31,319 nt of DNA, from the IMG/VR virus record IMGVR_UViG_3300022187_000129, positions 1 to 31,319 of that record, one strand, 5' to 3'. The notes under the pieces are model-generated. The model was not told where the DNA came from. It saw only the letters and a program-made list of their open reading frames with translations, and searched no databases. A program made the position numbers and the translations under genes. Below are positions 1 to 31,319 of this stretch, one piece after another; positions within the stretch are counted from its first letter, which is position 1, and every line of letters begins with the position of its first letter. Source of the DNA: a virus.

Positions 1-1
1 A

Positions 2-373
2 ATGGCAACAACATACATCGTAGACAAGGACGGGAATCAGATTGATGCCTCATCGGCTACCGTTCCTTCTGACCGTCACTTTCGTGGTGCATGGTCATTG
101 AGTGGCAGCGTCATCTCTGAGGACATGACAGCAGCCAAAGCAATCTTCAAGGACAAAATCCGTGAGGTACGTGCGCCACTGCTTGAGGCAGAGGACGTAA
201 CCTACATGAAGGCACTTGAGGCTGGCGACAGCGATGCACAGGCTGCATCTGTAACAGCTAAGAATGCCCTGCGTAATGCACCAGCGGCATCTGCAATCAC
301 TAACGCTGCTGATATTGCAGCACTCAAGGCAGCTTGGGATACAAGCGTACTTGGCGACTCGCCCTACGCATAA
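2..373 (+). CDS. Conserved tail-region protein, possible fibre-associated or assembly protein
   Basis: The 123-residue product has no motif that I can assign to an enzyme. The middle (about residues 50-75) reads as a charged helix with the pattern IREVRAPLLEAEDVTYMKAL, which I recall from small proteins encoded beside tail fibres of marine podoviruses; the C-terminus is alanine-rich and helical. It opens a run of six short genes before the large fibre gene, so a role in the tail or in fibre assembly is inferred from position. The ATG is at the window edge, so its ribosome binding site is not visible and a longer N-terminus cannot be excluded. Confidence 0.6.
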   Translation: MATTYIVDKDGNQIDASSATVPSDRHFRGAWSLSGSVISEDMTAAKAIFKDKIREVRAPLLEAEDVTYMKALEAGDSDAQAASVTAKNALRNAPAASAITNAADIAALKAAWDTSVLGDSPYA

Positions 374-384
374 GGATAACTAGC

Positions 385-900
385 ATGGCACTAACTCAAA
401 TCACTGGAACAGGCATAGGTTCTGTAGATTCTTTAACACCTACCACAATACAGCTTGGTGGTTCGGGTAGTGCTAATGCGTTGAGTGATTATGAAGAGGG
501 TAGTTTTACCCCTACCGCAGACGACGAAAGCGGAAATACAGGAACTGCGGGTGAGGCTACTGGTTATTATAGGAAAATAGGTGGTTTAGTTCATATCGAA
601 CTTAGGTTTACCAATATTAACACCACAGGATTAACCGCTACAAATGATTTTGTTGTCGGCAGTCTTCCATTTACTCATGCCAGCAGAACAGGGTCAGTAC
701 TTGGAGTTAGTGGAGATGTATATCACGTCCTAATAAATACGGACTTTACAGGCAACATCATATCTTTGCTGGGCGAAGGCCAAAACTTTGTAAAATTTGT
801 AGAGATGACAGACAGTGGTGGTGACCACGACATTCTAGTTCAAGACCTTACATCAGGGTCAGCAGACATATTAATGAGTTTTACTTACCACACAAGTTAA
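385..900 (+). CDS. Short tail-fibre-like structural protein
   Basis: The start is taken at the ATG at 385, which has AAGGA about ten bases upstream; an in-frame upstream ATG at 334 would lie inside the preceding gene. The 171-residue product begins with a fibre-like head (ALTQITGTGIGSVDSLTPTT), then has the DYEEGSFTPT motif near residue 35 followed by a YYRKIGGLVHIELRFT strand pattern and a GSLPF turn. This DYEEG-FTP / Y-K-IG / LPF layout is recurrent in phage tail and fibre proteins that form beta-rich distal domains. It is predicted to be exposed on the virion; its ligand is unknown. Confidence 0.65.
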   Translation: MALTQITGTGIGSVDSLTPTTIQLGGSGSANALSDYEEGSFTPTADDESGNTGTAGEATGYYRKIGGLVHIELRFTNINTTGLTATNDFVVGSLPFTHASRTGSVLGVSGDVYHVLINTDFTGNIISLLGEGQNFVKFVEMTDSGGDHDILVQDLTSGSADILMSFTYHTS

Positions 901-949
901 TAACCCCACCAGAGGTGCGGGTCGGACAGTCCAACCATAGGAGATAAAA

Positions 950-1231
950 ATGGCACTTACAGAAGAAACACTGCAAGACAAAATTGAAGTAGTCGGCGAC
1001 TACAAAGCTGTGCAAGTACGCACTGCAACGGTCATCAAGCGTGACGGCACAGAGATTAGTCGCAGCTTTCACCGGCATGTTCTGCAATGCAGCACAAAGT
1101 CAGGCGACACTTGGGGCGACACTGACATCAGCGGCGAGTCAGCAGAGGTGCAGGGCATCTGCAACGCCGTGTGGTCAGATGCTGTGAAGACTGCATACCA
1201 GACTGCTATGGACGCACAAGAGACACCATAA
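950..1231 (+). CDS. Small tail-region protein, function unknown
   Basis: A 93-residue protein preceded by a good ribosome binding site (TAGGAG, five bases before ATG). It has a short charged N-terminal helix (ALTEETLQDKIEVVGDYKAV), a beta-like stretch with VIKRDGTEIS and a helical C-terminus (VWSDAVKTAYQTAM). No enzymatic motif is visible. It lies between fibre-like genes on the same strand, so association with the tail is inferred only from context. Confidence 0.6.
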   Translation: MALTEETLQDKIEVVGDYKAVQVRTATVIKRDGTEISRSFHRHVLQCSTKSGDTWGDTDISGESAEVQGICNAVWSDAVKTAYQTAMDAQETP

Positions 1232-1240
1232 GGAACAACC

Positions 1241-1699
1241 ATGCCATACATAGGTAAATCCCCATCAGCCGGTGTTCGTAACCGCTTTCAGTATCAGGCC
1301 ACAGCAGGTCAAACCTCGTTCAGTGGCAGTGATGCCAGCAGTGGTGTCCTGAACTATTCAGACAGCCTGTACATGGACGTGTACCAGAACGGTGTGCTTC
1401 TTGTACCCGGCACTGACTACACCGCTACGACAGGCACGACGGTTGTCTTGGTAACTGGGGCCAGCCTGAATGATACAGTTGAGATGGTTGTGTACGATGT
1501 GTTCTCTGTGAACAATGCCTACACAAAGACTGAGGCTGACACACGCTATCCTTTCAAGGGCAACAACAGCATCATCCGCTTGAACGGTCAGACCATCAGC
1601 GCAGACATCACGATTGACAGCGATGAGAACGGTGTGTCGGCTGGGCCGATTACGCAGTCTGCCACCGTCACTGTTAACGGGTATTGGAGCATCGTATGA
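1241..1699 (+). CDS. Tail-fibre module with MPYIGKSPSAG N-terminus
   Basis: The 152-residue product starts MPYIGKSPSAGVRNRFQYQA and continues with the repeated beta pattern LYMDVYQNGVLL-PGTDYTATTGTTVVL, ending in a segment with YTKTEADTRY. I recall this combination in many pelagic-phage tail proteins, where the N-terminal part precedes variable distal domains. The segment after about residue 100 resembles a hinge before a small beta domain (RLNGQTISADITIDSDENG). The stop codon overlaps the next start (ATGA), indicating coupled translation with the fibre modules downstream. Receptor-binding or fibre function is inferred. Confidence 0.7.
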   Translation: MPYIGKSPSAGVRNRFQYQATAGQTSFSGSDASSGVLNYSDSLYMDVYQNGVLLVPGTDYTATTGTTVVLVTGASLNDTVEMVVYDVFSVNNAYTKTEADTRYPFKGNNSIIRLNGQTISADITIDSDENGVSAGPITQSATVTVNGYWSIV

Positions 1700-2097
1700 C
1701 CAGCGTATTGAATGTAGACACGATTGCGGATAAGGCTGGTACGGGGCCGGTAGGTTTACTGAAAGCCAGCGCACAGAAGGCGTATATTTCTTACAACTTT
1801 GATGCAATAGGAATAGATAACAGCCTCAACATGAGTTCAATCACCGACAATGGCACTGGTGATTGTGGTGTTACAATGGCCAGCGCATTTGAAAATAAAT
1901 TCATTGTTATTGCAGTTTCCGCAGGAGATGCAGGAACAGGAGATAGTGGTCTTTTTAGCGTAACAATACAGGATGAAACGACAGAAAGAACATCAAGTAC
2001 GTTTCGTGCGCAAATGGCTTTTGTAAGTTCTTCTGCAAATAAAACTGTTGCAAATAAAACGTATCAAAATGCCTCTGTTAACGGAGACCTCGCATAA
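1696..2097 (+). CDS. Fibre module 1 of a tandem paralogous trio
   Basis: The ATG at 1696 overlaps the stop of the previous gene and follows TTGGAG. The 133-residue protein shares an architecture with the next two genes: an N-terminal L-VDTI strand (SVLNVDTIADKAG), a central SSITDNGTGD motif near residue 50, a following hydrophobic/aromatic core, and an identical C-terminal GDLA. These are most likely small trimeric beta domains decorating or ending the tail fibre. Upstream ATG codons in the same frame (from 1684) lie inside the previous gene and lack a better ribosome binding site. Confidence 0.65.
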   Translation: MTSVLNVDTIADKAGTGPVGLLKASAQKAYISYNFDAIGIDNSLNMSSITDNGTGDCGVTMASAFENKFIVIAVSAGDAGTGDSGLFSVTIQDETTERTSSTFRAQMAFVSSSANKTVANKTYQNASVNGDLA

Positions 2098-2498
2098 TGG
2101 CAAGCATACTCAAAGTCGATACCATCACAGGAGTAACCACGGCTGGCTCTATTGCGGTGACAGGCGAAGGCAACTCGACCACAACGAATTTGCAGCAGGG
2201 GCTGGTTAAGGTGTGGTTTAAGTTAGATGGCAGCGGCACTATTGGCGGCCTAGATAGTTTTAATATTGCATCTTTCACAGATAACGGAACAGGTGATTAT
2301 TCTGGAAATTTAACAAATGCAATGGGTAATGTTAATTATTCTGCTGTTGCTAATACGGGTTCTAATGATGTGTTTGGTTCCATCATCGGTGGGTCACAGG
2401 CAACAACCCTTTTACGAGTTGCGTCTCACTATTACGGCAGCAGCGCAAATCTTGACCGTGACCATGTATACGCAATGGCAGCAGGAGACCTCGCATAA
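2097..2498 (+). CDS. Fibre module 2 of a tandem paralogous trio
   Basis: This 133-residue paralogue starts MASILKVDTITGVTTAGSI and keeps the ASFTDNGTGDY motif at about residues 59-69 and the terminal GDLA seen in its neighbours. Its start overlaps the previous stop as TAATG and its own stop overlaps the next start in the same way. The spacing between the DNGTGD motif and the C-terminus is similar to the flanking copies while the surface stretches differ, as expected if the copies diverged in binding specificity. The role as a fibre tip or decoration protein is inferred from family resemblance and position. Confidence 0.65.
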   Translation: MASILKVDTITGVTTAGSIAVTGEGNSTTTNLQQGLVKVWFKLDGSGTIGGLDSFNIASFTDNGTGDYSGNLTNAMGNVNYSAVANTGSNDVFGSIIGGSQATTLLRVASHYYGSSANLDRDHVYAMAAGDLA

Positions 2499-2884
2499 TG
2501 GCTAGTGAACTGAGAGTAAACACCCTGAAGGATGCCAGCGGGAACAACAGCATTGCCACCAGCTTTGTTGCAGGGGGCAGTGCGAAGGCGTGGGTCAACT
2601 TTAACGGTGAAAGTACCTTGTCCGTTAGAGACAGCCTATCTATCAGTTCTGTCACAGATAATGGCACAGGTAATTACACAAATAACTTTTCTTCTGCTTT
2701 TGCCGCTGCAACTTATAACACTACTGGTGCTGGTGGGGGCAACCTTATGTATCTCGACACTTCTTACGGCTACACGACCTCTGCAAAAACCTTTAGGTCT
2801 GCATATCCTAGCAGCACCGCTGGTAATATTACTTTGGCAGACGCTAATGATGTAAACACATCACACCACGGAGACCTCGCATGA
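2498..2884 (+). CDS. Fibre module 3 of a tandem paralogous trio
   Basis: The third 128-residue copy begins MASELRVNTLKDASGNNSIA and contains SSVTDNGTGNYTNNFSSAF near residues 49-68, then ends GDLA. It is glycine-, serine- and threonine-rich and contains no charged catalytic cluster. The stop TGA overlaps the ATG of the next gene. Three coupled paralogues in a row suggest local gene duplication in the host-recognition region; this copy is the closest to the long fibre gene. Confidence 0.65.
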   Translation: MASELRVNTLKDASGNNSIATSFVAGGSAKAWVNFNGESTLSVRDSLSISSVTDNGTGNYTNNFSSAFAAATYNTTGAGGGNLMYLDTSYGYTTSAKTFRSAYPSSTAGNITLADANDVNTSHHGDLA

Positions 2885-3978
2885 GTAAAGCAGCAGAACT
2901 CGCCGCACTGATTGGTTCGCAGACGGCGTTGTCGAACAGGAACCTTGTCATCAACGGTGCAATGCAGGTGGCGCAGCGGGGTACGTCAGCAACAGACTTA
3001 GGTGCAGGGTCAAATGCTTATCACACCGTAGACAGAATAAAAGTGGCGAAGGGTTCTACCGCTACAGCAGGGCGGTTTACAATGACACAATCAGATGTCA
3101 CAGACCTCGCTGGGTTTTCTAACGCTGTTAAATTTCAATGTACAACAGCCGACACTAGCATTGCCGCAAGTGAAGCCATGCTTGTTCAATATGTTTTTGA
3201 AGGTCAAGACGTACAAAGTCTGATGGAAACATCGACCTCAACTAAAGCGTTTACTATTTCTTTTTATGCAAAAGCCAACGAGAGTCGTGCGTTTAGCGTT
3301 GAGGCTCGTACATCTAATGGCACAAATCGTCAGGTTGCTAAACTTTTCACAACTTCTTCATCTTGGCAACGCTTTGAATTTAATGTGCCAGCGTCCGGCA
3401 GCGGAATGCAAATAGACAACGACAACAGTGCTGAATTGACGATAAACTTTTGGCTACACGCTGGCTCTACTTATTCCGGTGGAACTCTTAGTACAGACTG
3501 GGCGGCTGCAAACAATGCCAATCGTGCAGCGGGTGTAGGCAGTCTGTTTGCATCAACTAGCAACTTTATGGAAATCACCGGCATCCAACTGGAAGTCGGC
3601 GAACAGGCCACGCCGTTTGAGCATCGGTCGTTTGCGGATGAGTATCAGAAATGCCTCCGCTATTACTGGCGGTGGACGGCTAACACTGCATATGATGTCT
3701 TATCCAACGGTGGATACGATGTTGATACAACTTGTTTAACAGTGCATTCACTGCCCGTGACAATGAGAACAGAGCCTACGATATCTTTGACTGGAAGTTT
3801 TCAGATTCGTGCAGATGCAACAAATTTTACACCATCATCGACAGAAATAAACAGGGCTACTCCGTGGAATGTTGAACTGACGCACACCGTAGCTGATAAC
3901 AATTTGACAGGTAAGACGGGCAGGTTCAGAACAAACAACGATGACGATGCGTTTGTAGAGCATACAGCGGAGTTATAA
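2881..3978 (+). CDS. Tail fibre / receptor-binding protein
   Basis: The 365-residue protein has the N-terminal signature NRNLVINGAMQVAQRGTS (residues 19-36) followed by a HTVDRIKVAKG stretch, then a beta-sandwich-like domain with alternating hydrophobic residues, and the motif ITGIQLEVGEQATPFEHRSF near residues 235-255 with DEYQKCLRYYWRW after it. I recognise this arrangement from marine-phage fibres with a lectin-like fold that binds surface sugars. About 110 variable residues follow and are probably the receptor-contact tip. Translation is coupled to the small fibre modules by an ATGA overlap. Confidence 0.75.
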   Translation: MSKAAELAALIGSQTALSNRNLVINGAMQVAQRGTSATDLGAGSNAYHTVDRIKVAKGSTATAGRFTMTQSDVTDLAGFSNAVKFQCTTADTSIAASEAMLVQYVFEGQDVQSLMETSTSTKAFTISFYAKANESRAFSVEARTSNGTNRQVAKLFTTSSSWQRFEFNVPASGSGMQIDNDNSAELTINFWLHAGSTYSGGTLSTDWAAANNANRAAGVGSLFASTSNFMEITGIQLEVGEQATPFEHRSFADEYQKCLRYYWRWTANTAYDVLSNGGYDVDTTCLTVHSLPVTMRTEPTISLTGSFQIRADATNFTPSSTEINRATPWNVELTHTVADNNLTGKTGRFRTNNDDDAFVEHTAEL

Positions 3979-3979
3979 A

Positions 3980-4153
3980 ATGAATATACAGACAGCAAAA
4001 TACCACGCATCAGAGGGTGCAAATACCTCAATAAACGTAACTCTAACAGACGGCAAAGTATTACTTGTTCCTATCGCAGCGCAGAACTCTGAGTATATTG
4101 AAATTATGCGCCAAGTAGATGCTGGCGAGTTGACCATAGCTGATGCCGACTGA
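3980..4153 (+). CDS. 57-residue protein between fibre and holin-like genes
   Basis: An ATG one base after the preceding stop opens a 57-codon frame that ends exactly at the TGATG overlap with the next gene. The product, beginning MNIQTAKYHASEGANTSI, has a short beta-hairpin-like part (TDGKVLLVPIAAQNSEY) followed by a helix ending in EIMRQVDAGELTIADAD. It fills the gap between the two genes completely, which is the main support. Small proteins with the ending V-AGELTIADAD are familiar to me from phage tail regions, but the function is unknown. Confidence 0.65.
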   Translation: MNIQTAKYHASEGANTSINVTLTDGKVLLVPIAAQNSEYIEIMRQVDAGELTIADAD

Positions 4154-4353
4154 TGAAGCTGGCGATGGAACCCGTAATGAAAACACAGATGGAACTTGAG
4201 GCACACGAGAAAGAGTGCGCCATCCGGTATGCCTCTGTGCAAGAGAAGCTAGAGGGCTTGGACAAACGCATGTGGCGGCTTGAGGCAATGATAATGGGTA
4301 GCACGGTGATGGTGGTTGCTATGGTAGTTACAGTATTTATGGGAATGAATTAG
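4153..4353 (+). CDS. Holin-like small membrane protein (XhlA-like topology)
   Basis: The 66-residue product has an N-terminal charged amphipathic helix (about residues 10-44, ELEAHEKECAIRYASVQEKL and following) and a single C-terminal hydrophobic segment (about 45-65, MIMGSTVMVVAMVVTVFMGM). A soluble coiled-coil followed by one membrane helix is the layout of the haemolysin XhlA family and of some class III holins. It lies between fibre and virion genes, whereas the candidate lysis hydrolase is encoded far away at 24470-24889. Starts at codons 5 or 9 are also possible, since no clear ribosome binding site precedes the first ATG. Holin function is inferred. Confidence 0.6.
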   Translation: MKLAMEPVMKTQMELEAHEKECAIRYASVQEKLEGLDKRMWRLEAMIMGSTVMVVAMVVTVFMGMN

Positions 4354-4354
4354 T

Positions 4355-6226
4355 ATGGCTGTATTCAAGGCATTCAAACCAGAAGCGATGAACAAAATCG
4401 CCAAGAGCATGGGCTATACAGGCAACATGGGCGAGTTCCAACAATACATTGAGCAAGACCCTGCACGTCAAGCACGTATGGAGCAGTTTAAGAATGCTGC
4501 TGTGCAGATGGCAAAGGGTGGTGTTGTAAAGATGCAGACGGGTGGTACTACACCTCCTAAAAATGTACAGGAAGCCACTGTACAGCGTATGTTCCAGCCG
4601 GGATTACCACAGGGTGGTGTAACAACTGCGGCAACAACTCCATCAGAAGCTGGCCAGTATATTGATCCCAGTGTAGGTGTTATTACTGGTAGTGCAGCAG
4701 TGCCTACAGCTATGGCTACGACAGCACAAGCTGCTCCTGTACAAGAAGAACAGGCAGCACAAATGCAAGCCGCTACAGCCGCACCAGCCGTGGATGCTGC
4801 AGTTCAGGCTACACAGGCAGCACAAGGTACTGTAGACCCCCGTGCGCAGGTCACAGCGGCCCAGCAAACAGCATCTAGTGTAGGCAATCTACCTGCTGCA
4901 CAGGGCAATGCTATTCTTATTGACAATCCTGTTCAACGTCAGATTCAACAGGGTGAACTTATTTCAGGTGCTGCTGATGCACAAACCGCTGCACAGTTTA
5001 CTGAGCAGGTACAAGCTGCAGAAGCTACACCTAGCACACAAGCTACTGTGCAGGGTCAACTTGCACAGCTTACTGCTAACTTTGATGCCGCAAATCCACC
5101 TGCATGGGCTGCTGGCGCACTTCGTAGTGCTACGGCACAAATGGCAGCACGAGGACTTGGTGCCAGTAGTATTGCTGGTCAGGCAATTGTACAAGCAACT
5201 ATTGAAGCTGCACTTCCTATCGCACAGGCAGATGCTTCTATACAGGCACAGTTTGAGACACAAAACTTGTCTAATCGCCAGCAACGTGCCATGCTTGCAG
5301 CACAGCAACGCGCACAGTTTTTGGGGCAAGAGTTTGATCAAGAGTTTCAGGCTCGTGTACAAAATGCTGCAAAGATTAGTGACGTTGCTAATCAAAACTT
5401 TACAGCAGAGCAGCAAGTACAGCTAGAAAATAGCCGTGCTGCTAATAGCATGAACCTGAACAATCTGTCTAACCGACAGGCTCTTGTTATTGCAGAGGCC
5501 AGTGCTTTGGCTAACATGGATTTGTCAAACTTGAACAATAGGCAACAGTCTGCTGTACAAAATGCGCAGTCCTTCTTACAGATGGATATGGCTAATCTGT
5601 CTAATCAACAACAAACTGACCTATTTAAAGCGCAACAGCGTATTCAAGGATTGTTTACAGATCAAGCAGCAGAAAATGCTTCACGCCAGTTTAATGCTAC
5701 TAGCCAAAACCAAGTAGATCAATTCTTTGCAAACTTGGCTACACAAGCAGCACAGTTTAATTCTGCACAAGCTAATGCACAATCGCAATTTAACGCAGGT
5801 CAGGTAAATACAGTAGAAAGATTTAACACTGAAATAAATAATCAACGTGATCAGTTTAACGCACAGAACCAACTTGTAATTGGACAAGCAAATGCACAGT
5901 GGCGTAGGCAAATAGCTACTGCAGATACTGCCGCAGTTAATCGTGCCAATGAACTTAACGCGAATGCTATTCTAGATATAAGTAATACTTCATATAATAA
6001 TTTGTGGCAGTATTACGCCGATACTATGGAATGGGCATGGGAGTCAGCAGAAAATACACTTGATAGATACAATGCATTGGCTACAGCACAATTAGATGCA
6101 GATGCACGTAAACAAGTAGCAGATCAACAGGCACAATCTGCTGCAGGTACAGCAGTTGGTGGGCTTATAGGTACGGTTCTTTCCGCAGGTATTGAACATG
6201 GTTTTGGTAGTATAGGACTAGGTTAA
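4355..6226 (+). CDS. Ala/Gln-rich internal virion protein with NLSNRQQ repeats
   Basis: A 623-residue protein. Residues 1-60 form a basic, ordered head (MAVFKAFKPEAMNKIAKSMG), followed by a low-complexity Ala/Gln/Thr/Pro stretch to about residue 170. A long helical, Gln-, Asn- and Ala-rich body then carries degenerate copies of NLSNRQQ near residues 304, 368, 392 and 413. The last 30 residues are glycine-rich and hydrophobic (AVGGLIGTVLSAGIEHGF). No cysteine or catalytic motif is apparent. Length, composition and position ahead of the giant virion protein suggest an ejectosome-type internal protein comparable in role, not sequence, to T7 gp14-gp16. Confidence 0.6.
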   Translation: MAVFKAFKPEAMNKIAKSMGYTGNMGEFQQYIEQDPARQARMEQFKNAAVQMAKGGVVKMQTGGTTPPKNVQEATVQRMFQPGLPQGGVTTAATTPSEAGQYIDPSVGVITGSAAVPTAMATTAQAAPVQEEQAAQMQAATAAPAVDAAVQATQAAQGTVDPRAQVTAAQQTASSVGNLPAAQGNAILIDNPVQRQIQQGELISGAADAQTAAQFTEQVQAAEATPSTQATVQGQLAQLTANFDAANPPAWAAGALRSATAQMAARGLGASSIAGQAIVQATIEAALPIAQADASIQAQFETQNLSNRQQRAMLAAQQRAQFLGQEFDQEFQARVQNAAKISDVANQNFTAEQQVQLENSRAANSMNLNNLSNRQALVIAEASALANMDLSNLNNRQQSAVQNAQSFLQMDMANLSNQQQTDLFKAQQRIQGLFTDQAAENASRQFNATSQNQVDQFFANLATQAAQFNSAQANAQSQFNAGQVNTVERFNTEINNQRDQFNAQNQLVIGQANAQWRRQIATADTAAVNRANELNANAILDISNTSYNNLWQYYADTMEWAWESAENTLDRYNALATAQLDADARKQVADQQAQSAAGTAVGGLIGTVLSAGIEHGFGSIGLG

Positions 6227-6435
6227 TGAGAAAGTTTAATCCCAGCATTTCAGCTTACATGAATACAAACAAAATAGAACTAGAAAATAAGAAAGAGTCA
6301 ACAGGGTCAGGTCTTCTTAGTCCAATGCGTATGCCCGGAATGAATAAAGAAGATAAAAAAGCTGACCCCGCTGCTCGTGTCGCATATCATGTAAAAGCTA
6401 TTAGAGAAAAAAGGCAGAATAAAAATGGCTCTTAG
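6226..6435 (+). CDS. Small basic virion-region protein
   Basis: The 69-residue, lysine-rich product starts at an ATG overlapping the previous stop (TAATG) and ends 11 bases inside the next gene. The sequence (MRKFNPSISAYMNTNKIELE at the N-terminus) shows no membrane segment and no known domain; the middle contains a methionine/proline patch (LLSPMRMPGMNKED). Its place in a chain of coupled virion genes is the reason for accepting it. Function unknown; a small structural or chaperone-like role would fit. Confidence 0.55.
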   Translation: MRKFNPSISAYMNTNKIELENKKESTGSGLLSPMRMPGMNKEDKKADPAARVAYHVKAIREKRQNKNGS

Positions 6436-6928
6436 AGAAGAACCACTTTTTGATGTTCCCATTCCCGGTCAAGGTCTAACTGCAGAGTTAGGCTCACGTC
6501 CGTGGCAAAACCCTCCGCAATTATCTACCGTAGATGAAGCAATTGATTACTACGTGGAGCGTTTGACAGATGAAAGTGCCATTGATCAAATTGTTGACAT
6601 TCTAGAACTTGGTGTTCCTATTGCAAATGTAGCTAATGCTTTGCAACTAGGCGCAGTAATGGATGGCGTCCATAGCGTAGACATTGGCATTCTTGTTATT
6701 CCCGTAATCATTGAGTTAATGATGTACATTGGTGATACTTCAGATGTAGAATATACAACAGGACTTAATAAAAAAGCTGAAGATGGTGTAAGCGATGCTA
6801 AAATTGCAAAAGCGGCAAGCAAGCTAAAAAATAAAATTAAAGAAACAGATGCTGCCCCGAATAAAATTGATGAGGCAGAAGATGATGAAGAAGAGCCTAA
6901 AGGTCTTATGACTAGGAGAAAACAGTAA
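6425..6928 (+). CDS. Conserved virion-block protein with hydrophobic core helix
   Basis: A 167-residue acidic protein beginning MALREEPLFDVPIPGQGLTA, a head I recall from similar genes in marine podoviruses. Residues 45-80 are helical, and a hydrophobic stretch around 83-105 (VDIGILVIPVIIELMMYIG) could insert in a membrane or pack as a buried helix. The last 45 residues are disordered and charged (DEAEDDEEEPKGLM). It lies between internal virion genes and overlaps both (11 bases upstream, TAATG downstream). A virion or ejection role is inferred from context only. Confidence 0.6.
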   Translation: MALREEPLFDVPIPGQGLTAELGSRPWQNPPQLSTVDEAIDYYVERLTDESAIDQIVDILELGVPIANVANALQLGAVMDGVHSVDIGILVIPVIIELMMYIGDTSDVEYTTGLNKKAEDGVSDAKIAKAASKLKNKIKETDAAPNKIDEAEDDEEEPKGLMTRRKQ

Positions 6929-8007
6929 TGTCATTTTTTCTTGGTGCAGTAGAAGGACTATCGCGTAATCTTGACAAAGGTTTGCAAAACAGCCTTAAAA
7001 AAACAGAAGAGCGTATAGAAAAGGCTTCATTACGCGAAAGCCTAGACCGTAAAGAAAAACGTAAAAATCTTCGTGAGCAAGAGCAAGCTGTTGAAGAGGT
7101 TCTTGACGGCATTGCTGGTTTTATTGATAAAACAAAACTACCTAACGGTGTTACTGTATATGATGCTGCTGCTGCTATTTTTGCTAATCAAGCCGGTGGT
7201 AGTGTAGCCCGTGGATCAACTTTAGTTAGTGCATTAACAGAAAGTGAACTTAAAGGTCGTAGTCCTGATCTTATTCTAGATCAAGTTAAGGCTACAGGGA
7301 TGTCGCCTAGCGATATTAATAAACAATTCTTGACTTTCCCTGACCTCACTCCTTCTACTCCAGTTATGGGTGCTGGCTTCCTTAAAAAGAAAGACCTCAC
7401 TGCAGACATCATGGCTGCTGTTGATGAACCTGCATTGCCGACTGCCCCAACTGATACGGCAGACTTTGGCATGGCTAGGTTTGACCTTACTAAAACATCT
7501 CAAGCAATTGCAGCAAAACAAGCAGAAGAATCAGGTGATGTTGCCCTACAACAAGCGAGACTTACTCTTGAAAAGACACAAAAAGAGATTGCAGAAATGG
7601 GCGGTCTTGGTGAAACTGCTCAAAGATTATATTTAAAAAATGCACTAAAAACAGCAGCGAATTTAAAAGATGTACCTCTTGTAGATGGGGAAGTTGTTTT
7701 CCATACTTCTGCTGAAAAGTTCCAAAACAATAAAGATGCAGTAGCTTTTGCACTTCAAGGAGCTACGCAATATTTTATTGACACAGGTACAATGGGTAAA
7801 ACATCTGGTAAAAATTCTATACTAGGTTTTATTTCTACTAATGGTGGATATCTTAGCACTTCTGGTCAAGCTGCTATTAAAGACGGAAACTTTGATCCAG
7901 ATGGAATGGAAGTTGGAAAAATTTACAGCTATAAATTTGGTGGTCAAAACATGAATGGTCTTTGGATTGGCAACGAAATGATTCCAGTTACAGGAATTGC
8001 GAGGTAG
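6928..8007 (+). CDS. Internal virion protein, helical, function unknown
   Basis: A 359-residue protein starting at a TAATG overlap. Residues 12-55 form a highly charged coiled coil (SLKKTEERIEKASLRESLDR), followed by a globular alanine-rich region, a proline-rich hinge near 165-190 and a C-terminal domain rich in G, N and aromatic residues (FGGQNMNGLWIGNEMIPV). No catalytic signature is visible. Gene order (Gln-rich protein, small proteins, this, giant protein) resembles the internal-core block of podoviruses. It ends two bases before the GTG of the giant gene. Confidence 0.6.
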   Translation: MSFFLGAVEGLSRNLDKGLQNSLKKTEERIEKASLRESLDRKEKRKNLREQEQAVEEVLDGIAGFIDKTKLPNGVTVYDAAAAIFANQAGGSVARGSTLVSALTESELKGRSPDLILDQVKATGMSPSDINKQFLTFPDLTPSTPVMGAGFLKKKDLTADIMAAVDEPALPTAPTDTADFGMARFDLTKTSQAIAAKQAEESGDVALQQARLTLEKTQKEIAEMGGLGETAQRLYLKNALKTAANLKDVPLVDGEVVFHTSAEKFQNNKDAVAFALQGATQYFIDTGTMGKTSGKNSILGFISTNGGYLSTSGQAAIKDGNFDPDGMEVGKIYSYKFGGQNMNGLWIGNEMIPVTGIAR

Positions 8008-8009
8008 TA

Positions 8010-11000
8010 GTGAACCAACCTCTTATTCAAGAAGCGGATGACGATTTTATTCAAAATTCTATGCGGGGTGTAGCAACTCCAGCCGCAGGAACTGGTGTAA
8101 CCGACGTAGAAGAAAATGATATTGTTCCGGCTGTTGGAAGTGTGCAGCAAGCCGACGATGACTTTGTGTCTAAAAGTCAAAAATTACCTCCTCCCATACC
8201 AAAAGTAAAAACACCAGAAGAAATGATTGCAGTACAAGATGCTGCCACGGCTGCTGCTACGCCTGAATCACAAGAGGAACCAATGGGCGGTCCTCGTTCT
8301 CGTCTTGAAATGGAGCAAGATGAAGAACTAATTGCTGATATTAAACAGCACATGTTAGATCGCTATAATGTCAACACAGACGAGAGAATGCCAGACTTTT
8401 TCTTTGGGTATGCGTTTGGTGGTGATGAATTAAACAATGAAGAAATACTAGAACAGTGGATGGATCGCTGGCGCATGATGACTGGTAACAGCATGGATGC
8501 CGGTTTTGAAATTGCTTGGTTGAGTGAAACAAAAGAAAAGTTTGCGGAAGCACAAGCTGCTGTTGAAGCAAACCCTAAAGATTTAGATGCTGCTCGTGCA
8601 GCTAATGAATACTCTGGTCAACTTGCTCGTGCGCTTCGTGTGTATAGAGAAGCAGATCAGATGGCTGGTCTATTTGGTTCAAAGAGATATGAAGGTCTTA
8701 ACGGACTACAGATGGTTGGTGAAATAGGTGAGACTGTAGGAGTAAATGTTCTTGCAGCTTTGTCTGACCCTATGACCGTGGTAACAGCAGGTGTAGGCAA
8801 GGTTGTAGGTCTTACTGCTCAATCAGCAGGTGCTGGTCTTAAAACCGCCATATTTAAAGCTGCTGCAAGTGGTGCTGCTATTGAAGCTGCAGGTGCTGCT
8901 GCCACCGACATTGCTGTGCAGAGTATGGAAATTGAGATGGGTGCTAGAGATAGCATCGACTATGAACGCACGGCTATGGTAGCTGGTGGTGCTGCTATTG
9001 TTTCTGGCACTGTATCGGGTTTGGCTACAAGAAATGCTGCTAAGAGAGTTGACAAAGTTACTGATGGGCAACTCAGTGAGGCACTGGTAAAGAACCAAGA
9101 GATACAAGTTACAGCCGCTAAAGAGACACAGAAAAAGAATAAGGTAGTTGCTAGTAGTATACGTGAAAATCTTGCAAAGAGCATTGAAGATGCTTTCGGC
9201 AAAAAAGCTGTAATTAGAAATAAAGACGGCACAGTAAAAGAAATAAACTCAAAATTTATTCGTGAGTCTGAAGAGGCTGCTGGCGTATACAAAGATATGC
9301 AAGTTGATCGTGATATATTTGATCCTTCACTTACCACTGGGGTATTTGAGAGAGTGATAGGCGCGTCTACAGAATTATTTTCGGCAGTAAAAAATGGTTC
9401 AGTAAGATTGATTGATGAAAAGTCTGGTAAACCACTAACAGCTAAACAAATGTCTGATCTTGGTTCAAAGTTACAGGCGGGAGAAAAAGTTAGTGATAGA
9501 CTTCTTGCCCTGCTAAAAAATGTAGCAGATGTTGAATCATCAGATTTAGCAATAAGTATTCTTGGAAAATATGGTATTACCCGCAGAGAAATTGCTGCTG
9601 CTATGTATGCAGAGGCTAGTAAGGCAGGTCAAAAACTAAACAGACTATCGCAGATGACTACAACTCTTGGTAGGGTTGCACGAAATAAAACTGCACAAGA
9701 AACAGCAGAAGAGATAGAGGCACTGGGATCAAGTAAGTTAGGTGATACATTTCGTAGACTTGAGGATATTCGTCGTCTCACTCTTGTTAGCGGTGTAGCT
9801 ACAGCAGTAAGAAACAATATTTCGCAGGTTTTACGATCTGGTGTAGATACTCTTGTTTATGCATTTGAGTCTACTATTAACCCAAATAAAAGGGGTGTGT
9901 TTTCAGCAGGTGGAGTGCAAAATTCTCTTGCTCATTTAAAAAATACTTTTTTCTACTCTGCCGACTCTGCTCGTATATCACAGTTTCTTTTAGATATAGC
10001 ACCAGAGCAACGTATGCGTTTTTATAATATGTACTCAGAGGTGACTAATAAAATTAATAGGGGCAATCCCGGTCAGGCTACATTAGCTGGTAGGTCTAAT
10101 GGTCTGTCAAAAGAGACACCTCTACTTGATATGTGGGAAGGTGGTATTCAAACCCTTAACTTCTTCAACCGATTCCAAGAAGCTGCGTACCGCAATGGCG
10201 CATTTACTACATCAATACAACGTCAACTTTTTGATAAAGGTATTGATATGTTGGATGTTCTACGATCAGGTAAAATAACTGAAAACATTTCGGAAGACAT
10301 GATAGCAAAAGCTGTTGACGATGCATTAGAATTTACATATGCAAGTCAGCCTAAACTTGGCATCTTTCAAACATTAAACAATGCAATTGTTAGAACTGGT
10401 GGAACATTAGCAATTCCATTTCCTCGTTTTATGTTTAAAGCACTGGAGATGACATATAACTATAATGCCACAGGTGCGGCGACTGCTGCGATACGAATGC
10501 TACTGACAAAAAGTAAGGGACAAAAAATTACAGATGGTCAGTATAGACAGCTTGCTGAAGGTGTGGCAGGTGGTATGCCTTTAATTGCGCTTGGTTATAG
10601 TTTACGTGATCCAGAAAATGGTATAGCAGGTTCTGAATGGTATATGCTTCAAGATGGCAGGGGTAATGAATTTGATGCACGTCCATACTTCCCTTTGACC
10701 CCGTACCTTCTTCTTGGTGAAATGATCCATAGGTTTGCAGATGATCGTCCTATGCCAAAAAAGATACAAGTAAAAGAACTTGTAGAGGGTTTGACTGGCG
10801 CGAACTTCCGTGGGGTCGGACCTATTGCAAAGATGACTGAAGACCTAGTAATGGCTTTTCAAGATGGTGGTGATGATCTTAAATTTAAATATACAGCAGC
10901 AACACTAGGTGAATACTTAGGTGAAGCGGCAAGTGGTTATTTACAACCTGTATATCAGTTAGCTGATCTTGAATTGATGGGAGATATGATCCAGCGTAAG

Positions 11001-11675
11001 AAAGATTATAAGGTTAATCCAGAATATCAGGAGGGTGTAGAAGGTTTCTTTGGTGGTTGGGACGCATTTAAAGAAGGGTTTTATCGTCCCTTTGCCTCAA
11101 GGTTAGGACGCATACCTGAAAACTATACAGAGATGATGGAAAATAAACCCGATCTTGAAGACCCAAGATTTGAAGACCCACAGTTTCGTGTTATGCCCTT
11201 TATGAAAGTAATGTTTGGGGCTACATTTACACGGGTGCCACCAGAGTATGTTATAGAATTAAATCGAATGGGATTTAAGTATAGAGATTTTACTACATAT
11301 ACAGAAAAACCTGAGTTTAATCGTTATATGAACCGTGAGATGGGCCGTAAAATGAACGCAGAAATGCCAGCTTATCTGGCAATGTTAAAGCGTCAATATC
11401 CTGACAATACAAAATTACAGGCTGACGCTGTTCGCACGTATATTACTGAAGCTAAATCGGGTTTGTATAAAGAAATGCAGCTTGCAGATGACGAAAGCGG
11501 ACTAGCTGCTCTCGTTCACAAGTTTAACCGCATGTCTCCATATTCTCGCCAAGTCGCTAGACAACAGTACAAAGAGGCGCATGGAAAGTCAGCAGAGACA
11601 GTAGACGAATACCAAGAACTTGTAAACATGGCAGCTACAATACGTGAGGTGCAACGCGACTTGGCAACGCAGTAG
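8010..11675 (+). CDS. Giant internal virion / DNA-ejection protein
   Basis: The frame is open further upstream, but the upstream ATG at 7962 lies within the previous gene. GTG at 8010 has GAGG eight bases before it and gives 1221 residues. The first 110 residues are acidic and disordered and contain two similar EADDDF / QADDDF motifs. Residues about 217-345 are unusually rich in Gly and Ala with several hydrophobic stretches (VNVLAALSDPMTVVTAGVGK; VAGGAAIVSGTVSGLA), suitable for membrane insertion. The rest is helical with many aromatic residues. No lysozyme or transglycosylase motif is clear to me. Its length and last place in the structural operon match the role of T7 gp16-like ejection proteins; this is inference. 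Confidence 0.65.
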   Translation: MNQPLIQEADDDFIQNSMRGVATPAAGTGVTDVEENDIVPAVGSVQQADDDFVSKSQKLPPPIPKVKTPEEMIAVQDAATAAATPESQEEPMGGPRSRLEMEQDEELIADIKQHMLDRYNVNTDERMPDFFFGYAFGGDELNNEEILEQWMDRWRMMTGNSMDAGFEIAWLSETKEKFAEAQAAVEANPKDLDAARAANEYSGQLARALRVYREADQMAGLFGSKRYEGLNGLQMVGEIGETVGVNVLAALSDPMTVVTAGVGKVVGLTAQSAGAGLKTAIFKAAASGAAIEAAGAAATDIAVQSMEIEMGARDSIDYERTAMVAGGAAIVSGTVSGLATRNAAKRVDKVTDGQLSEALVKNQEIQVTAAKETQKKNKVVASSIRENLAKSIEDAFGKKAVIRNKDGTVKEINSKFIRESEEAAGVYKDMQVDRDIFDPSLTTGVFERVIGASTELFSAVKNGSVRLIDEKSGKPLTAKQMSDLGSKLQAGEKVSDRLLALLKNVADVESSDLAISILGKYGITRREIAAAMYAEASKAGQKLNRLSQMTTTLGRVARNKTAQETAEEIEALGSSKLGDTFRRLEDIRRLTLVSGVATAVRNNISQVLRSGVDTLVYAFESTINPNKRGVFSAGGVQNSLAHLKNTFFYSADSARISQFLLDIAPEQRMRFYNMYSEVTNKINRGNPGQATLAGRSNGLSKETPLLDMWEGGIQTLNFFNRFQEAAYRNGAFTTSIQRQLFDKGIDMLDVLRSGKITENISEDMIAKAVDDALEFTYASQPKLGIFQTLNNAIVRTGGTLAIPFPRFMFKALEMTYNYNATGAATAAIRMLLTKSKGQKITDGQYRQLAEGVAGGMPLIALGYSLRDPENGIAGSEWYMLQDGRGNEFDARPYFPLTPYLLLGEMIHRFADDRPMPKKIQVKELVEGLTGANFRGVGPIAKMTEDLVMAFQDGGDDLKFKYTAATLGEYLGEAASGYLQPVYQLADLELMGDMIQRKKDYKVNPEYQEGVEGFFGGWDAFKEGFYRPFASRLGRIPENYTEMMENKPDLEDPRFEDPQFRVMPFMKVMFGATFTRVPPEYVIELNRMGFKYRDFTTYTEKPEFNRYMNREMGRKMNAEMPAYLAMLKRQYPDNTKLQADAVRTYITEAKSGLYKEMQLADDESGLAALVHKFNRMSPYSRQVARQQYKEAHGKSAETVDEYQELVNMAATIREVQRDLATQ

Positions 11676-11703
11676 ATTTATTTATCTGTTGTCACCGTTG
11701 CCA
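11662..11703. terminator. Convergent junction with 8-bp inverted repeat
   Basis: The rightward virion operon and the leftward operon meet with only six bases between their stop codons. TGGCAACG at 11662-11669 is matched by CGTTGCCA at 11696-11703 around a 26-base AT-rich loop. This could fold in either transcript and act as a weak bidirectional terminator. The large loop and absence of a clear U tract make this tentative. Confidence 0.3.
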
Positions 11704-12020
11704 GATAACGTACCACGAGATTTGCGGTCAGCAAGTTTCTGTAAATTGTTTTCCATGATGTGTCCAAGATTCATATCCAATTCTTCTGCTAATACGGCGC
11801 AGTACCAAAGCACGTCACCAATCTCATAACCTATTTCAATACGCTTGGCAAGGTACTCATCCTTTGCTGCTCCATCACGAATGAACTTCTTTACTTTGTT
11901 AGCAATCTCACCTGCCTCACCCGTAAGGCCAAGAGTAAGATACTCCATAGCCTTGTTCTTAGGAAAGATAGCAGTCTCACATGCCTTTTCTTGATACACG
12001 GCTGCTGTAATTGTACTCAT
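11682..12020 (-). CDS. MazG-like nucleotide pyrophosphohydrolase
   Basis: Start chosen at the ATG at 12020, which follows GAAGGAG by six bases; an upstream in-frame ATG at 12065 overlaps the neighbouring gene and lacks such a site. The 112-residue protein has the MazG helical signature: GLTGEAGEIANKVKKFIRDG (E35 and E38) and EIGDVLWYCAVLAEEL (E66, D69), which together coordinate Mg2+. The family hydrolyses nucleoside triphosphates to monophosphates, and phage versions may adjust nucleotide pools or (p)ppGpp. It is the last gene of the leftward operon that also holds the ribonucleotide reductase, which fits nucleotide metabolism. Confidence 0.85.
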   Translation of the reverse strand: MSTITAAVYQEKACETAIFPKNKAMEYLTLGLTGEAGEIANKVKKFIRDGAAKDEYLAKRIEIGYEIGDVLWYCAVLAEELDMNLGHIMENNLQKLADRKSRGTLSGNGDNR

Positions 12021-12042
12021 TTTTTTCTCCTTCATCCACTGT

Positions 12043-12255
12043 TCAGCTTCTAGTTGTAAGTCCATTTAGTTTCTCCAGATTATCAAAGTAAGCAGTGTTC
12101 CATCCACGCTGCCACTCACGATAGGGTGTAGTACCTTTCTTTAGCGGGTTAGCTACTTGATGAAAAAAATTATTTTTCCTTTTTATAACCCGGCTAAATG
12201 CGGCATAACCATCTTCAAAATTATTTAAAAGACCGCTATTTTTCACTTTTTTCAT
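12043..12255 (-). CDS. Small conserved phage protein, WQRGWN motif
   Basis: The 70-residue protein starts at an ATG preceded by AAAGGAG. Its C-terminal half contains the pattern NPLKKGTTPYREWQRGWNTAYFDNLEKL, reminiscent of the short NP...W-RGW-AY motif of ribosome modulation factor and of many small phage proteins. The resemblance is to a short motif only. The protein is basic and lacks membrane segments. It is the penultimate gene of the operon, 22 bases before mazG-like. Confidence 0.6.
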   Translation of the reverse strand: MKKVKNSGLLNNFEDGYAAFSRVIKRKNNFFHQVANPLKKGTTPYREWQRGWNTAYFDNLEKLNGLTTRS

Positions 12256-12370
12256 CTTCTTTCTCCTTTCGTTTTATCCATTCTTCATACTGTGGGTGTT
12301 TAGGGGGTGGATTAAATTGCACCCACCCCTCTTCTCTTTTCCAAGCCAGCTTCTCTTTTTTCTTACTCAT
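12236..12370 (-). CDS. 44-residue lysine-rich protein
   Basis: A short frame starting MSKKKEKLAWKREEGWVQFN and ending with a charged helix (YEEWIKRKEKEDEKSEK). The ATG overlaps the end of the preceding gene by eight bases and the frame runs 20 bases into the following gene, containing that gene's ribosome binding site, as is usual in this compact operon. It lacks a clear Shine-Dalgarno sequence of its own, so it would depend on translational coupling. It explains an otherwise empty 107-base gap. Confidence 0.45.
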   Translation of the reverse strand: MSKKKEKLAWKREEGWVQFNPPPKHPQYEEWIKRKEKEDEKSEK

Positions 12371-12566
12371 TGAAGTAATTGTTCAAGATGTCAAGCCTAT
12401 CTTCATGTGCTGCAATCTTGTCCAACTCCCCCTGCATAGCTTCCATAATGTCTGAATGTTCTCCTATCCCTACTGGGTTACGTAGATAACATTCAATGTT
12501 GGCAACATGCAGTGCTACGTTTGCCTGTGCATGTTTACGTAGTACCTCTATCATCTGTTCTCTCAT
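12363..12566 (-). CDS. Small conserved phage protein, NPVGIGEH motif
   Basis: The 67-residue protein begins MREQMIEVLRKHAQANVALH and contains YLRNPVGIGEHSDIMEAM followed by a helix ending in LDILNNYFNE. I recall close relatives with the NPVGIGEHPDI motif in marine phages and cyanophages, always of unknown role. It looks all-helical and soluble. An AGGAG site lies seven bases before the ATG, and the start overlaps the stop of the endonuclease VII gene (ATGA). Confidence 0.7.
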   Translation of the reverse strand: MREQMIEVLRKHAQANVALHVANIECYLRNPVGIGEHSDIMEAMQGELDKIAAHEDRLDILNNYFNE

Positions 12567-12967
12567 CTGTCAACTCCTTTCTTTGATTTACTTTTCTTTA
12601 GATAACTCAACGCCTTTTCAACCCTTTCAATGCTGTCTCCCAGTGTTCCTAAAGCAAGATTACAGGGAGAGCATAGCCATCCTCTAAATGTCTCAGTTTC
12701 ATGGCAATGGTCAAGAACAAGTTTGTCGTGTTCTTTTCCACAGGCTTGACAGGTCTTTGTCATAGGCGGTGCTGTCTTTCGTATCCTATTAACAACCTGA
12801 TTGTGTTTTTTCTGGCAGTCTTTACAGGATGTGCTTCTACATTCTCTATCTCCCGTTGCTCTTCTGTATAATCTAAACGACTCTCTTGGTTTTCTTATGT
12901 TACAGTCTCTACATAAAATACCATTTTCATCTTCTTCATACTCTATTGAGAACAATTCAAATTGCAT
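12563..12967 (-). CDS. Recombination endonuclease VII-like HNH nuclease (copy 1)
   Basis: The 134-residue protein (start at the ATG at 12967, after AGAGG) has two metal-binding parts. An N-terminal pair CRDC (19, 22) and CKDC (48, 51) forms a zinc knuckle. The second part, CQAC (73, 76) through LDHCHETETFRGWLC-PCN (85-103), is the treble-clef HNH of the T4 gp49 / endonuclease VII family, with DHCH supplying catalytic and metal ligands and N103 closing the motif. The family resolves Holliday junctions and branched DNA, or acts as free-standing homing endonucleases. A divergent paralogue with the same layout lies at 20137-20580. Confidence 0.85.
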   Translation of the reverse strand: MQFELFSIEYEEDENGILCRDCNIRKPRESFRLYRRATGDRECRSTSCKDCQKKHNQVVNRIRKTAPPMTKTCQACGKEHDKLVLDHCHETETFRGWLCSPCNLALGTLGDSIERVEKALSYLKKSKSKKGVDR

Positions 12968-12971
12968 AACA

Positions 12972-13070
12972 CTACCTCTTCTTAAACCTGTGCTTGAAGA
13001 ATACAACAATATTGATTGTGGTGTTGACAGTGATGGCTAGTAACAACCACCACTGCCACCAGTTAGGCAT
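12972..13070 (-). CDS. 32-residue single-pass membrane peptide
   Basis: An ATG at 13070 follows GAAGGAG by five bases and opens a frame of 32 codons that ends five bases before the endonuclease VII start. The peptide is MPNWWQWW, then a hydrophobic segment (about residues 7-25, LLLAITVNTTINIVVFF), then a basic tail KHRFKKR. This is a strong single transmembrane prediction with the basic end on the cytoplasmic side. Both the ribosome binding site and the exact fit into the gap after the RNR stop support translation. Role unknown; small phage membrane peptides can affect lysis or exclusion. Confidence 0.6.
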   Translation of the reverse strand: MPNWWQWWLLLAITVNTTINIVVFFKHRFKKR

Positions 13071-13084
13071 GTCTGCTCCTTCAA

Positions 13085-15025
13085 TCACGCTGCGTTCAAG
13101 TCCACTACCTCACATACACCAGCAGTACAAGCCAACTCACGTCCACCAGACGTAGTATCTTCCTTCTCAAACTCTTTTAGCATATTCCAATTAACACTCT
13201 TAGGCATCTGTGTCAAGAGTTCTCTGTACGTATCCTCATCAATGTCCTGATAAGGTGCTTGCTTGTACGTATGCTCACTGAATGGCAGGAAGCTAATGCC
13301 TGACACTTCATCGAAATGTTCGTACACCCATGAGCCTACAGCCATCCACTCATTCTCTTTGACAGAGATAGTGACAGATGGTTTATGCTCACACCAGTGA
13401 CGCTGATACTGTAGCCACAACTCAAGCTGCTCAATGGCATCCATCTCTGTGCGACATACTGCACTGTTGGGTGACTTCATTGGGAAGCTGAACACTGTCG
13501 TGCTATCAGGCTTCATAACATCAGGCTCTGCCGGTATACCCTCTGACACAAGGAACTGTGTGATTGGGTCTTTGTTATCACCCCGTACCGTGCGAATGTA
13601 GTATGGGTTGTGACGGGCATGAATGCCACTGGCACTGTCAACAAGCTGCGAGACTGTACCACTAGGCTTGACACAGGTAATAGCTGTTGACTGTGGAATG
13701 TCAAGCTGCCGTGCCATAGATGCGTTAGTTTTAATAGCCTGTTCCTTGAGTGCATTGAGTGTAGCCCCAATGTTCTTGCCCAGATGCGTTGACTTACCAG
13801 CCATCATGTCATTGTCCATGATACCTGTCAGTGACACACCAAGCAAGCGTTCCTCTTCTGTGTTCTTCTTCCATATATTACGCAGGTATTTGAAGTCAGT
13901 CAATGTAGACTGGAACGTACCCAAGATAGTGGCAAGACGAACCTTGTCGGTAAGCGTCTGCTGCGTGTCTGATGACCGCACAACAACCTCAGACAGATTA
14001 CAGAACTGGTATGGACGCAAGATAATTTCACTGCAAGGGTTGCATCCGAAATCATGCTCTACCTCACGGCGACCATTCTTAGCTGCCTGTACCTGTGCTG
14101 ACTTACGATTGAAGATACCACGTTCACCGGACTTGCTTTCGTACAGGGATACCCACTCACGCATGAATGTACCCATCTCTGGCTTGCCCTTGTAGGCTAC
14201 GCTGTTGTTAGCCAGCGCACGTTGTCCTTCATTCTCCCACCACATACCTGACTTGGCGTGTGCCATCTGGTCATCATTCAAGTTGGACAGGCTGATGAGT
14301 GCGCTACGACGTACACCGCCTACGACTACAACCTCACCAATCTTACACATGATGTCGTGACATTCAATGGGGAACAGGCGACGACCTGCTGCACCCTTGA
14401 ACTTCTCTACAAGGAACTCAAACAGTTCCTCAAGTGGGGCTGGGCCACTTGCTCTACCACCAAAGGTCTTGAGACGTGCGCCAGCAGGACGAACCTCTGA
14501 CGTATCCCATTGGGGTATCTGTCCTGCGTAGAGGAGAGAGATTAGTTCACGCAGTGACTTGGCCCAGCCCGGACGAGAGTCGCCAACCTTGATGACTGTA
14601 TCACTAAGATGCATGTCTTCGTTGACGACAGGTAGCTTCTCAATGTTGTGACGTTCTACTGAGAAGCCTACACCAGTGCCGCACATGAGTATATACATAG
14701 TCTCGTCAAAGGCACGAGGGCTATCTACAGGTACGTAAGAGCAATTGTAACCGCCCACATGACAACGGTCAAGCGCAGGTCCAGCGGTCATCAATGCTCT
14801 CATGCTTGGCATGATGTCTTGGTTTAACACAGCTTGCTCAAGTTCACCACGTAGTTCATCCGACAGGACATACTTGTGCTTGCTCTTGAGATGCTGTGTC
14901 ATATAATCAAAGTATCGTGCGACTGTCTCGCCCCATGTCTCACGACGCTGCTCATCCTCTTTCCATCGGGCATACCGTGAAAGAGCAATGAAGTTCTGGT
15001 AGTCTGTTGGTAAATAGTTACTCAT
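13085..15025 (-). CDS. Monomeric class II (adenosylcobalamin-dependent) ribonucleotide reductase
   Basis: Start at the ATG at 15025 with GGAG eight bases upstream gives 646 residues. Conserved elements of the Lactobacillus-type ribonucleoside-triphosphate reductase are visible: C95 in GGYNCSYVPV, the thiyl-radical loop NPCSEI (C331, E333), FCNLSEVV, a KPSGT segment near residue 445, and the C-terminal redox pair C633/C638 in ACTAGVC. No separate small subunit or class III activase is encoded nearby, as expected for the monomeric form. It makes dNTPs for phage replication and needs cobalamin from the host. It sits in the operon with SSB, exonuclease, endonuclease I and MazG. Confidence 0.9.
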   Translation of the reverse strand: MSNYLPTDYQNFIALSRYARWKEDEQRRETWGETVARYFDYMTQHLKSKHKYVLSDELRGELEQAVLNQDIMPSMRALMTAGPALDRCHVGGYNCSYVPVDSPRAFDETMYILMCGTGVGFSVERHNIEKLPVVNEDMHLSDTVIKVGDSRPGWAKSLRELISLLYAGQIPQWDTSEVRPAGARLKTFGGRASGPAPLEELFEFLVEKFKGAAGRRLFPIECHDIMCKIGEVVVVGGVRRSALISLSNLNDDQMAHAKSGMWWENEGQRALANNSVAYKGKPEMGTFMREWVSLYESKSGERGIFNRKSAQVQAAKNGRREVEHDFGCNPCSEIILRPYQFCNLSEVVVRSSDTQQTLTDKVRLATILGTFQSTLTDFKYLRNIWKKNTEEERLLGVSLTGIMDNDMMAGKSTHLGKNIGATLNALKEQAIKTNASMARQLDIPQSTAITCVKPSGTVSQLVDSASGIHARHNPYYIRTVRGDNKDPITQFLVSEGIPAEPDVMKPDSTTVFSFPMKSPNSAVCRTEMDAIEQLELWLQYQRHWCEHKPSVTISVKENEWMAVGSWVYEHFDEVSGISFLPFSEHTYKQAPYQDIDEDTYRELLTQMPKSVNWNMLKEFEKEDTTSGGRELACTAGVCEVVDLNAA

Positions 15026-15030
15026 TTTTC

Positions 15031-15189
15031 TCACTCCGTTAATGTTTTTATATTACGTATTTCGGCACCATCTACATCGTAGAAGTATTCTCTTATGCCG
15101 TCTTCTATTTCCATACCTACATCTCCATCTGCGGGTATTGGGTATTCTTCGGGGTCTATGTCGATGTTAATATAGACTTTAACTTTCAT
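15031..15189 (-). CDS. 52-residue acidic protein
   Basis: A 52-codon frame, overlapping the end of the previous gene by 11 bases and finishing just before the RNR start, fills the 144-base gap. The product starts MKVKVYINIDIDPEEYPIPA and continues as a small acidic alpha/beta sequence with YFYDVDGAEIRNIKTL at the end. I recall short phage proteins with the pattern VNIDIDPEEYP-PADG. The stop codon TGA lies within the ribosome binding site of the RNR gene, so translation is probably coupled. Function unknown. Confidence 0.65.
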   Translation of the reverse strand: MKVKVYINIDIDPEEYPIPADGDVGMEIEDGIREYFYDVDGAEIRNIKTLTE

Positions 15190-15496
15190 CACTCGCCACC
15201 ACGTCTTCCAGTAGTGTATTCAAATACCACTGGGCTTTCTGTAAATCCTCAAGAGGCTTACCCTTGTAGTCAAACCGCCACAGATACTTCATAATATTAC
15301 CCTGCAGGTAGTACTTAAAGTTTGGTCCTAGCGCAGCCTGAATAGCAGCAATACATTCAATACCTGATTGATTATAGTGTGAAGGACTGTTCACCATGTC
15401 TGCTTTTTTGTCTGTCATATTCTGTGTGTAAAACTCATCCATTAGCTTCTCCTCGTCCTGTGATAACTTGTCTTTCATATACTGCTCGTGTCTCAT
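15179..15496 (-). CDS. DUF3310 family protein (T7 gp1.7-related)
   Basis: The 105-residue protein contains the DUF3310 signature VNSPSHYNQSGIECIAAIQA (about residues 35-54), then YLQGNIMKYLWRFDYKGKPL and EDLQKAQWYLNTLL. T7 gp1.7, a nucleotide kinase, belongs to this domain family, so a nucleotide-related role is plausible but not shown for this shorter protein. The start overlaps the preceding stop as TAATG. It is encoded just upstream of RNR, again consistent with nucleotide metabolism. Confidence 0.8.
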   Translation of the reverse strand: MRHEQYMKDKLSQDEEKLMDEFYTQNMTDKKADMVNSPSHYNQSGIECIAAIQAALGPNFKYYLQGNIMKYLWRFDYKGKPLEDLQKAQWYLNTLLEDVVASDES

Positions 15497-15825
15497 TATG
15501 CATTGCCTTTCGTTTTACTTCCAAACTTCAGCTTGATTACATTTCCATCCACGTGTTCGTATTCTGGTTTCTGAATTATTTCTGGTTCGTCATATTCTGT
15601 AGACTCAATGAAATCCTCAATCTTTTCTATTAGATCAGGATTCTGTTCCATGTATGCTACAGAACACGCTACAATTTCTGTTAGGTGCATCATACTGATG
15701 TAACTAGACTTGTCAAGCGGATTGTCTCTATCCGTCATAATATTGACTTCTAGTTCTCCTGTCCAAACGCAGTCTTCATCTACCATTGGTCTTAGCTGTA
15801 CGCAAAATGCTGTAGGGTCTATCAT
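15496..15825 (-). CDS. Conserved phage protein of unknown function
   Basis: A 109-residue acidic protein with AAAAGGAG before its ATG. A central helix-rich stretch (HLTEIVACSVAYMEQNPDLI) is followed by an acidic tail and a short KLKFGSKTK end. The DNPLDKSSYISMMHL segment resembles small proteins adjacent to DUF3310 in related phages, as I recall. No catalytic residues are evident. Located between endonuclease I and the DUF3310 gene, spaced four bases from the former. Confidence 0.65.
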   Translation of the reverse strand: MIDPTAFCVQLRPMVDEDCVWTGELEVNIMTDRDNPLDKSSYISMMHLTEIVACSVAYMEQNPDLIEKIEDFIESTEYDEPEIIQKPEYEHVDGNVIKLKFGSKTKGNA

Positions 15826-15829
15826 CGTG

Positions 15830-16285
15830 TCATCTCCTTTTTACTTTTGTTCCGTTAAACCGAATAAACTTGGGGTATTTATTCTTTCCTTTTTCTTTAA
15901 GCCAGTCTTCGGGAATGATGCGATCATAATAACGAAAGCCGTATTTAATACACCACTCTGCATATGTAGACTTAGCACCCTTTCGTAGTTTACGTCTACT
16001 GTTTTCAAAGACAAATCGTATATCCAACTTAGGATGCTGCTTCTTGATTGCAAGATGCTTACGCCTATCTGCCGCTGTAAACATACCTTTTGTCTCAATT
16101 ATGATTCCGTTACTCAACACGAAGTCTGGAGTATAGGTGCGATAAGCTAAGTCTTCCCATTCAATCTTTATTTTCTCATATTCGTATGAGACTTTTAAAT
16201 CGTCTAGGTATACAGACAGCTTATGTTCTAGGCCACTCCTATATCCATACTTACGTGCTGCACGAAAGGCTGCGTAATTAGGCAA
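15830..16285 (-). CDS. T7-type endonuclease I (Holliday junction resolvase)
   Basis: The 151-residue protein aligns by eye with T7 gp3: E20 in YRSGLEHK, D54 in YTPDFVL and E64-T-K66 in GIIIETKG match the active-site residues E20, D55, E65 and K67 of T7 endonuclease I. It has the same short length and basic C-terminus. The start is a TTG at 16285, with GAGGA eight bases before it; this is the only start that preserves E20 at the family position. The enzyme debranches replicating and recombining phage DNA and may help degrade host DNA. It follows the exonuclease gene with an 8-base overlap. Confidence 0.9.
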   Translation of the reverse strand: MPNYAAFRAARKYGYRSGLEHKLSVYLDDLKVSYEYEKIKIEWEDLAYRTYTPDFVLSNGIIIETKGMFTAADRRKHLAIKKQHPKLDIRFVFENSRRKLRKGAKSTYAEWCIKYGFRYYDRIIPEDWLKEKGKNKYPKFIRFNGTKVKRR

Positions 16286-17141
16286 CTTTATATTCCTCTT
16301 GCAGTTCTATGTACTGAACCATCTTTGGAAACTGTGCCTTTGATTCAGCTTGCGGTGCCTCAATTAAGTTAGGCCAGCAAGTATGTTTGAAGTCACAGAA
16401 TGTACAGTTTTTATTTAGTACTTTGTTTCCTGTAGGCTTCTTTCTGAAGAACTCCTCTTCTGGTTCAAAGCAACGCTCAAACTTGTCGCTACTTACTTTT
16501 GCTACAGTCTCTTCAATATGTTCTATTTCTTTGGACATGTCAATGCCCGTAGCTGGAACATATTTGAATTTACCATTAGCTTTATTTACTACCCACCAGC
16601 CACCAGCACGTTTACCTGTTGCTTTAGCGTAGCCAGCCAGTTGTCCAATATAGCCAAAGCTATCACCAGCAGCAAGGGAAGCATATGAATCGAACTTATT
16701 ACGGTAAGACCAATCAGATGCAGACTTGATGTCATCAACTGCACCGTCCACAACAATATCATACGTTCCATTGATCTCTGTGCCATCTTCAAGTTTAAGC
16801 ACAACCTTTTCAGCATCACCATATTCTACTCCTGCTTCTGTTAATAGCCCCTTGAAGACAGCTTCAACGATGTCTCCAAGCATCATGTTCATCACGAAGT
16901 TGTTTGATTTAGGTTGCGCAGTCTCTGGCTTGTGCTTTTCAAACCATAGCTGGCATGTAGGTCTGCCCACATTAGACATACGCAACCTAAATTCACGTGG
17001 CTCACGTTCACCAAACTGGCGTCTTAGAGCATCCATGATGTCTGTGCCAATCTGCTGAATAGTATCTTCAGATATCTGTGATTTTCCATTAGCAGCGTCA
17101 GACATATACTTATGCAACGCCAGTTCAGCGGGATGATTCAT
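16278..17141 (-). CDS. PD-(D/E)XK exonuclease, Cas4/RecB-like with four-cysteine cluster
   Basis: The 287-residue protein carries a RecB-family nuclease core, seen as GTYDIVVDGAVDDIKSAS (D and D-x-K near residues 126-138) and a downstream GYIGQLAGYA helix with the Q-x3-Y pattern. C63 in GRPTCQLWF and the C-terminal trio in NCTFCDFKHTC give the one-plus-three cysteine layout that holds an iron-sulphur cluster in Cas4 and AddB. It is likely a 5'-3' exonuclease for recombination or host DNA processing. It lies between SSB and endonuclease I, coupled by TAATG, mirroring T7 gp2.5-gp3-gp6 functions. Confidence 0.85.
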   Translation of the reverse strand: MNHPAELALHKYMSDAANGKSQISEDTIQQIGTDIMDALRRQFGEREPREFRLRMSNVGRPTCQLWFEKHKPETAQPKSNNFVMNMMLGDIVEAVFKGLLTEAGVEYGDAEKVVLKLEDGTEINGTYDIVVDGAVDDIKSASDWSYRNKFDSYASLAAGDSFGYIGQLAGYAKATGKRAGGWWVVNKANGKFKYVPATGIDMSKEIEHIEETVAKVSSDKFERCFEPEEEFFRKKPTGNKVLNKNCTFCDFKHTCWPNLIEAPQAESKAQFPKMVQYIELQEEYKVA

Positions 17142-18070
17142 TAGGCCACCTCTTCTTCTAGTTCAATGTCAATGAAGTCTTCTACAACATCTTTGTCGTC
17201 TTCAGCCATTTCTTCATGTCGTTTAATGGACTTGGCTTCCCATTCCTTACAGACATAATCGTTGTAGTTCTTAACCCACTCCAAGAAGTTACCAAACATG
17301 TCATGGTCATCATCTGTAATCTCATGGGTGACAGACATATCTGCTTTACACACAGGTGTGTAGTAGCTGCTGCCGTTTGGTAGGTCATTCTTTTTGCATT
17401 CAAGGAACAAGATATTATGCTGCAATGGTAGACGCTCTTGTTTTGCAAAGACACCAAACTGTTCACCGACAGACTTAAATGCGTCCTTGTTGTCAATTTC
17501 CCATATGAATGGGGTATCAAAGCTATCTACAGGATTACCATTAGCATCCATAGCATTGTCCATCGTAACCACGCCAAACACGACACGAACACGTTTAATC
17601 TGCCGTATCAAATCCTGCATGTCGGGTGGAAGAGCCTTGAAGTCTTCAATGTACCCTGTCGGTTTGCCACAGTTAAACCTTCCCGTATTGTCTTTTAGGT
17701 CTACACTTAGACTGTCCGACATAATTGTACGCTGGAATGTTCCCTTCGGCTCATTAGCTTTAGCATTTAAATTAGCTACATACCGGCGATACATGAACCG
17801 CTGCATGAAGGGGCGTACAGTAATAGTCTTACTGTAAAAGTATTCAGATGAATCACCATTGATTACTTCAAGCCTGAATGTACCACCTTCAATGGCTTCT
17901 ACATTAGTTAGCTTGCCGTTGATTTCGGCTTGCCCCATTACCGGCTGATGCCAGATGCGCAGACGATTGAGCGTGTTAGACTTCTTGCTACTTTTAGCAT
18001 CATCATTCATACCCATCATCTTTGCCATAGCGGCGTAATTATTAGTATTGATCGTCGTAAGTTCTGTCAT
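17141..18070 (-). CDS. Single-stranded DNA-binding protein (gp2.5-like role)
   Basis: Start chosen at the ATG at 18070 with AAAGGAG ten bases upstream; upstream in-frame codons extend into the promoter. The 309-residue protein has an N-terminal flexible part, an OB-fold-like centre with many aromatic residues (FRLEVINGDSSEYFYSKTIT; VRVVFGVVTMDNA) and a strongly acidic C-terminal tail of about 25 residues (AEDDKDVVEDFIDIELEEE). Acidic tails recruit polymerase and helicase in phage SSBs; here the terminal residue is alanine, not the phenylalanine of T7 gp2.5. Position between polymerase and exonuclease supports the call. Confidence 0.75.
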   Translation of the reverse strand: MTELTTINTNNYAAMAKMMGMNDDAKSSKKSNTLNRLRIWHQPVMGQAEINGKLTNVEAIEGGTFRLEVINGDSSEYFYSKTITVRPFMQRFMYRRYVANLNAKANEPKGTFQRTIMSDSLSVDLKDNTGRFNCGKPTGYIEDFKALPPDMQDLIRQIKRVRVVFGVVTMDNAMDANGNPVDSFDTPFIWEIDNKDAFKSVGEQFGVFAKQERLPLQHNILFLECKKNDLPNGSSYYTPVCKADMSVTHEITDDDHDMFGNFLEWVKNYNDYVCKEWEAKSIKRHEEMAEDDKDVVEDFIDIELEEEVA

Positions 18071-18104
18071 TCTTTTCTTCTCCTTTGTAAGATCAAGATG
18101 CATA

Positions 18105-18133
18105 GTTATATCAGCTTACATCCTTAGTGTCAA
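18105..18133 (-). promoter_or_regulatory. Promoter P4 for the SSB-to-MazG operon
   Basis: Reading leftward, TTGACA (18128-18133), a 17-base spacer and TATAAC (18105-18110) form a near-consensus sigma-70-type promoter. The -35 box lies in the last codons of the polymerase gene and the -10 box follows its stop, 34 bases before the SSB start. It would let SSB, exonuclease, endonuclease I, RNR and MazG be transcribed independently of the polymerase operon. Confidence 0.65.
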
Positions 18134-20153
18134 GCCAGTTTTCGCCCATTTTTGCTTCTAAAAGTAATGGAACATTAAACTGCACTTTAAACGTAGTGTT
18201 AATGATATCTGTCAACTCCCTGTTTACAGTATTGATTACCTCAATCACCTGTCTTTCTTCGTCAGGATGGATGTCAATAACAATTGAATCGTGTACAGTA
18301 TTAACGATACAGCTATTTAACCCTTCCAGATAATCTTCTATGCGCAGTAGTGTTACTGGCACTATGTCTGCTGTAGCAAAGCCTTGAACGGGGTAGTTCT
18401 TTATCTGTGTAAAGTAACTAACCGTCCCATTAGTCTTACGTACAACATTGGGAAATGAGTACTGCCGTCCAGAAGGCGTTGTTATTTTCTGTGTTGACAA
18501 AGCCTCTTTAGCCAATCGGGAGTGCCATAGCCCAATTCCTCTGTACTTCTTCGTGAAGTGTTCGTAGTACTGCGCTTCCGCTGGTGTTCTTCCAAATCCC
18601 GTTGCGCCATATAACGGCGCGAAAGTATGCGCCTTCGCAGTCTGTCTGTCCGTAGGCTGACCAGCATCGGTAATAACTTTAGCGGTGTATGCGTGTACAT
18701 CAAATCCAGTAGATACTTCTTCAATTGCAACTCCATCCTGTGATAAAAATGCTGCTGCCCTAAACTCTAGCTGGGCAAAGTCAGCTTCCATAATCTTGCC
18801 ACCTTTCCACCGTGATATGAACACTTTCTTTACTGGGAAAGTACCACCACGGGGCATGTTCTGCATATTTGGGTCTGCCCCACTAAATCGTCCAGTGGCT
18901 GTACGATGTTGAAGCAGTCTTACGTGCAGCTTACCGTCTGCCTTTGTAAAGGTTTCAATGCCGTCTACAAAAGATGACAGGTAAGTATCCAAAGCACTTA
19001 GGCGTTTTACTTTATGTAGAAAACTCATTGCCTGTTCCATGCCTCGTTCTTTTGCAAAACCCTCAAGGATATCCAAGTTTGTTTTACTTGTTGTGAACCC
19101 ATGCGCACTAACCCACTTAGCTGTGGGTGCAGAAAACTTCAATCCTGCCAACTCGCCTGTGCTTACAAATTGATACCCAATGCCACCACAATCTGGACAC
19201 TTTGTAGGTTTTGCAAAGTTAGAGCCGTCTTTCTTTTTCTTGTAATACTTACCATTACCAAAACACGTACCACACCTTTTTGCTTTAGTTTTATACACAT
19301 GCACAGAATTATCTTTGACAGCTTGCTTATAGTTTGCTTTTGCCATGTAAGGGTCAAAAGAGTTTTGCCACATAGATTTGTCAACAGGCTTTCTGCTGTA
19401 GATAACCTGAGACAATTGCTCTGGGCTGTTTAGATTTACAGGCGTATCGCCCATCAAATCTGTTATCTGTTTTTGTAGTTCCTTTTCAAGATCAGCACGT
19501 TCATTCTCAAACTCAGTACGAACCTCTTGCAGCTTATCCATATCAACATTGAAACCACGTTGATACATGCGAGAGAGAGATACAGCTACCCTGTTAGTCA
19601 GTGTAACAGTGTCCATAAGACCAGCGTCATCGACTGTATTAAGACGCTGATACAAACGATCTGATAGCTGCTGCGTAGCTTCAAGGTCTGAAGACAAGTA
19701 ACTAGACAGCAAATCGTGTGGTATATCTTTTGTGCTGTATCCCTTATTGAAATATTCTTTCAATGTGTCTTGCTTCCTAGTATCAAGTTCATACCTGTTT
19801 GCACAAGCCTCAAGCGACAGTGGTTCCTTCTGTCCACGCTGCAAGACATACTCTGCCAACATCGTGTCAAAGACAGGACCATCATATTTAAAGCCAGATT
19901 CCCAGAGCCACAGCAAGTCGTGTGCTGCGTTGTGCATGATGAGGATAGTAGCTTTGTCTAACCATTCTTGTACAACAGTATGCCCAAATTCATCTGCCTC
20001 TACCTCACTGTGGTCAAAGGTAACGATACGCTCAACACCTTGGTCAGTCAGCATACCCACCATAGTCAAAGAGTTCTCTGGCTCAAATGGATCAAGGTGC
20101 ATCTTGCCGTCACGGTGTGTGACTGTGTTCTCAACATCAAGTGTCAGTTTCAT
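18111..20153 (-). CDS. Family A DNA polymerase with DnaJ-type zinc-finger insertion
   Basis: The 680-residue protein has an intact 3'-5' exonuclease (D6-V-E8; H74-N-A-A-H-D79; Y152/D156) and polymerase motifs A (D458 in MEADFAQLEFR), B (R503, K507, F511, Y515 in RQTAKAHTFAPLYG) and C (VHDS, H621-D622). F511 is at the E. coli Phe762 position, where T7 has Tyr. Between them, residues 294-326 hold two CxxCxGxG repeats (CGTCFGNG and CPDCGGIG), the zinc-binding pattern of DnaJ. I recall such a partial DnaJ domain in the polymerase of SAR116 phage HMO-2011. An AGGAGAG site precedes the ATG. The gene overlaps endonuclease VII by 17 bases. Confidence 0.95.
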   Translation of the reverse strand: MKLTLDVENTVTHRDGKMHLDPFEPENSLTMVGMLTDQGVERIVTFDHSEVEADEFGHTVVQEWLDKATILIMHNAAHDLLWLWESGFKYDGPVFDTMLAEYVLQRGQKEPLSLEACANRYELDTRKQDTLKEYFNKGYSTKDIPHDLLSSYLSSDLEATQQLSDRLYQRLNTVDDAGLMDTVTLTNRVAVSLSRMYQRGFNVDMDKLQEVRTEFENERADLEKELQKQITDLMGDTPVNLNSPEQLSQVIYSRKPVDKSMWQNSFDPYMAKANYKQAVKDNSVHVYKTKAKRCGTCFGNGKYYKKKKDGSNFAKPTKCPDCGGIGYQFVSTGELAGLKFSAPTAKWVSAHGFTTSKTNLDILEGFAKERGMEQAMSFLHKVKRLSALDTYLSSFVDGIETFTKADGKLHVRLLQHRTATGRFSGADPNMQNMPRGGTFPVKKVFISRWKGGKIMEADFAQLEFRAAAFLSQDGVAIEEVSTGFDVHAYTAKVITDAGQPTDRQTAKAHTFAPLYGATGFGRTPAEAQYYEHFTKKYRGIGLWHSRLAKEALSTQKITTPSGRQYSFPNVVRKTNGTVSYFTQIKNYPVQGFATADIVPVTLLRIEDYLEGLNSCIVNTVHDSIVIDIHPDEERQVIEVINTVNRELTDIINTTFKVQFNVPLLLEAKMGENWLDTKDVS

Positions 20154-20580
20154 TTATTCTCTCCTTATGTTTCATTAGGTACTGTATTGCTCTCTTCAAT
20201 ACTTCTACGCTATCGTCAAACCCACCCAATGATCTATTACATTTGTGGCATAACCATCCCCTAAATGTGTCAGTATCATGGCAGTGATCAATAACCCATG
20301 CACCATTTTTCATGTTACCCTTACCTGCTACAGATTCCTCACCTTCAAGACATATAGGGCAAACATGATCTTTATCGGGCATACCGTATTGCTGCCTCAA
20401 AGCATTACGAACTTTACTTAGTTCTGTATTACACTTTTTACATTCAGGACGCAAGTAGTTTGCACCAGAATGCCAGCTAAAGGCTGAAAAGGGTAAATGC
20501 TTTTTGCATTTGTTACATGTCTTACCGTCACCTTCAACAAGATCATAATCCTCTAGATCAAAAAGAAACTGCTGGATCAT
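20137..20580 (-). CDS. Recombination endonuclease VII-like HNH nuclease (copy 2)
   Basis: The 147-residue protein repeats the layout of the copy at 12563-12967: an N-terminal zinc knuckle C22/C25 and C47/C50, then CPIC (74, 77), IDHCHDTDTFRGWLCHKCN (97-115) with D98-H-C-H101 and N115. It differs by a glycine-rich insertion (EESVAGKGNMKNG) between the cysteine pair and the DHCH motif. Lying between the helicase and polymerase genes and overlapping both (ATGA upstream, 17 bases downstream), it could be a resolvase or a free-standing homing endonuclease that has settled in the replication module. Confidence 0.85.
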   Translation of the reverse strand: MIQQFLFDLEDYDLVEGDGKTCNKCKKHLPFSAFSWHSGANYLRPECKKCNTELSKVRNALRQQYGMPDKDHVCPICLEGEESVAGKGNMKNGAWVIDHCHDTDTFRGWLCHKCNRSLGGFDDSVEVLKRAIQYLMKHKERINETDT

Positions 20581-21806
20581 GCTGTATACCTTCCTGTGCG
20601 ATAATCTAACTCACATGTAACTACACCATGCCAACCGGACAGCTTGTTCTTAACCACATTGATGTGACGCTGTAAGTCTTCAATGTTAGGGTCATCCTCT
20701 TGGGTCATTGGGTTCTTAGCGATGAGCAGCATAAGGTCTGCCTCTGCTGCCTTGCCTGTACGTGATCCTTCCATCATAGATTGATTGAGAAGAACCTTAC
20801 CCTCTGCCTCTGCACTTAGCTGAGACATATAGAATACAGCACATTCATATTGCTTTGCAATCATACGAGCATGTATAGCATTCGCTTTCAAAGCCTCGTC
20901 AGGACGGGCAAAGCCACCAGACCTAGCAAACTTATCTCCCATGTCTAGCAGGATCACATCAGGCTTATACGTCTTGCAGACCGACTCTACCCACGACATG
21001 TCACGACCTGTAGCATCTTTAATCTTAATGCGTTCCTTGATAGGTGAATATAAATCCCTAGCACGGGATGGGTTTTGTTTTACCTGCTGCATTGTCATAC
21101 CAGTTGCTGCTGTCAGATATCGTGCGCCGACACGGTGACTACCTTCTTCATTGCACAGGATTATACAGTTAGCACCCTGTGCAGCAAGACCATTGGGACT
21201 AGCAATCAAGCTGGCATGAAACGATGTCTTGCCCGTGTTAGGCCGTGCGCCAATCTCAATTAGATGACCTGCATTGATACCATCAACCTGCCGACCAAGT
21301 GTTGGTATGTTGAATGTCCAACGTGCTTCAAGATCATTCTTAGCAAGCAGCGTGTCAATGTCGATGTCATCCCACTCTACATTGAGATCAGGCAAGAAGT
21401 CGTCATTGTACTGCTCAAGTATCATGCGTAGCTTTTCAAGGCTGGCTTGATCACCATTCACATAGTCAAAGCCTAACTCAGCAATGTCTGTGCCTACCAC
21501 CTGTTGAAACAGTTTAGACAACACTTCCTGTGCCACGTCTGAACCCATAGGTGTTTCTTTCCTGATCTGCTTGAACAGCAACTCAAAGGATTGCTTGTTA
21601 GCAGTGGTCATAGACGGGTTGTTTGACAGGAACAGTGCTTCTGTTTCTTCCGGTGTTACACTCCGGTTGTATCGCTCCATTGCGATGTCAATGGTCTTCT
21701 TGATCTTACGTGCATCTGCACCAAAAAGACGGTCAGGGCATTTGGCTCCACGATGATTGTCGTAAAACTCTTTGTCCATCAAACTTCTGATGATTGATAA
21801 TTCCAT
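20577..21806 (-). CDS. DnaB/gp4-type replicative DNA helicase
   Basis: A 409-residue RecA-fold helicase. Walker A is GARPNTGKT (186-194), the catalytic glutamate region is LCNEEG (217-222), Walker B is DVILLD (283-288), and MSQLS near residue 327 corresponds to the sensor/H4-type motif. The first 165 residues replace the DnaB N-terminal domain and have no zinc finger. Primase activity is encoded by the neighbouring upstream gene, so this phage splits the two functions that T7 gp4 carries in one chain. AAAGGAG precedes the ATG. Confidence 0.92.
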   Translation of the reverse strand: MELSIIRSLMDKEFYDNHRGAKCPDRLFGADARKIKKTIDIAMERYNRSVTPEETEALFLSNNPSMTTANKQSFELLFKQIRKETPMGSDVAQEVLSKLFQQVVGTDIAELGFDYVNGDQASLEKLRMILEQYNDDFLPDLNVEWDDIDIDTLLAKNDLEARWTFNIPTLGRQVDGINAGHLIEIGARPNTGKTSFHASLIASPNGLAAQGANCIILCNEEGSHRVGARYLTAATGMTMQQVKQNPSRARDLYSPIKERIKIKDATGRDMSWVESVCKTYKPDVILLDMGDKFARSGGFARPDEALKANAIHARMIAKQYECAVFYMSQLSAEAEGKVLLNQSMMEGSRTGKAAEADLMLLIAKNPMTQEDDPNIEDLQRHINVVKNKLSGWHGVVTCELDYRTGRYTA

Positions 21807-21823
21807 TGGTTTTCTCCTTTATA

Positions 21824-22579
21824 CTAGCGGAAAGCAAGCAGCTTATCCACGTCTTGTCGGGTTCGGTATTTGATGTCGTCATGTAAACGAAGCACTTTCA
21901 CATCGTTTACGTATCCTCTTAACTCTTTAGCAAACTGTAGCGTCTTTGGCAATGCGTCGGGGTCTAGTGCCATAATGGCTGTTGAGAACTGCGTTAGATA
22001 CCCTTTATGCGCTTCAGATAACGATGTACCTAGAAGAGCAACCCCGACAAAGGAACCGTAACCACCAACAACGGCTGCGCTAACACAGTCCTCAACAACA
22101 ACAGCGACATTACCACTACCAGAAACATATGGCAAGCTATTATTTCCATATCTTTTCCATTTAGGTAGCTTCTTGCCCATTGCACGACCTGCTGCATCCA
22201 CAATCTTGTTGTCATGTACGATAGGAAAAACAACTCTGTGATCCTTTACATCGTACAAAAGACCAAGTTCTTCTGCATTCAAGCCATACAATTCTGATGC
22301 CCACTCTGCTACATCTGAATCACGAGATACCACATACTCTGGTAGTACAAATGGTTCAGTTACAGAGTTAGGTTTATTCATGTTACGAAGATCATTCAAT
22401 GTAAGTTTCACACGTGCTGTTCCACCTACACTGCAAGATGCCTTGTAACAATTCCACAAAAGAGAACCCATATTATTTGTGGCAGTAAATGTCTTGTACG
22501 ATCTACATACAGGACAATTAAGCCTACGAGTTTCCCCTGCAGGAATATCCAAGTCTTCTACAAACATTTTTATATCCAT
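21824..22579 (-). CDS. DNA primase with zinc ribbon and Toprim domain
   Basis: The 251-residue protein begins with a zinc-binding motif (C22-P-V-C25 and C44-x4-C49) like that of T7 gp4A, followed by a Toprim core: E163 in VVVEDCVSAAVV and the D206-P-D208 pair in ALDPDA. It should recognise a short trinucleotide-type site and lay primers for the adjacent helicase and polymerase. It lies 17 bases before the helicase start. An AGGA site about nine bases upstream supports the first ATG, though ATG at codon 5 is possible. Confidence 0.88.
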   Translation of the reverse strand: MDIKMFVEDLDIPAGETRRLNCPVCRSYKTFTATNNMGSLLWNCYKASCSVGGTARVKLTLNDLRNMNKPNSVTEPFVLPEYVVSRDSDVAEWASELYGLNAEELGLLYDVKDHRVVFPIVHDNKIVDAAGRAMGKKLPKWKRYGNNSLPYVSGSGNVAVVVEDCVSAAVVGGYGSFVGVALLGTSLSEAHKGYLTQFSTAIMALDPDALPKTLQFAKELRGYVNDVKVLRLHDDIKYRTRQDVDKLLAFR

Positions 22580-22625
22580 TGTATATATTCCTATTATATA
22601 TGTTTATATATAGTCCGTTGGGCAA
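22580..22625 (-). promoter_or_regulatory. AT-rich leader before primase
   Basis: The gap between integrase and primase is almost entirely A/T with alternating TATATA runs around a TGTT centre. Several -10-like hexamers (TATAAT, TATATA) can be read leftward, but no -35 element at proper spacing stands out. It may be a weak promoter or an easily melted site. Confidence 0.25.
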
Positions 22626-22664
22626 TCACGATGTCTTAATATCACGATTTTGACGACTCGTCAA
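22625..22664. repeat. Direct repeats and palindrome at integrase 3' end (possible att or arm sites)
   Basis: ATCACGAT occurs at 22625-22632 and 22641-22648, 16 bases apart. TTGACGA-C-TCGTCAA at 22650-22664 is a perfect palindrome with seven-base arms around one base. All lie at the end of the integrase gene, where phage attachment sites are often found. No host sequence is available to test this. Confidence 0.3.
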
Positions 22665-23528
22665 TGCTAAATCTGCACTAGCAAAAGTGTTTTTCATGTA
22701 AGGCTTTACACTTTGTGGATTAGCATGTCCTGTAACCGACATAATATTGCCCATAGATACACCGGCCTCAACCATCTCAGTTGTACCAGTACGCCGAAGG
22801 TCAGACAACCTCAACTCATCAGGTAATCCAGCATCCCGCATGATACGACGTGCAACTTTAGGTAGCCGGTTAACTGTATAAGGTTTGTAAACACCTCGTA
22901 TTGGTTCTGTCATAGGTGCTACGTAAGGTTGAAAACCAAAGTCGCTCTCTTGTTCTATTAACATCTCTGTTAATTGTTGCGATATTGGCAAAAATACCTC
23001 TGCCTTACGTTTCGATTGCTTGATATACACACGTGACCCAGACAAATCCAATGCATCCCAAGTCAGTAGCCGCATGTCACCCAATCTCTGGCACCATTCA
23101 TATGCCATCTGTGCGATTAAACCCACGTTACGGGTGCTAAAATCGCCGTAGGCCGAGTCTAAGAAGTCCTGTACCTGTTGCCTACTCCACACAGTTCTAC
23201 GGACGCTCACAGGGCGTTTTTTGACAGCCAAAAATGGATTCACCAAAGTCATCTCCATGTGTAGACCATGATTAAATAGAATGCGAGAAGTAGACAGCAC
23301 ATGATTAGCTAAGTGAATGCCTCTGTCGCACCACTGATTGTAGGCCAGCTTGGCCATTCGGGATGACACTTTGTCACATTGCCTATCCCGAATAGCTTTG
23401 CTTTCCACTACAGTGTCCAGCATAATTTTTAGATGATATTGATACTGTTTCTTAGTTTCATCCCGTAAGTTATTGAACTCATAGGAATTGTAGTAATCAT
23501 CTACCACACTCTGTAGTGAGTATTTCAT
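22626..23528 (-). CDS. Phage tyrosine recombinase (integrase)
   Basis: A 300-residue protein with an N-terminal SAM-like core-binding domain (residues 1-100) and a catalytic domain. R148 (QRLGDMRLLTW), K173/K175 in the beta-hairpin, R245 in LSDLRRTGTTEM, H268 in VTGHANPQ and Y277 in VKPYMKN make the usual R-K-R-H-Y set. The first histidine of the HxxR box is replaced by serine (S242). It could integrate phage DNA or resolve concatemers; the presence of lytic replication genes means lysogeny is possible but not proven. Start overlaps the preceding stop as TAATG. Confidence 0.88.
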   Translation of the reverse strand: MKYSLQSVVDDYYNSYEFNNLRDETKKQYQYHLKIMLDTVVESKAIRDRQCDKVSSRMAKLAYNQWCDRGIHLANHVLSTSRILFNHGLHMEMTLVNPFLAVKKRPVSVRRTVWSRQQVQDFLDSAYGDFSTRNVGLIAQMAYEWCQRLGDMRLLTWDALDLSGSRVYIKQSKRKAEVFLPISQQLTEMLIEQESDFGFQPYVAPMTEPIRGVYKPYTVNRLPKVARRIMRDAGLPDELRLSDLRRTGTTEMVEAGVSMGNIMSVTGHANPQSVKPYMKNTFASADLALTSRQNRDIKTS

Positions 23529-24373
23529 TATGCTGCCACCAGTTGACGAAACTGTGGTGCGCTAGTCCACTTTGCTACTTCTTGCTCACGCTTCCACATG
23601 TTTTCTGCTTGGGTATCGTTGCCTGTATTCTTCAACGCAAACCCATTGCCTATGTCAGCGTGACTAGAGTAGTTAGTGAAGGCAGAATATAATGCCCATA
23701 CATTTTGGCCACGGGTAGCAGCCTCGTGATTATACAAGCTGAACATCTTTTCAGACATTTGTTTTGACATTATGTGTCCCAGCATTTCTTTGACATCCAT
23801 AGTATACAGATGCTTCTCAGCCCAACTCTGATACTTGTCAGCCGATTCATTGAAGTCTGACATGGTGTTCTTCAATTCTTTGATGAAGTTTTCGATGTCA
23901 AAGTTAGATGTATTCTTCCGCTTAACCTGATCAAAGTCTCCAGTGATCATCCCGTTTGTGCAGAAGAAATCAATAGAACCGAAGTATACTTGATTGGAAC
24001 AGCTACCATCAATGCCATGTAAGGCAATCAATCGCGGTGCAATCGTTGTTGTGTGCTTGTCTGATTGAATCTTACGCAGCACGTTAGGCATTACCATGTC
24101 CATCATAATCCACGCATTGTTACGTGCAGCCCTGAAGTTGATGTTCATGCTATCACAGAACTCCTCTCCAAGATGCTCTGACACAGCGTTATGCGCACGG
24201 GTAAAGAATGTACCGTGATCGACACAATTAAACTTTGTACCGACAATACCAAGGTAATCACCCGTGTTTCCATTGATAACATACTTAGATTTGTTGTACT
24301 TCGTTGGCTCAAACTTAACGGGAAAGTTGATGTGTTCTGGGATGAGTTCTTCTGCTGTAAAATCTAGTGGCAT
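23528..24373 (-). CDS. DUF932-family protein
   Basis: Start taken at the ATG at 24373 behind GAGGAG, giving 281 residues; the longer frame runs through the promoter and palindrome. The sequence shows the DUF932 pattern of phage and plasmid proteins: YVINGNTGDYLGIVGTKF near residue 28, a helical core and SIDFFCTNGMITGD near 139-152. Members are typically encoded beside replication or recombination genes; no activity is established that I know. Here it leads the operon of integrase, primase, helicase and polymerase, directly after promoter P3 and a palindrome copy. Confidence 0.8.
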   Translation of the reverse strand: MPLDFTAEELIPEHINFPVKFEPTKYNKSKYVINGNTGDYLGIVGTKFNCVDHGTFFTRAHNAVSEHLGEEFCDSMNINFRAARNNAWIMMDMVMPNVLRKIQSDKHTTTIAPRLIALHGIDGSCSNQVYFGSIDFFCTNGMITGDFDQVKRKNTSNFDIENFIKELKNTMSDFNESADKYQSWAEKHLYTMDVKEMLGHIMSKQMSEKMFSLYNHEAATRGQNVWALYSAFTNYSSHADIGNGFALKNTGNDTQAENMWKREQEVAKWTSAPQFRQLVAA

Positions 24374-24391
24374 ATTTTTTCTCCTCATAGT

Positions 24392-24406
24392 GTCGCAACT
24401 TGCGAC
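24392..24406. repeat. GTCGCAA-N-TTGCGAC palindrome, copy 1
   Basis: Centre base C on the + strand. It lies 18 bases before the DUF932 start and downstream of promoter P3, inside the predicted leader. The leftward leader after it, ACACTATGAGGAGAAAAAA, is the same as after copy 6. Confidence 0.9.
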
Positions 24407-24413
24407 GGTTAAA

Positions 24414-24425
24414 GCCCCGAAGGGC
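24414..24425 (-). promoter_or_regulatory. Short UUCG hairpin in the P3 leader
   Basis: Leftward RNA would contain GCCC-UUCG-GGGC followed by UUU. The stem is only four pairs, so it is at most a weak terminator or attenuator between P3 and the DUF932 gene. Confidence 0.35.
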
Positions 24426-24437
24426 AAGTGATACTCT

Positions 24438-24466
24438 GTTATATAGATAACAAGAGCGTAAGTCAA
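24438..24466 (-). promoter_or_regulatory. Promoter P3 for the replication operon
   Basis: Leftward TTGACT (24461-24466), a 17-base spacer and TATAAC (24438-24443) lie in the gap after the hydrolase stop codon. The transcript would begin about 60 bases before the DUF932 start and would include the UUCG hairpin and palindrome copy 1, so the operon may be regulated in its leader. Confidence 0.7.
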
Positions 24467-24469
24467 GCG

Positions 24470-24889
24470 TTAATCCCACCTGTAGAACATGTGGTCACCT
24501 ATCTGTACGACAGGCACTTTGCTTTCTGCCCATTCGGGCAGGACGTAGGTTGCATGGTAGTGTGTGGCACCCTCAACGAAGTCATCAAGGTTGCCTGTGT
24601 ACACACCCTGTGCAATCAACGTAGCTTGCTGCCACGCTGTCTGGTCAGGTGTCTTGTCTGACTTACCGTCGCAGTACCAGCTAAACTGACAGCGATGGCG
24701 TACAGGAAAGTCCGGCTTCCATGAATATGTTGGCCCCTGTTTGACGACATCACATACAGTGTCAGGATACCTATCGTCATATACTCTGTTCATTACCACT
24801 TGGGCTACCGCAACCTGCCCTATAAAGGGCTGGTCACGGGCCTCATGGTAGATGTTCAATGCAAGGCAAACAATTGCTGCTTCAAACAT
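24470..24889 (-). CDS. SleB-type cell-wall hydrolase (candidate endolysin)
   Basis: The 139-residue protein matches the Hydrolase_2/SleB pattern: CLALNIYHEARDQPFIGQVA (catalytic Glu at residue 16 in YHEAR), AQVVMNRV, CQFSWYCDG, then THYHATYVLPEWA and IGDHMFYRW. SleB enzymes are lytic transglycosylases of peptidoglycan. There is no signal peptide, so release would need a holin. Candidates are the 66-aa protein at 4153 and the two-helix proteins at 26323 and 29368. Its place in the early-side operon, far from the virion genes, is unusual for an endolysin. The start overlaps the previous stop (TAATG). Confidence 0.85.
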   Translation of the reverse strand: MFEAAIVCLALNIYHEARDQPFIGQVAVAQVVMNRVYDDRYPDTVCDVVKQGPTYSWKPDFPVRHRCQFSWYCDGKSDKTPDQTAWQQATLIAQGVYTGNLDDFVEGATHYHATYVLPEWAESKVPVVQIGDHMFYRWD

Positions 24890-25173
24890 TAAGTAATTCC
24901 CTCCAAGTTAAACTGACGCTGAAACCTGTTCATAGTATCTTCCAAGTCTTGAAGTTCAAGCACGGATAGACAACGAATGCCTCCCATGTCATTGTACAAG
25001 GCAGTTAAAAGAACACTACTAAGTTCTTTGTGCATTTTTACAAGGACATCACGTTGTTCTTCGGTAAGTTGCCTTATCCGATCCTCACGATCTTGTTCTT
25101 CCTCTTTACGAACTCTATCCCAATACGCAATTCTTTCTTTCTGTGTCATGTTTTCTATGCTTTTCTCTGTCAT
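24889..25173 (-). CDS. Small coiled-coil protein
   Basis: A 94-residue protein with AAAAGGAG before its ATG. Residues 8-45 are a highly charged coiled coil (RIAYWDRVRKEEEQDREDRI), followed by a helical segment containing CLSVLELQDLEDTMNRF. No domain is recognised. It is coupled to the hydrolase gene by TAATG. It might assist or regulate lysis, but only adjacency suggests this. Confidence 0.6.
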   Translation of the reverse strand: MTEKSIENMTQKERIAYWDRVRKEEEQDREDRIRQLTEEQRDVLVKMHKELSSVLLTALYNDMGGIRCLSVLELQDLEDTMNRFQRQFNLEGIT

Positions 25174-25187
25174 ATCATCTTCTCCTT

Positions 25188-25370
25188 TTAATCACAAGAG
25201 GTGTGTCGGGATATCACAGCCACCCAACATTGCTGGTCTTCGTCGTAGTACGCTGGTGTCTCCAGCCTAGTGCCATACCCGAATGGGTGATAGCCACGAA
25301 AGTAATCCTCCACCTTCCGTTCAAGGATGGTGCGGTCTTCGTGTTTGATGTTCACTATTATAGTCTTCAT
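25188..25370 (-). CDS. Small conserved protein, unknown function
   Basis: Start set at the ATG at 25370, after GGAG and overlapping the previous stop (ATGA). The 60-residue product has a beta-alpha-beta look: MKTIIVNIKHEDRTILE, a short helix, then a tyrosine-rich turn (YFRGYHPFGYGTRLETPAYY) and a final strand QCWVAVISRHTSC. It may be a small ferredoxin-like or ribbon fold. Function unknown. Confidence 0.6.
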   Translation of the reverse strand: MKTIIVNIKHEDRTILERKVEDYFRGYHPFGYGTRLETPAYYDEDQQCWVAVISRHTSCD

Positions 25371-25870
25371 GCTGCACACTCCTTCATCCAATCTGGCATC
25401 TCACGACCCTTGTTATACCTAGCAAACCGCATCTTGTCAACCTTGTAAAACGCACGGTATGCAACGATAGGCCAATCCTCGTCTGTCTTGCAGTCATCAT
25501 GTCCGCTGAAGCATTGCGGGTGAGGTGTTACGTCACCGTCAGGTAGCAGACGCCGCCCCTCGTATAATGCAATGCTGTGCTTGCCAGCACCATGCCACTT
25601 GCCGTATCTGTGGTGATACTCACACAGCATGGATGTGTACAGGCTGTAAGCCCAGCGGTAATTGGCACGATTCTCCATTGCCCACAATGTACAGGGATGC
25701 TTCTGATGTACAGGCTTGTACAGCCCACGCTCTTCTGCATACTCCGGTGCATGATGCCACAGTGTAGTACATAACATCTGCGCTTCTTCCAATGGCATCT
25801 TGACAACGTGCTGGTCACACAATGACTTGGCGATGTCCGCTGGCGTGTCTTCAATCAAAAACCTATTCAT
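25367..25870 (-). CDS. Pyr_excise-family-like protein (possible DNA glycosylase)
   Basis: The 167-residue protein begins MNRFLIEDTPADIAKSLCDQHVVKMPLEEAQMLC in style and continues with LWHHAPEYAEERGLYKPVHQ, TLWAMENRANYRWAYSL and TPHPQCFSGHDDCKTDEDWP. I recall this pattern from proteins annotated as pyrimidine-dimer DNA glycosylases distantly related to T4 endonuclease V. T4 DenV uses Thr2 as nucleophile; residue 2 here is Asn, so repair activity is uncertain. The many conserved His, Trp and Tyr residues suggest an enzyme. GGAG precedes the start. Confidence 0.7.
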   Translation of the reverse strand: MNRFLIEDTPADIAKSLCDQHVVKMPLEEAQMLCTTLWHHAPEYAEERGLYKPVHQKHPCTLWAMENRANYRWAYSLYTSMLCEYHHRYGKWHGAGKHSIALYEGRRLLPDGDVTPHPQCFSGHDDCKTDEDWPIVAYRAFYKVDKMRFARYNKGREMPDWMKECAA

Positions 25871-26030
25871 GTTTCATCTCCTGTATTACTACATCTTCTG
25901 CGTTTGAAATTGCACCAGCTATACGAAACCAGCTATCATCAAGTTCAGAACTGCTGTTCATACAAATGTCGTATAACTTCGTTAGTTCTTCTAAAACCTC
26001 TGCCTTTGTCAGAATCTCATTATCAGTCAT
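25863..26030 (-). CDS. 55-residue acidic helical protein
   Basis: An ATG at 26030 behind a strong GGAGGTGAGC site opens a 55-codon frame that overlaps the next gene by eight bases. The product begins MTDNEILTKAEVLEELTKLY and ends with SNAEDVVIQEMKHE; it is acidic and helical with one cysteine. The good ribosome binding site and complete filling of the gap support it. No homology recognised. Confidence 0.65.
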   Translation of the reverse strand: MTDNEILTKAEVLEELTKLYDICMNSSSELDDSWFRIAGAISNAEDVVIQEMKHE

Positions 26031-26032
26031 GC

Positions 26033-26209
26033 TCACCTCCATTGATATTCGTAGCTGTAGTTGTATTCAGCATCCAGTAAATGCCACGCCTGTTCATAAG
26101 CATAATCCCAATTAGTACACTCACCTGTTGCAATGTCTTCATCGGCAATACATTTTGCCCAATGGTCAAAGCTAGGCTCATGGTCTAGTTGTAGTTCTTC
26201 TTCATTCAT
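26033..26209 (-). CDS. 58-residue acidic, aromatic-rich protein
   Basis: Start set at the ATG at 26209 behind GGAGGTGAGC. The product is MNEEELQLDHEPSFDHWAKC at the N-terminus, followed by a stretch rich in Asp, Trp and Tyr (NWDYAYEQAWHLLDAEYNYS). The stop TGA is part of the ribosome binding site of the following gene. Strong negative charge and aromatic content resemble DNA-mimic or inhibitor proteins of phages, but this is only a resemblance of composition. Confidence 0.62.
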   Translation of the reverse strand: MNEEELQLDHEPSFDHWAKCIADEDIATGECTNWDYAYEQAWHLLDAEYNYSYEYQWR

Positions 26210-26330
26210 GCTCACCTCCATCACGCAACTCCTCCACAAACTCTAGTGCCTGTTCTAGTTCATCCATATTTCCATTGATTGCTTCTTGTATGGCAAAGCT
26301 AACCCAATCCAGCTTTTCTTGTTCACTCAT
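26202..26330 (-). CDS. 42-residue acidic protein ending GGEHE
   Basis: The ATG at 26330 follows GGGGGTGAGC. The 42-codon product, MSEQEKLDWVSFAIQEAING at the start, is one or two acidic helices and ends RDGGEHE. It overlaps the next gene by eight bases so that its last codons GGT-GAG-CAT-GAA-TGA contain that gene's ribosome binding site and start. The gene before it ends the same way, which argues that both junctions are real. Confidence 0.62.
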   Translation of the reverse strand: MSEQEKLDWVSFAIQEAINGNMDELEQALEFVEELRDGGEHE

Positions 26331-26604
26331 GCTCACCCCCATTGCCTCTACCTAAACCACCGAAATACTGCGGCTTACGTCTGGCTGTTTCAAACACACC
26401 TGCCGTGATGAACACGCCAGCAATCAACAGGGCATGGGCAATGGCACTGATGCCAAACACCACGACACTACCCACAGACATGCTGAAGATGATACACCAC
26501 ATCCATGCCAGCACCTGCATCACCATGTGCCGTGTGTTGTTGTCAGGTATGTGGGACAGCGGGTTGTATCGACTGTCCATGATTAGTTTCCAAATGTTAT
26601 TCAC
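26323..26604 (-). CDS. Two-helix membrane protein (holin-like candidate)
   Basis: The start is a GTG at 26604 with GGAG nine bases upstream, overlapping the HNH stop (GTGA). The 93-residue protein has a polar N-terminus (about 27 residues), two transmembrane helices (about 28-50, VMQVLAWMWCIIFSMSVGSV; 51-71, ISAIAHALLIAGVFITAGVF) and a basic then glycine-rich C-terminal tail. Size and topology are those of class II holins. It lies six genes ahead of the SleB-type hydrolase in the same operon, which makes it a reasonable partner, though not a proven one. Confidence 0.65.
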   Translation of the reverse strand: MNNIWKLIMDSRYNPLSHIPDNNTRHMVMQVLAWMWCIIFSMSVGSVVVFGISAIAHALLIAGVFITAGVFETARRKPQYFGGLGRGNGGEHE

Positions 26605-27056
26605 TGTATCTCTCCTCTCTTGCGTTGCGTTGCTGTGTGTTTAGTGTGGCAAGGGAAACATACCACACGGCACTTGTCAATCTCTGCTTGTATAACCTTC
26701 CATGAACGTCCCGCCATGTCACACACGTTGTATAACTTATCGTCTGGATTCAGGTGATCAAACTGCAACAGATAGGCAAATGCTTTCTGATACTTTTTGT
26801 GTATGTTTCTTTTTTGCATACCGCACACTTCACAGCCGCGATCTACTTTTATTTGAGTAATACGTTTACGGTTCAGGTTATGCCTCTTAGTACGTGCCTT
26901 ATCTTTTGCCACTTCCTGTTTGGCATAGGTCTTGGGGTGACGATAGTCCAGTATCTTCTCCCCATTCCACCTACGTATGCCCCAAAGTTTGTAGCCATCC
27001 TCGCGCACATGGCCACGAAAGATTGTTACGTTGTAGTCTGCTGCTGTGTATTCCAT
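26601..27056 (-). CDS. HNH endonuclease
   Basis: The 151-residue protein has a basic N-terminal half followed by an HNH fold: C75-x2-C78, D100-H101 in LLQFDHLNPDDK, and CRVVCFPCHTKHT with C129, C133-x2-C136-H137 and H140. This is a different HNH subfamily from the two endonuclease VII-like genes. The N-terminus (GHVREDGYKLWGIRRWNGEK) resembles the DNA-binding module found in homing endonucleases. GGAGG lies before the ATG, and palindrome copy 2 sits directly upstream of that site. Confidence 0.82.
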   Translation of the reverse strand: MEYTAADYNVTIFRGHVREDGYKLWGIRRWNGEKILDYRHPKTYAKQEVAKDKARTKRHNLNRKRITQIKVDRGCEVCGMQKRNIHKKYQKAFAYLLQFDHLNPDDKLYNVCDMAGRSWKVIQAEIDKCRVVCFPCHTKHTATQRKRGEIQ

Positions 27057-27071
27057 TGTTCCCTCCTCAGT

Positions 27072-27086
27072 GTCGCAAGTTGCGAC
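27072..27086. repeat. GTCGCAA-N-TTGCGAC palindrome, copy 2
   Basis: Lies between the stop codon TAA of the basic 55-residue protein (three bases away) and the GAGGAGG ribosome binding site of the HNH gene. Confidence 0.9.
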
Positions 27087-27088
27087 GG

Positions 27089-27256
27089 TTAAGCACTCCG
27101 TAAACGTGACCGGCCAGCACCACTCGCAAAGGTTGCGTTCTGGCGGTACTGCTTATCACGACGCTGTGCAGCACGTGTAATCTTCCACGGCTGGCGACGA
27201 CGCTTAATCGGTTGCTTTCGTGCTAGACGTTTCACCTGATTCATGTTTCCGTGCAT
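27089..27256 (-). CDS. 55-residue very basic protein
   Basis: Start set at the ATG at 27256, seven bases after AAGGAG. The product begins MHGNMNQVKRLARKQPIKRR and has about one third Arg and Lys, ending SGAGRSRLRSA. The composition suggests nucleic-acid binding, for example a small DNA- or RNA-binding accessory protein. The stop codon merges with the flank of palindrome copy 2. A second small frame overlaps its first 53 bases. Confidence 0.55.
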   Translation of the reverse strand: MHGNMNQVKRLARKQPIKRRRQPWKITRAAQRRDKQYRQNATFASGAGRSRLRSA

Positions 27257-27344
27257 TGTCATTCTCCTTGTTTCTGTTGTAGGAACCTTTGCCCTTCTTT
27301 GGCTGCTCCACATGTGTAGACGTGCGCCTACGATTGTGTGCCAT
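27204..27344 (-). CDS. 46-residue basic protein overlapping the next gene
   Basis: A 46-codon frame beginning MAHNRRRTSTHVEQPKKGKG and followed by SYNRNKENDN. The KKGKGSYNR motif is familiar from short phage proteins. It fills the gap between its neighbours and contains the AAGGAG site of the following gene, with which it overlaps by 53 bases. No clear ribosome binding site precedes its own ATG, so it is less certain than the gene it overlaps. Confidence 0.45.
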   Translation of the reverse strand: MAHNRRRTSTHVEQPKKGKGSYNRNKENDNARKHESGETSSTKATD

Positions 27345-27360
27345 AGACTTTGCTATAGGA

Positions 27361-27585
27361 TTAACTCTCTTTATCACGTTGCCTCTCCTTCAACTCATCC
27401 TCAATCCACCAGATGATTTCCTTGTCATCATCTGTGCCGATACACTGGAACTGTTTTATAGTGTCCAAATCTTCAAGTGTCAAGTCAAACTCGTCAATGA
27501 TGTCATCAGCCATCTGCCATGCGGCCTCACGTTTGAAATCTGACCATGCCTCTATTGCCATTGCGGCATTTGTAATATCAGTCAT
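27361..27585 (-). CDS. Small acidic protein, unknown
   Basis: A 74-residue acidic, helical protein (MTDITNAAMAIEAWSDFKRE at the start; TDDDKEIIWWIEDELKERQR near the end). The start overlaps the stop of the previous gene by eight bases and has AAAGG nine bases upstream. It has no recognised domain. Its place among many tiny leftward genes suggests an early accessory function. Confidence 0.58.
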   Translation of the reverse strand: MTDITNAAMAIEAWSDFKREAAWQMADDIIDEFDLTLEDLDTIKQFQCIGTDDDKEIIWWIEDELKERQRDKES

Positions 27586-27961
27586 CTGTCAATACCTTTC
27601 CCTGCGCATGTGCAGCTTGGTGGTAGTATCGCGGTGCTTCTGTGCCATTAAAGAAAGCCTTGACATCGACACGGTTGACAGTCTCCCACAGGAACTCCTG
27701 ATAGTCCTCACTCAAATCAGACAGCTTGGCTTCCCATTCTGCCTGTGTCTCAACGTCTGTTGGTATCTCTTTGAGGCCAACACTGTTGACAGCAAAGGTA
27801 GCCATGATGAATGCCATTGCATCGGCTGGTCGGTCAACGCCAGACACAAGGTATGTGTCACCGCCTTTGAATTTCCAGTATGCGTTGCCATTCTCAAACT
27901 TGCCGTCATCATCATGTGCGCCATAGTTTTCCAAAGTCTGCATGTGTACTGCGTAAGTCAT
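27578..27961 (-). CDS. 127-residue protein, unknown function
   Basis: GAGGAG precedes the ATG, and palindrome copy 3 lies directly upstream of that site. The N-terminal half is beta-like (NAYWKFKGGDTYLVSGVDRP), followed by helices (AFIMATFAVNSV; LSEDYQEFLWETVNRVDVKA). No cysteine pair or catalytic motif is visible. It follows the GP88-like gene, and the 30-base junction is made up mainly of the palindrome and the ribosome binding site. Confidence 0.62.
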   Translation of the reverse strand: MTYAVHMQTLENYGAHDDDGKFENGNAYWKFKGGDTYLVSGVDRPADAMAFIMATFAVNSVGLKEIPTDVETQAEWEAKLSDLSEDYQEFLWETVNRVDVKAFFNGTEAPRYYHQAAHAQGKVLTDD

Positions 27962-27974
27962 TTACATCTCCTCT

Positions 27975-27989
27975 GTCGCAAGTTGCGAC
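27975..27989. repeat. GTCGCAA-N-TTGCGAC palindrome, copy 3
   Basis: Sits between the TAA stop of the GP88-like gene and the GAGGAG site of the 127-residue gene; almost the entire 30-base junction is this element. Confidence 0.9.
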
Positions 27990-27991
27990 GG

Positions 27992-28777
27992 TTAACCGAT
28001 TACAAAACCACTGGTGTCACGTACAGCCTTGCCTTTGGCATACAAGGCAGACACCACACCCTGCGGCTCAATAAAGCGCAGGTCGCTGTCGTCACCATCG
28101 ACCACATCCATGCCCATAAAATGCTTGGGTATCTGTGTGCGATAGCGGAACACTACAGCCAAACGCATACCCATGTCAATAGCAGTCTGTGCATAACGCT
28201 GGTATTGCTCCACACCACTGTAACTGAACGTCAGGTCATAGATAGACAGATCAGGCACCATGCGGTTGGCAATCTTGGTATAGTCGTACCATTGCACACC
28301 GTGATCACGATGAAGCGACACCATCTCATCCCACAACTTGTTTTCCCAGCGAATATCCGTCGTGCCATTGAGACGGACAGCACAACGCAAGTCATGCTTG
28401 GCGCAGTACTTGGCATGTGCCAGCACTTCGGACAACAGCATGGCCTTGAAGTCATCCCAATATTGCAACATGAACAATGTCTTGCGTAGGCGTGACATCT
28501 GAACAGATGACATAGCACCACGCCCTGCCGTGTTGAGACAAGCGTCAATGCACTTGGCGACACCGGCCATAGCACATAGATTGACACCGCTGGAAGACGC
28601 TGGCGAAAGATACAGCACTGCTGTGCGAATGCCATACTTCTCACCCTTGACAGTCTTGGGGTTGTCAATGTTCAGCAGCTTTGTAGGAAACTCGCTGAAC
28701 CACTTGGTGAACTTGGGGCTGGCGTGTATCTGTGCAACAACGTCAGCAGGAACTTTGGACAGGTCATAGATAATCAT
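27992..28777 (-). CDS. GP88-like phage protein with C-x7-C-x3-C motif
   Basis: Start set at the ATG at 28777; the longer frame lies in the leader. The 261-residue protein has VNLCAMAGVAKCIDACLNTAGRG (C68, C76, C80), then a VQMSRLRKTLFML segment, the hallmark I recall for the gene product 88 family of phages. An alpha/beta domain follows with GTTDIRWENKLWDEM and LTFSYSG. The three closely placed cysteines followed by TAGRG could bind a metal or cluster. The family's function is unknown to me. A 72-base leader with a hairpin and palindrome copy 4 precedes it. Confidence 0.72.
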   Translation of the reverse strand: MIIYDLSKVPADVVAQIHASPKFTKWFSEFPTKLLNIDNPKTVKGEKYGIRTAVLYLSPASSSGVNLCAMAGVAKCIDACLNTAGRGAMSSVQMSRLRKTLFMLQYWDDFKAMLLSEVLAHAKYCAKHDLRCAVRLNGTTDIRWENKLWDEMVSLHRDHGVQWYDYTKIANRMVPDLSIYDLTFSYSGVEQYQRYAQTAIDMGMRLAVVFRYRTQIPKHFMGMDVVDGDDSDLRFIEPQGVVSALYAKGKAVRDTSGFVIG

Positions 28778-28800
28778 AGTGGCCTCACTTGTTGGGGTTG

Positions 28801-28826
28801 GGGGTGGCACGACATTGCACCACCCC
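28801..28826 (-). promoter_or_regulatory. Hairpin in the leader of the GP88-like gene
   Basis: GGGGTGG (28801-28807) pairs with CCACCCC (28820-28826) around 12 bases. It lies between palindrome copy 4 and the start codon, so it could influence translation or premature termination. No U tract follows it on the leftward strand. Confidence 0.4.
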
Positions 28827-28831
28827 GAAGT

Positions 28832-28846
28832 GTCGCAACTTGCGAC
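28832..28846. repeat. GTCGCAA-N-TTGCGAC palindrome, copy 4
   Basis: Begins three bases after the TAG stop of the 87-residue gene and lies at the top of the GP88-like leader. Centre base is C on the + strand, as in copy 1. Confidence 0.9.
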
Positions 28847-28849
28847 AGT

Positions 28850-29113
28850 CTATGTCCGGTGAATAACGTAATCGTTGCCATTCTTGGACACAATGCGATG
28901 CAGATTATAGAACGCACCGCCCTTCCGCATGTTATACGGAAAGTAAAACTTGGTATTACCAAGCTGCACCATCTCATGCCTACGGCAAGAATAGGTGGCG
29001 TAGTCGGCAAAGTCAACATCACGGACGATGGTTGGCTTGACGCCCTGCTTTGTCCACCAGCGATAGGCAGACTTGGCATTGCGGTAGTCGGAATTAAACA
29101 GATACTTGAACAT
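28850..29113 (-). CDS. 87-residue basic protein after promoter P2
   Basis: Start set at the ATG at 29113, behind AAAGGAG. The product has an N-terminal FKYLFNSDYRNAKSAYRWWT helix and a beta-rich rest with KFYFPYNMRKGGAFYNLHRI; it is basic and aromatic. No domain is recognised. As the first gene after P2, it would be strongly expressed early if these promoters act early. Confidence 0.62.
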   Translation of the reverse strand: MFKYLFNSDYRNAKSAYRWWTKQGVKPTIVRDVDFADYATYSCRRHEMVQLGNTKFYFPYNMRKGGAFYNLHRIVSKNGNDYVIHRT

Positions 29114-29157
29114 GGCTTTTTCTCCTTTGTTACAGTTGCCATTCACATTGTGCATAT

Positions 29158-29186
29158 ACATTAGCATACGCAATTTCTTATGTCAA
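29158..29186 (-). promoter_or_regulatory. Promoter P2, extended -10 type
   Basis: Leftward TTGACA (29181-29186), a 17-base spacer ending in TGC, then TAATGT (29158-29163). The stretch TTTGACATAAG-N-AATTG and the TGCTA at the -10 are shared with P1. The -35 box overlaps the stop of the upstream 62-residue gene, and the start codon of the next gene is 45 bases downstream. Confidence 0.65.
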
Positions 29187-29371
29187 ACGCTCTCCTCATG
29201 GCGTTTGGTTGCTAGGCTAGTGGCCGCACAAATTGAAGCGGACCACTCTTCACGATTCTCAATCCATATCTTTTTGAACGACGGCCAGTCAATGGGCTGG
29301 CAATGACCAGCACAGTCTAGCTTGTGTTCTTCATAGGCAGACATGCGAAATTTTACGGTATCATTCATCAT
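29183..29371 (-). CDS. 62-residue protein, unknown
   Basis: Several starts are possible (GTG at 29380, ATG at 29371 or 29368); the ATG at 29371 has GGTGG five bases upstream and is used here. The product contains RMSAYEEHKLDCAGHCQPID and a helix FKKIWIENREEWSASICAAT, with three cysteines. The gene overlaps the end of the membrane-protein gene by four bases. Function unknown. Confidence 0.55.
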   Translation of the reverse strand: MMNDTVKFRMSAYEEHKLDCAGHCQPIDWPSFKKIWIENREEWSASICAATSLATKRHEESV

Positions 29372-29553
29372 CTTTTCCACCCCAAAGCAAATAGAAGGAA
29401 GAACCCAAAGGCCATGAAGATCAGGCCCAACGCTTCAGCCATTGACAACACACCATAGGCAATCTTCGGGTCTGTTGTTTCTGTGAAGAACAGATGGCAA
29501 GCCAGAATCCAGTATGCCAATATTAAAGACCATTTCAGAACATATAATACCAT
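29368..29553 (-). CDS. Small two-helix membrane protein
   Basis: The ATG at 29553 has GGAG eight bases upstream; a GTG at 29562 in the same frame overlaps that site and is less likely. The 61-residue product has two hydrophobic segments (about 3-25, LYVLKWSLILAYWILACHLF; 36-58, SMAEALGLIFMAFGFFLLFA) separated by a polar loop TETTDPK. Holin-like or superinfection-exclusion roles are both possible; nothing in the sequence decides between them. Confidence 0.58.
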   Translation of the reverse strand: MVLYVLKWSLILAYWILACHLFFTETTDPKIAYGVLSMAEALGLIFMAFGFFLLFALGWKR

Positions 29554-29558
29554 ATCAC

Positions 29559-29789
29559 TCACTCCGCTACATAGGTTGCATCAAATCGTTCCAGCAATTT
29601 CGGGTGCCAGCGTGTAAGGTAGTCACGCCGCCCCTTCAATGCTACGAACACAGTCTTGCCTTTGGTTGTCTTGACAGTGTACATACCCTGCCCATCATGC
29701 TCGACAACAACATTCCACTTGGTGGCCACCTTGCGTATCTCACGCAGGATGTATTGCACCGTTGGCTTGTCAATAAAACGCACTTCCAT
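29559..29789 (-). CDS. 76-residue basic protein, unknown
   Basis: Start set at the ATG at 29789 with GGGAG seven bases upstream, one base after the previous stop. The product, MEVRFIDKPTVQYILREIRK at the start, has a helix then a beta-hairpin-like VVVEHDGQGMYTVKTTKGKT and a basic helical end. It may be a small nucleic-acid-binding protein. The palindrome copy 5 lies 26 bases upstream, inside the coding end of the preceding gene. Confidence 0.58.
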   Translation of the reverse strand: MEVRFIDKPTVQYILREIRKVATKWNVVVEHDGQGMYTVKTTKGKTVFVALKGRRDYLTRWHPKLLERFDATYVAE

Positions 29790-29790
29790 G

Positions 29791-30078
29791 TTACTCTCCC
29801 TTGAATGGTAGGACTGTCGCAAGTTGCGACACTTGTGATTGCCTTGCGGCCAACTTCTCGCGCACTTCCCGCATTGCGGTACGCACACGCTCTTGCTTCA
29901 ACGCATCATGGTACGCTTGCCAATTCTGCGCAGACATCATCACACCCTGATCCAGTACAGGATACAGCTTGCGATCATGCACACGTGATTCGCTGTGCGA
30001 GATACGCTCACACGTACCGGCAGAACGTAATCGTGCGCTGGCAATAGGCACGATGCGGTCATTCTCAAATGCTTTCAT
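29791..30078 (-). CDS. 95-residue protein with palindrome-encoded C-terminus
   Basis: The ATG overlaps the previous stop (TAATG). The product is basic: an N-terminal VPIASARLRSAGTCERIS stretch and a helical NWQAYHDALKQERVRTAMRE section. Near the C-terminus, the residues SQLAT are encoded by palindrome copy 5, and ten residues later the protein stops. That tail probably was not part of the ancestral protein. Function unknown. Confidence 0.58.
   Translation of the reverse strand: MKAFENDRIVPIASARLRSAGTCERISHSESRVHDRKLYPVLDQGVMMSAQNWQAYHDALKQERVRTAMREVREKLAARQSQVSQLATVLPFKGE
29816..29830. repeat. GTCGCAA-N-TTGCGAC palindrome, copy 5 (inside a coding sequence)
   Basis: The only copy lying within a gene: it encodes part of the C-terminus of the 95-residue protein. 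It is 26 bases before the start of the next gene, so it keeps the usual position relative to a downstream start. Confidence 0.9.
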
Positions 30079-30281
30079 TACACATGCACCTTTCCATCTG
30101 CATCCAAAAGAACAGATTGAACCTTCACCTCGTTCCCGCCATCACGCAACTCATCTGCCATGTGGGTAGCAGACTCAAGATTGTGTGTGCTACGGAAGCA
30201 CAGCCAATCACCAGCCTTTGCATTAGAGGAAGTGTAGCCTTCGCCGTCATGCTTGATAGTCACCAGAAATACCTCAGTCAT
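30078..30281 (-). CDS. 67-residue protein, first gene after promoter P1
   Basis: Start set at the ATG at 30281 behind GAGGAG. The product begins MTEVFLVTIKHDGEGYTSSN and has a DWLCFRSTHNLESATHMADE helix region and a strand VKVQSVLLDADGKVHV. It looks like a small alpha/beta domain. It is the first gene of the P1 operon; its leader contains palindrome copy 6 and shares a 19-base block with the DUF932 leader. Confidence 0.6.
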   Translation of the reverse strand: MTEVFLVTIKHDGEGYTSSNAKAGDWLCFRSTHNLESATHMADELRDGGNEVKVQSVLLDADGKVHV

Positions 30282-30298
30282 TTTTTTCTCCTCATAGT

Positions 30299-30313
30299 GT
30301 CGCAAGTTGCGAC
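30299..30313. repeat. GTCGCAA-N-TTGCGAC palindrome, copy 6
   Basis: Lies between promoter P1 and the first gene of its operon, 17 bases before that start codon. The following leftward sequence ACACTATGAGGAGAAAAAA matches that after copy 1. Confidence 0.9.
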
Positions 30314-30353
30314 GGTAAGGGTTGAAGTCACACGCCTTCTCAAGCGTTCCCCC

Positions 30354-30382
30354 ATACTAGCACCGTCAATTCCTTATGTCAA
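30354..30382 (-). promoter_or_regulatory. Promoter P1, extended -10 type
   Basis: Leftward TTGACA (30377-30382), 17 bases ending in TGC, and TAGTAT (30354-30359) form a near-perfect sigma-70-type promoter with an extended -10. Direct repeats lie directly upstream. It would start the long leftward operon of small genes; palindrome copy 6 lies about 35 bases downstream of the predicted start. Confidence 0.72.
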
Positions 30383-30390
30383 ATGCGGCA

Positions 30391-30471
30391 CCCCATACCC
30401 CATACCCCATATTACTATCTAACTACCCACAACCCCATATTACTATCTGACCAAAATCAGCACCAAAATCA
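30391..30471. repeat. Cluster of short direct repeats upstream of P1
   Basis: Three tandem copies of CCCCATA (30391-30411), a 16-base direct repeat CCCCATATTACTATCT at 30405-30420 and 30433-30448 (28-base period), and CCAAAATCA at 30451-30459 and 30463-30471 (12-base period). The cluster lies between the terminator and the P1 -35 box. It may be an activator-binding array or iterons of an origin. Confidence 0.7.
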
Positions 30472-30477
30472 AGGCAC

Positions 30478-30506
30478 AAAAAAAGGGCCAGCCCGAAGGC
30501 TGACCC
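30478..30506 (-). terminator. Rho-independent terminator with UUCG loop
   Basis: Leftward RNA folds as GGGUCAGCC-UUCG-GGCUGGCCC, nine pairs with one G-U, followed by seven U. It ends the transcript of the 193-residue gene and isolates it from the P1 operon. It is the clearest terminator in the window. Confidence 0.9.
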
Positions 30507-30516
30507 ATTGTTGACT

Positions 30517-30531
30517 GTCGCAAGTTGCGAC
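30517..30531. repeat. GTCGCAA-N-TTGCGAC palindrome, copy 7
   Basis: Begins four bases after the TAA stop of the 193-residue gene and precedes its terminator by about 10 bases. Confidence 0.9.
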
Positions 30532-30534
30532 GGT

Positions 30535-31116
30535 TTAGCCATTGGCAGCTTTCTTGCCAGTGTCGCCAGCTTCGACTTCCTCTGTCCATTCGGCAACAAA
30601 GTCAGTGAAGCTAAAACCTTGCGCTTCGGCGAATGCTTCAAGCGCGGCCAGCTTGTCTGCAAGCGTTACAGGCTTTTTACCTTTGGCAACAAAAGAGACT
30701 TGCTTTGTCTTGCCTTGGCCTGATTTTGGTGCGCGTTGCTGTGGCGGCGTTGTTTTGTTGGCGCGATTGAATGACGCGACTGCCCCGCGAATAGTGGAAC
30801 ATTTACCAAGCTTGCCAGCCTTGGCAGCCTTGCCAATGGCGGTCCCTTGCTTTCCGGCAATCGTGACATATGCCGCGATAATGTCGCGCTTGGCAGCATC
30901 GTTCACAACATACGCAAGGCCCAATTCGCGCAGCTTGGCGTCACGTTCTTTTTTAACAGCCTTGCCAACATGCTTCACAATGTGCTGGCAAGCCTTGCGA
31001 ATTTCGGGGAAGCGTTCCGCGAATGTATCGGCTTGCGACTGCGCGAAATTGCTTTCAGCATTGTCGAAAACGATAAGGAAATTCATGGCAGTTTTAATGT
31101 CGATTTTCTGTGTCAT
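30535..31116 (-). CDS. 193-residue basic protein, possible regulator
   Basis: The product has a helical N-terminal domain (residues 1-110; VVNDAAKRDIIAAYVTIAGK), a Pro/Gln/Lys-rich linker at 118-140 (TPPQQRAPKSGQGKTKQ) and a C-terminal helical domain (LADKLAALEAFAEAQGFSF). It is basic overall with an acidic end. GGAGGG precedes the ATG. It forms its own transcription unit, with two palindrome copies upstream and one downstream, and uses noticeably more GCG, GGC and TTG codons than neighbouring genes. I recognise no family; autoregulation through the palindromes is inference. Confidence 0.68.
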   Translation of the reverse strand: MTQKIDIKTAMNFLIVFDNAESNFAQSQADTFAERFPEIRKACQHIVKHVGKAVKKERDAKLRELGLAYVVNDAAKRDIIAAYVTIAGKQGTAIGKAAKAGKLGKCSTIRGAVASFNRANKTTPPQQRAPKSGQGKTKQVSFVAKGKKPVTLADKLAALEAFAEAQGFSFTDFVAEWTEEVEAGDTGKKAANG

Positions 31117-31170
31117 AATGTGTGGCCCTCCAAGGCCGGTGCGCTTGGCGTGATTGCCAGCGACAACACT

Positions 31171-31199
31171 GTTCTATCAAATGCTGATGCTAATGTAAA
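31171..31199 (-). promoter_or_regulatory. Candidate promoter P5 for the 193-residue gene
   Basis: Leftward TTTACA (31194-31199), 17 bases, TAGAAC (31171-31176). Weaker than P1-P4. Palindrome copy 8 begins two bases upstream of the -35 box, the position of an activator or overlapping repressor site. Confidence 0.42.
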
Positions 31200-31201
31200 G
31201 T

Positions 31202-31216
31202 GTCGCAAGTTGCGAC
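31202..31216. repeat. GTCGCAA-N-TTGCGAC palindrome, copy 8
   Basis: Placed directly against the -35 box of candidate promoter P5. On both sides the symmetry extends, with ACT and AGT-like flanks. Confidence 0.9.
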
Positions 31217-31257
31217 AGTCTGTTTTGTTCAATTTCAATGACTTAGCATTTTACAGT

Positions 31258-31272
31258 GTCGCAAGTTGCGAC
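31258..31272. repeat. GTCGCAA-N-TTGCGAC palindrome, copy 9
   Basis: Lies 56 bases from copy 8, beside an AT-rich stretch (31276-31290) containing the palindrome ATAATATTAT, which has -10-like hexamers on both strands. The window ends 47 bases further on, so any gene beyond cannot be seen. Confidence 0.88.
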
Positions 31273-31319
31273 GGTATTTGTATAATATTATTTCGTTTGG
31301 CTATCAGATTGTTTTCATT

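Follow-up and report, generated by a model that had tools for sequence, protein, structure and literature searches.

Re-spelled palindromes in the early region of an HMO-2011-type phage: a candidate operator set for a phage-encoded regulator

The C1 protein of phage P1 is a single repressor that serves operators scattered over the phage genome; these operators are asymmetric and lie mostly at promoters. In the nut sites of lambda-type phages, the boxB element has a 5-bp stem and a 5-nt loop. Cluster A mycobacteriophages (L5, Bxb1, TipsytheTRex) carry dispersed stoperators, some of them at promoters and the majority in short gaps between genes. These sites are 13 bp long, asymmetric and direction-bound, and they are read by a small phage-encoded protein, a monomer with two DNA-binding domains; related phages of this cluster differ in consensus site and in cognate repressor (PMC9283540, PMC6550527). 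How a repressor and its many dispersed sites change jointly in these phages is poorly understood (PMC6550527). A 15-bp motif, SPBRE, precedes about ten genes of SPbeta and is bound by one phage repressor, MrpR (PMC10516654). As in the case of SPBRE and MrpR, the locus described here has a repeated 15-bp motif ahead of phage genes. It belongs to the HMO-2011-type phages, which are described as dominant and widespread in the ocean (PMC9038755), and many of which encode an integrase, with integration demonstrated for CRP-3 (PMC9038755, PMC6918029). The terms 'repressor', 'promoter' and 'palindrom' had no text match in these two papers.

The stretch of DNA analysed (31,319 nt, hereafter the window) represents 31.3 kb out of the roughly 54 kb of an HMO-2011-type podovirus genome. 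Its 680-aa polymerase is 74% identical over 100% to that of HMO-2011 (a DNA polymerase related to gp12), the order of the integrase, primase, helicase and polymerase genes is syntenic with CRP-1/CRP-345, and the order of the early module is conserved. Since the window encodes a tyrosine integrase, the phage may be temperate. The palindrome GTCGCAANTTGCGAC occurs in the window in exactly nine perfect copies, confined to the leftward early region, and none lies in the first 24 kb. Only 1e-4 exact copies would be expected under a first-order Markov model. Matches with up to three mismatches numbered 1.4 on average, and five at most, in shuffled sequence, and the window has a single three-mismatch match, at 30562. 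The half-site is rare beyond the nine copies, its two orientations occurring 9 and 10 times in the whole window. On the plus strand, the central base is G in seven copies and C in two, and symmetry continues into the flanks as A-S-Y-...-A-S-W. The number of copies, their central bases and the flanking symmetry thus agree with the first-pass annotation of this DNA. The features of the region are as follows (operators are given without strand, and minus marks leftward features; copy 9 is the first in the direction of transcription):

31258-31272, operator copy 9, exact GTCGCAAGTTGCGAC on the plus strand, upstream of the first early gene
31202-31216, operator copy 8, ending 2 bp before the -35-like hexamer of P1; layout alike in L274 (9861)
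31171-31199, minus, putative promoter P1 of gene 1, TTTACA-N17-TAGAAC, read from the sequence; weak consensus, under the promoter-scan cut-off
30535-31116, minus, gene 1, the first early gene, encoding W193 (193 aa), candidate for the cognate regulator; without Pfam or PHROG family
30517-30531, operator copy 7, 3 nt past the stop codon of gene 1
30485-30506, minus, intrinsic terminator after gene 1, 9-bp stem and T7 tail; found also in L274 and L146
30354-30382, minus, putative early promoter P2 from the promoter scan, TTGACA-N17-TAGTAT with TG before the -10 (10/12)
30299-30313, operator copy 6, about 35 bp downstream of the expected start of P2, 17 nt before the ATG at 30281
29816-29830, operator copy 5, in the last codons of the ORF 29791-30078, 26 nt before the ATG at 29789
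28832-28846, operator copy 4, after the stop of the preceding gene; ortholog in L305 spelled TGTCACAGGTGTGACA
27992-28810, minus, GP88-family gene, the syntenic anchor for locating orthologous regions
27975-27989, operator copy 3, 2 nt past the stop of the GP88-family gene; other spellings or no site in relatives
27072-27086, operator copy 2, 2 nt past the stop at 27089, 15 nt before the ATG at 27056; kept as GTCGCAACTTGCGAC in L146 and L305
24438-24466, minus, putative promoter ahead of the DUF932 gene, TTGACT-N17-TATAAC, read from the sequence; under the promoter-scan cut-off
24392-24406, operator copy 1, about 25 bp downstream of the expected start from the DUF932-gene promoter, 18 nt before the ATG at 24373
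22626-23528, minus, tyrosine integrase

The copies had been described as lying mostly between the stop of one gene and the ribosome binding site of the next. This stood for many of them: four (30517, 28832, 27975 and 27072) are 2-3 nt past the preceding stop, and four (30299, 27975, 27072 and 24392) are 13-18 nt ahead of the next ATG. It did not hold for 29816, which is within the end of an ORF, or for 31202 and 31258, which are upstream of the first gene. In a survey of 206 sites, the symmetry reached about 20 bp, the central base was used in both orientations, and a Shine-Dalgarno-like sequence followed within 40 nt in 87 of the 206, compared with 2 in the reverse control. The number of promoter-like matches in the region was not above chance in the scan that gave P2. 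No promoter-like sequence adjoins the copies at 29816, 28832, 27975 and 27072. At the position equivalent to P1, L274 has TTGACA-N17-TAACTT. Copy 8, which ends 2 bp short of the P1 -35, could suit activation just as well.

The copies are transcribed directly ahead of ribosome binding sites, which would also suit an RNA element, each copy folding into a leader hairpin for the gene that follows and serving in boxB-like antitermination, processing or translational control. Like lambda boxB, the 15-nt element can fold into a stem of 5 bp and a loop of 5 nt, and three copies had a weak terminator-like hairpin score. Unlike in boxB, the bases of the would-be loop (AA-N-TT) are themselves symmetric, in the spelling of the window and in its nearest variants, and the first promoter also has copies on the 5' side of its -35; recognition as DNA is therefore favoured over a boxB-type hairpin. 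The use of the central base in both orientations and the retention of DNA symmetry by in-gene copies translated in different frames (see below) also argue against a hairpin, and an Rfam search gave no match. Altogether, we regard this RNA reading as very unlikely.

Relatives of the phage have multi-copy palindromes of their own in comparable places, among them GTCCCAANTTGGGAC, TGTCACANNTGTGACA, GTCCAANNTTGGAC and GTCCGANN(N)TCGGAC, and a genome-specific palindrome before early genes recurs in more than 100 viral contig stretches. The half-site is GTCGCA in the window, GTCCCA in L274 and L308, and GTCACA in L146, L307 and L317, in each case as an inverted repeat with a 2-3 bp centre. A search of related phages for the 15-mer had been suggested earlier; position proved to be conserved, but the sequence changes, and the 15-mer itself is nearly private to its phage type. 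Scanning viral contigs with the unflanked 15-mer gave mostly single, probably chance matches, and nine stretches were left when the flanks were added. One of these nine, L147, with two copies of an A/T-centred form, had no BLAST match to the window and looks unrelated. In the literature, the 15-mer and the half-sites matched unrelated sequences only.

The change of spelling was seen in place. One relative, with 75-89% DNA identity over the early region, has eight copies of TGTCACANNTGTGACA, and these sit at orthologous positions wherever a comparison is possible. At orthologous junctions, differing palindromes adjoin conserved sequence, with runs of up to 34 identical bases, as downstream of copy 4 in L305. 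The ortholog of copy 5 in L305 (9189) reads TGTCACACCTGTGACA, copy 1 has three spellings among its orthologs, and the position of copy 7 is matched in L274 (10567), L146 (6907) and HMO-2011 (24 nt after gp74). Within each genome, the spelling is coherent, with the rare exception of L146 9599.

These comparisons bear on two further explanations. Near-identical copies inside one genome, and junctions that have or lack a site among relatives, as after the GP88-family gene, where orthologs show several outcomes, recall a mobile MITE- or REP-like repeat that inserts between a stop and a ribosome binding site. Such a cassette, raised in the first-pass annotation, is disfavoured because only the palindrome changes at orthologous junctions, with the flanks conserved; moreover, the copies are only about 21 bp long, their flanks are unrelated, and the set is coherent per genome. 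We consider it extremely improbable. The dispersed palindromes ahead of genes also recall bacterial regulons, as if the phage had borrowed the site of a host transcription factor. However, the spellings differ among relatives with such similar early DNA, some relatives have no sites, and the spelling tracks the phage's own type of gene 1, which makes a host regulator, also proposed earlier and directly supported by none of the analyses, a highly improbable choice. A role in DNA organisation, likewise proposed, received no specific support.

Gene 1 follows the array. A W193 homolog with 53% identity is found in L274, with GTCCCAANTTGGGAC at equivalent places. Most of 58 distinct gene 1 loci have a palindrome upstream, often with another inside the coding linker. 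The in-gene palindrome is translated in two frames, as SNVGQ and as SPKSDT, and 52 of the 54 SNVGQ copies are spelled exactly as the palindrome demands. Among GP88 relatives, the window, L305 and L312 have both array and gene 1, and the array-free L303, L304, L306, L309-L311 and L313 had no gene 1 match. The isolates CRP-1, CRP-345 and HMO-2011 carry the system. CRP-2, CRP-207, CRP-603, CRP-3, CRP-738 and HTVC033P had no comparable multi-copy palindrome and, in the parts searched, no gene 1 match, and thus the system is not universal in the group. The presence of an integrase did not separate array-bearing from array-free relatives. Taken together, the sequence comparisons support an operator set and its placement, the re-spelling in place and the joint occurrence of array and gene 1 family.

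W193 belongs to an uncharacterised, all-helical family and had no PHROG or Pfam match at 1e-3. NCBIfam matches to MecA scored 15.7 bits against a cut-off of 750 and were rejected as noise. A profile built from three W193-type proteins gave 19 further matches at E<1, 16 of them in the gp01 family (CRP-1 gp01 type), which makes up 91 of the 11,124 ORFs; 20 column-shuffled control profiles gave one match in total. Compared directly, the W193 and gp01 profiles matched weakly (hhalign probability 2%). The predicted model of W193 was too poor for use (pLDDT 41). That of the gp01 family (pLDDT 76) matched no PDB fold clearly and contained no recognised DNA-binding domain. The best match of a second comparison, a ParB-family Spo0J-parS complex (Z 3.8, rmsd 4.5, 90 residues), is within noise for helical models. 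In a viral structure library, the best match was an unnamed 205-aa protein (E 6e-6). Searches with gp01 gave no match to PDB sequences, and sequence profiles of the family gave no convincing match; in neither W193 nor gp01 did sequence profiles give a sign of homology to the repressor L5 gp71.

The operators could instead serve another phage regulator, whose gene might, for instance, lie in the portion of the genome that the window does not cover. Beyond gene 1, several other small early genes are different in the window and in L146, and arrays are present in L314, L315, G001 and G014, whose first genes had no convincing profile link to the gene 1 family; in L314, L315 and G001 no gene 1 homolog was detected. 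In G014, however, the in-gene copy is again found in an ORF that directly follows an upstream copy and has a similar size. With gene 1 flanked by sites, often containing one, and its family following the presence and absence of the array, we find a different regulator unlikely.

We therefore favour, with a probability of roughly 60%, the reading that the palindromes are operators for a two-fold symmetric phage-encoded regulator, most likely W193, because of the re-spelled palindromes at conserved places, their co-occurrence with gene 1 and the in-gene copies in two frames. The earlier proposal of an operator set is thereby strongly supported, with the relatives pointing to a phage-encoded regulator, and W193, named then as a candidate, is the best candidate here too. 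The nine palindromes would be double-stranded DNA sites for a probably dimeric protein. The likeliest is W193, which has such sites on either side of its gene. Bound W193 would probably repress early promoters and roadblock RNA polymerase at intergenic copies, shutting off the leftward early operon either in a prophage or later in infection. The half-site and the regulator would co-diverge among related phages, which would then differ in regulatory, perhaps immunity, specificity. A pattern-based method found no prophage or host copy of gene 1 or a relative in 84,980 prokaryotic genomes, and a role in immunity is therefore without prophage support.

Such a cognate regulator-operator pair, if true, would be the first handle on gene control, and perhaps on immunity groups, in HMO-2011-type phages. 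With their several spellings in early regions that are otherwise alike, these phages form a natural data set for the way in which the specificity of a regulator changes jointly with that of nine or more scattered sites, and as isolates carry the system, it is testable. More tentatively, the family could be an undescribed class of regulator that has a new DNA-binding fold and controls the early genes of HMO-2011-type phages through palindromic stoperators, some in its own coding sequence. Regulator and whole operator set would repeatedly switch together, and neighbouring marine phages would thereby be divided into groups distinct in regulation or immunity.

The distributed operators proposed here, from a dominant marine phage group, have apparently not been described before. 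As with P1 C1, the dispersed operators proposed here would be served by one repressor, but they are palindromic. SPBRE sites lie in promoter regions, whereas several sites here have no recognisable promoter adjacent; MrpR has a tyrosine-recombinase fold; W193 had no integrase-family match, and the gp01 model no clear fold match. Like cluster A stoperators, the nine copies include several away from promoters, in short intergenic gaps, would be bound by a small phage-encoded protein and have divergent counterparts in related phages. They differ in being 15-bp perfect palindromes of free orientation, with different specificities and, as judged by sequence profiles, an unrelated protein. By analogy, the sites would probably act as mycobacteriophage stoperators do, through promoter repression and a block to elongation.

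The window is a virus record of 31.3 kb. Its DNA polymerase shares 74% identity with the enzyme of Puniceispirillum phage HMO-2011 and 66-68% with the enzymes of Roseobacter phages CRP-1 and CRP-345, and the window's genes run from the small-gene (early) region to DUF932, integrase, primase, helicase and polymerase. If its genome is as long as those of these three phages, the window lacks the genome ends and about 23 kb. The features concerned are as follows.

24392, 27072, 27975, 28832, 29816, 30299, 30517, 31202, 31258: palindrome copies
27992-28810, minus strand: GP88-family gene, the syntenic anchor
30354-30382, leftward: putative promoter P2
30535-31116, minus strand: gene 1, the first early gene, encoding W193 (193 aa)
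31171-31199, leftward: putative promoter P1, before gene 1

The first-pass annotation had counted nine exact copies of the 15-bp palindrome GTCGCAANTTGCGAC and none in the first 24 kb, and an exact motif count bore this out: the copies are free of mismatches, with a chance expectation of about 1e-4. Every copy is in the leftward early region, the half-site is almost absent outside the copies, and the consensus with flanks is ASY-GTCGCAANTTGCGAC-ASW. Relative to transcription, a stop codon precedes four copies by 2-3 nt and an ATG comes 13-18 nt after four, two copies showing both spacings; the copy at 29816 falls within the last codons of ORF 29791-30078, and those at 31258 and 31202 are upstream of the first gene.

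Judged from their sequences, other palindromes hold the same role in relatives. CRP-1 (five exact copies) and CRP-345 (six) carry GTCCAANNTTGGAC within the genome parts examined, and HMO-2011 has five copies of AGTCCGACAGCGGACT or its reverse complement. GTCCAANNTTGGAC with its flanks occurs in at least 120 stretches of viral contigs; among the matches listed, 64 stretches hold three or more copies. Loci L275-L277 use GTCCGANNNTCGGAC and GTCCGANNTCGGAC; there TTTAAACNGGAGTTTAA- or TTAATCGGAGATTAA-like sequences come after the operators (e.g., L277 6881-6960), and ahead of many genes a small inverted repeat holds the Shine-Dalgarno sequence in its loop. AT-rich GP88 relatives have their own arrays (L314 7402-10946, L315 7237-17855) of TTACCAANTTGTTAA-like and TTACCTNNNAGGTAA spellings, and the 199-aa first gene of L314, which contains NTIRG, has two tandem copies before it, one inside and one over its stop. 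In the last 500-600 bp or so of the CRP-345 and CRP-603 records, a divergent control region contains TGTGATCACA repeats, which in CRP-345 adjoin an operator.

The sites are re-spelled at orthologous places. A contig represented by L146, L305 and L302 is 75-89% identical to the window in the early region and has eight copies of TGTCACANNTGTGACA plus one GTCGCAACTTGCGAC (L146 9599, L305 11173), orthologous to window 27072; this lone copy may have been imported as a module or be a relic that was left unchanged. At window 28832 the palindrome differs from that of L305, while the next 34 bases are identical, and the site before the DUF932 gene occurs in three spellings (window, L305, L308) with conserved flanks. 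The position just past the stop of the GP88-family gene holds, in relatives, the window form, GTCACA, GTCCCA or GTGTTANNTAACAC; L309-L311 and L313 have no site there, and L303 and L306 have a promoter-like sequence. In array-free L310 (5553-5642) and L309 (1057-1116), short iterated motifs, ACACTTAACT and TACACTTAGG, are bunched at one spot and are possibly operators of a different regulator. In our reading, the three window-like spellings could be written as GTC-N-CA, 2-3 bp, TG-N'-GAC, where N is G, C or A. Comparison shows a symmetric, genome-specific set of sites, conserved in position and changing together with gene 1.

W193 belongs to no Pfam or PHROG family, and a direct sequence search returned L274 as its sole viral-contig relative. 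The most widely shared protein of the multi-copy contigs (53/64, among the matches listed) is a protein of about 198 aa, orthologous to gp01 of CRP-345 and CRP-1 and homologous to HMO-2011 gp74. Direct comparison did not link W193 to gp01. A three-protein W193-type profile, searched against 11,124 ORFs including 91 gp01 members, placed gp01-family proteins at 16 of its 19 next matches at E<1; 20 column-shuffled control profiles gave one such match in total. The gene 1 sequences of L146 and of L312, which has the GTGTTA spelling, are related (E 5e-5). Array-free relatives had no gene 1 match, an association that among window-like relatives comprises few independent cases.

Of the 58 distinct gene 1 loci, most have a copy 60-340 nt upstream, a copy within the coding linker as a rule, or a copy a short way past the stop; in L274, GTCCCAANTTGGGAC stands ahead of the promoter, within gene 1 and directly behind its stop. 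The linker copy encodes SNVGQ in one frame and, in another, SPKSDT; of the 54 SNVGQ copies, 52 have precisely the spelling that the palindrome demands, with the caveat that the motif itself was used to find the contigs. It therefore seems that the DNA itself is under selection. Because a strong terminator stands behind gene 1 in the window, in L274 and in L146, the gene is apparently transcribed as a unit of its own. G014 (IMGVR_UViG_3300032080_000014, L296/L297; 36 kb, 62% GC) carries 29 GTCCAANNTTGGAC copies across the contig, densest at 19.3-27 kb; its 230-aa ORF (19357-20049) has one copy upstream and one internal, coding KVSKVGQSE, which closely resembles the gp01 linker though the phage composition is very different. 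G001 (L295) has ten GTCCAANNTTGGAC copies at 6484-15305, two or more of them arranged in tandem ahead of a 313-aa ORF beginning MAKSA, which the gp01 profile did not recognise.

We consider the palindromes to be the DNA operator of a phage regulator (probability about 0.9), and gene 1 is probably that regulator. Its product would bind them as a dimer, which fits a half-site spacing of about one helical turn and symmetry extending to about 20 bp. The W193 structure model was poor, and a structure search of the gp01 branch gave no match supporting a DNA-binding fold. Binding would repress P1, P2 and the region ahead of the DUF932 gene. P1 and the DUF932-gene promoter were identified by eye; promoter-like matches in the early region are no more numerous than in shuffles, and the promoter calls are weak. 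Two similar leftward promoter-like sequences containing TTGACATAAG lie at 30382-30354 and about 29190-29160. The copies at 29816, 28832, 27975 and 27072, none adjacent to a promoter-like sequence, might act as roadblocks, a mode of repression at intergenic copies that we favour slightly. A search of 84,980 genomes gave no prophage copy, so only the presence of the integrase points to a role in immunity.

Those papers on HMO-2011-type phages whose text was searchable mention no repressor, promoter or palindrome. The window's set would function as cluster A mycobacteriophage stoperators do; however, those are asymmetric and oriented, as the window's sites are not, and sequence profiles showed no homology of W193 to their repressor. 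It also recalls the SPBRE/MrpR system of SPbeta (PMC10516654).
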